A stretch of DNA of 54,161 nucleotides from Candidatus Gastranaerophilales bacterium (lineage in GTDB: Bacteria > Cyanobacteriota > Vampirovibrionia > Gastranaerophilales > Gastranaerophilaceae). The translations under genes and the position numbers were made by a program. Positions 1 to 54,161 of the stretch are shown here, one piece after another; positions within the stretch are counted from its first letter, which is position 1; each line of letters begins with the position of its first letter. The stretch covers positions 1 through 54,161 of the forward strand of contig CALUVW010000014.1 in assembly GCA_944324315.1 (NCBI GenBank), written 5' to 3'. The notes beneath the pieces are model-generated. The model was given only the letters and a program-made list of their open reading frames with translations. It did no database searches and was not told the origin of the DNA.

Positions 1-2137
1 CTTTCTGTATCAATATTACACTAAAAATATACGAACTCAAAAGCCCTATTGCAAGAACTGTGCCCAAAGAACTTACCAGTTTAAATCCTGCACATGCCAG
101 AAGTGCAAACGAAAATACACTGGTCAAACATGACATCAAAACAGCATCTTCAAATTTTTTCGCCCCCGCAAACCTGAATACCGAATAATCAAGACCAAAA
201 CCGATTATCAAAAATATTGCAAGTATGTGGAAAAAGTTAACGGGGCATTTGAACAATCCGAGCAATCCAAAAACAAAGATTACCGCACATATTGAAGGCG
301 AAATTATTTTTAAAGCCGATTTAAAATCATAAATTTTTGAAAGTAAAAGATATAACAGCCCGAAAATCGGAACCAAAAGGCTTAAACAAATCAGCCTGCA
401 TTTTCTTATCTGGGACGAGATATCTTTTTGGAAATTAATCGGTTTTATCCCGTTTATTTCTCCGCCTTGATAATTGTATGCAATAACAATAGAAGTATTT
501 TTATCTATTAAAAAATTATTTTTTAAAAAACTGAAATCATCACCCGCTCTCAAAAAACCGTTCCCGAAATCTTGAGAAATAAGTTTATGCCTTTGCGCGT
601 CCGGTAAAAACTGCGCATATTCATCAAGTTTGTCTTTATATAACTGCCTGCGTAAATTCTGGTTTTCCCTCTGGCGTTTTTCAGATGGAACATATTTGCT
701 TAGAGATTGAAAATTTATATCCTGTCCGCTTAATTTATCCTCAATAGCTTCTTCTTTTTGCAAAATATTTTCAAGGTTGTCCCCTTTTACAACAAATATA
801 GAAAAATCTCCGTTCGATTTTACAAGTTCGCCGAACAGTTTTTCGGCATTAACCAGAAATTTTGGCGGGACATACATGTTTTTAATATTATCGTCAAATG
901 TTGTTCTGAAAATGCCGGTTAAAGCGAGAACAAAAACCGTACAAAGTATAACTTTTCCGTATCTGTCAGGAATATTCAAATGTTTGATAGTGCGTTTCTC
1001 TGTTTTCAGATTTTTACAGAAAAGCGGGTAAAACAGAACTACAATTCCATAAACTGTTGTCAGACCTGTTATAGTAAACACTGCAATCTGTTTTAGAAGA
1101 ATAAAATTTGCAAATAATAAAACCACAAACGCGCTAACTGTTGTCAGAAGGCTCACAGTAAGGCTTTTAAAAATTTCTTTTATAGTGTCATTTCCTGCTT
1201 CATCCGATACAAAGTAATGAAGAGAATAATCAACGCATATACCGATTAATGTGGTTGAAAATACAAATGTCAAAATATGAATATCTTTAAAAATCAATGC
1301 TGTTAGTGCATATCCTGCAAAAATTCCCGTTCCAATACTTATTGCAATCGGAATTAAAGGCTTTAATGACTTGAAATAACCGAACACCAACCCTATTACA
1401 AACAATGTTGATAAAATACAAATCAGATTAATTTCAAACATCGAACGGCTGCTTGCATAATACGAATGCACAGGAGCACCTGTAAGATAAATTTTTACAC
1501 CATCCTGGGAAAGTTCTTCCTGAGTATCCACGAGAACTTTTATCTCATCATTCAAAATTGTAGGCGAAAGCGCAAGATTATTATCAACGGTCAGCATTAC
1601 AAGACTGTAATACTTCCCGTTGTATTCAAACGGTGTAAAATCTGAAACGCTGCCATTTTCCGATAAATTCATCACAAAATCCGTCAAAAGCAGAAAAGGA
1701 TCGTTTTCAATTGAACCTATAGGCTGCATTATAGGATTGTATAAAGCTTCCAGAGAATTTTCCTCAACTGTTTCATATTGTTTTGATTTTAAAAGGTTAT
1801 AAGTTTTTGCGGATAAAAGGTTGTTATGATACTTTTCGTAATCTTCAATAATTTCCAGAACATCCGCATTTGAGGTGTGCATTTTTTCTTTGTCAATTCT
1901 ATTATAAAAAGTTTTGGATATTTCTTCAGATTTTTCAGGGTTATCGCTCTCAACAATTACATTAATGCGCGCTGAAAATCTTGTGCTCAAATCGACAAGT
2001 ACATTATCTTTTTGAGAAAAGAGAGCTTTTAAAATATTTGTTTCAGTTCCCGCAGGTCTGAATATGCTAAAAAGTCCTAGAGCAATAAGTACGAGAATAA
2101 AAAATATTCTTAAAGTATTAATTAATTTGTTGTGCAT
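1..2137 (-). CDS. MMPL/RND-family exporter, APE-cluster type (ApeM-like), 3' end cut by window edge
   Basis: The minus-strand frame opens with an ATG at 2135-2137 and stays open to base 1, giving about 712 residues with no stop, so the C-terminus is missing. It begins MHNKLINTLRIFFILVL, a first membrane helix, followed by a long extracytoplasmic region and then clusters of hydrophobic helices. The last visible residues again form a helix. This is the layout of the MMPL-type predicted exporters (COG4258) in aryl polyene clusters, which are thought to move lipids or polyenes to the outer membrane. The start overlaps the LolA-like gene by 16 nt, so the two are translationally coupled. The role in lipid or polyene transport is inferred from family and context. 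Confidence 0.8.
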   Translation of the reverse strand, partial: MHNKLINTLRIFFILVLIALGLFSIFRPAGTETNILKALFSQKDNVLVDLSTRFSARINVIVESDNPEKSEEISKTFYNRIDKEKMHTSNADVLEIIEDYEKYHNNLLSAKTYNLLKSKQYETVEENSLEALYNPIMQPIGSIENDPFLLLTDFVMNLSENGSVSDFTPFEYNGKYYSLVMLTVDNNLALSPTILNDEIKVLVDTQEELSQDGVKIYLTGAPVHSYYASSRSMFEINLICILSTLFVIGLVFGYFKSLKPLIPIAISIGTGIFAGYALTALIFKDIHILTFVFSTTLIGICVDYSLHYFVSDEAGNDTIKEIFKSLTVSLLTTVSAFVVLLFANFILLKQIAVFTITGLTTVYGIVVLFYPLFCKNLKTEKRTIKHLNIPDRYGKVILCTVFVLALTGIFRTTFDDNIKNMYVPPKFLVNAEKLFGELVKSNGDFSIFVVKGDNLENILQKEEAIEDKLSGQDINFQSLSKYVPSEKRQRENQNLRRQLYKDKLDEYAQFLPDAQRHKLISQDFGNGFLRAGDDFSFLKNNFLIDKNTSIVIAYNYQGGEINGIKPINFQKDISSQIRKCRLICLSLLVPIFGLLYLLLSKIYDFKSALKIISPSICAVIFVFGLLGLFKCPVNFFHILAIFLIIGFGLDYSVFRFAGAKKFEDAVLMSCLTSVFSFALLACAGFKLVSSLGTVLAIGLLSSYIFSVILIQK

Positions 2138-2649
2138 TGTTGAAAAGAGATTTCCGTTGTTCCGTTTTTAATTGTTGATATTTTAATAAATTTTATATCA
2201 GATTTGCCTTTTATAATTATATCATAAAGCTGTGAAGAGGCAGCCGAGTCCTTTTTAGGTTTCAAACCGACTGTCCACAAGTCATTTTCTTTTGAAAAAT
2301 AAAGGTTAAAATTTTTGTCAAGGTATGCAAAATTTTTGTTAGATACAGCCTTCATAATTTCATTAATTTGTTTGTTTTTAGCTGATGTATAAGAAACAGT
2401 AGATTTTATCGGATACAAAGTTTCGAATACTGCACCTTTATCTTTTAAAAATTTAAAATTCCCGCCTGATTTTAAAACCGCCGACTCAAGATGTTTTTCC
2501 TGCGTAAATTTGCATGAAGCGTTTTTAAGTTCCGGCATATTATTTGAGATTTCTTTACTTGCTGCAGGATGATTAAAAATATCACCCGAGGCAAAACAAA
2601 AATTCACACTGCAAATAATTATTAAAAGAAAAAAACAAAATCTATTCAT
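2122..2649 (-). CDS. LolA-like periplasmic lipoprotein carrier (ApeL-like)
   Basis: About 175 residues. I chose the ATG at 2649 because it begins a clear signal peptide (MNRFCFFLLIIICSVNFCFA). A longer reading to 2766 only adds residues antisense to nothing useful and overlaps the thioesterase gene. The mature part is a small beta-rich domain with the LolA pattern: a 'CKFTQEKHLESAVLKSGGNF' stretch near residue 45, then 'KGAVFETLYP'. LolA proteins carry lipoproteins or lipid-like cargo across the periplasm. Paired with the downstream MMPL exporter this is the usual APE-cluster export pair. It overlaps the thioesterase stop by 8 nt. Function is inferred from family and context. Confidence 0.75.
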   Translation of the reverse strand: MNRFCFFLLIIICSVNFCFASGDIFNHPAASKEISNNMPELKNASCKFTQEKHLESAVLKSGGNFKFLKDKGAVFETLYPIKSTVSYTSAKNKQINEIMKAVSNKNFAYLDKNFNLYFSKENDLWTVGLKPKKDSAASSQLYDIIIKGKSDIKFIKISTIKNGTTEISFQQCTTN

Positions 2650-3055
2650 ATTTCTCCAATTTCTTGACAAATTTGTCAGGGGCTTTGTAAAGACTTTCAC
2701 CTGTTTTTGCATCAACACATATCTGCATACTCTTTGCCTTGAATATAAGTTCATTTGATTTGTCATCGTAAATTTCGTATTTTATAATCAATGCAGGTTC
2801 ATACTCCACAAGAGTTGTAATTATTTTCAATTTTTGTAAAAATCTTGCAGATTTAATATACTTCAAGTCCATTGTTGCAACAGGATAAGCAACACCCTCA
2901 TTCATCATGTCTGTATAAGTGTAGCCGATTTTAGAAAGCATATCGCATCTGGAAACTTCCAGATATTTTAGATAATTTCCGTGCCAGACAACCTTCATGG
3001 GATCAAGATCATAAAACGGCACTTCAATATACATTTCTGTTGAAATCTTTTTCAT
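2642..3055 (-). CDS. 4HBT-family (hotdog) acyl-CoA/ACP thioesterase (ApeK-like)
   Basis: About 137 residues from the ATG at 3055 (MKKISTEMYIEVPFYDLDPM). This start lies 8 nt past the stop of the ligase/dehydratase gene. An upstream start at 3142 would add a nonsense hydrophobic leader that is antisense-free but overlaps that gene. The diagnostic 4-hydroxybenzoyl-CoA thioesterase/YbgC motif is complete: the catalytic Asp in YDLDPM, followed by VVWHGNYLKYLE. It would hydrolyse a thioester of the cluster product or a stalled intermediate. It lies inside the minus-strand APE-like operon, next to the LolA-like and exporter genes. The substrate cannot be told from the sequence. Confidence 0.85.
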   Translation of the reverse strand: MKKISTEMYIEVPFYDLDPMKVVWHGNYLKYLEVSRCDMLSKIGYTYTDMMNEGVAYPVATMDLKYIKSARFLQKLKIITTLVEYEPALIIKYEIYDDKSNELIFKAKSMQICVDAKTGESLYKAPDKFVKKLEKYE

Positions 3056-3062
3056 AAAAACA

Positions 3063-4334
3063 TTATAAAACAAAAGTGCCTGAAGAAAAAACTTTATCTT
3101 TATCAAAAAATTTAAAATCAACGGAATTTTCTTTTCTGACAAGACTTAAATGCACCAAGGTATCAGGTTTTATTATTGATGAAAATTTAACTTTCTTAAC
3201 CTTTTCCGGAATAAAATCAAGATTGAATGTATCTTTGACAAATTCTTTTGCAAAAAACAACTGTACAACTCCCGGCAAAATCGGAAAATCTGTAAAATGT
3301 CCTTTGAAAAAATTGCTGTTGTGCGCAAACACAAGATTAAACTGAGCATTAAAGCTCTGGATTGAATAATCTAAGACATAAGGATATGTAACATTTGTAT
3401 TAAAAATTTCTCTTACTCTTGCTCCGTTAATTTTGCCCGAATTAGTCAAAGGCAGTTCAAATAAAAATCTCCATCTCTTGCAGTGAATTGAAGAACCTGT
3501 CACATCTGAATGAGCATTATTATTCAAAAGTTTTATTACTGCAAATTTACCTTTTTCCAAAAGGAGCTTGCGTCCCTTTTCATTCAATACAACCGCAGCA
3601 CAGAGTTTGTTATCAATTTTTAGACAGTGCGATTTTTCAACTAACTCGTTAGAATTCAAATTTTTCTCAACAGAATCAAGCAATATACGTTTTTCATAAA
3701 TTTTTACAATTCTGTCATTGCGTCCTTTAACAAGAAATCCGTCTTTAAAAAATTCCAGATTATCATTCAAAACAATTTCCGGCTCAGAAAAATAAGGTGA
3801 TTTCACAACAACTTTACCGCCGCCAATTTCCATTTTTACATTATCAAATACTTTTAAATGTTCTTTATGCGACTGTCTGTAGGCTACAGTACCTGTTTCC
3901 GTGCTGCCGTAAATATCTGTTACCGGACATATATTTTCAAAATATGCAAAAACTTCATCATCAAGATTTGCACCTGCTGCAATTATCATCTGCGGTTTAT
4001 ATTTAAACTTAAAATCATACTTGGCAAGTTTTGCAAGAAAAGAAGGACTTGTGACAAAAATATATTTACCGTAATCTTTTAAATCCTCAGGAAAAAATAC
4101 TCTTTCAGGTTCTAAGCGGCAACCCGTTACCTTAGCTAACATAACAGTAAAAACTGCACCAAACATATGTTCCGGATTGACAGTCGATACAATAACCATA
4201 TCTTTTGATACTTTAAAAAAATCTGCCATATCCAAAGCTTCGGCCTCAAGATTTGCATAAGTTTTTTTTACAACTTTTGGTTCTCCTGTAGTGCCTGATG
4301 TATAAAAAATGTACGGTTTTTCACTGCTTTGCAT
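3063..4334 (-). CDS. Fused AMP-dependent acyl ligase and hotdog dehydratase (ApeH-ApeI-like)
   Basis: 423 residues. The N-terminal part (about 1-315) is an adenylate-forming ligase: the ATP-binding P-loop YTSGTTGEPKVVKK near residues 10-24, YGSTETGTVAYRQ near 142, and the hinge-like KGRNDRIVKIYEKRI near 205. The C-terminal 105 residues are a hotdog dehydratase with the HxF signature (NFFKGHFTDFPILPGVVQ), where the His is the catalytic His of FabZ-like enzymes. The position normally held by Glu is Gln. In known APE clusters these are two adjacent genes (ApeH, ApeI), so this looks like their fusion. The ligase would activate the starter acid and load it onto an ACP; the dehydratase would remove water after ketoreduction. 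It overlaps the membrane-protein gene by 14 nt. Confidence 0.85.
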   Translation of the reverse strand: MQSSEKPYIFYTSGTTGEPKVVKKTYANLEAEALDMADFFKVSKDMVIVSTVNPEHMFGAVFTVMLAKVTGCRLEPERVFFPEDLKDYGKYIFVTSPSFLAKLAKYDFKFKYKPQMIIAAGANLDDEVFAYFENICPVTDIYGSTETGTVAYRQSHKEHLKVFDNVKMEIGGGKVVVKSPYFSEPEIVLNDNLEFFKDGFLVKGRNDRIVKIYEKRILLDSVEKNLNSNELVEKSHCLKIDNKLCAAVVLNEKGRKLLLEKGKFAVIKLLNNNAHSDVTGSSIHCKRWRFLFELPLTNSGKINGARVREIFNTNVTYPYVLDYSIQSFNAQFNLVFAHNSNFFKGHFTDFPILPGVVQLFFAKEFVKDTFNLDFIPEKVKKVKFSSIIKPDTLVHLSLVRKENSVDFKFFDKDKVFSSGTFVL

Positions 4335-4764
4335 GTTTTCTGTGCCTTGCTCTCAAAATTACTCTTACAATATATTCTACCCCGAACATTACCCCTAGCG
4401 CAATATATGAAATACATGCGTTATATAATGCCCACACTTTATCTGACATAAATACCGTTGCTACTGATATAGAAAGGTTCACAAACAAAAATACACACCA
4501 GACATAAGTAAGATTTCGTGTGTAATTTTTTGTAAAATCATCAAGTGTACCGCCTTCCAGTTTTTTAGCAATTTTTTGAATAACAGTTTCTTTGCAAAAC
4601 AAAGATGCACAAAATACACAGAAGATGAACGAATTTACAACAACAGGGTAAAATTTCAAGACATAAATCTTGCTGAAATGGAAAAGCAAGACAATACATA
4701 AAGTTCCCGCAAACGGCAGTAAAGGTTTAATTTTTTTTATGTAAACGGCTTGCCCTCCTGACAT
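4321..4764 (-). CDS. Small integral membrane protein of APE clusters (COG4648, ApeG-like)
   Basis: 147 residues with about four predicted membrane helices and a basic C-terminus (RARHRKHAKQ). A conserved-looking patch, YTRNLTYVWCVFLFVN (about residues 81-96), is typical of the COG4648 membrane proteins that sit between the ACP and ligase genes in APE clusters. The biochemical role is unknown; a membrane scaffold or partner in lipid-linked polyene assembly is a guess. The start (ATG at 4764) is 20 nt past the upstream ACP stop, and the 3' end overlaps the ligase gene by 14 nt, so it is cotranscribed with them. Confidence 0.7.
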   Translation of the reverse strand: MSGGQAVYIKKIKPLLPFAGTLCIVLLFHFSKIYVLKFYPVVVNSFIFCVFCASLFCKETVIQKIAKKLEGGTLDDFTKNYTRNLTYVWCVFLFVNLSISVATVFMSDKVWALYNACISYIALGVMFGVEYIVRVILRARHRKHAKQ

Positions 4765-4784
4765 CTTGTCTTCCGTTCACTGTT

Positions 4785-5033
4785 TTAAACCAGTTTTTCA
4801 ACAGCTGTTACTACATCATCAAGGGTTTTTATCTGTTTAAAATTTTCAGGCGGAATTTTTTTACCTGTAAATTCCTGCAATTTAACAGCTAAATCAACCG
4901 CATCAATACTATCAAGCTCCAAATCTTCAAACAGATTTGCCCCGGGCACGAGTTTTTCAGGCTCAACCTCAAAATCGTCAGCCAGAATACTCTTTAATTT
5001 GTCAAAAATTTCATCACGGGTATATTTTGCCAC
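4785..5033 (-). CDS. Acyl carrier protein (second ACP of the APE-like cluster, ApeF-like)
   Basis: 82-residue acidic protein with the canonical phosphopantetheine attachment motif LELDSIDAVDL (Ser near residue 42). It begins MAKYTRDEIFDKLKSILADD, a typical ACP helix I. It lies 11 nt downstream of another ACP gene. The ACP pair is a hallmark of aryl polyene and flexirubin-type clusters, where one ACP carries the growing chain and the other probably hands over the glycerol/lipid end or the starter. Which ACP does which here cannot be said. Confidence 0.95.
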   Translation of the reverse strand: MAKYTRDEIFDKLKSILADDFEVEPEKLVPGANLFEDLELDSIDAVDLAVKLQEFTGKKIPPENFKQIKTLDDVVTAVEKLV

Positions 5034-5044
5034 TACATAAATCC

Positions 5045-5311
5045 TTAATTTTCTTTAAAATTGTCACAGCTTCTTATATAATCAGCTATAGTCTTAACAG
5101 AGTAAAAATGTTTTTGATTTTCTTCTTTGTTTTCGCTTAAATCAATATGATATTTTTTCTTCAAAGCCATACCGAGTTCAAGTGCGTCAATGCTGTCAAG
5201 ACCTAAACCGCTTATAAATAAAGGTTCATCGTCTTTGATATCATCGGCTGTTATATCTTCTAGTTCAAGCGATTCGATTATTAAAGTTTTAATATCTTTT
5301 TCCAAGCTCAT
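5045..5311 (-). CDS. Acyl carrier protein (first ACP of the APE-like cluster, ApeE-like)
   Basis: 88-residue ACP with the 4'-phosphopantetheine Ser in ISGLGLDSIDALELGMAL (Ser near 39). It is more divergent than its neighbour: the C-terminal helix is Lys/Tyr rich (HFYSVKTIADYIRSCDNF). It is the first gene after the 391-bp repeat-rich gap, so it may depend on read-through from the acyltransferase or on its own promoter in the gap. Confidence 0.93.
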   Translation of the reverse strand: MSLEKDIKTLIIESLELEDITADDIKDDEPLFISGLGLDSIDALELGMALKKKYHIDLSENKEENQKHFYSVKTIADYIRSCDNFKEN

Positions 5312-5506
5312 CTTAATTCACCTATAATATATTTATAACTTAATGAATGAGTAAAGTCAAATCTTATGTAATATTGACGTAAGAGATGTTATTTGAAGGC
5401 GATAAGGCGATAAGTTCTTTACGGTGCGCTAAAGCGCACGAAATATTCCAATAATCTGCACTTAATGAAACAGCAGCAAAGCGGATGCTGTTTGAGCGGT
5501 AAAGAG

Positions 5507-5527
5507 ATGCTGAAACTAGTTCAGCAT
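5507..5527. repeat. 21-nt palindromic intergenic repeat, copy 1
   Basis: The sequence ATGCTGAAACTAGTTCAGCA(T) forms a near-perfect hairpin with one bulged A, followed by GAC. A second copy with compensating changes is at 27846-27866. Read in one frame it encodes the HAELVSAS peptide string, known as a translation artefact of a widespread bacterial intergenic repeat. Confidence 0.75.
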
Positions 5528-5606
5528 GACGAATATATAGCAAGTTCATCCGCTCGGGTTGAATTTAGTGCAGATTAAACGGTCAGCGTGTTTCTTTTTC
5601 TTATCC

Positions 5607-5648
5607 AATATTCTTTTTCTTTTCATCGCAAAAAAGAAAAAGAATATT
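5607..5648. repeat. Perfect 17-bp inverted repeat (hairpin)
   Basis: The left arm AATATTCTTTTTCTTTT (5607-5623) pairs perfectly with the right arm at 5632-5648 around an 8-nt loop (catcgcaa). The arms are Y/R-biased rather than GC-rich, so this is not a typical intrinsic terminator. On the minus-strand transcript it would form between the acyltransferase and ACP reading frames and could be an RNA-processing site. Confidence 0.7.
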
Positions 5649-5702
5649 CGGTGCGGGGTGTGGGGATGCATAATCCCCACATAAAAATAACATATCTTAT
5701 GT

Positions 5703-6431
5703 TTAACTCATAAAATCCGATTTGATTTTTTCCGAGATTTCTTTTCGCAGCTTAATTTCGGATTTTTCAGAAAATTGTGAAAGTTTTATAGGTTCTAATT
5801 GAGTTATAGTATATGTTATAACACTGTCGCCTGCGTCATAAACAGGTCTGTTTTTCTGTAAAAAAGGATAGTCGCATTCAATTTTTACAGGAATAATATC
5901 CGCTCCTGCAGCAATCTGGAGCGCAGCAGCGCCTTTATGGATTTTTAAATCTTCTCCCTCAACAGTTCTTGTACCTGTCGGAAAAATTACAATATTATAA
6001 CCATCGTCCAACGCTGCTTTACATATATCCTTAAATTCGTCAAGTTCAACATTATTCGGAATATATACATTTTTAACTATGTTTTTCATAAAAAAATTAT
6101 TCAAAATCTCTTTTTTTGCAAGGCACAGAGAATTATCATAAATTCCGATTAAAATTACGATATCTATAAACGAAGGGTGAGTTGCAACAATAATTTTACC
6201 CTTCATCTGCTCAACGTTATTCTTTTCAATTTTTATAAGCCCGACCGAAATTAAAACACCTGTATACCATGCCCACAATTTATGAATAAAATGTGAAAAA
6301 TATTCTCTTTTCTTCCTTCCTTTTATAAAAATACCGCCAACCGGTATAAGTATAAAACTTAAAATTAAAGAACCCGCGCCGAAAAATGCAAACAGCATTA
6401 TAACAATAAGCCCGCGTATGAACCTAATCAT
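5703..6431 (-). CDS. 1-acylglycerol-3-phosphate acyltransferase-like (PlsC/LPLAT) protein (ApeD-like)
   Basis: 242 residues. An N-terminal membrane anchor (about residues 8-30) is followed by the LPLAT motifs: HX4D in ATHPSFIDIVIL (near 83), then VIFPTGTRTVEGE (near 149), which is the family's FPEGTRS block, and later IIPVKIE. Such acyltransferases in APE clusters are thought to attach the polyene or a fatty acid to a glycerol or lipid headgroup at the inner membrane. It overlaps the upstream ketosynthase gene by 8 nt and is followed by the 391-bp repeat-rich gap before the ACP genes. Confidence 0.88.
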   Translation of the reverse strand: MIRFIRGLIVIMLFAFFGAGSLILSFILIPVGGIFIKGRKKREYFSHFIHKLWAWYTGVLISVGLIKIEKNNVEQMKGKIIVATHPSFIDIVILIGIYDNSLCLAKKEILNNFFMKNIVKNVYIPNNVELDEFKDICKAALDDGYNIVIFPTGTRTVEGEDLKIHKGAAALQIAAGADIIPVKIECDYPFLQKNRPVYDAGDSVITYTITQLEPIKLSQFSEKSEIKLRKEISEKIKSDFMS

Positions 6432-6999
6432 TTACCCGCTCCAAAATGTAAATAGGACAAATGTAGCGTCCGCCTTTTAAAAATTCATTAAAACTGTTAG
6501 AAGGCAGATTTTCACGGTTAGGAACAATCCTGACATGTTCGCCTTCTTCAAAATCAATCAGCATTGAAATGCTCTCAAATCTGTCAACAGATTCTGCGTA
6601 ACAAAAAAGTGTTTTTTCCCTGTTCATTACAGCATCCAAAAGACCCGCAGATAAACTGTCCTCGCCTGCAGCAACCGAGTTATAGGCAGAATGCAGGTTA
6701 TTAATAAGCGAAAATAATCCGATTGTTGAATTGTGAACAGAAAAACTAAAGCCTGTCGGAGAAATCTCATTGTCTTCATGTTCCTGCTTGATAAGTTTTA
6801 ACACCCTCTCTAATTCCCCGTAGCGGGAGGCATAAACTAATCTTACATCTTCGCCGTCATAACATTGCAAAATTGTACTTAAAGCAATCTTTCCGACAGG
6901 CGACAATTTTCTACGCATCATCATAGGAATTTGCGACAGGTCAATATTTTCTCCGGTAGAATGTGAAATCTTTTTTATATAAAATTCCAACGTATTCAT
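6424..6999 (-). CDS. Truncated ketosynthase-like protein, chain-length-factor type (ApeC-like)
   Basis: 191 residues, matching the short PF13723-type beta-ketoacyl synthase N-terminal family rather than a full 400-residue KS. The segment IPMMMRRKLSPVGKIAL (near 24-40) is the family's RRxLS core. The region expected to carry the catalytic Cys reads FSFSVHNSTIGLFSL, with no Cys, as expected for a chain-length factor. In APE systems such a protein (ApeC) pairs with a full KS (ApeO) as a KS:CLF dimer; here the full KS is the immediately divergent gene. It starts with ATG at 6999, only 14 nt from the start of that KS gene. It is the first gene of the minus-strand arm. Confidence 0.8.
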   Translation of the reverse strand: MNTLEFYIKKISHSTGENIDLSQIPMMMRRKLSPVGKIALSTILQCYDGEDVRLVYASRYGELERVLKLIKQEHEDNEISPTGFSFSVHNSTIGLFSLINNLHSAYNSVAAGEDSLSAGLLDAVMNREKTLFCYAESVDRFESISMLIDFEEGEHVRIVPNRENLPSNSFNEFLKGGRYICPIYILERVND

Positions 7000-7013
7000 G
7001 GTAACATATTATC

Positions 7014-8108
7014 ATGAACGGAATTTTTATTACAGATGCAAGCGGAATTTTTGCAGATCATTTAACTCCTGATGAGTCAATTGTTAAAGGAAAAAAGTTT
7101 TATTTTGGCAAAATTGACAGAGATTTTGAGCCCATAGATGAGCCTAATTACGATTTACGGTGTAACAGAATTTTAAAATACCTTGTTGACAAGCTTGATT
7201 TAACCGGCTTTGAAAAAGATGAAATCGGGATTGTTATAGGCACAACTAATTCAGGCATAGGAGAATTTGAAGAAACCGGTAACAAACATTTTGCAGAACT
7301 CGGCAATCCGGCAGAATTTTTAAAATGGTACCTCGGGACAACAAATTACGCAGCAGGGGTGTCTACTGCCTGTACATCAGGCATAAAAGCTTTTGCAACT
7401 GCAGTAAAACTTCTTGAAAATAATGTCTGTAAAGCCATAATTGCAGGCGGAGTCGATGCAATAGCACCTATGCCGTCATACGGGTTTCATGCGTTAGAGG
7501 TTTTATCGCATGAAAAAACAAATCCGTTTTCTAAAAACCGTTCGGGAATAAGTCTTGGCGAAGGCGGAGCCCTGTTTTTGCTGACAAAACCTGATAAACT
7601 TTCCCCTCGCCCCATTGGAGATATAGAAAATATCGAAATTCTCGGTATCGGAGAAACCTCTGATGCATATCATTCGGCAACGCCTGATCCCGAAGGGACA
7701 CAAGCAGCAATTGCAATTCAGCAGGCACTTGATAATGCAGGATTAAACGCAGAAGATATTGATTACATAAACCTTCATGGAACAGGCACAGTTTCAAACG
7801 ATTTAATGGAAGCAAATGCAATTTATAAAATTTTTGGCAGCAAAGTTCCTGCAAGTGCCACAAAACCTTTAACAGGGCATTGCCTTGGAGCTGCAGCAAG
7901 TGTAGAATCATATATTTGCTACGAAATTTTGAAAGGTCAAAGGGCTTTGCCAATCCACGAATATGACGGCGAATATGACGAAACCCTGCCGAAAATAAAT
8001 CTTGTTAACAAAAATACACCGCAAAAAGATATAAAAACCTGTATGTGCACCTCATTCGGTTTTGGCGGAACAAATGCGGCTATAATATTCGGAAAGGTAA
8101 GAGGATAG
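7014..8108 (+). CDS. Beta-ketoacyl-ACP synthase (KAS, ApeO-like)
   Basis: 364 residues with a complete Cys-His-His triad: VSTACTSGIKA (Cys near 120), YINLHGTGTVSND (His near 260) and TKPLTGHCLGAAAS (His near 295). The C-terminal SFGFGGTNAAIIF is the standard KS ending. It elongates ACP-bound chains by decarboxylative condensation. The partner is probably the divergent chain-length-factor-like protein (6424-6999). It is the first gene of the plus-strand arm KS-DH-KR-KS, which has the order of apeO-P-Q-R. No strong ribosome-binding site is visible in the 14-nt gap before the ATG. The dehydratase ATG follows the stop by 2 nt. Confidence 0.93.
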   Translation: MNGIFITDASGIFADHLTPDESIVKGKKFYFGKIDRDFEPIDEPNYDLRCNRILKYLVDKLDLTGFEKDEIGIVIGTTNSGIGEFEETGNKHFAELGNPAEFLKWYLGTTNYAAGVSTACTSGIKAFATAVKLLENNVCKAIIAGGVDAIAPMPSYGFHALEVLSHEKTNPFSKNRSGISLGEGGALFLLTKPDKLSPRPIGDIENIEILGIGETSDAYHSATPDPEGTQAAIAIQQALDNAGLNAEDIDYINLHGTGTVSNDLMEANAIYKIFGSKVPASATKPLTGHCLGAAASVESYICYEILKGQRALPIHEYDGEYDETLPKINLVNKNTPQKDIKTCMCTSFGFGGTNAAIIFGKVRG

Positions 8109-8110
8109 AT

Positions 8111-8575
8111 ATGAGGGTAAACGATTTACAGGAAATTGATCTGGAAAAGATATTGCCGCATGACAGGCCGATGATTTTAATTGACAATCTTTTAGAAGTC
8201 AATATGGATAAGAAATTCGTCAAGACTTCAGTGACAATTAGCGAAAACAAAATATTTTTTAATAAAGAAATAAACGGAATATCACCGCTTGTTGGAATTG
8301 AATTTATGGCACAGACAGTCGGATGCTATTCATATTACAAAAACGGTGAAAAAATTCCCGAAATAGGATTTTTATTGGGTTCAAGACTTTATGAAAATAC
8401 GCTTGAAAAATTTGAAAACGGTAAAACATACATTATTACAGCACAGGAAATTTATACTGATAATGAACTTGTTTCATTTGAATGTTTAATCTATAATGAG
8501 GGTAAAGAGGTGGCAAAGGCAGCAGTAAATGTTTTCCAACCAGCTGATGCTAGAGCATATTTAAAGGAATTATGA
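8111..8575 (+). CDS. Hotdog-fold 3-hydroxyacyl-ACP dehydratase (ApeP-like)
   Basis: 154 residues from the ATG at 8111, preceded by GTAAGAGGA. A longer frame starting at 8045 lies inside the KS gene. It has the FabZ/FabA-like opening ILPHDRPMILIDNLLEV and the helix SPLVGIEFMAQTVGCY, where the Glu is the usual acidic catalytic residue. The expected HxF His is absent (FFNKEINGISP). The fused dehydratase domain at 3063-4334 has the reverse pattern (His present, Glu replaced by Gln), which fits a heterodimer with a split active site as reported for the ApeI:ApeP pair. It is translationally coupled to FabG (ATGA overlap). Confidence 0.88.
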   Translation: MRVNDLQEIDLEKILPHDRPMILIDNLLEVNMDKKFVKTSVTISENKIFFNKEINGISPLVGIEFMAQTVGCYSYYKNGEKIPEIGFLLGSRLYENTLEKFENGKTYIITAQEIYTDNELVSFECLIYNEGKEVAKAAVNVFQPADARAYLKEL

Positions 8576-9300
8576 TGGGTGAGAATAGTTTGAAAAAGGT
8601 TTTAGTTACGGGGTCAAGCAGGGGCATAGGCAGAGAAATTGCACTGTATCTGGCAAAAAACGGGTTTGATATTGATGTTCATTATGTAGGCAATCAGGCT
8701 AAAGCGCAGGAAACTGCCAATGAAATTAAAGCGCTTGGACAAAATGCGGAAATTTTGAAATTTGATATTAAAAACAGAGAAGAATGCGCAAAAGCTCTTG
8801 AAGGAAAACTTTATTACGGAATTGTCTTAAATGCAGGAATTGCAAGGGATAATGTTTTTCCTTCCCTTGAAGCTGATGAGTGGGATGAAGTTATCTCAAC
8901 AAACCTGACAGGATTTTATAATGTCCTCAAACCGCTTGTAATGCCGATGATTTCAAACAGAATTAAGGGGCGAATTATCACAATGTCGTCTATTGCCGCA
9001 CTTTCAGGCAACCGCGGACAGGTCAACTATTCAGCCTCAAAAGCAGGGATTATAGGTGCTACAAAATCTCTTGCGCTTGAGCTTGCAAAACGCGGGATTA
9101 CCGTAAACTGTATAGCCCCCGGGGTAATTGATACGGATATGATAAAAGATGTTCCGCTTGACGAGGTAAAAAAATTAATCCCGATGAAAAGATTAGGTCA
9201 GGCCAAAGAAGTTGCAAGCCTTGCAAACTATCTGATGAGCGAGGATGCCTCTTATATCACAGGCCAGGTAATTTCCGTAAACGGAGGGCTTTATTTATGA
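8572..9300 (+). CDS. 3-oxoacyl-ACP reductase, FabG-type SDR (ApeQ-like)
   Basis: 242 residues. Motifs in order: the NADPH-binding TGSSRGIGREIA (near 14-25), VLNAGIARDN (near 88), catalytic Ser in TMSSIAALSGN (near 140) and Tyr/Lys in YSASKAGIIGA (near 153-157), then the NCIAPGVIDTDM loop. The catalytic set is complete. It reduces the beta-keto intermediate made by the flanking ketosynthases. An ATGA overlap joins it to both the dehydratase upstream (8572-8575) and the ketosynthase downstream (9297-9300). Confidence 0.95.
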   Translation: MMGENSLKKVLVTGSSRGIGREIALYLAKNGFDIDVHYVGNQAKAQETANEIKALGQNAEILKFDIKNREECAKALEGKLYYGIVLNAGIARDNVFPSLEADEWDEVISTNLTGFYNVLKPLVMPMISNRIKGRIITMSSIAALSGNRGQVNYSASKAGIIGATKSLALELAKRGITVNCIAPGVIDTDMIKDVPLDEVKKLIPMKRLGQAKEVASLANYLMSEDASYITGQVISVNGGLYL

Positions 9301-10523
9301 CAAAACGTGTAGTTGTTACAGGTATGGCGCTTGCAAGCCCTTTAGGAAGCGACATTAATACGGTATTTGAAAACCTTGAAAAATTTGAAAACTGTGTTGA
9401 ATACAACAAAGACCTTGACCAGTATCAAAGATTGAACACAAGACTGTCAGCAAAAGTGAAAGGTTTCGAAATTCCACCGACATATAACAGAAAAGTAACC
9501 CGCACAATGGGGCCTTTATCAATTATGGCCGTCAGAACGGCAGAACAGGCGCTTGAAGATGCAGGACTTCTTGGCGATGAGATTATAACAAACGGTCAAA
9601 CCGGTGTAAGCTACGGTTCTTCATCTGGTTCACTGGATGCAATAATTGATTTTTACGGGATGCAGGTTGACAAAGTAGTCAGAGGACTTAATTCCGGCTC
9701 ATACGTGAAAATGATGCCTCATACTGCACCTGTTAATATTTCGCTTTACTTAAAGACAACTGGACGTCTTATCACCAGTTCCACAGCCTGTACATCAGGT
9801 TCAATGGGTATCGGATACGCCTATGAAACAATCAAAAACGGTTATGAAACAGTAATGATTTCTGGCGGCGGCGAAGAACTCCACGCAACTGAAATTGCTA
9901 TTTTTGATACGCTTTATGCAACAAGTTTGAAAAATGATACTCCTAAATTAACACCCTCTCCGTTTGACAAGAACCGCGACGGACTTGTACTGGGTGAAGG
10001 CGCGGGAACTTTAATTTTAGAAGAATATGAACACGCAAAACGCCGCGGAGCAAAGATTTACGCAGAAATCATAGGTTTTGGCACAAACACTGACGGCACA
10101 CATATTACAAATCCCAACAGAGAAACAATGAAAACAGCGCTTGAGCTTGCCCTGAAAGATGCAAACCTTTCACCTGATCGGATAGGTTACGTAAACGCTC
10201 ACGGCACCGCAACAATTCAAGGGGATTTAGCAGAAACATGGGCAACAGAACAGGTATTTAAAAGACTTGTTCCCGTAAGTTCGACAAAAAGTTATACAGG
10301 CCACACACTTGGCGCCTGCGGCTCAATTGAGGCGATTATATCTATTGAAATGATGAACAGGGGCTGGTTCCATCCGACATTAAATTTAAACGACATTGAC
10401 CCTGAATGCGGAAAACTGGATTATATTCAAGGGCAGGGCAGAGAAATAAAAACTGATTACATAATGTCAAACAACTTTGCCTTCGGCGGAATTAATACGT
10501 CATTGATATTTAAAAGAATCTGA
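9297..10523 (+). CDS. Beta-ketoacyl-ACP synthase, FabF-like (ApeR-like)
   Basis: 408 residues, full FabF length. It opens KRVVVTGMALASPLG. The catalytic Cys is in SSTACTSGSMGIG (near 164), the two His are in VNAHGTATIQGD (near 302) and YTGHTLGACGSIEA (near 340), and it ends NFAFGGINTSLIF. It is the last gene of the plus-strand arm and overlaps FabG by 4 nt. In APE systems this second KS is thought to carry out the first condensation with the starter; that role is inference. Its 3' end overlaps, tail to tail, a small gene on the other strand by 24 nt. Confidence 0.93.
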   Translation: MTKRVVVTGMALASPLGSDINTVFENLEKFENCVEYNKDLDQYQRLNTRLSAKVKGFEIPPTYNRKVTRTMGPLSIMAVRTAEQALEDAGLLGDEIITNGQTGVSYGSSSGSLDAIIDFYGMQVDKVVRGLNSGSYVKMMPHTAPVNISLYLKTTGRLITSSTACTSGSMGIGYAYETIKNGYETVMISGGGEELHATEIAIFDTLYATSLKNDTPKLTPSPFDKNRDGLVLGEGAGTLILEEYEHAKRRGAKIYAEIIGFGTNTDGTHITNPNRETMKTALELALKDANLSPDRIGYVNAHGTATIQGDLAETWATEQVFKRLVPVSSTKSYTGHTLGACGSIEAIISIEMMNRGWFHPTLNLNDIDPECGKLDYIQGQGREIKTDYIMSNNFAFGGINTSLIFKRI

Positions 10524-10691
10524 ATATTTTTCATTAACTTTTTTGGAAATCCAGCATGCAATTTCGTAAAAAACCAACGGCAGGCTGCAATAGCCTGATA
10601 CAATAAGCGCATCTTTTACAGGCGTTGGCTTTTTTACAGGCGCAGAAATTTTTGAACTTACGGCTTGAATTTTTACAGGTTGCACTTTCAT
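10500..10691 (-). CDS. Small hypothetical protein with one hydrophobic segment
   Basis: About 63 residues from the ATG at 10691 (MKVQPVKIQAVSSKISAP); a TTG start at 10712 is possible but less likely. The N-terminus is basic and Pro/Lys rich, then comes a hydrophobic stretch (ALIVSGYCSLPLVFYEIACWI) and a charged tail. The ribosome-binding site is weak. The gene overlaps the end of the convergent ketosynthase gene by 24 nt. No family recognised. It may be real, since its N-terminal style resembles other short proteins in this genome, but a chance frame is not excluded. Confidence 0.45.
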   Translation of the reverse strand: MKVQPVKIQAVSSKISAPVKKPTPVKDALIVSGYCSLPLVFYEIACWISKKVNEKYSDSFKYQ

Positions 10692-10760
10692 AATATAATT
10701 TTTTCTTATCAACGAATAAAAACATTAGACAAAAGAGCAGAAATTTTCATATTTTTGTAC

Positions 10761-10766
10761 TATAAT
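10761..10766 (+). promoter_or_regulatory. Candidate -10 box upstream of the ABC-F gene
   Basis: A perfect TATAAT lies 38 nt before the ATG at 10804. I see no good -35 hexamer at 16-18 nt spacing, so this is a partial promoter call only. Confidence 0.35.
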
Positions 10767-10803
10767 GAAAATCAGGCTGATTAATATATAAATAGGAAAA
10801 AGT

Positions 10804-12417
10804 ATGATAACAACAGACAAATTGACCGTAAGATTCGGTTCGCAGACATTATTCGAAAATGTAAGTATTAAATTTACCCCCGGCAACTGTTACGGCGTTA
10901 TTGGTGCAAACGGAGCAGGAAAAAGTACGCTTTTGAAAGTTATTGCAGGAGATATTGAACCGACCTCAGGCGAAATACATATTTCAAAAGGTCAAAGAAT
11001 TGCTGTTTTACGTCAGGATCATTTTGCTTTTGATAACTACAAAGTTATTGATACCGTAATTATGGGGCATAAAAAGCTATACGATATTATGCAGGAACGC
11101 GATGCATTATATTCAAAACCGGATTTTTCAGACGAAGACGGGATAAAAGTTGCGCATCTTGAGGAAGAATTTGCAGCTCTTGACGGCTGGCAGGCAGAAG
11201 CTATGGCAGCATCATTGTTATCTGATTTAGGAATTCCTGATGAATTGCATTATGAACAAATGTCTGAACTTGCAGGCAGTGAAAAAGTTCGTGTATTGTT
11301 AGCCCAGGCATTATTCGGCAACCCTGATATTTTATTGCTTGACGAGCCGACAAACCACCTTGATTTGAATACAATCTCGTGGCTCGAAGAATTTTTAATA
11401 AATTTTCAAAACCTTGTAATTGTTGTCTCACACGACAGAAAATTCCTTGACAACGTCTGTACACATATGGCAGATATTGATTACAAAAATATTCAGCTAT
11501 ACACAGGCAACTACTCTTTCTGGTCTGAAGCTAGCCAGCTTATAAAGAAACAGAAAGAAGAACAAAATAAGAAAACCGAAGAAAAAATGGAAGAATTAAA
11601 AGCCTTTATTGCACGTTTCAGCGCGAATGCCTCAAAAGCAAAACAGGCTACTTCGAGAAAAAATATGCTCGACAAATTGTCGCTTGAAGAAATTAAACCT
11701 TCCTCAAGACAATATCCGAGAATCAGGTTTACCTACAACAAAATCCCCGGCAAAGATGTTCTTCAGGTCAAAAACCTCAACAAAACCGTTGACGGTGAGC
11801 TTTTAATCAAAAATCTGAGCTTTGAAATCAATCAGGGAGAAAAAGTTGCATTCATTGCACGTGATCCTTTTATAATCTCAAATCTTTTTGATATTTTAGA
11901 AAATTGCGTAAAACCTGACAGCGGAGAAGTTATCTGGGGTGTAACGGCAACGCATTCATATTTCCCGAAAGATAACAACTTCTATTTTGAAAATAATTTG
12001 ACTATAATGCAATGGCTTGCACAGTATTCGCCCGACCAGCACGTAAACTTTTTACGCGGATATTTAGGCAGAATGCTGTTTTCTGGCGATGATGCGGATA
12101 AGAAGGTTAATGTTCTTTCAGGAGGCGAAAAAGTCCGCTGCTTGTTTGCAAAAATGATGATAGCAGAAGCTAATGTTATGATTTTTGATGAACCGACAAA
12201 CCACCTTGATCTTGAAGCAATTACCGCATTGAATAATGCAATGATAGATTTCCCCGGAACAATACTTTTTACATCACAGGATTACCAGCTAATACAAACA
12301 GTTGCCGACAGAATAATAGAAATTTCACCGAAAGGCTACATCAATATGCGCAACAAATATGACGAATACCTGAAAAATCCGGTCGTACTGAAAAAACGCG
12401 AAGAAATATACAAATAA
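10804..12417 (+). CDS. ABC-F family ATPase, YbiT-like, with degenerate second nucleotide-binding site
   Basis: 537 residues, two ABC domains joined by a charged linker (about 235-300), no membrane segments: an ABC-F translation factor. Domain 1 has a normal Walker A (GANGAGKST, 34-42) and Walker B (LLLDEPTNHLD, near 178), but its signature reads LAGSEK rather than LSGGEK. Domain 2 keeps LSGGEKVR and MIFDEPTNHLD, but the Walker A site reads IARDPFIISNL (near 351-361), lacking the P-loop Gly pattern and the Lys. ABC-F proteins act at the ribosomal E site. Only one composite ATP site may be fully active here. It stands alone in the plus direction, 42 nt before carbonic anhydrase. Confidence 0.93.
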   Translation: MITTDKLTVRFGSQTLFENVSIKFTPGNCYGVIGANGAGKSTLLKVIAGDIEPTSGEIHISKGQRIAVLRQDHFAFDNYKVIDTVIMGHKKLYDIMQERDALYSKPDFSDEDGIKVAHLEEEFAALDGWQAEAMAASLLSDLGIPDELHYEQMSELAGSEKVRVLLAQALFGNPDILLLDEPTNHLDLNTISWLEEFLINFQNLVIVVSHDRKFLDNVCTHMADIDYKNIQLYTGNYSFWSEASQLIKKQKEEQNKKTEEKMEELKAFIARFSANASKAKQATSRKNMLDKLSLEEIKPSSRQYPRIRFTYNKIPGKDVLQVKNLNKTVDGELLIKNLSFEINQGEKVAFIARDPFIISNLFDILENCVKPDSGEVIWGVTATHSYFPKDNNFYFENNLTIMQWLAQYSPDQHVNFLRGYLGRMLFSGDDADKKVNVLSGGEKVRCLFAKMMIAEANVMIFDEPTNHLDLEAITALNNAMIDFPGTILFTSQDYQLIQTVADRIIEISPKGYINMRNKYDEYLKNPVVLKKREEIYK

Positions 12418-12458
12418 AACCTATTGCTTTTTTCTGTATAATTAATTAGAATATTTTT

Positions 12459-13034
12459 ATGAAAGAAAGAGCACAAAAAGAACTTGATAAATTACTACAG
12501 GGTAACAGAAATTTTGTAAACGGCACACCAACCACTAAAAATATGTCTCTTGAAACTTTGAAAAAATTTGCGTTTCATCAGGAACCGTATGCGTGTGTTT
12601 TAACGTGTTCTGACAGCCGTGTGGTACCTGAAATTATATTTGACTGCGGAATCGGTGAACTTTTTGTTGTAAGAGTTGCCGGTATGACAACAGGACCTAA
12701 CGTTATAGAAAGCATTGAATATGCTGTAAAAAAACTTGAAGTGCCTCTGTTAATACTTCTGGGGCATGATGACTGCGGGGTTATGAAATATGCAAAAGAA
12801 CATTACCCAGAACCTATGAAGGATTTTTCATCAATTTTAAAATGTGTGTATCCCGTATTAAATCAAAAAGAAGATATAAAATGTCATAACTTTTTTGCTC
12901 AGGAACATACAAAATGGGTTGAAGATTATTTGATGAAACATTCGGTAATAATTAACGAAGCTGTTAAGTCTGAAAAACTAAGGATTGCAAAATGTCACTT
13001 TGACCATTCTACAGGATTAGTCAATCTTATATAA
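12459..13034 (+). CDS. Beta-class carbonic anhydrase
   Basis: 191 residues. The zinc and catalytic residues are all present: Cys and the Asp-Arg dyad in TCSDSRVVPE (near 49-54) and His/Cys in LLGHDDCGVMKYA (near 104-107). It interconverts CO2 and bicarbonate in the cytoplasm, supplying bicarbonate for carboxylases such as acetyl-CoA carboxylase. It ends with a short C-terminal region typical of small bacterial beta-CAs and is followed 9 nt later by a strong bidirectional terminator. Confidence 0.95.
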   Translation: MKERAQKELDKLLQGNRNFVNGTPTTKNMSLETLKKFAFHQEPYACVLTCSDSRVVPEIIFDCGIGELFVVRVAGMTTGPNVIESIEYAVKKLEVPLLILLGHDDCGVMKYAKEHYPEPMKDFSSILKCVYPVLNQKEDIKCHNFFAQEHTKWVEDYLMKHSVIINEAVKSEKLRIAKCHFDHSTGLVNLI

Positions 13035-13043
13035 AATAATTCA

Positions 13044-13070
13044 AAACGGCACCTTTAAAAGGTGCCGTTT
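13044..13070. terminator. Bidirectional intrinsic terminator between convergent genes
   Basis: AAACGGCACCTT (13044-13055) pairs perfectly with AAGGTGCCGTTT (13059-13070) around a TAA loop. The 12-bp stem has T-rich and A-rich ends, so it can stop carbonic anhydrase transcripts on the plus strand and the 13077-13328 gene on the minus strand. Confidence 0.9.
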
Positions 13071-13076
13071 ATGTTA

Positions 13077-13328
13077 TCAGTTGCAGGAAGATTCATTATT
13101 ACCCCATAATTCATCATATTTCGCCTGATTTTTTTCATGATAGCGCGGGGATGTTTTACGGTTTGTGTTTCTTATTTGTGCATCTATCTGTCGTGCAATA
13201 AGCAACATTCTTGCCTTATCGTCTTTTTTCTTTTTTTCTTTCATTCCGCTAAGGATTGAAAAAACACTTGCGGCAATCAGCCCTGCATAAGCTGTTATTT
13301 TCAAGATTTTCAAGAAATTTTTTTGCAT
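13077..13328 (-). CDS. Small membrane-anchored hypothetical protein
   Basis: 83 residues: a basic N-terminus (MQKNFLKILK), one hydrophobic helix (ITAYAGLIAASVFSIL, about 11-26), then a Lys-rich cytoplasmic or coiled tail (KEKKKKDDKARMLLIARQID) with aromatic residues near the end. It is 3 nt downstream of the ferritin-like gene, so probably cotranscribed with it. No family recognised. Confidence 0.65.
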   Translation of the reverse strand: MQKNFLKILKITAYAGLIAASVFSILSGMKEKKKKDDKARMLLIARQIDAQIRNTNRKTSPRYHEKNQAKYDELWGNNESSCN

Positions 13329-13331
13329 AAA

Positions 13332-14630
13332 TTAAAACTCCATTGGTTTTACTTTCACAAATTCCTCATAATCTTCAACGGATACAGTATTCGGAGCCTG
13401 CGCTTTTTCCTCCAGACCGCGCTTTAAAAGATCAGGTTCTTTTTTGCGTAATTTAGGTTCGGCAGTTACGATATCCATATTAAGCGCTGTTTTTATAAGC
13501 TGAATTGTCTGCTCTGTCGGCGCTCCTTCACCGTTAAGGATTTCCTGTGCATGATAGCTCGGCCAGTCTTCGGGAAGTTTGTCAATTGTTGTGTATCCGA
13601 AATTGTCATCATGGCGTTTGTCAATTTCGTTTTCCAGAATATTTGTTACGTATTCTTTCTGTGTTTCAAAGTGGCACGGAAGAACGATTTTATCTCCGAT
13701 AATTTCTTCTGGATCGCGTTTTTCATATTTTTTAAGCAAATCAACAGCAACCTGTAAATGTCCGAGTTCAAATGCCAGAAATTCTTCCCAGATTTGTTTG
13801 AGTTTGTCATTTTCTTCATCTTTGTAGCAGTTGTAGTATGTACACACTTCGGTAAATTCATGGAGAAGAAGTTTTTCATAAGGTGTTTCGTTCGGGTCTA
13901 TCAAAGATTCATACATTGTTACATGTTCTTCTTCAACGTCGCATATTTCGCCGAAAGTTCTTCTCAAATCGTCATTAGGGTACATCATGCCGTGTTCTGC
14001 ATAAAAATTATGCGTTTGTTGTTCACCTGAAACAAGAGTGTAAATATTTACCTTTGTCTGCGGAGAAGCTGTAGCTCTGTCATAATGTTTGCGAAGTCTA
14101 ACTCTATTATCATTATGGTGATTTTGTGTCGGGCGGCTTAAAACTACATCTGTCATTCCCTGTAGAATATTATCAGGGTCAATTCCGTCAACCATATAAG
14201 CCCACTGACTGTATCTGTAAAGGTGGTCAAAGTCCTCTAAAAGTCCGAAATTGAATGTTTCTCTAACATAATCATCAGGTTCGTTCTGTGCCATCCACGC
14301 TGTTAAATCGACTGCAACCTGTTCGTAGCCTAAAGTTGTTTCAAGAACTGTCTGGCATGCGGGAGTCAGCCAGTTTACTGTTGTCTGCTGCATATCTTCA
14401 ATTTTTCTTGATAAAGCCATGAGTTTTTTAACTTCCATATCAGGACAGCATCTTGCAAAGTTGTGTTTAAAATTCCATGCTTCGACTTCAATACCGTTCA
14501 TTAAGATTTGGCGTGTTCTTGAATAGCAGTCAACCGAATGTTTATCAAACGGTCGTTTAACAATATCATGCCAGCTTCTTAGCTGTTTTTCTACGGGAAT
14601 TCCCTTTTCCTCTAATGGATTAAATGTCAT
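13332..14630 (-). CDS. Ferritin-like fold protein, putative di-metal, function unknown
   Basis: 432 residues, mostly helical, soluble, no signal peptide. Two ExxH motifs of the ferritin-like type are seen: VEEEHVTMYES (near 237) and AFELGHLQVAVDLL (near 290), with further candidate ligands at YEQVAVDLTAW (near 103) and LEDFDHLYRYS (near 133). This is the helix-pair pattern of ferritin-like di-iron proteins, perhaps duplicated. The C-terminal about 100 residues are charged and less structured. A ribosome-binding site (AAGGAG) precedes the ATG. It sits beside a small membrane protein (downstream) and an amylase-like gene (upstream, 19 nt away), with ferritin nearby. A role in iron or redox stress is inference. 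Confidence 0.6.
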   Translation of the reverse strand: MTFNPLEEKGIPVEKQLRSWHDIVKRPFDKHSVDCYSRTRQILMNGIEVEAWNFKHNFARCCPDMEVKKLMALSRKIEDMQQTTVNWLTPACQTVLETTLGYEQVAVDLTAWMAQNEPDDYVRETFNFGLLEDFDHLYRYSQWAYMVDGIDPDNILQGMTDVVLSRPTQNHHNDNRVRLRKHYDRATASPQTKVNIYTLVSGEQQTHNFYAEHGMMYPNDDLRRTFGEICDVEEEHVTMYESLIDPNETPYEKLLLHEFTEVCTYYNCYKDEENDKLKQIWEEFLAFELGHLQVAVDLLKKYEKRDPEEIIGDKIVLPCHFETQKEYVTNILENEIDKRHDDNFGYTTIDKLPEDWPSYHAQEILNGEGAPTEQTIQLIKTALNMDIVTAEPKLRKKEPDLLKRGLEEKAQAPNTVSVEDYEEFVKVKPMEF

Positions 14631-14648
14631 TTTTATTCTCCTTATAGT

Positions 14649-15980
14649 TTATAAATTCAACGCATAGGCAAAAAGTTCGCCGGCGCATTTGTTGTAATAC
14701 CTTCCGTCATCTTGTGCAAAAAGATTTTCCCAGTGGCTCAAAGCAGTGCCGTCTGTTGAATATGACGGGTTTGTCATCATGAGATGATGTGTCGATGTAT
14801 CGTATCGCAGCGGGAACAAGTCGTTCATCTGCATAAAACTCGGAAGCTTGTCGCTTGCCAGATAATATCCGAAAAGAGCCGAATTAATACGGTTTAATTT
14901 TTGTTCGTATGAAAGTCCGCCTTCGTTGTTGTCATTTGTAACTTCAACACCAGGCGCATAATCTCTGTAATATTTTAAGCGTTCGGATAAGCTCCTGACA
15001 GCTTCAAAATTGTCGCCTGTTATAAAGTCAGTTCCTGCATTCAAACCCATAAGCCTGTATCTTTCAAAATCATCAGAACTTTTTTCACCGACAAAGCTTA
15101 TATTAGTTTTACCTGTTCTTAAACGAATTTCATTTAAAATATACTGCATCTGGTGATATTCGGGCAGAGCGCCTACGCCTGTATAATTAGCCATATCATA
15201 CCCGCCGATATGTTTTGCCGAATCTATAAACATGCATTCAAAACCCAAATTCATAAGTTTAACGCATTCAGTAATGTAAATTTCTATATGTTTGGAGTTA
15301 TTCCAGCTGAAAATTTCATCATCGTGATTAGGACATGCGACTTTTATCTGATCAGCAGAAATTACATGCCTGAAACCGACTTTTATTCCCCTAAAATGGG
15401 CTAAATCAACAAAAGCTTTTAATTGTTCTTCCGGTGTAATTTTATCAACAATTGAGTAATCAATTATATTTTCGCTGTAGCTTGCATTCAGTCTCAGACC
15501 GTAAATCGAATTTTCTTCAAACGGTCCTTTTTCGTAAGCGTCACCGTAAATATTCTGCCAGATTTGAGATAAAATAATGCAGTTTGCCCAACTTTTTGCA
15601 GAAGGCGGAATTGCAGGCAATAATTTTATACAGCTTAAAATACCTTTGCAGGTGCATCCGTCATCCATAAAAGCTATTGCACGATCATTAATTTCAATGT
15701 AATTTGCCAGCCTTCCCCATTTATCGCCATAATTTGGTGTCTCGATATAATCAGGGAATTTATTATAAAAAATCCCGCCCTCTGAAAGAGTTACAATAAT
15801 TTCCACAGCATCCTTAACAGACAGCTTTAACAAATCAGCGGGAACGATATTGCCGAGCCATCGTTTATTATATGCATTACCAATTCCGTGAAAGCCTATA
15901 TAATTTGAATATTCATTATATTCAAGCTTTGTAGTTTCCCCGAGAGCTTTTAACAATTTGTTTACGGCATTTAGTTTCAT
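14649..15980 (-). CDS. Alpha-amylase-like (TIM-barrel) glycosidase-type protein
   Basis: About 443 residues from the ATG at 15980; a TTG 21 nt upstream is possible. No signal peptide. Features resembling GH13 barrels: an AHFRGIKVGFRHV strand (near 208), the strand-4 pattern NLGFECMFIDSAKHIGGYD (candidate nucleophile Asp, near 254) and the strand-5 pattern ISFVGEKSSDDF (candidate acid Glu, near 300). The usual GH13 Arg two residues before the Asp is not present, and I cannot find a clear strand-7 HD pair. So this is either a divergent amylase-like enzyme or a non-catalytic relative. It is probably cytoplasmic and lies just upstream of the ferritin-like gene. Confidence 0.5.
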   Translation of the reverse strand: MKLNAVNKLLKALGETTKLEYNEYSNYIGFHGIGNAYNKRWLGNIVPADLLKLSVKDAVEIIVTLSEGGIFYNKFPDYIETPNYGDKWGRLANYIEINDRAIAFMDDGCTCKGILSCIKLLPAIPPSAKSWANCIILSQIWQNIYGDAYEKGPFEENSIYGLRLNASYSENIIDYSIVDKITPEEQLKAFVDLAHFRGIKVGFRHVISADQIKVACPNHDDEIFSWNNSKHIEIYITECVKLMNLGFECMFIDSAKHIGGYDMANYTGVGALPEYHQMQYILNEIRLRTGKTNISFVGEKSSDDFERYRLMGLNAGTDFITGDNFEAVRSLSERLKYYRDYAPGVEVTNDNNEGGLSYEQKLNRINSALFGYYLASDKLPSFMQMNDLFPLRYDTSTHHLMMTNPSYSTDGTALSHWENLFAQDDGRYYNKCAGELFAYALNL

Positions 15981-16069
15981 AACATGATTACTTATAAGCA
16001 ATCAATAAAAATTTTTCATTACCTGAATTGATAATTTACTGATAAGAAACTATCGGCATTCATAACCTG

Positions 16070-16993
16070 TTAATCCAGTTGTGACAAAAATTCAGAAACT
16101 TTTTGTATGCGTTCATCCATATCAAAACAAGTATTTCTGTATTGACTTAAAACATCCTGAATTTTTTTGAAATCTCCGTCATAGCCGCATAATTCCATCG
16201 CCATATCAAGCTGCCAACGATCATCATAACCACGACCATAAGGTAATTCCGACCTTTCAGCAGCCATAATCAATTTTTTAAACAACTTTCTTCTTCCTTC
16301 GACCGCTGATTTATCAAACAGTGCAAAATTTTGATCATCAAACGAATTTATAAATACTCTGAAAAGTTTTGCAAGATTGTTACTGCCGAATGCTTCTGTT
16401 TCTGTTATTTCATCAACAATTTTAATTTCATTACCGTCTGCAGCAAAATTACTAGGATTTATTGTATCAAACTCCTTACCCGCAAAATTCAACGTTTTAA
16501 AATCTCCGGCAATTTTATCAAAAGCTTCCTGTGGAAGTTCGGAAAAACGTTTTAAATAAACATTATTATAGTAGCTCTTTTTTTCGGCATCAGACACAAA
16601 CTTTGCAGGAACTCCGGCAGGTAAAGCATCTTTTGTCCTAAAAGCATTTTTCATAATTTCAACATCACCGATTTTGGCAAGAACATTGCCATAATATGTT
16701 TTTAAACTTTGAGCTATGCCGTCAGCCACCAATTTTAATTTATCTAAAGTCTTGAATGAATGTTTTGGTACTTTAAACACATAATCATCGTCAATACCGT
16801 ATACAACACCATGGACACCTTTTCCAATCTCATTATCATTCGACATTTTGTCAATCATAATTTTAGAAAAACTGTCTGTCAATTCCTGTTCTTTATTTTC
16901 ATTTCTTATTCCGCTCGAAATATATTGTTCCAATTTACGGCTAAATTCTGATTTATATCCGCAAAAACTCGGAATATTATTGCTTATTTGCAT
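16070..16993 (-). CDS. Protein-kinase-like protein with N-terminal IPSFCGY tag
   Basis: About 307 residues. The second ATG (16993) is preferred over 16999 because the AAAGGA site then has normal spacing. An N-terminal tag (QISNNIPSFCGYKSEF) precedes a kinase-like lobe: the Gly-rich loop IGKGVHGVVYGIDDDY (near 57-72) and the Lys strand VFKVPKH (near 73-79). A catalytic-loop-like INPSNFAADGNEIKIVDEI (near 180) resembles the HxDxxxxN...DFG/DW region of small-molecule or atypical kinases, with the His-x-Asp replaced. It may phosphorylate a protein or small molecule, or be a pseudokinase. The tag style is seen in gut Melainabacteria proteins. No operon partner. Confidence 0.6.
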   Translation of the reverse strand: MQISNNIPSFCGYKSEFSRKLEQYISSGIRNENKEQELTDSFSKIMIDKMSNDNEIGKGVHGVVYGIDDDYVFKVPKHSFKTLDKLKLVADGIAQSLKTYYGNVLAKIGDVEIMKNAFRTKDALPAGVPAKFVSDAEKKSYYNNVYLKRFSELPQEAFDKIAGDFKTLNFAGKEFDTINPSNFAADGNEIKIVDEITETEAFGSNNLAKLFRVFINSFDDQNFALFDKSAVEGRRKLFKKLIMAAERSELPYGRGYDDRWQLDMAMELCGYDGDFKKIQDVLSQYRNTCFDMDERIQKVSEFLSQLD

Positions 16994-17049
16994 ATTCATT
17001 CCTTTTTTGTTCTACACACAAATTTTATAAAACATCTGACAATAAAAAA

Positions 17050-17079
17050 TTGCGTCAATAATATTTTTAGTGTTACAAT
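17050..17079 (+). promoter_or_regulatory. Sigma-70-type promoter for ferritin
   Basis: TTGCGT (17050-17055) and TACAAT (17074-17079) with an 18-nt spacer, 25 nt before the ATG. The ribosome-binding site GAGAGGAAG lies at the right distance. No obvious Fur-box-like dyad was noticed. Confidence 0.55.
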
Positions 17080-17104
17080 TATTTAAGAAAGAGAGGAAGT
17101 AATT

Positions 17105-17614
17105 ATGATTAACGAAAAATTAGAAAAAGCTTTTAATGTTCAAATTAACAAAGAATTTTATTCCGAATATCTTTACCTTTCAATGCAGGCATATTTTGAA
17201 AGATTAAACCTTAAAGGTTTTGTAAACTGGATGTCAGTACAGGTTCAAGAAGAACGTGCGCATGCTATGGGTATGTTCGATTACTTAAATCAGAGAGGCG
17301 GAAATGTTCAGCTTGAAGCGATTGAAAAACCTGAAATTGATTGGACTTCACCTCTAGCTTGTTTTGAACATATTTTAAAACACGAAGAATACGTTACGGC
17401 ATCTATTAATGAACTTATGGACGTTGCTGATGAAACAAAAGACCGCGCGGCAATATCTTTTCTAAACTGGTATATTAAAGAACAGGTTGAAGAAGAAGAT
17501 AACGTTGGACAGGTTCTTGCAACATTAAAACTTATCGGTGACGATAAAAAAGCTTTATTAATGCTTGATAAAGACCTTGCTGCAAGAACATTTGTACAAC
17601 CTGTAATAGAGTAG
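17105..17614 (+). CDS. Bacterial non-heme ferritin
   Basis: 169 residues. The ferroxidase-site residues are visible: Glu in NKEFYSEYLYL (near 17), Glu and His in QEERAHAMGMF (near 50-53), Glu in HEEYVTASIN (near 94) and KEQVEEEDNV (near 127-132). It oxidises and stores iron as a 24-subunit cage in the cytoplasm. It is monocistronic, with its own promoter (17050-17079), a strong ribosome-binding site and an intrinsic terminator. Confidence 0.96.
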   Translation: MINEKLEKAFNVQINKEFYSEYLYLSMQAYFERLNLKGFVNWMSVQVQEERAHAMGMFDYLNQRGGNVQLEAIEKPEIDWTSPLACFEHILKHEEYVTASINELMDVADETKDRAAISFLNWYIKEQVEEEDNVGQVLATLKLIGDDKKALLMLDKDLAARTFVQPVIE

Positions 17615-17663
17615 AATTCACATCTCCCTAGCCATTTTTAGGAAGAGGGTAAAAATACTTATC

Positions 17664-17710
17664 GCAAGTCTGGTATGTGCAATCCGGCATTAACACCGGA
17701 CTTGCTTTTT
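17664..17710 (+). terminator. Intrinsic terminator of the ferritin gene
   Basis: GCAAGTCTGGT (17664-17674) pairs with ACCGGACTTGC (17695-17705), with one G-U pair, and is followed by TTTTT (17706-17710). The 20-nt loop (17675-17694) contains GCAATCCGGC, so an alternative inner pairing is possible. Confidence 0.75.
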
Positions 17711-17797
17711 CATTATATAAAATCTGCAAATAAATTATCTTGATGAAAATTAATATTTTTGATAAGATTTTTCAAAATTAACTCAAGGGGTACAAAT

Positions 17798-20689
17798 ATG
17801 TTTTTTTATACCGATCTTCATATTCATTCAAAATATTCAAGAGCTACCAGCAGAAGCCTTAATCTTGAAGAACTTGCAATATGGGCAAAGAAAAAAGGAC
17901 TAAGCTTAATAGGTACGGGAGATTTCACACATCCTGCATGGTTTGCTGAAATTAAAGAAAAACTTGTGCCATCAGATGACGGAACATTTCGTTTAAAACC
18001 CGAAATTGAACGTGAAATCGGTGCTAATGTAAAATTTATACTTACTGTTGAAATTTCAACGATTTACAAAAAATGGGACAAGACAAGAAAAGTCCACCAT
18101 GTAGTACTTTCACCGGATTTGCAATCCGCCGAAAATTTCAGAAACAGACTTGATGCAATCGGCAATATTAAGTCAGACGGACGCCCTATATTAGGGCTGG
18201 ATTCGCGTGATTTACTGGAAACTGTTCTTGAATCAGGCGAAAATTCATACATAATACCGGCACACATCTGGACTCCGTGGTTTTCTGTTCTTGGATCAAA
18301 ATCAGGATTTGACTCTATAGAAGATTGTTACGGAGATTTATCGGAACATATATTCGCGGTTGAAACAGGACTTTCATCAGACCCTGAAATGAACTGGCAT
18401 GTCTCAAAACTCGACAAATTCAGACTTGTATCAAATTCCGATGCGCATTCAGCCTCAAAACTTGCAAGAGAAGCAACAGTGTTTGATATTGAGCCGAATT
18501 ATTATTCAATAATGAATGCCTTGAAAACAGGTGAAGGATATACAGGTACGGTAGAATTTTTCCCCGAAGAAGGAAAATACCATGAGGACGGACACAGAAA
18601 ATGCAATGTCTGTATGACACCGGAAGAAACCAAAAAACATAATGGAATTTGTCCTATTTGCGGAAAACCTATGACAATAGGGGTTTTGTACCGTGTAAAT
18701 GAACTTTCTGACAGGCAGGGAATTATAACACCGCCTGAGACCGCCGGAAAAGTTTTCAGCCTTGTGCCTTTGCAGGAAATAATTGCTGAGATAAAAGGAG
18801 TAGGAACATCAAGCAAGTCGGTTACATACGAATACGAAAGATTGATAAATACATTCGGCTCTGAACTTGCAATATTACAGGATGTTCCAATTGACGAGAT
18901 TTCAAAATCGTCTACATTGCTGGGAGAAGCAGTATCACGCTTAAGACAGGGCAAGGTTATAAAACACGCAGGTTTTGACGGTGAATACGGTGTTATAAGA
19001 TTGTTTGAAGAAAACGAACTCGGTAAAAAAAAATCAATAAATTTAAAACTTAATATAGAAATCCCAAAAATCGAGCCGATAAAAACGGAACAAGAGTTTC
19101 ATTCTATATCTCCTGCCACGATACAGCAAGAAATACAACCAGAAAATGCTGCTAAAATATCAGGACTGGATGAATATCAGCAAAACGCCGTACAAAACGA
19201 AAATCATCAGCTTTTAATCGTTGCAGGTCCTGGGTCAGGTAAAACAACCGTTTTAACAAGACGTATCGCATACCTTATCAATAAAAAAAATATTAAACCT
19301 GAAAATTGCCTTGCCATAACTTTTACCCGCAGAGCAGCAGAGGAAATGCGAGAAAGACTGGGTAAACTTTTGTCGGAAGGAGTAAACCGGCTGAATATCT
19401 CAACTTTTCACTCATTATGTTTTAGGATCTTGAAAGAAAATTACAAACATGCTGGGCTTGATGAAAATTTTACCGTAATGTCAGAACAGGAAAAGAAGCT
19501 TTGCAAAGATGAAAAACTTCTTGAAAATGCTCTCAGCTTTGATGACTTAATAACCCTGACAGTAAAATTGCTTGAAGGTAATCAAGACTTGCTGACAAGT
19601 TGCCGCGAACGTTTTAAATACGTGTCAGTTGATGAATATCAGGACATTGATGAAAACCAGTATAAATTAATCCGCCTGCTCGTACCTAAAAATGGCAATA
19701 TATTTGTAATCGGTGATCCAAATCAGGCAATTTACGGCTTTAGAGGCGGTGATGCAAAATTCTTTAATAACTTTAAAGAAGATTATCCTGATACCCAAAT
19801 TATTAACCTTAAAAACAATTACCGTTCTACAAACAGTATTGTTGATGCTTCAAACCAGATGATTAACTGCTTCAATATCGTATCTGTATTTGACAAACCG
19901 CATGAAAAAATTACAATACACAAAGCTCCGACAGACAAAGCGGAAGCTGAATTTATCGCAAGCACGATAGAAAATTTAATCGGCGGGCACAGTTTCTTTT
20001 CAATAGATTCTCAAAGAAGCGAAGGAGAAGATACGGATTATTCTTTCTCGGATTTTGCAATCCTCTACCGTACATCTTCCCAGCTTCCGCCTATTATGGA
20101 AGCACTCAAAAGAACAGGAATGCCCTTTGTTAAACTTTCAAACGACCTTCTCTGTGAACAAAAACCTGTTATGGAACTTTTAAACAGCCTGAATGATGAT
20201 TCACCCGTTTATGAGCAGATAAAAAACAGTAAAATAGAAATTGATGACTACATATTAAAATATCTGCTGAAGATTGCAGAAAATTCAAAAGACAAAAATG
20301 AATTTATACATCAGGTTTCACTTTTGACAGAAGCAGATACACTCGACAAACGCGCCGATAGAATTACACTTATGACACTTCATGCGTCAAAAGGGCTTGA
20401 ATTCAAATGCGTATTTATTGCAGGACTTGAAAACGGAATACTTCCCCTATACCGTGCAAAAGAAGAAAAAGAACTTGAAGAAGAACGAAGGCTTTTATAT
20501 GTGGGAATGACAAGAGCAAAAGAACGTCTCTTTTTATCTCATGCAGAAAAAAGATTCTGGCTCGGCACTATCCAAAACCTGCCTATTTCACCGTTTTTGA
20601 CAAAAATTCAAGATGATTTACTTAAATTAAGTAAATTTGAAAGGGAGTACAAAAAACAAGAAAATACTAACCAGTTAAGTTTATTTTAA
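17798..20689 (+). CDS. EndoQ-type PHP nuclease fused to a UvrD/PcrA-type helicase
   Basis: 963 residues from the ATG at 17798, which has AAGGGG 7 nt upstream. Residues 1 to about 250 are a PHP domain with metal-ligand motifs TDLHIHSKYSRAT (near 4-16), TVEISTIY (near 85), KVHHVVLSP (near 100), IPAHIWTP (near 150) and SNSDAHSASKLA (near 212). Then comes a four-Cys zinc site, CNVCMTPE...CPICGKP (near 268-288). This matches the EndoQ/TIGR00375 family, which nicks DNA 5' of deaminated bases. Residues about 460-963 are a complete SF1A helicase: QNAVQ, GPGSGKTT (near 476), TRRAAEEM, VDEYQDID (near 609), GDPNQAIYGFRGG, NNYRSTNSI, TLHASKGLEF and YVGMTRAKERL. It probably couples nicking at damaged bases with strand unwinding. 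Monocistronic. Confidence 0.9.
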   Translation: MFFYTDLHIHSKYSRATSRSLNLEELAIWAKKKGLSLIGTGDFTHPAWFAEIKEKLVPSDDGTFRLKPEIEREIGANVKFILTVEISTIYKKWDKTRKVHHVVLSPDLQSAENFRNRLDAIGNIKSDGRPILGLDSRDLLETVLESGENSYIIPAHIWTPWFSVLGSKSGFDSIEDCYGDLSEHIFAVETGLSSDPEMNWHVSKLDKFRLVSNSDAHSASKLAREATVFDIEPNYYSIMNALKTGEGYTGTVEFFPEEGKYHEDGHRKCNVCMTPEETKKHNGICPICGKPMTIGVLYRVNELSDRQGIITPPETAGKVFSLVPLQEIIAEIKGVGTSSKSVTYEYERLINTFGSELAILQDVPIDEISKSSTLLGEAVSRLRQGKVIKHAGFDGEYGVIRLFEENELGKKKSINLKLNIEIPKIEPIKTEQEFHSISPATIQQEIQPENAAKISGLDEYQQNAVQNENHQLLIVAGPGSGKTTVLTRRIAYLINKKNIKPENCLAITFTRRAAEEMRERLGKLLSEGVNRLNISTFHSLCFRILKENYKHAGLDENFTVMSEQEKKLCKDEKLLENALSFDDLITLTVKLLEGNQDLLTSCRERFKYVSVDEYQDIDENQYKLIRLLVPKNGNIFVIGDPNQAIYGFRGGDAKFFNNFKEDYPDTQIINLKNNYRSTNSIVDASNQMINCFNIVSVFDKPHEKITIHKAPTDKAEAEFIASTIENLIGGHSFFSIDSQRSEGEDTDYSFSDFAILYRTSSQLPPIMEALKRTGMPFVKLSNDLLCEQKPVMELLNSLNDDSPVYEQIKNSKIEIDDYILKYLLKIAENSKDKNEFIHQVSLLTEADTLDKRADRITLMTLHASKGLEFKCVFIAGLENGILPLYRAKEEKELEEERRLLYVGMTRAKERLFLSHAEKRFWLGTIQNLPISPFLTKIQDDLLKLSKFEREYKKQENTNQLSLF

Positions 20690-20702
20690 CAATTTTTAAA
20701 AT

Positions 20703-20732
20703 TTGATTTATTTTCTGTTATTGTAGTATACT
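20703..20732 (+). promoter_or_regulatory. Candidate sigma-70 promoter for the DUF2229/PHP run
   Basis: TTGATT (20703-20708) and TATACT (20727-20732) with an 18-nt spacer, 33 nt before the ATG at 20766. Confidence 0.45.
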
Positions 20733-20765
20733 TTTTTTGAATTACAACTAACAACCTGAAAGATT

Positions 20766-21848
20766 ATGGAAAAAAAGTTTCAGTACACAAAAATCGGAAT
20801 ACCCAGAGCAATATCATATTATAACAATTACCCTTTTTATTACGGATTCTTTAATTCGCTGGGAATCGAAGTTGTATTGTCAGATAAAACAACAACAAAA
20901 ACTATCAATGAAGGAACAAAATATGTGGTTTCCGATACATGCCTGCCGATAAAAGTTTATGTAGGTCATGTTGTTAATCTCCTTGATAAAGGTTGTGATG
21001 CAATATTCATACCGTCATTACAATCAACGGATTACAAGATTAATAATTGCAGCAAAATAAGAGGACTGCCAGAAATTATAAGAAATGTAATTGACCGTGA
21101 GTTTACTATGATTGAACCGACTCTGGACAAAACTGAAAATATCGGTTTGTATGATTTTTGTACACAAACTGCAAATGCCTGCGGTATAGACGACAAAAAA
21201 CAAATTAAAACTGCAATTGAAAATGGTTTTGAAATTTATAACAATTTTTTCAAAATGACCCAATCAGGAGTTTCTTATAATGAAGCTCTCGAAAATTCAA
21301 TAAATGGTAAATTTATCACACGGAGTGTTGATATTGTAAAACCTTTATCTGTGGTAATTATGGGACACGGTTACAACCTTTTTGACGAAAGAATTTCGCT
21401 TAATTTAATAAAAAAACTTGAAAAAATGGATGTTAAAGTCTATACCTCAATAAATGTTTCCCGTGAGTCATCTTTAAATGCCATAGAAAATCTCGGAGAA
21501 ATTCAATACTGGGCAAACGAGCTGGAATTAACAGGAACAGCAGCGCATTTTTTGTTAAATAAAAAAGTTGACGGAATTATTGCACTTTCAGCATTCGGCT
21601 GCGGTCCTGATTCACTGATGGTTGATGAGATTGCTTATCATTGCAAAGAAAGAAACATGCCTTTAATTCATTTAACAATTGATGAACATACTGGCGAAGC
21701 TGGTTTTATCACCAGAATAGAAGCTTTTGTTGACATGCTGATGAGAAAGAAACGTTCATTAATATCTAAAAAATCAAAACCTGCAGCAAAACCTGCCGAA
21801 ATTGTCACTCTTAATAAAGAAAAAATTCTTACAAGTGCCGTGAAATAA
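20766..21848 (+). CDS. CoA-substrate enzyme activase-related protein (DUF2229/HgdB-like fold), copy 1
   Basis: 360 residues. It starts KIGIPRAISYYNNYPFYYGF, the standard opening of the DUF2229 family (2-hydroxyacyl-CoA dehydratase-activase-related proteins). Conserved Cys candidates for a 4Fe-4S cluster are in VVSDTCLPIKVYVGH (near 60), NNCSKIRG (near 95) and ALSAFGCGPDSLMVDE (near 278). It also has the family-typical DEHTGEAGFITRIEAFVD. No ASKHA ATPase (BcrA/HgdC type), the usual partner of such proteins, is seen in the window. The last base of its TAA is the A of the next gene's ATG. A paralogue is at 22853-24013. Biological role unknown. Confidence 0.8.
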   Translation: MEKKFQYTKIGIPRAISYYNNYPFYYGFFNSLGIEVVLSDKTTTKTINEGTKYVVSDTCLPIKVYVGHVVNLLDKGCDAIFIPSLQSTDYKINNCSKIRGLPEIIRNVIDREFTMIEPTLDKTENIGLYDFCTQTANACGIDDKKQIKTAIENGFEIYNNFFKMTQSGVSYNEALENSINGKFITRSVDIVKPLSVVIMGHGYNLFDERISLNLIKKLEKMDVKVYTSINVSRESSLNAIENLGEIQYWANELELTGTAAHFLLNKKVDGIIALSAFGCGPDSLMVDEIAYHCKERNMPLIHLTIDEHTGEAGFITRIEAFVDMLMRKKRSLISKKSKPAAKPAEIVTLNKEKILTSAVK

Positions 21849-22831
21849 TGAAAAATCAATTATTTTATTACAAAGGTGCAATACATATTCATTCACAGTT
21901 TTCAGACGGGACGGGCAATATTTCAGAGATTGCAAAAGCCGCAAAAAAAGCCGGTCTTGATTGGATTATCATAACAGATCATAACAGTTTAGATATTGAT
22001 GAAGGAATTATCAACGGAGTTTGTGTTATCAGAGGTGAAGAAATTTCTCCTGAGTTTTCTAACCATTATCTTGCATTAGGAATTAAAAATTGTATTTCCC
22101 ACGACACAGATGCGCAAAAATATATTAATGCAGTAAGAAATCAGGGCGGATTTGGTTTTGCGGCACATCCTGATGAATCAAATTTCAGAAAAAACAGCGC
22201 AAAACCTATTAAATGGACGGATAAATCAATTGTTCCAGACGGTGTTGAAATATGGAACTGGTTTTCTGACTGGGCTGATAATTATGATGACACAAATATT
22301 CTTAAAATTGCATACGCATATTTATTCAGGCACAACCTTATAAGAGGTCCGCACCTTGAAACTCTTAAATGGTGGGATGATCTGAATAAAAATTCCACAA
22401 AAATTATACCTGCAATCGGTGGTGTAGATGCGCATGCACTGAAAATTTTCAAATATCTTGTGCCTGTTACAATTTTTCCTTATAAAATGTCATTCAAAAC
22501 TCTTACAAATATAATTACTCTAAACGAAAAAATACCTGAAAATTTTGAAGATAAAAAAAGGGTTATTTTAAATTCTTTGCGTGACGGAAACAATATAATT
22601 ATAAACAGGCATGTAAAAGATGAAATACCAATCATTAATATAAAAGAAAAAACTATTTTTATAAAACTGTCACAAACATCAAATATCAAAATTCTTCGTT
22701 ATGGCGAATATGTGTATGACGGTATTTCTAAAGATGTGGAATTTAAAATTGTTAAAAGCGGCAAGTATAGAATAGAAATTTATCTGAAAGGCAAACCCTG
22801 GATTTATTCAAATCCGATTATGGTTGATTAA
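21848..22831 (+). CDS. PHP-domain metal-dependent phosphoesterase
   Basis: 327 residues. The PHP motifs are clear: GAIHIHSQFSDGTGN (near 10-24), IITDHNSLD (near 39-47), Glu in IRGEEISPEF (near 61), FAAHPDESN (near 108) and GGVDAHALKIF (near 200). The C-terminal 70 residues are beta-rich and probably form a small sandwich. Members hydrolyse phosphoesters of nucleotides or nucleic acids, or 3',5'-nucleoside bisphosphates. It overlaps the upstream DUF2229 gene by 1 nt (TAATG) and lies 21 nt before the second DUF2229 gene. The link to those iron-sulfur proteins is not understood. Confidence 0.85.
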   Translation: MKNQLFYYKGAIHIHSQFSDGTGNISEIAKAAKKAGLDWIIITDHNSLDIDEGIINGVCVIRGEEISPEFSNHYLALGIKNCISHDTDAQKYINAVRNQGGFGFAAHPDESNFRKNSAKPIKWTDKSIVPDGVEIWNWFSDWADNYDDTNILKIAYAYLFRHNLIRGPHLETLKWWDDLNKNSTKIIPAIGGVDAHALKIFKYLVPVTIFPYKMSFKTLTNIITLNEKIPENFEDKKRVILNSLRDGNNIIINRHVKDEIPIINIKEKTIFIKLSQTSNIKILRYGEYVYDGISKDVEFKIVKSGKYRIEIYLKGKPWIYSNPIMVD

Positions 22832-22852
22832 ATTTGTGCTAGTATTATTTAT

Positions 22853-24013
22853 ATGAAAGCTGCTGAAAAACTCGAAAAAACGAAAATGGAAAATACAATT
22901 CCCACAAAAGACCGCATAATTGCATGGCCAAGAATGGGAAGAATTGATATTCCTTTGAAGGCTCTTCTTGTCTCTTTAGGCGCAAATGTCGTTATACCTC
23001 CAGCGAACAGTAATGAAGCTCTGGAATTAGGAGTAAGAAACAGTATTGAAGGTATTTGTCTGCCTTACAAACTTAATCTCGCAAATTATATTATGGCACT
23101 GGACAAGGGTGCAAATACTTTGATGATGTTTCAGGCACCAGGTTCCTGCCGTCTTGGAAATTACACCAAAATGGCTCAGAAAACATTAAAATCAATGGGC
23201 TATGATTTTGATATGGTAATTTTTGATATGTATAAAAGCAAGATGAAGCAGACGCTTCATGCTTTCTGGCATGTAACACATTGTATTAACCCATGGAAAT
23301 ATTACAAGGGATTTAGCTTAGGTTTTAACAAGTTTTTTGCAATAGATACAGCCGAAAGACTGTTATTTTATACAAGACCGAGAGAACTCCATAAAGGTGA
23401 TGCAGAAAGATGCTATGAAAAGTGGCTTAAAATTACAGATGAAACAAATTCCGTATGGAAAGCTAAAGGTTTAAAAAAACGAATAATAGAGGATTTCAAA
23501 AAAATTCCTATAAATAAAAATAAGGAAGTTCCCGTCATATATTTAATAGGAGAATTTTTTGTACTCCTTGATCCTTACACAAATCAAAATATCGAAAAAG
23601 AACTCGGGGAAATGGGTGTAGAAGTTCAGCGTCAGATAATGTTCGGCGACTGGCTTGAACATGTTTTGAAACCGTCGATTTTTTACCGTAAAGAATCCCA
23701 CCGCGAACGCAGTGTAAGATATTCTAAAGATTACATGAAACGTGCGATAGGCGGAGAATGTATTGAAACTATCGGCGATACTGTTTATGCTGCAAAACAC
23801 GGTATTGATGGAATTATACATATTTCTCCGTTTTCATGCATGCCGGAAATTGTAGCGCAAAATATCCTGCCGAAAGTCAGCCGTAAAGAAGATATTCCTG
23901 TAATGTCACTTGTTCTTGATGAACAGACTGGGAAAGCCGGCTACATAACCCGTATTGAAGCTTTTGTAGATCTTGTTAAAAGAAAAAAACGACAGAAAAA
24001 AATAAATTGTTAA
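22853..24013 (+). CDS. CoA-substrate enzyme activase-related protein (DUF2229-like), copy 2
   Basis: 386 residues, paralogous to 20766-21848 but divergent. Shared landmarks: IIAWPRMGRIDIPLKAL (near 22), ligand-like Cys in EGICLPYKLNLANY (near 64), GSCRLGNYTKM (near 91), GGECIETIGD (near 303) and HISPFSCMPEIVA (near 328), and the ending DEQTGKAGYITRIEAFVD. It is about 25 residues longer than copy 1. ATG at 22853 is the likely start; an ATG 11 codons later is possible. Together with copy 1 it could form a heterodimeric iron-sulfur protein of the HgdB/BcrB/double-cubane kind, which is inference. Confidence 0.78.
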   Translation: MKAAEKLEKTKMENTIPTKDRIIAWPRMGRIDIPLKALLVSLGANVVIPPANSNEALELGVRNSIEGICLPYKLNLANYIMALDKGANTLMMFQAPGSCRLGNYTKMAQKTLKSMGYDFDMVIFDMYKSKMKQTLHAFWHVTHCINPWKYYKGFSLGFNKFFAIDTAERLLFYTRPRELHKGDAERCYEKWLKITDETNSVWKAKGLKKRIIEDFKKIPINKNKEVPVIYLIGEFFVLLDPYTNQNIEKELGEMGVEVQRQIMFGDWLEHVLKPSIFYRKESHRERSVRYSKDYMKRAIGGECIETIGDTVYAAKHGIDGIIHISPFSCMPEIVAQNILPKVSRKEDIPVMSLVLDEQTGKAGYITRIEAFVDLVKRKKRQKKINC

Positions 24014-24051
24014 GTTATACTACTTATTAGTATCCGATTGGCTAATTTTTC

Positions 24052-24080
24052 TTGATTAGGCTCCTTATTCATGCTACGTT
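24052..24080 (+). promoter_or_regulatory. Candidate promoter upstream of a radical SAM gene
   Basis: TTGATT (24052-24057) and TACGTT (24075-24080) with a 17-nt spacer, about 45 nt before the ATG at 24126. The -10 match is poor. Confidence 0.35.
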
Positions 24081-24125
24081 AATAAAGTAAATTTTTCTGA
24101 GGAGTAAAATAATAAGAGGGTAGAG

Positions 24126-25205
24126 ATGATTACTAAAGAAAAGTCCGAAATTAAACATGAATCAAGAAATAAAATGACTTTTGAACGTTTAAAATATTAC
24201 AGACACTTAGGAGGCGGTGCACTTGAATGTATTGCAAGCCGTCTTTCGAAAACCCCAAAACCGTTGTGTTTTTCATTAATGGTTACAAGTATGTGTAACT
24301 GTGACTGCGATTTTTGTTACTGGAAATCTAAAAAAGGTCAGGATGATATGCCGACAGAAGAAATCGTAAGACTTTTGACGGAAGCCGGACAAATAGGTTA
24401 TATGGACAGTATTTTATGGGGCGGCGAACCGCTTTTAAGACAGGATTTTGCTGAAATTTGCAAGGCTTCGCATGACGCAGGGCTTTATACAAAAATTGCA
24501 ACAAACGGCTGGTATCTTGAAACAAATCCCGACTTTGCAAAATATACTGATTTGATGTTTGTATCACTTGACGCTATAGGAAAAGCTCATGATGATATCC
24601 GTCATATGCCGGGGATTTGCGATAAGGTTATGTCCGGTGTTGAATATCACAAAATTCATTCTCCAAAAATGAGAATTTATGTCTGCTGTACAGTATCAAC
24701 TCAAACTAACTTTGAGCAAATTAAAGAAGTTGCACAGTACTGTAAAGATGCTGATATTTTATTATACTTTACTGTTAATAAAGCTGCTTCAAGACCTGAT
24801 GAAGCCGAAAATGTTGTTGAAACAGAACTTGAAAATGACCAGTTATCAGAAATGTTTATAAAAATTAAAGAACTCAAAAAGCAAGGCTATCCGATTAGAA
24901 ATTCTTATTATTTCATGGATTACATTATTAATAAAAAAACATACTATGAATGCCACTGGCCGAGAATTGCTACAGTAATTTATTCAAATGGAGAAATGTT
25001 ACGCTGCTATGACAGAAAACCTTTTATCAGTGTCAGAAACAGACCTTTAAAAGACGTTATAAAAGATCCTCTGTTTATAGAAACGGTCAATAAATGTAAA
25101 GACTGCAAGCTTGCCTGTGTCGGAAACTATGCACTTGACGCATCAGGTTTGTGGAAACTTGAATGGCCTGCCATTAAATCTTTAATGGAAATTGCTATTA
25201 CATAG
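24126..25205 (+). CDS. Radical SAM protein with C-terminal Cys cluster
   Basis: 359 residues. The CX3CX2C radical-SAM cluster is C57, C61, C64 in TSMCNCDCDFCYWKS. The GGEP SAM-binding motif follows in ILWGGEPLLRQDFA (near 98). The C-terminal part has a SPASM/twitch-like set of Cys: YECHWPR, LRCYDRKP, KCKDCKLACVG (near 333-343). This is the layout of peptide- or lipid-modifying radical SAM enzymes with an auxiliary cluster. No short precursor-peptide gene is apparent next to it. It follows the DUF2229/PHP run after a 112-bp gap with a weak promoter. Substrate unknown. Confidence 0.85.
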   Translation: MITKEKSEIKHESRNKMTFERLKYYRHLGGGALECIASRLSKTPKPLCFSLMVTSMCNCDCDFCYWKSKKGQDDMPTEEIVRLLTEAGQIGYMDSILWGGEPLLRQDFAEICKASHDAGLYTKIATNGWYLETNPDFAKYTDLMFVSLDAIGKAHDDIRHMPGICDKVMSGVEYHKIHSPKMRIYVCCTVSTQTNFEQIKEVAQYCKDADILLYFTVNKAASRPDEAENVVETELENDQLSEMFIKIKELKKQGYPIRNSYYFMDYIINKKTYYECHWPRIATVIYSNGEMLRCYDRKPFISVRNRPLKDVIKDPLFIETVNKCKDCKLACVGNYALDASGLWKLEWPAIKSLMEIAIT

Positions 25206-25258
25206 AAAAATTTATATCAAACATTGGAGTACATTAAATAAAAACTAAAAGGGATTAT

Positions 25259-27820
25259 ATGAAAAAAATATTTGCTTTATTATTGTTAACTATCTTTTGC
25301 TTTGAACCGGCAGCTTTTGCGATTGTTAATAATACCAATTCTCAAAGCCAAAATCAACAACAAATGAATGCACAGGTTCAGATGACTCAGGGGGCTGCTT
25401 ATTCAAACTACCAAATGCCTACAACCCAATATCAACCTCAGTCGCAAGCGGTATCTTCCAGATTAAGACAGGTGCAGAATGAAGAGGTTGAATTAAATAC
25501 AAATGCGTTCAGTAATAATTATCAGACTTCGCTGCAGACAAATTCGCAATTTTCAATGTTGAGTCCTATAGAAAAATTATTTAACGGCAAAGAAAGTGAA
25601 CTTACCGGTACTCCGTTACAGCAGGTTGGTTATGATTTATTCACATCAACAACTTCGTCCATGACCGGTACAACCGGTAAATTTGACAATAACTATAAAT
25701 TAAACATCGGTGAAAGAGTTAATGTATATTTATACGGTGATTCACTTGATGTAATGGCAATATCAGGAGCAAATCTTCTTAATCCAACAACAAAAACAGA
25801 AGTTGATTCCAAAGGAGCTATATTTATTCAAGGTGTTGGTTTGGTAAAAGCTGAAAACCGTACAATAAGCGAAGTTGAAAATGAAGCTAACCGTCTTGCC
25901 TCTCAAAAATATAAAAGTTTAAGGGTTAAATTAACGGTTGCATCAGGGCAGGAATTTTCGGTATTCGTCTACGGTCAGGTTACAAGACCTGGGAAAATTC
26001 TTGTAGGTAATAATTCCTCTGTGATGGATGCATTAAATGCCGCAGGCGGAGTTAAAAAGACAGGTACATTGAGAAATATTACCTATACATCTAACGGAAA
26101 ATCAAAATCCGTAGATCTTTATAAAGCTTTATTTTCGGGAAACGATGACGGCATTATTTTACGTCCCAACGACAAAATATTTGTAGATAAAATCGGCGAT
26201 GTTGTTGCAATTAAAAACGGTGTAACTGTTCCCGGTATTTATGAAATAAAAGAGGGTGAAAATCTCCAAAAAATAATAACATTTGCAGGAGGTCTCCTAC
26301 CTGCAACCCAGGTGACTGAAGTTACTTTGACCGGTCTTGATGCGACTTCAAAACAAAGAGTTGCACAAAATATTGCCTGGAATAATGCCAAAAATACCAA
26401 ACTAAAAAGCGGTGATGCCGTAGAGTTTAGAGAACTTTACAACACTGCAGAAAATATAGTAACAATTCAAGGTAATGTAAAACATCCCGCCACTTATGCA
26501 TACAAAGAAGGTATGAGATTATCTGATATTTTGAAAAGTGAAGATGAATTACTCGAAGAAACATTTATAAATCAAGCTGTTATCAGAAGAATTTCCGGTA
26601 AAGACAATTCTATTGAGACAATTCCTATTTTCTTGAAAGAGTTTTTTGCAGGCATGAATGACCCAGTACTTCAACCGAAAGATGTTATTAATGTTTATAA
26701 AAATACAAATTCAATGTTTGTTGATGTTTACGGGTGTATAAATATTCCAAAACATTTAACTTACACAACTAATATGACACTGAATGATGTGATGACAGAT
26801 ATTCAATTTTTGGAATCAGATGTCGATACAAAAACACCTGAAGAAACAAAAGAACCTGAAGTTTCGTATAAAGGCTCGGTTGAAGAAAATGATGTTCAAC
26901 TTGCTGGCGGAACGGCAAATTCAAATAAACTCATTCCTGCAGAAAATGTTGCTGTAGAAATTATAAGTTCAAGCGGTGCAACTCAGGTTTATTACCTTTA
27001 CGATATTATGATTAATTCAGATAGAATTAAATTAATTCAGATTATGCCTGATGACAAGATATTCTTTAGAACTCTGCGAGGAAACGAGGTTATGAAAACC
27101 GTTAAAGTTTCTGGCTTTGTAAAAAAACCTGGAATTTATACTTTTGTTGAAGGTAAAAGACTTGTTGATATGATAGAAATGGCAGGTGGTTTGACGCAGG
27201 AAGCAGATTTACGCGGAATAGTTTTTAAAAGAACAAATCTGCAAGGCAAACAGGTTGAACTTGCCCACAAAAACAACGAACGTGATATCAAACTTATTGA
27301 AGGTCGTATCGCAAGTGCATACAAGCCGACAGAAGGTGATCAAAAATCCAAAATGGATATGCTTGAAATGTTAAAAGCAGATGATTTGAATATTGCCGAC
27401 AAATACAACGGTCAAATTGCTCTTAATATTCAAAACAACAATTTAGACAAAATTAAAGACCTTGATAATATTGAAGTGCAGGATGGCGATGATATTTATA
27501 TTCCGAGAACATCAAACCATGTAAGTGTAATCGGAGAAGTTTATAACGAACAGTCATTCGTATTCAAAAAAGGTGCTAATGCTAAATATTATATTAAAGA
27601 AGTTGGCGGCTATACTCCTAACGCAAACAAATTCAGACTGTATAAAGTTTCAGTAAACGGACGTGCCGAAAAGATTTCTAACGGAAGTTCAATAGAACCC
27701 GGCGACACAATTGTAGTACCGAGAAGAATTGCCGGTAACGACTGGATTACACCTGTCTGCGACACTCTCAAAGGTATAGCATCAATTATTGTTATGGCAT
27801 TCGCTATCAATAAGTGGTAA
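25259..27820 (+). CDS. Wza-like outer-membrane polysaccharide export protein with multiple SLBB domains
   Basis: 853 residues, with AAGGGA before the ATG. Signal peptide MKKIFALLLLTIFCFEPAAFA, then a Gln/Asn-rich spacer (about 25-110), a polysaccharide-export (PES) domain near 145-230 (NIGERVNVYLYGDSLD...) and about six SLBB-like repeats. The clearest are FVYGQVTRPGKI, VPGIYEIKEGENL, IQGNVKHPATYAYKEG, VSGFVKKPGIYTFVEG and VIGEVYNEQSFVFKKG. A C-terminal hydrophobic segment (SIIVMAFAINKW) may insert in the outer membrane, as the Wza helix does. There is no lipobox Cys. It would form the export channel for the polymer made by the 30965-42690 operon. Confidence 0.88.
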   Translation: MKKIFALLLLTIFCFEPAAFAIVNNTNSQSQNQQQMNAQVQMTQGAAYSNYQMPTTQYQPQSQAVSSRLRQVQNEEVELNTNAFSNNYQTSLQTNSQFSMLSPIEKLFNGKESELTGTPLQQVGYDLFTSTTSSMTGTTGKFDNNYKLNIGERVNVYLYGDSLDVMAISGANLLNPTTKTEVDSKGAIFIQGVGLVKAENRTISEVENEANRLASQKYKSLRVKLTVASGQEFSVFVYGQVTRPGKILVGNNSSVMDALNAAGGVKKTGTLRNITYTSNGKSKSVDLYKALFSGNDDGIILRPNDKIFVDKIGDVVAIKNGVTVPGIYEIKEGENLQKIITFAGGLLPATQVTEVTLTGLDATSKQRVAQNIAWNNAKNTKLKSGDAVEFRELYNTAENIVTIQGNVKHPATYAYKEGMRLSDILKSEDELLEETFINQAVIRRISGKDNSIETIPIFLKEFFAGMNDPVLQPKDVINVYKNTNSMFVDVYGCINIPKHLTYTTNMTLNDVMTDIQFLESDVDTKTPEETKEPEVSYKGSVEENDVQLAGGTANSNKLIPAENVAVEIISSSGATQVYYLYDIMINSDRIKLIQIMPDDKIFFRTLRGNEVMKTVKVSGFVKKPGIYTFVEGKRLVDMIEMAGGLTQEADLRGIVFKRTNLQGKQVELAHKNNERDIKLIEGRIASAYKPTEGDQKSKMDMLEMLKADDLNIADKYNGQIALNIQNNNLDKIKDLDNIEVQDGDDIYIPRTSNHVSVIGEVYNEQSFVFKKGANAKYYIKEVGGYTPNANKFRLYKVSVNGRAEKISNGSSIEPGDTIVVPRRIAGNDWITPVCDTLKGIASIIVMAFAINKW

Positions 27821-27845
27821 ATTGTTATTTCAGGTTCTCAAGAAG

Positions 27846-27866
27846 ATTCTGAAACAAGTTCAGAAT
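27846..27866. repeat. 21-nt palindromic intergenic repeat, copy 2
   Basis: ATTCTGAAACAAGTTCAGAA(T) followed by GACA. It has the same framework as 5507-5527, with paired changes in the stem (TTC/GAA here versus TGC/GCA there). It sits in the 62-bp gap between two convergent genes, a place suited to a bidirectional terminator. Confidence 0.75.
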
Positions 27867-27882
27867 GACAAATTGGGCAGAA

Positions 27883-28761
27883 TTACGAATTTGTGCAAAT
27901 ATCAGAATTAGAGAAAACTTTAACTGATTTAGGGATGATATTGATTTCAATGTCATTCTTAAATTTTGTTTTTTCTCCGTCAATATGTCCGGTTGTAAAA
28001 TCATTTTTTATCTTGAAATTGGATGTCTGAAAATACATAGCCTTTGAGCCAGAACTTTTTTTATCAAATATAATTTGCAAAAATTCAATAAAAAACATTA
28101 TCGGATTTTTTACTTTTAAAATAAAAATATCCAGAAGTCCGTCATTAAGTTCGCATTTTTGCGAGATTGAAAACAAATTCCTGAACATGTTGCCTGCATT
28201 TGCTGCAATTATACAGGTTGCAACGATTGACAGTTTTTTATCATCATAAGATATTGTGTAGTATTTTTGTTTAAGCCTTAATGCAAATAAAATTCCGGCA
28301 AGAAAATATGCAAAGTAGCCGAACCTGTTTTTTAATGACTGCGGAGTCTTGCAGATAATATCACTATCATACCCGAGTCCAAATCTCAAAATGGAATATG
28401 TGTCATTGATTTTTAATGTGTCAATATCACTAATTTTACCGCTTTCTATAACTTTTAAAGCCTTATTCACATCTGACGGTATTTGCAATTTTGCTGCCAG
28501 AAGGTTTGCCGTACCTGAGGGGATTATTCCTATAACTTTGTCGCTATTAATAACGTAAGGAATAATTTTATTTACTGTTCCGTCCCCTCCGATTACAAAA
28601 ACTGTGTCAAATTCTTCAAATGCAGTACTTTCAACTTCATCAATCCCTATGCACTTAAATTTGATATGTTTCCCGAACAAAAATTTTATTACTGATTTTT
28701 TATATTTCAGCGCCTGACGCCTTCCGGAATGTGGATTGTTCACAACAAGTACATTTTTCAT
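27883..28761 (-). CDS. Diacylglycerol/lipid kinase family protein (YegS/DagK type)
   Basis: 292 residues. Diagnostic motifs: VVNNPHSGRRQALK at the N-terminus, VFVIGGDGTVNKII (near 54-67) for nucleotide binding and GIIPSGTANLLAAKLQIP (near 78). The C-terminal half carries LNDGLLDIFIL and HIDGEKTKF, typical of the family. It phosphorylates diacylglycerol or a related lipid at the membrane. It is convergent with the export-protein gene and 103 bp from a divergent radical SAM gene. Confidence 0.9.
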   Translation of the reverse strand: MKNVLVVNNPHSGRRQALKYKKSVIKFLFGKHIKFKCIGIDEVESTAFEEFDTVFVIGGDGTVNKIIPYVINSDKVIGIIPSGTANLLAAKLQIPSDVNKALKVIESGKISDIDTLKINDTYSILRFGLGYDSDIICKTPQSLKNRFGYFAYFLAGILFALRLKQKYYTISYDDKKLSIVATCIIAANAGNMFRNLFSISQKCELNDGLLDIFILKVKNPIMFFIEFLQIIFDKKSSGSKAMYFQTSNFKIKNDFTTGHIDGEKTKFKNDIEINIIPKSVKVFSNSDICTNS

Positions 28762-28864
28762 AGTCTGATTATTACATAGTTAACATAAGTTATCAATATG
28801 TTTGAATTTTCAAGAATAATTCTTATGTTTGGCATATAATTAAGGAAAAATGAGGAGATATTAA

Positions 28865-30391
28865 ATGAGAGTAGAAAAACAATCAACAGTATGGCAGCCC
28901 AATTCAATGGGAAGGTTTGATAAACTTAAATTGAAGGTAAATGATTTTGCGATAGATATGCTGTTGAACTATTTAGGAAATAATTTCAGCAAGGAAAAAT
29001 TGATAAACCTCGCCAAAATTTTTGAGAAAATATCAGGTTCAAAAGGCGGTATAAACCATGCAAGAAGAATGCAGTGGCTTTTCAAATCCGAACATCCACA
29101 CCTTTTGTGGTGGAAAAAGATTTTAACAGAGCTTGATCCTAATTGCAGAAATAAATGGATTAAAAATTTCTTTGTAAACGGTTATTACGGCGATAATTTA
29201 AGAAAACGCACCGAATTTAATGAGAAAAACGGATTTTTCCCGCCGACAGTTTTGCTTGCAAGTATTACAAAACGCTGCAATTTTAACTGCAAAGGCTGCT
29301 GGGCGCATGAATATGATGTTAAAGAAGATTTGTCAAAAGAAAAATGGAGAGAAATTTTCACCGAAGCCCGTGATGTTATGGGTATTCATATAATCCCTGT
29401 TGTAGGCGGCGAACCTTTTGCAAGAAAAGAGTTTCTTGAACTTGCGGAGGAATTTAACGACTGTACGTTTATAACCTTTACAAACGGCTCATTGATTACC
29501 GAAAAAACAGTAGAAAAATTGAAAAAACTCGGTAATGTTCAGCCTATGTTTTCTATCGGCGGTTTGAAAGAAAATACCGATGCCGTGAGAGGTGAAGGCT
29601 GCTTTGATATGGTTATGGAAAAAATGGACATGCTCAAAAAAGCAGGAATTTTCTTCGGTGCAAGTATTACAGCTACAAGTCAGAACTGCGACGAGGTTAC
29701 CTCTGATGAATTTATGAAAATGTTATCTGACAAAGGAGTTCTTTGGGCATGGTTTTTCCACTACGTTCCGGTCGGCGACAGTCCTGATGTAAGTATGGTT
29801 CCAAATGCTCAACAAAGACAACAAATTTTGAAAGCCGTATATAATGCAAGAAACACTCTTCCTATGATGACAGTAGATTTCTGGGGTGACGGTCCTGAAA
29901 TGATGGGATGTATTGCAGGCGGCAGACAGTATATTCACGTTAACCCGAGAGGTGATGTTGAGCCTTGCACATTTGTCCACCTTGCAACTCATAACCTTAA
30001 AGACTGCACGTTGACAGAAGCTCTGGCATCTCCTTTTATGCAAGCAATAAGAGATGGTATCCCATACGAAGACGGCAATATGTTACGCCCCTGTATGATT
30101 GTTGACAGACCTGAAGTGCTGCGTAAATATTATGAACAATTCAAACCTTACGAAACACACGAAAATGCTGCAGCTTATTTAACAAATCCCGAAATTACAT
30201 CAAAAATTGACAAATATTCTAAAGATGTAAAAGAAATTCTGGATAAAGACTGGAGAGAAAACCTCTGGATGACAATATTCCCGCTTGAAGGCGAATATTA
30301 TGTTGATAGAGATCATTTCTGCTCAAAAGATAAGCCGTCTTTAAAACCGTCAGAAAAATGCGAGGGCAAATGCGCATGCTGCGTAAAATAA
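28865..30391 (+). CDS. Radical SAM enzyme with C-terminal Cys-rich tail
   Basis: 508 residues. The ribosome-binding site GAGGAG precedes the ATG. A 125-residue N-terminal helical region comes before the radical SAM cluster C138, C142, C145 (TKRCNFNCKGCWAHEYD), VVGGEPFARKEF (near 179) and ITFTNGSLI. The C-terminal region has SPASM-like Cys (PRGDVEPCTFVHLATHN, near 365; NMLRPCMIVDRPE) and ends in a Cys-rich tail, KCEGKCACCVK, whose codons overlap the next gene. The downstream partner is a PAP2 phosphatase, and a lipid kinase is divergent, so a lipid substrate is possible. Confidence 0.85.
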   Translation: MRVEKQSTVWQPNSMGRFDKLKLKVNDFAIDMLLNYLGNNFSKEKLINLAKIFEKISGSKGGINHARRMQWLFKSEHPHLLWWKKILTELDPNCRNKWIKNFFVNGYYGDNLRKRTEFNEKNGFFPPTVLLASITKRCNFNCKGCWAHEYDVKEDLSKEKWREIFTEARDVMGIHIIPVVGGEPFARKEFLELAEEFNDCTFITFTNGSLITEKTVEKLKKLGNVQPMFSIGGLKENTDAVRGEGCFDMVMEKMDMLKKAGIFFGASITATSQNCDEVTSDEFMKMLSDKGVLWAWFFHYVPVGDSPDVSMVPNAQQRQQILKAVYNARNTLPMMTVDFWGDGPEMMGCIAGGRQYIHVNPRGDVEPCTFVHLATHNLKDCTLTEALASPFMQAIRDGIPYEDGNMLRPCMIVDRPEVLRKYYEQFKPYETHENAAAYLTNPEITSKIDKYSKDVKEILDKDWRENLWMTIFPLEGEYYVDRDHFCSKDKPSLKPSEKCEGKCACCVK

Positions 30392-30987
30392 TAATTTTGG
30401 CGGCAATATTCTTGTTATTAACCTCTTTGATAATCTTCTGTCCTGTTGTAACTCAATGGGACAGAAGTTTAATAATGTTTGTACAAAATCATCTCTCATT
30501 TCTACCATTATGGATTCCTATGCTCCCTGACTGTATTTTATACAGCATAATGATATTAATTCCTATTGCGGGTTTTGGAATATTTTTTATTAAAAATCGA
30601 CTCTGGAAAGATTTGATACTTTTCTCTTCAGTTCCGCTTGTGACGTTTTTGCTTAATTGTATTTTAAAATCGCTTGTTCACCGCGCCCGTCCGCCGCTTG
30701 AATATCAAATTACATCAATACATCCGGATAGTTTCAGCTATGTATCAAGCCACAGTTTAGTTACAATTTGTTTGTGGGGCATGGTTATATTTTATTTGAA
30801 CAAATATTGTACAAATCGTGTTTTAAAGATTGTCGTGATAAGTGTTTCAACTTTATGGATATTATTTGTCGGACTGAGCCGTGTGTGGCTTGGCGTACAC
30901 AATCCAACAGATGTTATTGGTGCTTATGTGCTTGGATTAACTTTAATAAATATATACCTTAATATTAGATTAAAACTTCCTGACTGA
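30376..30987 (+). CDS. PAP2-family lipid phosphatase
   Basis: About 203 residues from ATG 30376 (MLRKIIILAAIFLLL); ATGs at 30358 and 30370 are also in frame. The PAP2 triad is present: KSLVHRARPP (KX6RP), SSHSLVTIC (in place of PSGH) and SRVWLGVHNPTDVIGAY (SRX5HX3D). About five to six membrane helices. It dephosphorylates lipid phosphates such as undecaprenyl pyrophosphate or phosphatidic acid. It overlaps the radical SAM gene by 16-34 nt and overlaps Wzz tail to tail by 23 nt. Confidence 0.9.
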   Translation: MLRKIIILAAIFLLLTSLIIFCPVVTQWDRSLIMFVQNHLSFLPLWIPMLPDCILYSIMILIPIAGFGIFFIKNRLWKDLILFSSVPLVTFLLNCILKSLVHRARPPLEYQITSIHPDSFSYVSSHSLVTICLWGMVIFYLNKYCTNRVLKIVVISVSTLWILFVGLSRVWLGVHNPTDVIGAYVLGLTLINIYLNIRLKLPD

Positions 30988-32332
30988 TTTTTTTGTTCAT
31001 CTCCGAAAGCATTGTTTTAATCTGTTTATATAGTTTTGAACTTGTTTTTCCTACAGTCGCAAATATAACTATTTCTTCAGAATTTTTTATATTTTGAACA
31101 AATTCTTCCGTAATATCAGCTTTCACAAGATTAACATTTTTAAACTCTCTTAACTGTTCAACTGTATCTTGCGGAATATTTTCAAAAACTGCAATTGAAA
31201 CTTTTTTATCCTGATTTGCGAGAAGAAATAACTTCAAATCAGAAAAATCATTTTCTAAATTATAAATAATATTGTCACCGAGCATTGAATAAGTAAGTTT
31301 TTTATCTGTATTTTCAGCAAAAATTACGGCAAATAAAGAAGCCAAAAAACCAAATACAATACCTAACAAAATATTCATCAAGAGCTTTGGGGATGAATAT
31401 TCAAAATCTCTGAGTTTTTGGGGTTCTTTAAGTACCAGAACCTTTGAAGAATCCGACATTTCATCAACCATTTTAGCCCATTCAAGTTTAGATGACAGCG
31501 CAGCAACTTTTTCTGCCTCTTCTGTGACGGCAATTCTTGATTTTTGTCCTGCAACAATCTGACCTTTAAGGTTTGACATTGCCTGCTGTGCTGATTTTGA
31601 AAAAGCACTCATCGCAGATAAACCGCCGGTCGCAGCTGCCGCCTGCTCAGGCAAACCGCTAACAGCATTCATTTTCTGGTTTAATGCTTTTTTAGCTTTA
31701 TTATATTCAGTTTCAATAACTTTTTTATCAGATTTAGACTTTTCACTGTTAAGTTGCTTATGCAGTTCAACATAGTTGTTTATAATTGAATTAACAACAT
31801 TATAAGCAAGTTCAGGATCTTTTGATTTATATTCAATTGTTATAACATTAGTTCCTTTCTTATTTTCGAAAGAAACATTTTTCTTCAAAAACGACTTTGT
31901 AGAAATGTATTCGCCCTCTTTTTTGTTAGGAAATATCCCGAACAGTTTTTTACAAACCAGATTATTTTCCCTGATAACTTTATCAATTACAAGTGGGGAC
32001 TGCATAAGCTCAAGTTCGTTTGTCAAAGCTCCGCCGCTACCTGCCATCAGTGCCGCCATTCCACCGCCGGCACCAAGTTCTTCTATAGCATAAGGATTTA
32101 TTTCCATCATGTTAGAATTATTTGCCTTGTTAATATATAAATCAGATTCAACTACGTATTTTTTTGTAGCAATAAATGTTGAAAGGATCGTTAAAGCAAA
32201 TATTATAGAAAAAACTTTAACAATTAATCCCTTTTTACTCCAAATCATGAGAGCTATTTTCTTTAAGTCAATAGTTAAATCTTCGTCCAATTCATCAGTA
32301 GGACAGTAGTAATTTAATTTTTGTTGTTCCAT
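30965..32332 (-). CDS. Wzz/Wzc-type chain-length regulator without a kinase P-loop
   Basis: 455 residues, AAAGGAG before the ATG. The Wzz pattern: a cytoplasmic N-terminus, TM1 near 33-52, a large periplasmic coiled region (GGGMAALMAGSGGALTN... then long helices to about 300), TM2 near 325-345 (LLMNILLGIVFGFLASLFAVI). The 105-residue cytosolic tail resembles the start of a BY-kinase domain but has no Walker A, no Walker B and no Tyr cluster. It controls polymer length with the SLBB exporter and Wzy. It is the last gene of the polysaccharide operon. The tail may be a pseudo-kinase. Confidence 0.85.
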   Translation of the reverse strand: MEQQKLNYYCPTDELDEDLTIDLKKIALMIWSKKGLIVKVFSIIFALTILSTFIATKKYVVESDLYINKANNSNMMEINPYAIEELGAGGGMAALMAGSGGALTNELELMQSPLVIDKVIRENNLVCKKLFGIFPNKKEGEYISTKSFLKKNVSFENKKGTNVITIEYKSKDPELAYNVVNSIINNYVELHKQLNSEKSKSDKKVIETEYNKAKKALNQKMNAVSGLPEQAAAATGGLSAMSAFSKSAQQAMSNLKGQIVAGQKSRIAVTEEAEKVAALSSKLEWAKMVDEMSDSSKVLVLKEPQKLRDFEYSSPKLLMNILLGIVFGFLASLFAVIFAENTDKKLTYSMLGDNIIYNLENDFSDLKLFLLANQDKKVSIAVFENIPQDTVEQLREFKNVNLVKADITEEFVQNIKNSEEIVIFATVGKTSSKLYKQIKTMLSEMNKKISQEVLI

Positions 32333-33600
32333 GAGTTCTCCTTTATGGTTAATAATTTATATTTTTTAACGTAATAAATTCTATGTAAAAACATTATTAT
32401 ATATGTTGCGGCAAATATATATGATACGGTGTAAAGACTTAAAGTTTTAGTAAAATACAGTAATAATATCCCCAAAATGTGGAAAATACCCCCTATTATC
32501 CAACATTGATTAGTTTCTTTAATATAACCAAAAGCTCCCAATAATGGAAACGATAAGATGTCAGCAAGAATATGAAAGGGAATTATAATCGCAAATATTT
32601 TCAAAATCTTGTAGCTTTCAAACATTTGGTAGCCATAAAATATTGTAATTATTAATTTTGAAAAGAAAAATATTATAATAGAAAGCGCTAAACTGAAAAC
32701 AATTAATATTTTAAATACTTTTTTAAAAAATTTGATATCTTTATTTTTAGACATATAGGGGAAAAATGCATTATAAAATGGATAGTATATAAAATAGATT
32801 GCTAAATATATTTTTTGCGCAGAAGTATAATATGCAACCATCGTTGCAGTTGTGCATAAGCCTAAAACAAAGGTATTTGTACTTTGATATAAACCTATTG
32901 ATATACTACTTAGAAAATATTCACTACTATCATTGAATTTTTGTACTAATTGTTTTACTTGAGGAAAATAGATTTTAACTTTAAATTTTGAAATTATTGT
33001 GTAAAAACTTATTATTCCAGCGACAAGAAGCCCCAATGAATTAAATAAAGGTACCAGTATATAATTATCAGGAGTTTTCACGAATGTAAAAATACAAATT
33101 AATGAAATTATGCGAGTAATAACGTTAAATACTGTTATAAATTTCATTTTTTCTATTCCTTGAAAAAACCAAGGAGAAAGAAATAAGTTACCTATAACTG
33201 TCAAGAATGTAAAATAATAAAGTAACCAATCAGAACGAAATTTGTTAAAGCTAAAAATTATTATAGATAGGAATAGAAAACTCGTTATTAATAATCCAAA
33301 TTTTACGAAAAAAATCGAATTAAAAATTTCATTTACTTTTTGGCTGTCGTCCCTATTAATAGCCAATTCTCTAACACCGGATTGATTAAATCCAAAATCT
33401 ACGAATCTGGTAATGTAGTCAATGCAAGCTTGAGCAAAGAATATTAAACCAAATTTGTCTACCGATAAGACTCTAGCTAAATATGGTAATGTAATAAAAG
33501 GGATTGCATAGTTAAGAATTTGTATAATTCCCAATGCAGTGAAATTTTTGAATATAGTTTTCTTTTCATTGGATATTTTTTTAACTTTATCTATAAACAT
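32314..33600 (-). CDS. Wzx-type oligosaccharide flippase (MOP superfamily)
   Basis: 428 residues with about 12 hydrophobic helices. Typical Wzx opening: NFTALGIIQILNYAIPFITL followed by PYLARVLSVDKFGLI. It flips undecaprenyl-linked repeat units across the inner membrane. It overlaps Wzz (19 nt) and the acyltransferase gene (14 nt), so translation is coupled. The codons are strongly AT-rich, more so than in the housekeeping regions of this window. Confidence 0.93.
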   Translation of the reverse strand: MFIDKVKKISNEKKTIFKNFTALGIIQILNYAIPFITLPYLARVLSVDKFGLIFFAQACIDYITRFVDFGFNQSGVRELAINRDDSQKVNEIFNSIFFVKFGLLITSFLFLSIIIFSFNKFRSDWLLYYFTFLTVIGNLFLSPWFFQGIEKMKFITVFNVITRIISLICIFTFVKTPDNYILVPLFNSLGLLVAGIISFYTIISKFKVKIYFPQVKQLVQKFNDSSEYFLSSISIGLYQSTNTFVLGLCTTATMVAYYTSAQKIYLAIYFIYYPFYNAFFPYMSKNKDIKFFKKVFKILIVFSLALSIIIFFFSKLIITIFYGYQMFESYKILKIFAIIIPFHILADILSFPLLGAFGYIKETNQCWIIGGIFHILGILLLYFTKTLSLYTVSYIFAATYIIMFLHRIYYVKKYKLLTIKENSWNNKN

Positions 33601-34648
33601 TTGTTAACCCTTTACCTAAAATTACTGGTGCATGTTTCCCTATAAATTTTATAGCACAATAATTTATTACGAGATTTATAATTGATATTCCCAAAACCAT
33701 GCAAATATTAATTATTATATTAGTATGCAAAATATTTAAATTATAATATCCGGACCAGTGAATGAAAAAATTTATAAGCCAGTGAAAAAATATTATAAAT
33801 AAAGTGTTTTTTGAAATTGTATTTATAAAATCATTTGTTGTTTTGAATAGTAAAGAAAGACAAATCACCATGTATGTCCCAACAAAACCTGAAATAAATA
33901 AAAGAGATAATGAGTGTATTCCAAATAGAGATGTTGTAATAATATCAAATTGTGCGTAAGAATTATAATAAATTAAATATAATAGTAATAATAAACTTAT
34001 TATTATTGAAAAAATAATTAATTTTTTATTTTTTGACAAGTAAGTAAATATATCAACTGGACAGTAATTTTTTATTAAATATCCTAGCAAAAAATAAGGT
34101 ATTGCCATAATTGTATTATCTAAACAAAATAATAAATTGATTTTATTAATAATTAATATTTTTAAAATTAAAATACAAATTATTGAGACAAAAATAATAT
34201 TTTTGATGCTGAGTTTTATAAAATTAACAAAAAATCTTAATATAATCATTGTAAAAATAAACCAACAAGGTCCACAAACTGGGATAAAAAAACTATACAG
34301 GTTGGTTGTATCTCCGAGGCAAATTCCTAACAAGCATTTGGGTAAGACTTCCCAAAAAGACATATCGTGAAAAACAATTTTGTTTAAAACAACAAAGGGT
34401 AAATATGTAAATTGATAAATCAAATATGGAATTAACAAACTCCAATATATTTTAGACATGTTTTGTGAAAAAAATTTTTGTTTGTACAAATATCCGGAAA
34501 CAATAAAAAACATTGGCATAAAAAATAATTGGATAAAATCAAATATATATTTATTTATTCCAGAATGTGTAATAATTACCAAAAATATTCCGATAAATTT
34601 AACATAATCTATCCACAAAATATTATCTGTTTGCAAAGTCTTTCTCAC
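33587..34648 (-). CDS. Membrane acyltransferase, family 3 (OatA/Atf3-like)
   Basis: 353 residues, about 10 membrane helices. The family-3 motif is at the N-terminus: ILWIDYVKFIGIFLVIITHS, with the active-site His in ITHSG, and SGYLYKQKFF follows (near 50). It would O-acetylate (or otherwise acylate) sugars of the repeat unit on the periplasmic side. It overlaps the flippase gene by 14 nt and lies 9 nt downstream of the GT-like gene. Very AT-rich. Confidence 0.88.
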   Translation of the reverse strand: MRKTLQTDNILWIDYVKFIGIFLVIITHSGINKYIFDFIQLFFMPMFFIVSGYLYKQKFFSQNMSKIYWSLLIPYLIYQFTYLPFVVLNKIVFHDMSFWEVLPKCLLGICLGDTTNLYSFFIPVCGPCWFIFTMIILRFFVNFIKLSIKNIIFVSIICILILKILIINKINLLFCLDNTIMAIPYFLLGYLIKNYCPVDIFTYLSKNKKLIIFSIIISLLLLLYLIYYNSYAQFDIITTSLFGIHSLSLLFISGFVGTYMVICLSLLFKTTNDFINTISKNTLFIIFFHWLINFFIHWSGYYNLNILHTNIIINICMVLGISIINLVINYCAIKFIGKHAPVILGKGLTNVYR

Positions 34649-34657
34649 TTATTCCTC

Positions 34658-35806
34658 CTAATGTAACGGTGCGATATATTGTGTATATAGATTTTTAACA
34701 GATTCTTCTATGTTAGGGATTCGTTTTACTGGATCTAATTGCGCATATCCCCAGTACATATTGCCAATATTTCTTAATTTGTTTGTTGAACCCTTAAAAT
34801 GGTTTACGTTTTTTACAATCGGATTTATTTTACACACGGGCGATAAGATATCTGCCCAAAACTTAGGATTCCAATAATCCTCAAAAATACTTATATAACA
34901 ATTTTCTTCAAATGCTACATCAACATTAAACAGTGGTTTAAATAAGTATTCTATTTCTTTTTTAAAATATTTAGCTTCATACAATACACTTGTCGATATT
35001 CCAATTACTTTTTTTATCTTATCAGAAGCTAAAAGACCATATGTAGAACGATTTTTTAATAATTCAATATATGGCGATTTATTTACCCAATCATAAATTA
35101 CTTTTCGTTTTTTCCCTAAATAAGGATGTGGTAAATAATATATTTTAGAATATTGTTTTGATAATTCTTTTAATTTGTCACCAAAATGAGTAACATTTAA
35201 AAATTGACCATTGTTATCAATAGATTTATCTATTAATGTTTGTCCGATAAATAAACATGAATTGTCTTCTAAATCCTCATCCTGTATTATATTTTCGTAT
35301 CCCATAAAAATTTTCCAATAATTTGCATAATAATAAAATTTTTCTTCAGGAATTTGATATTTAATTAACTCATTGTATATATTTTTATCATTTGTGTATA
35401 CTCCAAAGGCCAAGTCATCAAATAATTTGTATGGGTGATAAGCAAAGTCAATTATTTTACATCCGAAAGATGTTAATAATTTTGAAAATTTTTCATATAA
35501 TTCAAAACCAATAATAATATCACCTTTATGGAAAAAACTTTCAAGATACTCTAATTGTTTCTCATTAAAATCTTCTATATTATAATCATTATAACGCGAT
35601 TTTGTCAAAGGATTATTACCTAATTCATAGAAAAATTTTCTTGAAAAAAGTTGGGATTTTTCATTGATTAAATCAAAAGTTATTTCTATATTATTATCAA
35701 TGCTACTTTTTATTATTGGTAAAAATATTTTTTGATAGGGCATTACTTTTTTTTGTTTGTAATCCAAATCATGATATAAAATGTCATCAATAAAAACTAT
35801 TCTCAT
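34658..35806 (-). CDS. Putative GT-B-like polysaccharide biosynthesis protein
   Basis: 382 residues, soluble. I do not recognise a named family. Features resemble capsular GT-B enzymes: SCLFIGQTLIDKSI (near 188), IYYLPHPYLGKKR (near 227, an HP motif as in Kdo or sialyl-type capsule transferases) and KKVIGISTSVLYEAKYF (near 266). Its place between an acyltransferase and a HAD-containing protein in a Wzx/Wzy operon supports a sugar transferase that modifies the repeat unit. AAATAGGAGAA before the ATG is a good ribosome-binding site. Confidence 0.55.
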   Translation of the reverse strand: MRIVFIDDILYHDLDYKQKKVMPYQKIFLPIIKSSIDNNIEITFDLINEKSQLFSRKFFYELGNNPLTKSRYNDYNIEDFNEKQLEYLESFFHKGDIIIGFELYEKFSKLLTSFGCKIIDFAYHPYKLFDDLAFGVYTNDKNIYNELIKYQIPEEKFYYYANYWKIFMGYENIIQDEDLEDNSCLFIGQTLIDKSIDNNGQFLNVTHFGDKLKELSKQYSKIYYLPHPYLGKKRKVIYDWVNKSPYIELLKNRSTYGLLASDKIKKVIGISTSVLYEAKYFKKEIEYLFKPLFNVDVAFEENCYISIFEDYWNPKFWADILSPVCKINPIVKNVNHFKGSTNKLRNIGNMYWGYAQLDPVKRIPNIEESVKNLYTQYIAPLH

Positions 35807-35822
35807 AAAATTCTCCTATTTC

Positions 35823-37514
35823 CTAATAGCAAAAAAAATTATTTCTTATACAGCGTTTTAACTTAGAATACAAATTTGTACTAACACTATTCAAGATATT
35901 CCCATCTGATAGAGGTATTTTCTTATACTCTAAAATATCTTCTTTGTTTGAATATTTAACATAACTATAGAAATATTCATTTATTATGTTTGGTGGAATG
36001 GTTATGTTTTTGAAGTATTTAAGCATATTATCAATAAAATAAAACATACCTATTTCTGTATCCTTAACTTTTTTAATGAAATATTCATCGTATGTACTTA
36101 TGTTTTCTTCTCTGTAAACCGGTTTATTATTTCTTATTGTGAGTAATGGTTTTTCGGGTGATGAAAATAAAGGCTCAATTAAGTAATATAAGTATTCATT
36201 TTTAAATAAAAATTTCCCGTCGATAAAAATTTTATTTGTACTATCATATGTTTTCTTAGGACTAGAAAAAAAACAACCATATACACTTTTATCTTTAAAA
36301 ATGTTTGAAATAAAATTTTTAGAGGTAAAATTATTTGTCATCATATCAATTGTCAAAATTTTATTCGCACTTAATCCTAAGTTATTGTAATAATTTCTAT
36401 ATTCTTTTTGATTTGTATTAACCCACGATTCAAGTTCTTTTTTATGCTGTTGATAAAATTTATTTACATTAAAATAAAGATTCCATTTATTAAATTTTAT
36501 TTTATTAATTTGAAAATATAATTTTAACAATTGATATAAATTGTCTTTTTTTAATGATGAAGATATTTTTAGTATTCTTTGAGCATAAACATACTGCGTA
36601 TCTATTGGATTTATTTTATTAAAATTACATATTTTTTTGTAAACTTTTTCTAATAAATATCCATCTCTTGCTATAAATAATAACAAATCGAAATTTTTAC
36701 TAATTGAAATTATGTAGTTGGTGTATGCATAAGCGCTTATTCCTGCAACATAGTAACCTAGTTTTTGATTAAAATTTTCAATTTGGTTGTTTTCAAAATC
36801 AAATAATGCAAACTGTGAAATTAAGATCCCCGCATATATATTTTCTTTTGTATTTTCATAATATTTTTTGAATTTATAATTTTCTTGCTTAGATAAAAAT
36901 TTCTTTAGATATGGAGTTATATGATATCCGGATATACCTCTCTGCTTTGCCTGTTTTACGTCGTTATTCCAATCATCTCCTATATGTAAAATTTCTTTGG
37001 GGTTTAGACTTAATTTTTTCAATATATAATCATATAAGGAACCTTTTAACTTAGTTTGTCCAACTTCTCCAGATAAAAATAAATACTGATATTTTTCGTA
37101 TTTATTTTCTTTTAATAACTTCTCTATAAAACTTTGCGGTAAGTATATATCTGAAATTAAAATAATTGTTTTATTTTGTTTAATCGCCTCTTGATAAATC
37201 TTATAATTTTGGGGATGTTTAATGGTATAGTTTTTTTCGTATTCTAATTCAATATTTTTGAATGATTGAAAATCTTTATCTATATAATTATATATTTCAT
37301 CTAGGGTTACGTCTTCTTTAATATCTTTAATGCTTTTTCTCGCTTTTTTTTCAGCCTTTATTCTCGCATCATAAAATCCTACACATTTTTCGTTTATTTC
37401 AATAAATTTAAATAGATCAGTCGGTTTAGCAAATAACCTAACAAGTAAGGTATCATATATATCAAAAGATATTACATTATATTGAAAAATTAATTTCTTA
37501 AGTTCGTTATTCAT
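35823..37514 (-). CDS. HAD-superfamily hydrolase with a large C-terminal domain, polysaccharide operon
   Basis: 563 residues. The N-terminal about 215 residues form a HAD domain: motif I SFDIYDTLLVRL (near 16), motif II ILISDIYLP (near 128), Lys in TKLKGSLYDYI (near 163) and motif IV ILHIGDDWNNDVKQA (near 180). This type (COG5610-like) is common in glycosyltransferase clusters. The C-terminal 350 residues are Tyr/Asn/Lys rich and unrecognised; they could be a glycosyl- or glycerol-phosphate-type transferase. Strong ribosome-binding site AAAAGGAG; overlaps the Wzy-like gene by 8 nt. Confidence 0.7.
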   Translation of the reverse strand: MNNELKKLIFQYNVISFDIYDTLLVRLFAKPTDLFKFIEINEKCVGFYDARIKAEKKARKSIKDIKEDVTLDEIYNYIDKDFQSFKNIELEYEKNYTIKHPQNYKIYQEAIKQNKTIILISDIYLPQSFIEKLLKENKYEKYQYLFLSGEVGQTKLKGSLYDYILKKLSLNPKEILHIGDDWNNDVKQAKQRGISGYHITPYLKKFLSKQENYKFKKYYENTKENIYAGILISQFALFDFENNQIENFNQKLGYYVAGISAYAYTNYIISISKNFDLLLFIARDGYLLEKVYKKICNFNKINPIDTQYVYAQRILKISSSLKKDNLYQLLKLYFQINKIKFNKWNLYFNVNKFYQQHKKELESWVNTNQKEYRNYYNNLGLSANKILTIDMMTNNFTSKNFISNIFKDKSVYGCFFSSPKKTYDSTNKIFIDGKFLFKNEYLYYLIEPLFSSPEKPLLTIRNNKPVYREENISTYDEYFIKKVKDTEIGMFYFIDNMLKYFKNITIPPNIINEYFYSYVKYSNKEDILEYKKIPLSDGNILNSVSTNLYSKLKRCIRNNFFCY

Positions 37515-38955
37515 TAGTTTCTCCTTTTATTGAGATACTACTTTCTTTTTTGTTTTGAGATTGAAGTATGATTGCTAAAGATATACCACAAATAAAAAAC
37601 AAGTACTCATCAACAAAACCTTGAGTGTATATCAAAGAAATAATAAATATTGTTAAAATAATTTTGAGTAATCCTAATATAAAATCGTACTGAATTCCGT
37701 GAAATCTGTTCTTAACTTTGTTTAAAATATTATGAATTCTTATCATAAAAAGACAGTAGAGTGCAAAACCAATAATGCCGGTTTGGTACAATAGTAAATA
37801 CATTGCATTTGAAGTAATTGTTAAGGTTTTAGTAGCATTTTGTAAATTTATTTGCATTTCTATTGTTAGAGGAATATTCGATGTTAAATAATGTTGAATT
37901 AAAATCCAACCAGTATTTCCGAACCCAACTCCGAGCAGAGGATGCTTTAAAAACAGTGTGAATTGATTTATATAATTAATTATCCTTGTTGCAAGGGAAG
38001 GTTCTACTAATATTATAGTGTCCAAAGTGAATTTAGGTATAATTTCTATTACATTCAAAATTCGAATTAGATATGTTTGTGATAAATCCAAAGACATTAC
38101 AAAAGTAAATATTAGAGTTCCAACAAATATTGTTAAAAGAACAGTAATAAAAATGCATGTTTTTTGTAAGAATATAATAATATTTTTATAAAAATATATT
38201 ATTGTAATAAAAAGTGCCAAAATTAAAAATATTGGAGATTGTGTTAAAACCAAACTAATCCATACCATAATTACCATGTATTTTTTAGTCAAATTATTAA
38301 ACAGTTTATTTTTGAAAACAGCATATCTTGATCTCGTTAAGTTGTATATCATAGGTAAGTTTATGGTTAAAAATTTAGCAAATGCTGCGGGTTCCATAAA
38401 AAAACTTCGGATTCTTGGTAGTCCACTTCTAGTTTCAATTATTATTGATAAGTCTTTGTCTCTAATATTTGAAAAAAAAGATATAAAGTTTTGAATTATA
38501 TCGATATTAAAATAAACGCCAACAAATTCTATGAAACCAACAAGTAAAATAGTAAGATATGCAATCATAAAAAATTTAATGATATTGTTAAAAGTTATAC
38601 ATTTAGGAAATACTAAAGAAGGATATATGGCAAATAAAAAAATTCTAAATATAACAAGAATAACAGCTACAATAATGAATCTACTAAACGAATAATATCC
38701 TACTGTAACTGCACAAAGACCGGATATTAAAATGTATACATATAAATAGACCAAATATTTAAAAGGAGTTTTTTTGTATAAATAATAAATTTGTCTAATT
38801 ATTTTTGTTGGTGATTTCAGAAGTAATATAGATATTGACAAGAAAATTACAATTATAGACAATGGGAAAAAAGTTGTTTCGGATAGAAATAAAACAAACG
38901 AAGGTAAAAATATAAATATAAAGGGTAATAAAGTAAAATATTTTATATTTATCAC
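37507..38955 (-). CDS. Wzy/O-antigen ligase-type polymerase
   Basis: 482 residues, 11-12 hydrophobic helices. A larger periplasmic loop contains the Wzy_C-type pattern KHPLLGVGFGNTGWILIQHY (near 335), preceded by TRIINYINQF. This is the typical signature of O-antigen polymerase/ligase proteins. It polymerises lipid-linked repeat units at the periplasmic face. It overlaps the tandem GT gene by 4 nt and the HAD gene by 8 nt. Very AT-rich. Confidence 0.85.
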   Translation of the reverse strand: MINIKYFTLLPFIFIFLPSFVLFLSETTFFPLSIIVIFLSISILLLKSPTKIIRQIYYLYKKTPFKYLVYLYVYILISGLCAVTVGYYSFSRFIIVAVILVIFRIFLFAIYPSLVFPKCITFNNIIKFFMIAYLTILLVGFIEFVGVYFNIDIIQNFISFFSNIRDKDLSIIIETRSGLPRIRSFFMEPAAFAKFLTINLPMIYNLTRSRYAVFKNKLFNNLTKKYMVIMVWISLVLTQSPIFLILALFITIIYFYKNIIIFLQKTCIFITVLLTIFVGTLIFTFVMSLDLSQTYLIRILNVIEIIPKFTLDTIILVEPSLATRIINYINQFTLFLKHPLLGVGFGNTGWILIQHYLTSNIPLTIEMQINLQNATKTLTITSNAMYLLLYQTGIIGFALYCLFMIRIHNILNKVKNRFHGIQYDFILGLLKIILTIFIISLIYTQGFVDEYLFFICGISLAIILQSQNKKESSISIKGETNE

Positions 38956-41327
38956 TTTTTCATCTCCAATATTTCTCTTATTTTGCTGAGCATAAGTTCA
39001 TTATCCCGTTCCCAATTATATTTATTTTTAATGGCATTATATCCATTTTGAGCTTTTTTATATAGTTCCGATTTATTTAATAAAATATAATTTATACACT
39101 CTGCTAAGCTTTTAGGATTGCAAGCTTCATAAATATAACCACAATCGGTTTCTTCCACAATACGTTTTAAGGGTTTTGCAGAAGATACTATTATCGGTAG
39201 TGAATGTGCCATGTAATCAAAAATTTTATTTGGGATAGTATATTGTATCACATCTGAATCATTGTGCGGAACAATTCCTATATCTTGAGTGCTGAGAAAT
39301 TCTAACATTTTAGAATGCTCCATCCAACCATAAAATATTATATTTGTTAAATTATATTTGTTTACCATTGTTTTTAATTCATCTAAAATAACCCCACAGC
39401 CTACTATATTAACTTCAATATCAGCACATGATAAATATTTACAAGCTTCAATAACTGTTTTTAAATCTCGATATTTACCATCTACATTACCTGTATATAC
39501 AATTTTTAATTTATTAGATATTTTTGTATTGCTTTTGAAGGATAGGTTTGCTAGCCAAGGAGTATTACTTACAATAGATATTTTATTCGCTTCAATTTTG
39601 TTTTCATTAAGGATTCTTTCTTTTTGTTCATCTATTACTACAAACAAGGCATCACAAACCCGTACAGCTTCTTTTTCTATGTATTTATAACAATCTAAAT
39701 TTTTAAATAAAAATCGTAAAAATATATTATTCATATATTTACCTTCTTTTATTAAAGCAGGATAATGTTCTGCAATGTCAAGAATAGTTTTAATTTTCAA
39801 GGTTTTGGCTATTTTAATTGCTGAAATCGCCAATGGAATATCCCTAATGATTATTAAATCTGGTTTTTCTACTTTGAAAATATTATACATTTTGATAATC
39901 CATATTGGATTTAAGAAAAAAGGCGTACTTAATACATTATCAAAATATTCATTATAAGAAATGTTATTAATACGATGAACTTTAACATTATCAATAACCT
40001 CAAAGAGTTTTTCATGGCGAGTATTTCTTGAAAGTATAATAACTTCATTACCATTACTAATTAGAGATTTAATTTGTTTATCAATTCTTACATCCCAAGG
40101 CCAGTTTCCTTGCCATATAATTAGAATTTTGTGATTGTTTATCTTTTGCATTATTATTTCCGAAAATTCATTACCTACTTTTTCCCAAGAAAAAATTTTG
40201 TTAACAAATTCTCTTGAAGAAATACCAATTTCTTTTTGCAAAGATTCATCTTGCATTATTTGAATAACTTTTCTTGCATATTTTTCATCAGAACTTGCAA
40301 TATTTAATATATCGTCACTAGCACCAATGCCTTCTGCTCCTTCTGAAGTTGTTACTACAGGAATTCCCATTGACATTGCTTCTAGAATCTTATTCTGGAT
40401 CCCCCCAGCTATTTTTACAGGACATACTGAAACTTTGCAATCTTTCATATAATCTCTTACGTCATCTACTCGACCTGTAACTTCAACTCCATCAATTCCT
40501 TTTACAGCATCAAATAGGTCTTTCCTCGGATTGGCCCCAATTATTTTGAATTTTGCATCTGGAATTTCTTTTTTAATTAATGGGAAAACCTTTGTTGCAA
40601 AATATATTGCTGCTTCTGAATTTGGAATATATTGCATAGAACCAACAAAACATATATTATTTCCTTTTGGAAAATCAATTGGCTTATAATATTCAGTATC
40701 TACACCATTACCTATAATTTTTATGTTAGCTTTTTTTGCGAAATGTTCTATATAATCTTTATCAGTTTGAGAAATTACTGTTTGTATTTTAAATATTTTT
40801 GTACATTTCTTTTCATAATTTCTTACTTTTAAATATTCTATTCCTATTTTAAATTTATCCCATATAGATTGTACGTTTTTAATTCTTCTTTCATACATCA
40901 TAGAAATAGCATCTACGAAATCAATAATAATATTTTTATCTTTATGTTTTTCCAAATAAGGAGCAATTCTAATCATATAACCTATGATTATATCAAAATT
41001 ATTTTCTTTGATTAACCTATCAACAACTTTTTGCATAGCTTTACTATAGAAATATTCAACAATAAAAGGTTTGTCATTAAAAACTGCTTTTACGGCATTT
41101 AAATATGCTAATTTTTTATCAAATTTTACAGGTATTAATTCATCGAAAAATTCGTTATTTTTATAGCAAGCTTCTAAATCATTATCTATGGTAACAAGAG
41201 AAACTAATGTAATTTTGTGCCCTTGTTTTTTTAGTTGTTTTAAAATATTGAACATACGCAATTTATCACCACCAATGGTAGGAAAAGGTAGTCTTGTTGT
41301 TAAATATAAAATTTTTTTCTTACCCAT
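38952..41327 (-). CDS. Tandem GT4-type glycosyltransferase (two GT-B units in one chain)
   Basis: 791 residues, about twice the usual GT4 length. Unit 1 (about 1-395): ILYLTTRLPFPTIGGDKLR at the start, ICFVGSMQYIPN (near 224), the donor-site Ex7E-like GGIQNKILEAMSMGIPVV (near 310). Unit 2 (about 400-791): HKILIIWQGNWPWDVRIDKQ, IVYTGNVDGKYRDL (near 613), YTIPNKIFDYMAHSLPIIV (near 705). Each has its own donor and acceptor lobes, so one chain may add two successive sugars. Unit 1 resembles the TIGR03087-type exopolysaccharide GTs. Coupled to the initiating transferase upstream by an 8-nt overlap. Confidence 0.88.
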   Translation of the reverse strand: MGKKKILYLTTRLPFPTIGGDKLRMFNILKQLKKQGHKITLVSLVTIDNDLEACYKNNEFFDELIPVKFDKKLAYLNAVKAVFNDKPFIVEYFYSKAMQKVVDRLIKENNFDIIIGYMIRIAPYLEKHKDKNIIIDFVDAISMMYERRIKNVQSIWDKFKIGIEYLKVRNYEKKCTKIFKIQTVISQTDKDYIEHFAKKANIKIIGNGVDTEYYKPIDFPKGNNICFVGSMQYIPNSEAAIYFATKVFPLIKKEIPDAKFKIIGANPRKDLFDAVKGIDGVEVTGRVDDVRDYMKDCKVSVCPVKIAGGIQNKILEAMSMGIPVVTTSEGAEGIGASDDILNIASSDEKYARKVIQIMQDESLQKEIGISSREFVNKIFSWEKVGNEFSEIIMQKINNHKILIIWQGNWPWDVRIDKQIKSLISNGNEVIILSRNTRHEKLFEVIDNVKVHRINNISYNEYFDNVLSTPFFLNPIWIIKMYNIFKVEKPDLIIIRDIPLAISAIKIAKTLKIKTILDIAEHYPALIKEGKYMNNIFLRFLFKNLDCYKYIEKEAVRVCDALFVVIDEQKERILNENKIEANKISIVSNTPWLANLSFKSNTKISNKLKIVYTGNVDGKYRDLKTVIEACKYLSCADIEVNIVGCGVILDELKTMVNKYNLTNIIFYGWMEHSKMLEFLSTQDIGIVPHNDSDVIQYTIPNKIFDYMAHSLPIIVSSAKPLKRIVEETDCGYIYEACNPKSLAECINYILLNKSELYKKAQNGYNAIKNKYNWERDNELMLSKIREILEMKK

Positions 41328-42690
41328 GTCTGCCTCCTAAAGCCAAAAAGACGGCTTTGACCAAAATAGAAATTTCCCAAAATATATTTTTATGTTTGAG
41401 ATAATATAAATCGTATTGTAATTTTTCTGCAACATCATCATTTGATACACAATGACCTTGATTTATCTGCGCCCAGCCGGTCCAACCAGTTTTTACCCAC
41501 TGACGGCACATATAATAAGGGATTTCTGAAGAATATATTTTTACCAAGTCTTCCCATTCGCTTCTTGGACCAACTATTGACATTTCCCCGCGCAAAATAT
41601 TTATCATTTGAGGGATTTCATCAAAACGTGCTTTTCTTACAAATTTACAAAATGGAATTACACGGTCATCGTTTTCTTGAGGTTCTGTATGTTCAATTTT
41701 TCCTGATTTGGGAACATAATCGTTTTTATACATTGTACGCAATTTATACATCTTGAAAGGCTTGCCATTTTTACCTATTCTGTTTTGAGTATAAATTGCA
41801 GGACCGCCGTCAGTTAATTTTACACGTATTCCTATATATAAAAGAACCGGAAAAGTTAATGTCAAAATAATTATAGAAGACACAATATCATAAATTCTCT
41901 TACAAAAATCATATATTATAGACCGTCTGTTCATAAAATCGTAAAATAACCAGTTTATTGACATTCTGTCTATAAAATATTTTCCTGTCACCATTTCATA
42001 AAAGTCAGGCATTTTATATACTTTTACATTTTTTGGAATATCTTCAATCATTTCTGTCAAAAGGGATTCTTCCATACGCCTTTTAACACCTATGATAAAA
42101 ATATCAACTTTATTATTCTTTATAATTTCTTTCAAATTTTTAGGTCTTGATAAAATTCTAAGATTTGAACTTGGGATAAAATCCTGTTCATCTTCACTGT
42201 CTTCTATCAGACCTACAACATTCATTTTTAAAGCTTTTTTATTCAATATTTCATCAGCAATAAGCTTTGCATTTTTTCCTGCGCCTAAAATAAGAACATT
42301 TTTCGTTCTTTTTATATTGAATAAATAATAATGAAACAGCACTCTGTAAAGCCGTAGTACAACAAAAATTGTCAACAGATTTGCCAGAATATATTCAAAA
42401 GTAATAGGACTCTGAATAAAAGTAAGCAGCAAAGCAGCAGCAGGAATTTGCGAAAAAACAATTCCTTCAAATAAAAGATAATAATTTTTTAAAGTAACGT
42501 TAAATTCACGGATTTTATAATTATCTTTTAAGAAAAGAACTGCCAGACCTGATAAGACTGTTAATAAAACTGTAATATCCAAAAAATCTATAGGAAGCTC
42601 AAAATACGTATACCACAAAGTAGTTGACACTAATAAGGTAAACATATCAAATATAAACATTATTAATATAGATTTAGATATTAATCTCAA
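41320..42690 (-). CDS. Undecaprenyl-phosphate sugar phosphotransferase (PHPT, WbaP/WcaJ type)
   Basis: 456 residues. Four N-terminal membrane helices, a CoA-binding-like Rossmann domain (VLILGAGKNAKLIADEIL, near 131), then another helix and the catalytic PHPT domain: KRIYDIVSSIIILTLTFP, YTQNRIGKNGKPFKMYKLRTM, RKARFDEIPQMINILRGEMS, IVGPRSEW and TGWTGWAQINQGH. It transfers a sugar-1-phosphate to undecaprenyl phosphate and so starts the repeat unit. It is the first gene of the operon. Start codon is TTG (42690) with GGGG 8 nt upstream; no in-frame ATG lies nearby. Confidence 0.93.
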   Translation of the reverse strand: MRLISKSILIMFIFDMFTLLVSTTLWYTYFELPIDFLDITVLLTVLSGLAVLFLKDNYKIREFNVTLKNYYLLFEGIVFSQIPAAALLLTFIQSPITFEYILANLLTIFVVLRLYRVLFHYYLFNIKRTKNVLILGAGKNAKLIADEILNKKALKMNVVGLIEDSEDEQDFIPSSNLRILSRPKNLKEIIKNNKVDIFIIGVKRRMEESLLTEMIEDIPKNVKVYKMPDFYEMVTGKYFIDRMSINWLFYDFMNRRSIIYDFCKRIYDIVSSIIILTLTFPVLLYIGIRVKLTDGGPAIYTQNRIGKNGKPFKMYKLRTMYKNDYVPKSGKIEHTEPQENDDRVIPFCKFVRKARFDEIPQMINILRGEMSIVGPRSEWEDLVKIYSSEIPYYMCRQWVKTGWTGWAQINQGHCVSNDDVAEKLQYDLYYLKHKNIFWEISILVKAVFLALGGRHG

Positions 42691-42989
42691 TAATCATACC
42701 CCTATATTATTTTATAATAATACATCAAAAAAAAATTAAAATATACCCATTAGGGTAAAATTAATCCAAAATTTGAATAAAAGTATTTAATATTTTTCAA
42801 GCCAAATCAGTTATTTTATAAGTAAAATATCTTTCATAATTATAACTTGCATCTATACCTTTTATATATATTAGGTTTATATATATTTTTACAAATGTAT
42901 ACATAAAATGATACTTATTTTAGTAAAAGTAATTATTTATGATGTTTGATTTTTGTCAAATGCTTTTTATTATTACAAAGGATAGTGCT
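42691..42989. promoter_or_regulatory. Divergent intergenic region between the polysaccharide operon and the XRE gene
   Basis: This gap of almost 300 bp must hold promoters for both directions. It is extremely AT-rich, so many TATAAT-like strings exist and none stands out. Possible operator-like elements: the palindrome ATGTATACAT (42895-42904), ACCCATTAGGGT near 42747-42758, and two TTTATATATATT-type direct repeats near 42860-42890. The gene at 42990 has AAAGGA 8 nt before its ATG. Confidence 0.4.
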
Positions 42990-43313
42990 ATGAAAACTAC
43001 AAAAGAGTTATTGGCAATAAGATTAAAACAGTTGAGAAAAAGCCGCGGATTCACGCAGGAGAAACTTGCCGAATTTATAGGGCGAGATACAAAACATATT
43101 TCTAAACTGGAAATAGCAGGCTCATATCCATCCATTGAAACCTTAGACAGAATAGCTGATGCATTAAATATAGAAATAAAAGAATTTTTCAATTTTGATA
43201 GTTTAAAAGAGCCAAATTATATAAAAGAAGAGTTTACAAAAATGTTGAAATATTCAGATGAAAAGCATTTGCAACTTCTTTACAAAATCCATAACGATAT
43301 AATAAATTTATAA
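42990..43313 (+). CDS. XRE-family HTH transcriptional regulator
   Basis: 107 residues from the ATG at 42990, chosen for the AAAGGA site; a start at 42939 has none. Standard HTH_3 domain at 10-65: LKQLRKSRGFTQEKLAEFIG, then RDTKHISKLEIAGSYPSIETL, DRIADALNIEIKEFF. The short C-terminal helix (EEFTKMLKYSDEKHLQLLYK) may dimerise. It lies 311 bp upstream of the toxin-like gene on the same strand, and divergent from the polysaccharide operon, and is followed by its own terminator. It could control either neighbour or itself. Confidence 0.92.
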   Translation: MKTTKELLAIRLKQLRKSRGFTQEKLAEFIGRDTKHISKLEIAGSYPSIETLDRIADALNIEIKEFFNFDSLKEPNYIKEEFTKMLKYSDEKHLQLLYKIHNDIINL

Positions 43314-43318
43314 GACGC

Positions 43319-43341
43319 AAAAGAGCCTTCTCCGCTCTTTT
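43319..43341 (+). terminator. Intrinsic terminator after the XRE gene
   Basis: AAAAGAGC (43319-43326) pairs with GCTCTTTT (43334-43341) around loop CTTCTCC, and the T-run continues to 43344. It separates the regulator from the toxin-like gene. Confidence 0.8.
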
Positions 43342-43624
43342 TTTCAGCCATTTTGAAAAACAGGTTTTAAAATCTCCTGTTTAATTATTTGCAGTGAAAT
43401 TTAATATTGTTTGTTAAACAAAAATTTACAAGAATTTTGTAAATTTTATTATTTTCAGTGATTTAATTAGTATCAAAACACGTGAGAGCAATGGTTTTCA
43501 TGTCAATTCCTCTTTTGAGTTAGGTGTAAATACTGACTAGCGGACAATTTGAATAATCATTATAATGTAAATGTTTTAAAAATTTAAATATGTAAAATTA
43601 TTGCAATAATAAGGAGAAATATAA
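43342..43624 (+). promoter_or_regulatory. Upstream region of the toxin-like gene with an 11-bp palindrome
   Basis: Non-coding. It contains a perfect inverted repeat AAAATTTACAA (43421-43431) / TTGTAAATTTT (43437-43447) and a smaller dyad TGTTTGTTAAACA just before it. A TATAAT lies at 43561-43566, about 59 nt before the ATG at 43625, without a good -35. AAGGAG lies 7 nt before the ATG. The palindromes could be operators for the neighbouring XRE protein; this is inference. Confidence 0.45.
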
Positions 43625-44620
43625 ATGGCAAGTTTAAGAAATTTTATTAATGCAATCACAAATGACAACAAAATCTACACAGCAGAAGACATCGGTGGTA
43701 TGTCAGGAGATGAATTTATGTCAAATGAAAAAGCAATAAATTATCAAATGGCAAATTTAGGTATTCCAAGAGAAAGCGATCTTTCCGGTAATCCTGACGT
43801 TGTTTATGTTCATGCATACACCCGTGATGACGGAACAGAGGTAAGAGCGCATTATCGTTCCAAGCCTGATGGGATTGGGAGTAATAATTATGAACATAGT
43901 GGAACTTCAACAGGTGCTGCTGTAGATATTGAACCGACATTAAAATTAGAAGGCGGTATTACTTATAATGATTATCAACCAAATTTGAGAGCAACTATTG
44001 ATGATTATTCACAAGCAATAGAAAATATTTTCATAGGGGATTTAAATAAAAATTTGCTTGATTTAGGAATTAACACAGTTGGTAGAATACAAAAGCAAAA
44101 TGATGCTGTAAATTTTTGGAATATCGCTTCACAAAATTTATGGAAAAAACAAGCAGATGACTATATTAAGGGTAATGGGAAATTTTATAACAATATGAAA
44201 GATGTTATTAATGATTTCCCTCAATATAAAAAACAGATTCAAGAAAAAGTAAAAAACCAATTTAAGAAAGATGATGTACCAGGAATAGTATTTCATGAAA
44301 ATAGTAGTGTAGCAAAAGCTATTATTAAATCAGAAGAACTAAATGATTTTATATATAAAAATGCAGCAGCACTGAAATCAGGAAAAGAAGTGACCGGTTC
44401 TCTAGGTTTCAATAGTGATGCAAATTTACACAACGCATTTGGTAAGATGGATATTTTATCAGCAAAGTTGCAAGGAAAATATATTGAGTTTATACTATTA
44501 GACACATATGATTTTAATCCGAATGAAACGAATCCGCTTGTTCAAATGGGATATTCAACACAAAAAGCAGGATTGCTACATCCGTATTTTACAATAGTAA
44601 AATGTAGGTATAAAATATAG
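43625..44620 (+). CDS. Polymorphic-toxin-like protein, full length (toxin A)
   Basis: 331 residues, no signal peptide, strong AAGGAG. N-terminal part (about 1-90): IYTAEDIGGMSGDEFMSN, NPDVVYVHAYTRDDGTEV, RAHYRSKPDG, which I read as a delivery or structural domain. Residues 90-235 are helical. The C-terminal 96 residues (from SEELNDFIYK at 236) form a separate module with LLDTYDFNPNETNP (near 292) and the ending HPYFTIVKCRYKI. The same module, without the N-terminal part, recurs at 47944-48237, and relatives at 48702-48995, 46677-46784, 47233-47466 and 45104-45271. A shared body with swappable ends is typical of polymorphic toxins. The next gene, 9 nt away, is the immunity candidate. Toxic activity is inferred, not shown. 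Confidence 0.65.
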   Translation: MASLRNFINAITNDNKIYTAEDIGGMSGDEFMSNEKAINYQMANLGIPRESDLSGNPDVVYVHAYTRDDGTEVRAHYRSKPDGIGSNNYEHSGTSTGAAVDIEPTLKLEGGITYNDYQPNLRATIDDYSQAIENIFIGDLNKNLLDLGINTVGRIQKQNDAVNFWNIASQNLWKKQADDYIKGNGKFYNNMKDVINDFPQYKKQIQEKVKNQFKKDDVPGIVFHENSSVAKAIIKSEELNDFIYKNAAALKSGKEVTGSLGFNSDANLHNAFGKMDILSAKLQGKYIEFILLDTYDFNPNETNPLVQMGYSTQKAGLLHPYFTIVKCRYKI

Positions 44621-45169
44621 AGGATAAAAATGAGTAGTTCAAAGTTTTATATAATTTTTAATATCTTCAATATATTATTAATAGGTTTCATAATATTATG
44701 TATGAATATTAGTATGGATTTAACCTTTGATATACAGGGGTCTCCAGGTTCAGATATTAGATTCCTATGGGGTTCAGCATTATATATTACGTATGTTACA
44801 TTAAAACTCTGCCTTCCAAAGTTAATTGTAAATTGTGCTAAAAAATATACGCTATCAATATTCAACCAGTTTGTAAAATTTTTACAAAACACCCCTCAAA
44901 ATAAAAAGAAAATTCTAACAATAGCCTTTTGTTATGATTTGCCTTTTTTGATTTATTGTATATATATATATATTGATTATTTTTTTATATGGACTGTTAT
45001 TTTTACATTGATTGCATATATACTATTTTACGCAGGAGGAATCTTGCTTTTTTACTTGATGTTGTATAGAGGCATTAAAAAATATTTAAAATAGTTAAAT
45101 AATTTGACAATCTTAAATCCACGAATAGAAAACGGAGAATTTAAGAGAATTTTATTTGATAAATATGAC
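44327..45169 (+). repeat. Inverted duplication, plus-strand copy (toxin module, immunity gene, toxin C start)
   Basis: This 843-bp segment is repeated in inverse orientation at 47401-48237 (837 bp). The toxin A module and the immunity gene ends are almost identical; the middle of the immunity gene differs. Homology starts at the codon before SEEL and runs into the toxin C fragment up to its DKYD codons. Confidence 0.85.
44630..45094 (+). CDS. Four-helix membrane protein, immunity candidate A
   Basis: 154 residues, about four membrane helices: 7-27, about 45-65, 95-115 (IAFCYDLPFLIYCIYIYIDY) and 120-145. No cleavable signal. GAGG precedes the ATG, and the toxin-like gene's stop is 9 nt upstream. 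A near twin (47476-47934) follows the orphan toxin A module. The two share identical N-terminal (1-28) and C-terminal (about 87-154) parts but differ in between. The xxFCYD motif recurs in immunity B and B' (FYYD, LCYD). Placement after each toxin module and small size fit an inner-membrane immunity protein; not a recognised Pfam family to me. Confidence 0.65.
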   Translation: MSSSKFYIIFNIFNILLIGFIILCMNISMDLTFDIQGSPGSDIRFLWGSALYITYVTLKLCLPKLIVNCAKKYTLSIFNQFVKFLQNTPQNKKKILTIAFCYDLPFLIYCIYIYIDYFFIWTVIFTLIAYILFYAGGILLFYLMLYRGIKKYLK

Positions 45170-45271
45170 TACAAATGGTTAAGTAAAGAAGAATTCCCGA
45201 ATGCAAAAACGCGAAAATTAAATAATTGGGCCTATACACTACAAACTTTTAAAAAACTAACACATATTTAA
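45104..45271 (+). pseudogene. Toxin C-type module fragment, plus-strand copy
   Basis: 55 codons from a TTG, 9 nt after immunity A. It reads LTILNPRIENGEFKRILF, DKYDYKWLSKEEF, NNWAYTLQTFKKLTHI. The first 22 codons are nearly identical to the fragment at 47233-47466 and then diverge. It lacks the final Y-[YF]-x-I strand of the module, so it looks truncated. No immunity gene follows; the next feature is a tRNA on the other strand. Confidence 0.65.
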
Positions 45272-45328
45272 AATAAGTATAATAGTTGGACAATATTAAA
45301 TCCAATAATAATTAACTAATTATTAATC

Positions 45329-45401
45329 TGGAGCGTAGGGGATTCGAACCCCTGACCCCGACACTGCCAGTGTCGTGCGCTACCAACTGCGCTAACGCCC
45401 C
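45329..45401 (-). tRNA. tRNA-Ala (anticodon GGC)
   Basis: On the minus strand: acceptor GGGGCGT with ACGCTCC, D arm GCGC-AGTTGGTA-GCGC, anticodon stem CGACA/TGTCG with loop CTGGCAG (anticodon GGC), T arm AGGGG-TTCGAAT-CCCCT. Discriminator A; CCA is not encoded. 73 nt. Confidence 0.95.
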
Positions 45402-45526
45402 GAATAGTTTGACATTAAAATAGCATAAAGATATAAGATTATCTATATATTTTCAAATATTATGTAACAATTCATATAACTTTGCTAAACTTGCATTAAT
45501 ATAAACACAAATCATTTTCTATTATA

Positions 45527-45964
45527 TTAATGTAATAAATATTCAATAATTTCATCGACATGCCCTTTAACTTTAACTTTTCGCCATTCTTTTTCAATAT
45601 TACCTGATTTATCAAGGATAAATGTTGAACGTTCTATCCCCATATATTTTCTGCCGTACATAGATTTTTCTTTCCAAACACCGTATTTTTCTGATAAAAC
45701 ATGGTCCGGATCAGATAACAAAATAAAGTTCAAACATTGTTTTTCTTTAAAAGCTTTATGGCTTTTGATTGTATCAGGACTTACTCCGATCACGGCTGCA
45801 TATTTTGTTATGCGATTGATATTATCTCTAAAATCACATGCTTCCTGCGTACATCCCGAAGTATTATCTTTTGGATAAAAGTACAAAACAATTCTTTCGC
45901 CTGCAAAATCTTTTAAATCAAACTCTTTTTCATTTCCATCTATACCAATACCGGATAATTTCAT
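45527..45964 (-). CDS. bcp: Thioredoxin-dependent thiol peroxidase (Bcp/PrxQ)
   Basis: 145 residues. The peroxidatic Cys is in FYPKDNTSGCTQEACDFRD (near 38), with the possible resolving Cys five residues later, the standard Bcp arrangement. The Arg-containing GIERSTFILDKSG (near 110) is also typical. It reduces hydroperoxides in the cytoplasm using thioredoxin. It is a single gene on the minus strand between the tRNA and the immunity array; a 247-bp gap (45965-46211) upstream shows nothing I can identify beyond AT-rich DNA. Confidence 0.95.
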   Translation of the reverse strand: MKLSGIGIDGNEKEFDLKDFAGERIVLYFYPKDNTSGCTQEACDFRDNINRITKYAAVIGVSPDTIKSHKAFKEKQCLNFILLSDPDHVLSEKYGVWKEKSMYGRKYMGIERSTFILDKSGNIEKEWRKVKVKGHVDEIIEYLLH

Positions 45965-46211
45965 TTTAACTCTCCTTTTTTATAACGATAGCACAAAAAT
46001 TAAGCTAATGTTTAGAAATGACAGACATAATATACCTTTAATTTTAAGGGATTATTATCCTGATTTGGCTGTTACGAAAAATTCAGTAAATTCAAACTCC
46101 TAACTTTACATATTTGTGTATCATTCATAATTTAAATCTAGTTTATAGATATTTAATTATTTTGAATAAATTTTGTATCTTTTCAACACAATAATTATCC
46201 TTAATAAGTTA

Positions 46212-46664
46212 TTATTCTAATTTACCTTGAATTTTCCATATAAGAAATAATGAGATATAGAACATGCATATTCCACCTAACGTATATATCTCCCATAATA
46301 TCGGAAAAAATAATAAACTTCCAAAATGTGCCTCTTTTAATAACGGAAAAGCAAAGAACAATATGATAACTGCATCATAGTAAAAAGCTAATAATAATAC
46401 TGATTTTCTGATATTTTTATTCGTTTTTAATTCATTTTGCATTTTGTTCAAGATTGAAATCGGAAATTTTTTTTCATAAATTCTGAATAGTATGGGTAAA
46501 AGCAAAAATTTTATAATTATGCAGAGTAAAAACATACAGGCTGGCATAATAGCATTTGGTGCCATAGCAAGAGTTATAAACAAAATAAACGCCATTGCTA
46601 CTACATAGAAAGCAAATATTATATTCAATATATTGAAATATAAATACAAATCTGTTTTTTTCAT
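46212..46664 (-). CDS. Four-helix membrane protein, immunity candidate B
   Basis: 150 residues with four hydrophobic segments: 9-33, 40-58, 88-106 (LLLAFYYDAVIILFFAF) and 115-143. From about residue 104 (FAFPLLKEAHFGSLLF) to 145 it is identical to immunity B' (48218-48682), while the first 100 residues are only moderately similar. It follows a short toxin remnant (46677-46784). It is the last gene of the minus-strand array. Confidence 0.6.
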   Translation of the reverse strand: MKKTDLYLYFNILNIIFAFYVVAMAFILFITLAMAPNAIMPACMFLLCIIIKFLLLPILFRIYEKKFPISILNKMQNELKTNKNIRKSVLLLAFYYDAVIILFFAFPLLKEAHFGSLLFFPILWEIYTLGGICMFYISLFLIWKIQGKLE

Positions 46665-46676
46665 ATATAAAAGTCC

Positions 46677-46784
46677 TTATGATTTATTCAGTTTATATCT
46701 ACATTTTACAATTGTAAAGTATGGATTTAATTTTCCTGTTTCCTGTGCTGAATATCCCATTTGTACTTTCCAGTTATAAATATT
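46677..46784 (-). pseudogene. Remnant of a toxin B-type module (last 35 codons)
   Basis: In the frame right after the immunity C stop: NIYNWKVQMGYSAQETGK, LNPYFTIVKCRYKLNKS, stop. It matches the extreme C-terminus of toxins A and B (shared VQMGYS, PYFTIVKCRYK), but the DTYDF part is gone. It sits 12 nt before immunity B, as expected for a decayed toxin/immunity pair. Confidence 0.75.
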
Positions 46785-47261
46785 TTAGTTTACCTTTCTA
46801 CCTTTTATCTTATCCTCTATGTACCAGTAGATATATAATACTATATAACTGCCCAGCAATCCAGCAAATAATGAAAAAATATATAGAGTTATGATACCCT
46901 CTAATAGTCCCCAAAAATCAGATTCTGCACAATTAGATAAAATAAAACATTCAATTATAAATGGGATTGGACTTAATATTGCCACCAACAATTTTACTTT
47001 TAGGGAATGTCTTAATCCATACAAAAAATCCTGTATATATTTGTCTTTTGCAAATCCTGCAAACCAATTATAAAAATTTGGTAATATAAATAATCTTCCA
47101 ACCGATATTATTATTGCTAAGATAAAATAATTATATTTTTCTAAAAATGCGGCTGCCATTAACAAAAAAAATACATATATTGCCGGATCTGCTAACAAAA
47201 AATTAACAATATAAAGCATTAACATGTTTCGGTTAAATAAAACTCTGACTATTTTTTTCAT
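46785..47261 (-). CDS. Membrane protein, immunity candidate C
   Basis: About 158 residues from ATG 47261 (MKKIVRVLFNRNMLM); an upstream start at 47279 is possible. Four to five hydrophobic segments, ending ASYIVLYIYWYIEDK-like (IVLYIYWYIEDKIKGRK). It is not clearly related to the A or B immunity families and lacks the xCYD motif. It overlaps the toxin C module by 29 nt, so translation of the two is coupled. Confidence 0.6.
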   Translation of the reverse strand: MKKIVRVLFNRNMLMLYIVNFLLADPAIYVFFLLMAAAFLEKYNYFILAIIISVGRLFILPNFYNWFAGFAKDKYIQDFLYGLRHSLKVKLLVAILSPIPFIIECFILSNCAESDFWGLLEGIITLYIFSLFAGLLGSYIVLYIYWYIEDKIKGRKVN

Positions 47262-47466
47262 TGTTATTTTGCACTCCAAATTTTATTGGTATTATAACAT
47301 AATAGTTTGTGGCAAACGGTGTATACTGCATTACGGCCATAGCATTGTTATAGAAAGTTACCTCAGGTGTCTTTAAATATTCTTTAATATGCAAATTATA
47401 GTCATATTTATCAAATAAAATTCCTTTGAATTCTCCGTTTTCTATTCGTGGATTTAAGATTGTCAA
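47233..47466 (-). pseudogene. Orphan toxin C module (no N-terminal body)
   Basis: 77 codons from a TTG 9 nt after immunity A'. It reads LTILNPRIENGEFKGILF, DKYDYNLHIKEYLK, then NNAMAVMQYTPFATNYYVII, PIKFG and a short Asn-rich tail. The order (NGxF...DxYDY...Q...NYY.I.P) parallels toxins A and B and is the most complete copy of type C here. Lacking a normal start and a delivery domain, it looks like a silent cassette. Confidence 0.65.
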
Positions 47467-47475
47467 ATTATTTAA

Positions 47476-47934
47476 CTATTTTAAATATTTTTTAATGCCT
47501 CTATACAACATCAAGTAAAAAAGCAAGATTCCTCCTGCGTAAAATAGTATATATGCAATCAATGTAAAAATAACAGTCCATATAAAAAAATAATCAATAT
47601 ATATATATATACAATAAATCAAAAATGGTAAATCATAACAAAAGGCTATTGTTAGAATTTTCTTTTTATTTTGAGGGGTGTTTTTTATAAATTGAATAAA
47701 CTCGCTTGTTATTGATTTCGTATGCTTTTTTGCAATATTTATCAACAACTTTGGCAAATAGAGTTTTACAATAATATACGTAATCTGCAAAAGTAATCCC
47801 AAAAGAAGCATTATATTGGCATTTTGGGAAATATCTGAAACCAAATCCAGACTAATATTCATACATAATATTATAAAACCTATTAATAATATATTGAAGA
47901 TATTAAAAATTATATAAAACTTTGAACTGCTCAT
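47476..47934 (-). CDS. Four-helix membrane protein, immunity candidate A'
   Basis: 152 residues, paralogue of 44630-45094. Identical at 1-28 (MSSSKFYIIFNIFNILL...) and from about residue 85 (NTPQNKKKILTIAFCYD...) to the end, but with a different middle (DISQNANIMLLLGLLLQ here; FDIQGSPGSDIRFLWGS there). It follows an orphan toxin A module 9 nt away. The variable middle, probably an outside loop plus helix 2, may set which toxin is recognised. Confidence 0.65.
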   Translation of the reverse strand: MSSSKFYIIFNIFNILLIGFIILCMNISLDLVSDISQNANIMLLLGLLLQITYIIVKLYLPKLLINIAKKHTKSITSEFIQFIKNTPQNKKKILTIAFCYDLPFLIYCIYIYIDYFFIWTVIFTLIAYILFYAGGILLFYLMLYRGIKKYLK

Positions 47935-47943
47935 TTTTATCCT

Positions 47944-48237
47944 TTATATTTTATACCTACATTTTACAATTGTAAAGTACGGATGTAGCAATCCTGCTTT
48001 TTGTGTTGAATATCCCATTTGAACAAGCGGATTCGTTTCATTCGGATTAAAATCATATGTGTCTAATAGTATAAACTCAATATATTTTCCTTGCAACTTT
48101 GCTGATAAAATATCCATCTTACCAAATGCGTTGTGTAAATTTGCATCACTATTGAAACCTAGAGAACCGGTCACTTCTTTTCCTGATTTCAGTGCTGCTG
48201 CATTTTTATATATAAAATCATTTAGTTTTTCTGATTT
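47944..48237 (-). pseudogene. Orphan toxin A C-terminal module
   Basis: 97 codons in frame directly after a TGA, without a start codon: KSEKLNDFIYKNAAALKS, then GSLGFNSDANLHNAFGKM, LLDTYDFNPNETNP, HPYFTIVKCRYKI. It differs from the end of the full-length toxin (44327-44617) by only about one residue (K for E in SEEL). The break coincides with the SEEL junction. The 3' end of immunity B' overlaps its first codons by 20 nt. Confidence 0.8.
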
Positions 48238-48682
48238 TCATATCTTGAATTTTCCATATAAGAAATAATGAGATATAGAACATGCATATTCCACCTAATG
48301 TATATATCTCCCATAATATCGGAAAAAATAATAAACTTCCAAAATGTGCCTCTTTTAATAACGGAAAAGCAAAGTATAATGCAACTGCAGCATCATAGCA
48401 TAATGCCAATAACAGTGAATATTTTCTACGTGTGGAGTTTGTTTTCAATTCTTCAGCAACTTTAATCAATTCTGAATTAGGGAAAATTTTTTCAAATGTA
48501 ACAAATAATAGGTACAAAAGAAAAATTTTTGCAAGTATGCATAATAAAATAAAGCAACTTGGAAGTATCCAGTTTGGTGATATATAACAAGTTATAAAAA
48601 AAATAAGAAACATTCCAAACATAAATACAACTAATAGGATATTGAAAAGATTTAGATAAAAATAAAAATCGAAATTTTTCAC
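48218..48682 (-). CDS. Four-helix membrane protein, immunity candidate B'
   Basis: 154 residues. Same family as immunity B (46212-46664). The C-terminal half (FAFPLLKEAHFGSLLF onward) is identical, the N-terminal half differs (MKNFDFYFYLNLFNILLVVF). The last residues (DMKIRKTK) are read from the beginning of the toxin A module, which shows that module was joined on by recombination. It follows toxin module B by 19 nt. Confidence 0.65.
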   Translation of the reverse strand: MKNFDFYFYLNLFNILLVVFMFGMFLIFFITCYISPNWILPSCFILLCILAKIFLLYLLFVTFEKIFPNSELIKVAEELKTNSTRRKYSLLLALCYDAAVALYFAFPLLKEAHFGSLLFFPILWEIYTLGGICMFYISLFLIWKIQDMKIRKTK

Positions 48683-48701
48683 AGATTAAATTTCTCCTCA
48701 T

Positions 48702-48995
48702 TTATTTCAGTTTATACCTACATTTTACAATTGTAAAGTATGGATTTAATTTTCCTGTTTCTTGTGCTCTACGACCCATTTTAACAAAAAGATTCTTATC
48801 ATTTTTATTAAAATCATACGTGTCAAGTAATGTCACATCTACATAATTTCCTCGAACTTTTGCTGATAACACATCTACACTGCCAAAAGCATTATGTAAA
48901 TTAGTAAATCCATTAAACCTGAATGAGCCGGATACTTCTTTTCCTGACTTTAAATCTGCATAATTATTTCTTATAAAACTCCCAAGTTCTTCAGA
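48702..48995 (-). pseudogene. Orphan toxin B C-terminal module
   Basis: 98 codons incl. stop, starting at SEELGSFIRNNYADLKSG. Then SGSFRFNGFTNLHNAFGS, LLDTYDFNKNDKNLF and NPYFTIVKCRYKLK. About half the residues equal toxin A; the SEEL start, LHNAFG and TIVKCRYK are kept. Upstream of SEEL the frame runs into antisense of an unrelated gene remnant (49003-49228), so no delivery domain is attached. Confidence 0.75.
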
Positions 48996-49002
48996 ATGAG
49001 CT

Positions 49003-49228
49003 ATTACTATTAAACAACTAAGTGATGCTTTAAAATTTAATAATGAATTGTTTGTGCTGGCGGATATTTTGTTTGAACATAAAGAACAAAATATTCCGGA
49101 CAAAACATTTGAAGACGAATTAAGAGAACTGCTGGCGACTAAAACAACTCTTAATTCTGAAAATATTACTCAGGTTATTTATTTTATTTCGGGACTCGAA
49201 AAATTGCAAAAAATCGAAAATTTATAAG
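49003..49228 (+). pseudogene. C-terminal remnant of an unrelated plus-strand gene
   Basis: An open frame with no start, ending with TAA at 49226-49228: QLSDALKFNNELFVLADILF, EHKEQNIPDKTFEDELRE, LLATKTTLNSENITQ, VIYFISGLEKLQKIENL. It stops abruptly at the toxin B module. It reads like the end of a small cytoplasmic protein, perhaps a regulator, but no family is recognised. Its start was probably lost when the toxin array was inserted. Confidence 0.55.
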
Positions 49229-49360
49229 TGTTTTCCGACTTAAATCTCAAACTCGCGATACTTTTTCGCAAAATCCCTGATACATAACAATTGCAGAAGT
49301 CGGATTATCTGAATTCAAGTCTGCAATAATTTCTTCAAAGGATAAATGTATCGAAAGCAT

Positions 49361-49382
49361 CAAAAAAGAGCCCTTAGGCTCT
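49361..49382 (-). terminator. Intrinsic terminator downstream of tRNA-Ala(TGC)
   Basis: On the minus strand: AGAGCC-TAAG-GGCTCT (stem 49367-49372 / 49377-49382) followed by TTTTTT. It lies 28 nt past the tRNA 3' end. Confidence 0.9.
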
Positions 49383-49409
49383 GATTTTAATCGTTCTAGT
49401 TGTTTTAAA

Positions 49410-49485
49410 TGGTGGAGGTTAGGAGATTCGAACTCCTGACCCCCTGCGTGCAAAGCAGGTGCTCTACCAGCTGAGCTAAACCCCC
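49410..49485 (-). tRNA. tRNA-Ala (anticodon TGC)
   Basis: On the minus strand: acceptor GGGGGTT with AACCTCC, D arm GCTC-AGCTGGTA-GAGC, anticodon stem CCTGC/GCAGG with loop TTTGCAC (anticodon TGC), T arm AGGAG-TTCGAAT-CTCCT, then A-CCA encoded. 76 nt. Followed by an intrinsic terminator. Confidence 0.96.
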
Positions 49486-49586
49486 ATAAACTTTTTATGT
49501 TTATGTTCTTTATTTATTTGTCACAATATTTATTCTACATGCTGATTTTTTTTTGTAAAGTATTTTTATGTGTAATATTTTTTTTG

Positions 49587-49949
49587 TTAAAAAGTTAGTT
49601 CATCTTCTATCAAATTCAAAATATAATTTAATCTTTTCTTATCATTCAGATACCACCAGCCTATAAGTGTTTCAAAGGCTGTTGCCTGACGATATTCATT
49701 CTGGCAGTTACGACGTCCGACAGGTATTGATAGATTACGCGCACGCCTTGTAATTTCACGTTCATCTTCTGTTAAAAAATTTTCAAAAATATTTAAAAGA
49801 TGAGCCTGAAAACTCATTTTAACTTTTGCTGTAGTTATTTCATGAAGTGTTTTTGCATTATTTGTTAGGCAAATTGTTTTATTTCTTATATACAATTCCC
49901 AGACTGCATCACCAATATATGCATAATTTCTTAAATTCATTTCTTCCAT
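49587..49949 (-). CDS. mrnC: Mini-ribonuclease III
   Basis: 120 residues. The RNase III catalytic motifs without a dsRNA-binding domain: NYAYIGDAVWELYIRN (near 8, with the catalytic Glu/Asp set) and QATAFETLIGWWYLND (near 89). GRRNCQNEYRQ in between is typical of MrnC. It trims 23S rRNA precursor ends in the cytoplasm. It lies upstream of the tRNA-Ala on the same strand. Confidence 0.95.
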   Translation of the reverse strand: MEEMNLRNYAYIGDAVWELYIRNKTICLTNNAKTLHEITTAKVKMSFQAHLLNIFENFLTEDEREITRRARNLSIPVGRRNCQNEYRQATAFETLIGWWYLNDKKRLNYILNLIEDELTF

Positions 49950-50024
49950 AAAAAGAGTTTACTACAAAATATTGAATAAAGAAAAATGTTATGGAATAAT
50001 CTATTTTAGAAAGAGAGAAGATTT

Positions 50025-50669
50025 ATGAACAGAAAAATTTTAATTGGAATAATTTCTTTTATACTAGCGGCGACTACTGCCGCTTATTCAAAAGAAACTT
50101 CCGTATTTGCGGAAAATCAAAGACCTGATTGCGGCTGTTGTAATAAAAATACAAAGTGTATGGAACTAATAACTTCAATGTACAACGAACGTGCAACTCT
50201 TTATAATGTTTTAAATCTTTCAAATGATCAGCAAAAGTGCAAAGATATTATTGACAAAAAAAGATACGAAGAACTCGGAGAACTTTTTAAACAATACAAA
50301 CAGGAACAATACGTTCTTGACAAAATGTGCGAGCACAGCGGTGCGTCAGAATCGGCAATAAAAAAACAAAAAAAAGTTGTTGAAAAAATCCAAAAATGTA
50401 TGCAAAAAACCGGTGAAAAATACGACAAAGAATTCAAATCAATTCTTAACAGCGAACAAAAATCAAAGTATAATACCGTCAGAAAAATGGAAAAGAAAGA
50501 AATAAAATATTGTTTAAAAAATAAAGCTTTTTATGAACGAGATCCTAAACTAAGACCTTTCGGAGAAAAAATGTACTATGGAGAACAAAATAATGTACTT
50601 TGTCCTGTTCATAAAAAATGGCACATGTTCGGTTTTAAGCATAAAGTTGAATCCGTTCAGTCTGAATAA
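50025..50669 (+). CDS. Secreted Spy/CpxP-like periplasmic protein
   Basis: 214 residues, AGAGAG before the ATG. Signal peptide MNRKILIGIISFILAATTAAYS, then a Cys pair region (RPDCGCCNKNTKCMEL, near 34-48) and a helical, Lys/Glu-rich body with LTxxQ-like motifs (LNLSNDQQKC, near 65; ILNSEQKSKYN, near 145), as in Spy/CpxP stress chaperones. The C-terminus has another Cys (VLCPVHKKWHMF). Seven or more Cys suggest disulfides or metal binding. It is 46 nt before the next secreted protein gene. Confidence 0.7.
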   Translation: MNRKILIGIISFILAATTAAYSKETSVFAENQRPDCGCCNKNTKCMELITSMYNERATLYNVLNLSNDQQKCKDIIDKKRYEELGELFKQYKQEQYVLDKMCEHSGASESAIKKQKKVVEKIQKCMQKTGEKYDKEFKSILNSEQKSKYNTVRKMEKKEIKYCLKNKAFYERDPKLRPFGEKMYYGEQNNVLCPVHKKWHMFGFKHKVESVQSE

Positions 50670-50715
50670 ATTAAATAAATGATGATTTTTTCAAAATATT
50701 CATTATAATTTAGAT

Positions 50716-51396
50716 ATGAAAAAATCTGTAGTATTAATTTTAGCTATATTTTTAAGCATAAATCAATGTTTTGCCTGGAGTTGGTGGTGGGATAAGAAAG
50801 ACAACAAATCATCAGCAAAAGATACAAAAAACATTGAAGTTGATACAGAAGGCAAGGGTTATGTAGGCACATTACCGGATGTTTCAAAGAGTTTTTCAAC
50901 GTCTGAGCCTCAGACATCAAAACCTGCTTTTGAAAACGCGAAGGATTTTAATTCTGCGAATGAAATAAAACCTGTTCCGAGAGACAATCCTGCTTTTGTC
51001 AATATTATTCTAAAACCTGATAAACTTTCGCCATATTTAAACGATATAAATAATCTTCTGCCGCAGCTGGAAAATATCTTAACATGCATAGAAGAAAAAT
51101 ACGATGTGCAAAAATTTAATGCAAAAGTTTATTTTTTCAACAAGACTGTTGAATATTTACAAAAAAAATATTCTGGCATGCCTGAAAGCAACTATACATC
51201 TTTCAAAAAAATTCAAACACTGAGTACTCATGCACAATCGGTTGCAACATTAAGAGCAGAGGCGGAGAAATATAAACCTTACCTTGCTTACGCAGGGGCA
51301 GGGTATTTATATAACGAAAATGTTATTAATCAACAGCTTGATTATTTAAAAACAGAAATTGAAGATACAATTGTTGTAATAAAAGAAACAGAATAA
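50716..51396 (+). CDS. Secreted hypothetical protein
   Basis: 226 residues. Signal peptide MKKSVVLILAIFLSINQCFA, then a WSWWWDKKDNK patch, a low-complexity linker (about 35-95) and a helical C-terminal domain (DINNLLPQLENILTCIEEKY... to the end). No family recognised. It follows the Spy-like gene closely and may be cotranscribed with it. Its Trp-rich start after the cleavage site is unusual. Confidence 0.6.
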   Translation: MKKSVVLILAIFLSINQCFAWSWWWDKKDNKSSAKDTKNIEVDTEGKGYVGTLPDVSKSFSTSEPQTSKPAFENAKDFNSANEIKPVPRDNPAFVNIILKPDKLSPYLNDINNLLPQLENILTCIEEKYDVQKFNAKVYFFNKTVEYLQKKYSGMPESNYTSFKKIQTLSTHAQSVATLRAEAEKYKPYLAYAGAGYLYNENVINQQLDYLKTEIEDTIVVIKETE

Positions 51397-51415
51397 AACT
51401 TTAATGATAAAGAAG

Positions 51416-52192
51416 TTATTTAATTTGCCATTTTTTCTGTAGTTGTTCAAGTCTGCGTCTGCCTTGCAGATCTTGAATTATGTAATTAACTTTTTTTTGA
51501 AGTCTTTGAGAATTTTCATCTTTTCTGAATGCAATAGCGTAAGGTTCTTTTGAATATCTTTTCGGGAGCAGTTTTACAGATTTATCTTTTATTGCAAAAC
51601 TCAATAAAATAGAATCATCCGCAACTATTCCGTCTGCTTTTCCTGCTTTCAGTGCGTTATATGCATCAGTATAATTTTTATAACCTATAATATTAACACC
51701 CGGCACATTTCTTCTCAAACTTTTTTCGCTTGTTGAACCAAAAACAATAATAAGTTTTCCGCCTTCAAAATCTTTTAGGCTTGTTGCTTTGCTTGAACTT
51801 TTGACAAGAATAGCCTGCCCTGCAATATAATAAGGAGCCGAAAAGTCGAGAATTTGCTGTCTTTGATTTGTTATAGACATAGCTGCAATAAGCATATCTG
51901 CTTCGCCGGCACTTAGTTTCATAATACGATTTGAAGCAGTCACCGGAACAAATTCAATTTTATTTTCATCACCTAAAATTCCGTATGCGATAATTTTTGC
52001 GAGATCAACATCATATCCTGCAAAATTGCCGTCTTTATCCTTAAACCCGAAAGGCGGAGCATCATCACGAACCCCGACAATCAATTTGTCACGCTGCAGA
52101 ATTTTATTGTAATCATCATTGGTTACTTCTTTTTTACCGCAAGCGCTAAATATAAAACATATAAGTAATAAAGCTAAAAAAATTTTTTTCAT
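51416..52192 (-). CDS. Amino-acid ABC transporter substrate-binding lipoprotein
   Basis: About 258 residues from the ATG at 52192 (MKKIFLALLLICFIFSACGK), which gives a lipoprotein signal with lipobox FSAC. The family's type II SBP motifs follow: LIVGVRDDAPPFGFKD, GYDVDLAKIIAYGIL (near 57), DMLIAAMSITNQRQQILDFS (near 97), PYYIAGQAILVK. It binds a polar amino acid in the periplasm. No permease or ATPase genes are next to it here, so it may serve a transporter encoded elsewhere. Confidence 0.92.
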   Translation of the reverse strand: MKKIFLALLLICFIFSACGKKEVTNDDYNKILQRDKLIVGVRDDAPPFGFKDKDGNFAGYDVDLAKIIAYGILGDENKIEFVPVTASNRIMKLSAGEADMLIAAMSITNQRQQILDFSAPYYIAGQAILVKSSSKATSLKDFEGGKLIIVFGSTSEKSLRRNVPGVNIIGYKNYTDAYNALKAGKADGIVADDSILLSFAIKDKSVKLLPKRYSKEPYAIAFRKDENSQRLQKKVNYIIQDLQGRRRLEQLQKKWQIK

Positions 52193-52221
52193 AATATTTT
52201 TATAATACTTTAAACAAAAAA

Positions 52222-52240
52222 GCCGGACAAGTTGTCCGGC
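52222..52240 (-). terminator. Intrinsic terminator for the YadA-like gene
   Basis: GCCGGACAA (52222-52230) pairs with TTGTCCGGC (52232-52240). On the minus strand the hairpin is followed by TTTTTTG, as expected for the end of the 52263-54161 gene, 22 nt past its stop. Confidence 0.9.
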
Positions 52241-52262
52241 AAAATTATTAATAACCAAAATT

Positions 52263-54161
52263 TTATTTTATTTTTGCTTCAAGTTGTTCAATGCGTTTTT
52301 CAAGTTCATTGATTCGTTGTTCTTGAGCTTTATATTTTGCATCGAGTTCTTTTATTGCATTTATCATGGCATAGAACATATCCTCAAAACGGATTCTAAG
52401 AAAACCGTCTTTTGCTTTGCTTACCGCATCAGGGAAGATTTTTTGCAAATCTTGTGCGATTACACCGACATGCGGTGTTTTCTTTTCATCTTTTTTAAAG
52501 GTATAGTTAAAGACTTTTAGTTGACGGATTTTGTCTAAGCCTGAGGTGTTTTCCTTGCCTACATATTTCAAGCGGTGGTCAGATATGTTGTTATTAAAAG
52601 TAAAATCTCCAATAGATATATCTTTATTATAATAATTTTCATTAGTAATAAATCTACTTTCATTTGAACCATATACATTTAAAAAATTATAATTTGTAGA
52701 TTCTTCTCTTATAAAAGTTAAACTTCCAGGCTCTCCACCAAGTATTGTTCTTCCCATAACAACTAAATTACCTGCTATATAAACTGTATGATCTGAAGAG
52801 CCAAGAAAAATTGTATCCTTCTTATCTCCATCTCGAGGCACCTCATGAGTACTACCATCAGAAGCAATACATACATTATTGCTGCCAGTTACATATTTAC
52901 ATGCATTTTCACCTATTGCTATAGTATTTGTACCATTACCACTTGCTCCAGAACCTATTGCGATACTATTCGTTTTTACAGCATTAGCATCATTACCTAT
53001 TGCTATAGCACCTGTTGCTGTTGCATCAGCATTACAACTCTGTGTTGTAGCATCCAGTTTGTGGCAACCTGAGCCAATTGCAACAGAATTTTGACCTGTT
53101 GCTCTAGCATTTCTTCCTATAGCTACAGAGGCCTTATCTACTATTGTATAAGTTGCACTACTTGGACTTCCATATGCTAAAGCTCCGCTACCTATCGCTA
53201 CTGCTCCGCTAAATGCTTCAGAATCATAGCCTATTGCTACAGATTCACGTCCTTCTATACGACTATTGGCTCCTATTGATACATTATAGTCCGGAGGAAA
53301 ATAATCACGGTGCTCAAACTCATCAGCCTTAGGTCTTTGCGCAGCTGCATTATGACCTATGGCCACATTATATGCGCCGCTACCATTCACTACACTACCA
53401 GAATAATTTCTTGAAAAAGCCAAACTGTTTGAACCGATTGCTACATTATAATAATTACCTTGTTTCTGTGATTCAGAAGGATCCCAGCCTGAATCATATA
53501 CTACACTTGGAACACCTGCATTTGTTCCGATTGAGACACTGTAACCTGAACTCAATGCTCCATTTCCGATTGAAATGCCGTCAGTATCAGGGGCTGATGG
53601 TTCGGTCCCTATCGCTATTGAGTTTTCTCCGCTTGTACAATCGCTGCTATTTGTATCATTCCTCGTTCCTATGTATATTGCCCCTTTTGCCATAGCTTTT
53701 GCTTGACGACCTATTGCTATACTATCGGTTCCATCGGCGATTGTACGATTTTTATCAATATGCCCCTGAGCAGAGCCGATTGCTATTGAATTGTTTCCTT
53801 GAGCTAAAGCATTAGTCCCTATAGCTGTAGAAAAAATTGCTCTAGCAGAAGTATGTTCGCGTGCTGATGAACCAGAATCATTTATATAACTTCCAATGGC
53901 TATTGAAAAATTTTGATCTGCCTGCGCTCCGGAACCCAGTGCTATTGCGCCAATTCCGAGTGCACGAGCATTATTCATTTTTGTAGCATGAGAATCATGT
54001 GAGCCAATTGCTATTGAATTTTTTCCTTTTGATTCAGCAAGTTGACCTATAGCTATACTGTTATTTACTGATATATCACTAGAATTAGCCTGATAACCCA
54101 AACCTATGTTATTACTTCCGCTTACATAACGCAGAGCATGTACACCTATAGCAGTATTGTT
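52263..54161 (-). CDS. YadA-like head-repeat surface protein with C-terminal S74 chaperone domain, 5' end cut
   Basis: The frame continues past the last internal start to base 54161 (upstream residues NNTAIGVHALRYVSGSNNIG), so the N-terminus is missing; about 632 residues are visible. About 21 YadA/Hia head repeats of the [NS]-[SV]-[IV]-A-I-G kind fill the visible N-terminal 420 residues, a left-handed beta-roll. A stalk-like region follows (FIREESTNYNFLNVYGSN). The C-terminal 110 residues form an S74-type intramolecular chaperone: ISDHRLKYVG with the Ser/Lys pair, HVGVIAQDLQKIFPDAV, and a final coiled coil (QRINELEKRIEQLEAKIK). There is no YadA beta-barrel anchor. It may be a self-trimerising fibre. 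Confidence 0.85.
   Translation of the reverse strand, partial: NNTAIGVHALRYVSGSNNIGLGYQANSSDISVNNSIAIGQLAESKGKNSIAIGSHDSHATKMNNARALGIGAIALGSGAQADQNFSIAIGSYINDSGSSAREHTSARAIFSTAIGTNALAQGNNSIAIGSAQGHIDKNRTIADGTDSIAIGRQAKAMAKGAIYIGTRNDTNSSDCTSGENSIAIGTEPSAPDTDGISIGNGALSSGYSVSIGTNAGVPSVVYDSGWDPSESQKQGNYYNVAIGSNSLAFSRNYSGSVVNGSGAYNVAIGHNAAAQRPKADEFEHRDYFPPDYNVSIGANSRIEGRESVAIGYDSEAFSGAVAIGSGALAYGSPSSATYTIVDKASVAIGRNARATGQNSVAIGSGCHKLDATTQSCNADATATGAIAIGNDANAVKTNSIAIGSGASGNGTNTIAIGENACKYVTGSNNVCIASDGSTHEVPRDGDKKDTIFLGSSDHTVYIAGNLVVMGRTILGGEPGSLTFIREESTNYNFLNVYGSNESRFITNENYYNKDISIGDFTFNNNISDHRLKYVGKENTSGLDKIRQLKVFNYTFKKDEKKTPHVGVIAQDLQKIFPDAVSKAKDGFLRIRFEDMFYAMINAIKELDAKYKAQEQRINELEKRIEQLEAKIK

Follow-up and report, generated by a model that had tools for sequence, protein, structure and literature searches.

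The locus studied here raises the question of what two divergent DUF2229 proteins (DufA and DufB), a PHP hydrolase and a radical SAM enzyme (rSAM) accomplish together in a bacterium of the order Gastranaerophilales. An earlier note on this DNA had read the four genes as one set and had suggested an uncharacterised low-potential redox or cofactor-modification pathway. We analysed the window, that is the whole stretch of 54,161 nucleotides, and compared it with related genomes. The results suggest that these bacteria, gut relatives of cyanobacteria, employ oxygen-sensitive radical enzymes in making part of their surface sugar coat.

The four genes and the surface-polysaccharide locus

All four open reading frames were recovered on the forward strand and span positions 20766–25205 (Table 1). 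The distance of 21 nt claimed between the genes of PHP and DufB stands, whereas the supposed 1-nt gap between DufA and PHP is really an overlap of 1 nt. According to the coordinates of the open reading frames 112 nt separate DufB and rSAM. The gene order was followed in 61 loci of the DufA1 type, drawn from 80 relatives kept of 97, in a scan that finds only close relatives of DufA and barely samples other phyla. PHP comes directly after DufA1 in 58 of these loci, DufB after PHP in 54 of the 58 (three of the four misses are contig ends), rSAM after DufB in 49 of the 54 (two of five misses are contig ends) and a Wza-like gene after rSAM in 46 of the 49, all three misses being contig ends. Thus the order DufA–PHP–DufB–rSAM–Wza exceeds chance. 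The median gaps are 3 nt for DufA–PHP (56 gene pairs), 12.5 nt for PHP–DufB (54), 17 nt for DufB–rSAM (46) and 39.5 nt for rSAM–Wza (44). The genes upstream of the block vary among the loci, and the block and the downstream Wza gene stay. Scans for promoters (37 versus 35.2 in shuffles) and terminators (6 versus 4.7) performed no better than shuffled sequence, and a scan of positions 20766–27820 found no terminator-like site on the forward strand.

Table 1. Features of the locus (positions are those of the window)
Feature	Position	Strand	Length and basis
DufA, DUF2229/HGD-D protein, Red1-like subunit	20766..21848	+	360 aa; ORF, Pfam, invariant Cys
PHP-domain metallohydrolase, CehA/McbA-like, with a C-terminal part beyond the PHP domain	21848..22831	+	327 aa; Pfam, NCBIfam
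DufB, divergent DUF2229-type protein, Red2-like subunit	22853..24013	+	386 aa; Pfam, Cys, predicted fold
rSAM, radical SAM enzyme	24126..25205	+	359 aa; Pfam, Cys motif, co-occurrence
Wza-like outer-membrane polysaccharide export protein	25259..27820	+	Poly_export, SLBB domains
DAGK/YegS-type lipid kinase	27883..28761	-	Pfam
rSAM2, second radical SAM/SPASM-type enzyme	28865..30391	+	508 aa; CX3CX2C at C138, C142, C145
PAP2 phosphatase	30358..30987	+	Pfam
Wzz chain-length determinant	30965..32332	-	
Wzx-type flippase	32314..33600	-	Polysacc_synt 164.6 bits
Locus-specific sugar genes (acyltransferase-3, HAD-domain protein, Wzy-like membrane protein, glycosyltransferases)	33587..41327	-	
WbaP-type initiating sugar-phosphate transferase	41320..42690	-	Bac_transf

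The window thus holds WbaP, Wzx, a Wzy-like protein (Wzy_C 29.3 bits, under the cut-off of 31.7), Wzz and Wza in one locus. Its layout is DufA–PHP–DufB–rSAM–Wza–[variable sugar genes]–Wzz–rSAM2–PAP2–lipid kinase. Ten other regions, picked by hand among the 32 DufB-positive genomes, were compared with it: PAP2 adjoins rSAM2 and the lipid kinase in all ten, and Wzz lies near rSAM2/PAP2 in eight. In the three regions with both ends in view only two of the 23 open reading frames between WbaP and Wzz have a homologue in the window, whereas the identity to the window is 59–64% for WbaP, 67–72% for Wzz and 85–91% for rSAM2. In some genomes the locus also contains a PlsC-type acyltransferase, and WbaP is sometimes found outside it. 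The four genes are therefore well supported as members of a Wzx/Wzy-type surface-polysaccharide locus, whose constant 5′ end they make up. Such capsule or exopolysaccharide loci share with ours Wza, Wzz, Wzx, a Wzy-like protein, WbaP, glycosyltransferases and the arrangement of constant ends around a variable centre. They differ in that the constant ends here add the HGD-type pair, PHP, two radical SAM enzymes, PAP2 and the lipid kinase.

The distribution of the genes was analysed in 80 genomes, comprising all 32 DufB-positive genomes and 48 of the 99 others (taken in list order, plus G212). rSAM, Wza and rSAM2 are each present in 32/32 DufB-positive and 0/48 DufB-negative genomes, PHP in 32/32 and 1/48, the lipid kinase in 31/32 and 0/48 and the WbaP-type transferase in 31/32 and 2/48. 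The notion of a stand-alone pathway has to be given up, as the genomes with the locus share Wza, the WbaP-type transferase, rSAM2 and the lipid kinase, and almost all tested genomes without the locus lack them. Nothing was found that points to cofactor modification, and this idea was dropped, since a constant cofactor gene is absent from the neighborhood.

The set is missing in 11 of 21 genomes of the same genus and in 99 of 131 matching genomes of the order, so it is accessory. The earlier note would have been refuted by a neighborhood that even close relatives do not keep; this did not occur where the genes exist, as their order is conserved there, whereas the absences count against conservation of the set. 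In four of the 32 genomes (G006, G012, G063 and G258) the set is physically split yet kept. As all four belong to one positive clade, they give no support to co-loss after unlinking, and the loss of a single contiguous block would yield much of the co-occurrence pattern. In a second family (f40) DufB–rSAM–Wza and rSAM2–lipid kinase occur in one such locus; DufA or PHP adjoining DufB were not seen in the stretches fetched. On a tree of the activator gene (60 genomes, single gene) presence and absence changed at least 18 times, a scattered pattern when compared with 500 shuffles (mean 20.2, minimum 14). Distances of the activator gene are nevertheless followed by those of DufB (Mantel r 0.61 in 30 genomes), rSAM (0.69 in 25) and PHP (0.54 in 29), and we considered both horizontal transfer and repeated loss.

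A probable reductase pair and a distant activator gene

DufA and DufB, read in the earlier note as divergent paralogues, are indeed divergent homologues (hhalign probability 99.4, E 5.2e-21). DufA matches the Pfam families DUF2229 (169.7 bits) and HGD-D (33.8 bits), and DufB matches DUF2229 with 34.5 bits (cut-off 29.4) and HGD-D with 26.3 bits, under the cut-off of 28.4. Against PDB sequences the DufA profile gave weak matches (best E 0.082) and the DufB profile none at E 0.01. The structural model of DufB has a pLDDT of 84.6, and its ten best matches by Z score (10.7–14.6) are all members of the HGD/BCR/DCCP family, with HadC of the 2-hydroxyacyl-CoA dehydratases at the top (14.6), followed by the double-cubane cluster protein DCCP (14.0) and the BzdNO-type benzoyl-CoA reductase (13.9–14.0). 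The lowest family score is close above that of the unrelated lumazine synthase (9.8). The predicted fold of DufB bears out the low-potential iron–sulfur type proposed for the pair, which would belong to the HadBC/BCR/DCCP family and would share its fold and cysteine-rich Fe–S subunits. In contrast, the identity to these proteins is only 9–15%, and CoA pathway genes are absent around the block. Reductases of the HGD/BCR/DCCP type have three conserved cysteines per subunit as cluster ligands. In DufA C59, C95 and C279 are invariant in 59/59 sequences, and in DufB C69, C144 and C329 are invariant and C99 is kept in 98% of 62 sequences; judged by conservation, the three of DufA and C69, C99 and C329 of DufB fit the predicted ligand pattern. 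The three DUF2229 matches of the genome are open frames of 362–384 aa, and DufB of the window has 386 aa.

The earlier note was right that no ASKHA activator lies nearby, as a search of the contig of the window (C14) gave no BcrAD_BadFG ATPase. However, the genome does encode an activator elsewhere. A profile search of the genome gave one full-length match, on contig C9 (168.8 bits), and a BadF/HgdC-type activator gene is present in 80/80 genomes, with or without DufB, so the DufA/DufB pair can presumably be powered. A core set of DufA2, DufB2 and activator is also found in genomes without the locus.

PHP and the radical SAM enzymes

PHP matches PF02811 (42.1 bits) and, below the cut-off of 80, the CehA/McbA family NF038032 (75.6 bits). 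Ten residues (H13, H15, D20, D44, H45, E52, H73, H107, D194 and H196) each recur in 97% or more of the 63 sequences compared, and PHP appears to retain the metal-binding residues of its family. A CpsB-type tyrosine phosphatase was considered and rejected, as hmmscan gave PF02811 alone. In G212 the neighbors of the PHP relative are genes for an apparent aldolase and for a YhcH/YjgK/YiaL protein rather than lipid genes.

rSAM (PF04055, 47.0 bits) carries the cluster motif CX3CX2C at C57, C61 and C64 and five more invariant cysteines in its C-terminal part (276, 294, 324, 327 and 331). It reaches 110.7 bits with the PTO1314 family TIGR03961, below the cut-off of 306.05. It matches the cytosylglucuronate decarboxylase BlsE (44.8 and 47 bits; TM 0.58/0.63) and about equally MoaA, SuiB, SkfB and anSME; its model is poor (pLDDT 64.6) and the Foldseek list comprises mixed radical SAM enzymes. 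For rSAM2 a lipid-joining enzyme of the Tes or Mss type was considered; the match to Tes (7tol, 21.6 bits) covers only residues 128–262, the radical SAM core. Within family f1 the identities are 83–98% for rSAM and 85–99% for rSAM2.

On plasmids, 9 records matched DufA and 6 matched DufB, and six regions were taken from these records; searches with PHP and rSAM gave distant matches only. Klebsiella pneumoniae and Escherichia albertii carry plasmid-borne relatives of rSAM2 (33–34% identity over 84–91%); the stretches fetched around them hold replication, IS and other genes, with no annotated polysaccharide genes, and so give no clue.

What the block may contribute to the polysaccharide

We favor, with a probability of roughly 0.45, that a ketyl-radical-type ATP-driven reductase, two radical SAM enzymes and PHP make the invariant part of the polysaccharide, probably its lipid end. 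The data show the content, order and co-occurrence of the genes, the conserved cysteines and metal-binding residues, the predicted fold of DufB and the presence of an activator gene; the heterodimer, its clusters, the electron path, the lipid substrate, the product and the shared activator are what we infer for this reading. DufA and DufB would assemble into a heterodimer in which each subunit carries one [4Fe-4S] cluster. The single BadF/HgdC-type ATPase of the genome, probably common to this and the core DufA2/DufB2 pair, would spend ATP to inject low-potential electrons into it. The pair might then generate a ketyl-type radical at the carbonyl of an acyl group or ester, in the manner of PlsA/PlsR and Ger on glycerolipids, and the radical SAM enzymes and PHP may carry out later steps on the same building block. 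The genes concerned lie in the constant 5′ block (DufA, PHP, DufB, rSAM) and the constant 3′ block (Wzz, rSAM2, PAP2, lipid kinase). This invariant building block would most likely be the glycerolipid or lipid-carrier end; on it the variable polysaccharide would be assembled, and it would exit via Wza. Lipid enzymes of the locus argue for this reading, namely PAP2, the lipid kinase and the PlsC-type acyltransferase that some genomes have, although PAP2 and the lipid kinase could merely recycle the undecaprenyl carrier. Against it count the occasional position of WbaP outside the locus, the three of 61 DufA1 loci without adjoining PHP or DufB and the nearest solved relatives of rSAM, which act on peptides, nucleosides or sugars. 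In a narrower and rather doubtful form, the polysaccharide would be anchored to a lipid made by anaerobic radical chemistry: a split PlsA-like ketyl-radical reductase, DufA/DufB with the shared activator, would convert an acyl ester of the anchor to an ether or enol ether, and the two radical SAM enzymes would modify or join the chains.

The position of every gene in a polysaccharide locus, the BlsE match of rSAM and the non-lipid neighbors of the G212 PHP relative would also suit a sugar product: the radical enzymes would make an unusual deoxy- or reduced sugar in the carrier-proximal invariant part, and PHP would remove a phosphate or an ester. We regard this as possible but doubtful, as it leaves the lipid kinase and PAP2 unexplained and as rSAM, with its poor model, resembles the other radical SAM enzymes about as well as BlsE. 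Moreover, acyl-CoA, aromatic acyl-CoA and acyl esters are the substrates of the characterised relatives of DufA and DufB, as far as these are known. It is less probable still, and on balance unlikely, that the block makes a plasmalogen, alkyl ether or cross-linked membrane lipid and merely travels with the polysaccharide locus. The homology to plasmalogen-synthase-like and Ger-type reductases (PMC12838417, PMC13274423, PMC8788747) and the lipid kinase, PAP2 and PlsC-type genes close by are in line with such a role, but the association with Wza, Wzz and WbaP is tight through many presence/absence changes, and locus-negative genomes already own the core DufA2/DufB2/activator set for bulk lipid. 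Least probable appears to us that the four genes serve an unrelated redox or cofactor function, as the earlier note supposed, and only travel along in a locus that comes and goes as one block. Gain and loss of the block alone would give the co-occurrence, and the split genomes form one clade; nevertheless the set is kept in these four genomes, the upstream neighbors change while block and Wza stay constant, rSAM and rSAM2 are strongly conserved within f1 and the link recurs in f40.

ATP-driven low-potential reductases have so far been associated with the reduction of acyl-CoA, aromatic compounds and phospholipids. If our reading is true, they would also be tied to surface-polysaccharide assembly, in an uncultured gut order, and an anchor of the kind outlined above would be a new way of building a glycan anchor. 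DufB, rSAM and rSAM2 would be a genetic marker by which strains of one genus that have the coat can be told from those that lack it, which makes the role of the coat testable by strain comparison. A function would also come within reach for stand-alone DUF2229 pairs without an activation domain, whose role is described as unclear (PMC13274423). Among the literature matches listed there is no description of such a locus; COG3580 and COG3581 are absent from the 20 papers listed of 1,436, Gastranaerophilales are not mentioned in the 15 listed of 19 in another search, and DUF2229 gave one unrelated paper.

The closest characterised systems are the plasmalogen synthase PlsA/PlsR of Clostridium perfringens, which makes vinyl-ether lipid, and the related glycerol ester reductase Ger. 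They share with our pair DUF2229/HGD-D-type regions in the order Red1–Red2, the use of an ASKHA activator and an anaerobic host. In five of six PlsA-like proteins or gene pairs DufA matches the first reductase region, and DufB matches the second or the gene that follows; the sixth, from Paraclostridium, has a single reductase region matched by both. Unlike PlsA, where the activation domains are fused ahead of Red1, three separate and partly unlinked genes are found here, with the PHP gene between the reductases and in a polysaccharide-locus setting, and the identity of DufA and DufB to PlsA-like proteins is only 22–29%. By sequence identity a stand-alone Firmicute pair is closer to both (33–34%). 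It belongs to a trio of Monoglobus pectinilyticus that, the G013 pair aside, gave the closest sequences found outside the order (DufA 34%, WP_102365312; DufB 33%; activator 52%). There the pair is contiguous with its own activator, and PHP and radical SAM genes are absent from the stretch. The trio is annotated as acyl-CoA dehydratase activase-related / 2-hydroxyacyl-CoA dehydratase / acyl-CoA dehydratase activase, and we take it to be of the COG3580/3581/1924 type.

The four-gene block and its distribution

The genes for DufA (a DUF2229 protein), PHP (a hydrolase), DufB (a divergent DUF2229 protein) and rSAM (a radical SAM protein) form a real, conserved and accessory block in a new setting. 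All four open reading frames were found where the earlier note had placed them, and its domain assignments agree with Pfam, DufB being only marginally a DUF2229 protein (34.5 bits, cut-off 29.4) and staying below the HGD-D cut-off (26.3 vs 28.4). The 21 nt claimed between PHP and DufB are correct, whereas the supposed 1-nt gap between DufA and PHP is a 1-nt overlap. Further downstream in the window, 112 nt separate DufB from rSAM and 53 nt separate rSAM from a Wza-like polysaccharide export gene. Immediately upstream of DufA, a PHP-type N-terminal region is fused to a UvrD-type helicase (TIGR00375, 190 bits, under the cut-off of 326.6). The genome comprises 1.88 Mb.

Relatives of DufB occur in 132 of the 292 phylum genomes searched, 131 of them from the window's order. 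Orthologues of the window gene (DufB1; ≥75% identity, E <1e-200) are present in 32 genomes, and 10 of the 21 genomes of the window's genus are positive; the other genomes with a DufB relative carry, with few exceptions, the paralogue DufB2 alone (about 39–44% identity). When the 32 positive genomes are compared with 48 negative ones, rSAM, the Wza-like gene and a second radical SAM gene (rSAM2) are each found in 32/32 vs 0/48, PHP in 32/32 vs 1/48, a lipid kinase in 31/32 (missing in the fragmented assembly G258) vs 0/48 and a WbaP-type transferase in 31/32 vs 2/48, some of its matches being weak or outside the locus. The activator ATPase gene is present in all 80 genomes. In its tree, covering 60 of them, the presence label changes 18 times, nearly as often as when the labels are shuffled (mean 20.2, minimum 14), so the locus has been gained or lost many times. 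In the one negative genome with a PHP relative (G212, a different family; 39–42% identity) the rest of the block is absent, and the adjoining YhcH/YjgK/YiaL gene hints that the ancestor of the enzyme may have been sugar-related.

At 58 of the 61 loci with the window-type DufA1, PHP comes next; DufB then follows in 54 of these 58, rSAM in 49 of those 54 and Wza in 46 of those 49, the misses downstream of PHP being mostly contig ends. The window's relatives in the named collection are mostly labelled Candidatus Gastranaerophilales, the remainder "uncultured bacterium" or misnamed. True exceptions lack PHP (L045, L055, L063), DufB (L030) or an rSAM adjoining DufB (L008, L017, L018), and the rSAM–Wza pair is inverted in L022 and L027. 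The genes upstream of the block vary from locus to locus.

Organization of the polysaccharide locus

We firmly assign DufA, PHP, DufB and rSAM to a surface-polysaccharide locus. In the window, the region 3′ of Wza has plus-strand genes for rSAM2 and a PAP2 phosphatase and minus-strand genes for Wzz, a Wzx flippase, an acyltransferase, a Wzy-like protein, glycosyltransferases and WbaP; the lipid kinase gene, also on the minus strand, separates Wza from rSAM2. In 10/10 further positive genomes examined rSAM2, PAP2 and lipid kinase are grouped, in eight of them with a Wzz-like gene nearby. A PlsC-type acyltransferase belongs to the constant region in several loci (Pfam on one member), and two more were recognised by eye in the ten-genome comparison. 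Three regions show both ends of the WbaP–Wzz interval: 2 of its 23 ORFs have a homologue in the window, whereas WbaP (59–64% identity), Wzz (67–72%) and rSAM2 (85–91%) are conserved. The locus thus has a capsule-type plan with constant ends and a serotype-like centre. Plasmids of Klebsiella pneumoniae and Escherichia albertii carry rSAM2 relatives (33–34% identity) whose sole annotation is radical SAM protein.

In four genomes (G006, G012, G063, G258) the set is complete yet divided among distant places. Near the rSAM–Wza part of the latter three there are ETF-QO-like (FixC/FixX-type) genes (Pfam for the G063 copies only), which possibly supply electrons or are neighbours by chance. In G337 and G349 of a second family, DufB (60% identity), rSAM (65%), Wza (50%), WbaP (48%), rSAM2 (75%), lipid kinase (45%), PAP2 (34–35%) and Wzz (46%) together form a polysaccharide-type locus.

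The reductase pair and its likely substrate

We firmly regard DufA and DufB as a low-potential iron–sulfur reductase pair with an activator gene located elsewhere in the genome. Invariant are Cys 59, 95 and 279 of DufA (59 sequences) and C69, C144 and C329 of DufB (62 sequences; C99 in 98%). The metal-site residues of PHP are conserved in the alignment, as are CX3CX2C and additional cysteines in rSAM and rSAM2 (the latter in 8 sequences only). The ten best structural matches of the predicted DufB model (pLDDT 84.6) all belong to the HadC/DCCP/benzoyl-CoA reductase family (HadC: Z 14.6, rmsd 4.7, 296 residues aligned; DCCP: Z 14.0; benzoyl-CoA reductases: Z 13.8–14.0); the next, lumazine synthase (Z 9.8), matches the C-terminal part only.

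The nearest pairs in other genomes are those of Monoglobus (34% and 33% identity) and G013 (DufA 31%, DufB 35%). The window's genome has a core set of DufA2, DufB2 and a BadF/HgdC-type activator at scattered places; the three matching genes of Monoglobus are contiguous, and the two activators are 52% identical. As DufA1 and DufA2 are 55% and DufB1 and DufB2 40% identical, the window and core pairs look like order-internal paralogues. PlsA-like proteins share 22–29% identity with DufA and DufB, which match their two reductase regions in order in 5/6 cases. PlsA/PlsR and Ger are reported to turn the esters of glycerolipids into enol ethers or alkyl ethers (PMC12838417, PMC13274423, PMC8788747).

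The sugar genes differ between loci but the block stays constant, so the block would be expected to act on an invariant portion of the polymer. We infer that a lipid anchor or carrier is the likeliest substrate, given that acyl groups are what the characterised relatives reduce and that the constant genes also include the lipid kinase, PAP2 and sometimes PlsC. Its main rival is a constant sugar close to the carrier. Against the explanation speak the weak matches from the PDB sequence searches, the relatives of rSAM, whose substrates are peptides, nucleosides and sugars, the divided genomes, which all fall within one clade, and the second family, where neither DufA nor PHP was found within the stretches fetched around the DufB locus.

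Coordinates of the features discussed
Feature	Location	Remark
Four-gene block	window 20766-25205	plus strand
PHP-type/UvrD-type fusion	window 17759-20689	
Aryl-polyene-like gene group	window 2642-10523	Pfam
Row of small membrane-protein ORFs	window 44630-48682	by eye; ORFs at 44630, 46212, 47476, 48218
DufA2 (core paralogue)	G000:C2 (L088:8943-10019)	genome of the window
DufB2 (core paralogue)	G000:C11 (L089:4016-5158)	genome of the window
Activator	G000:C9 (L087:7854-8903)	genome of the window
PHP relative of G212	L148:8221-9252	
FixC/FixX-like genes	L149:9330-10924, L151:4542-6166, L152:3395-4986	Pfam for L149 only
Plasmid rSAM2 relatives	L155:7076-8377, L156:2254-3633	

Elsewhere in the window, a thioesterase, an AMP-binding enzyme, an acyltransferase, ketoacyl synthases, an ApeP-type dehydratase and a FabG-like reductase make up what looks like an aryl-polyene-type cluster, and a number of small membrane-protein ORFs that resemble one another, each about 150 aa long, lie in a row.
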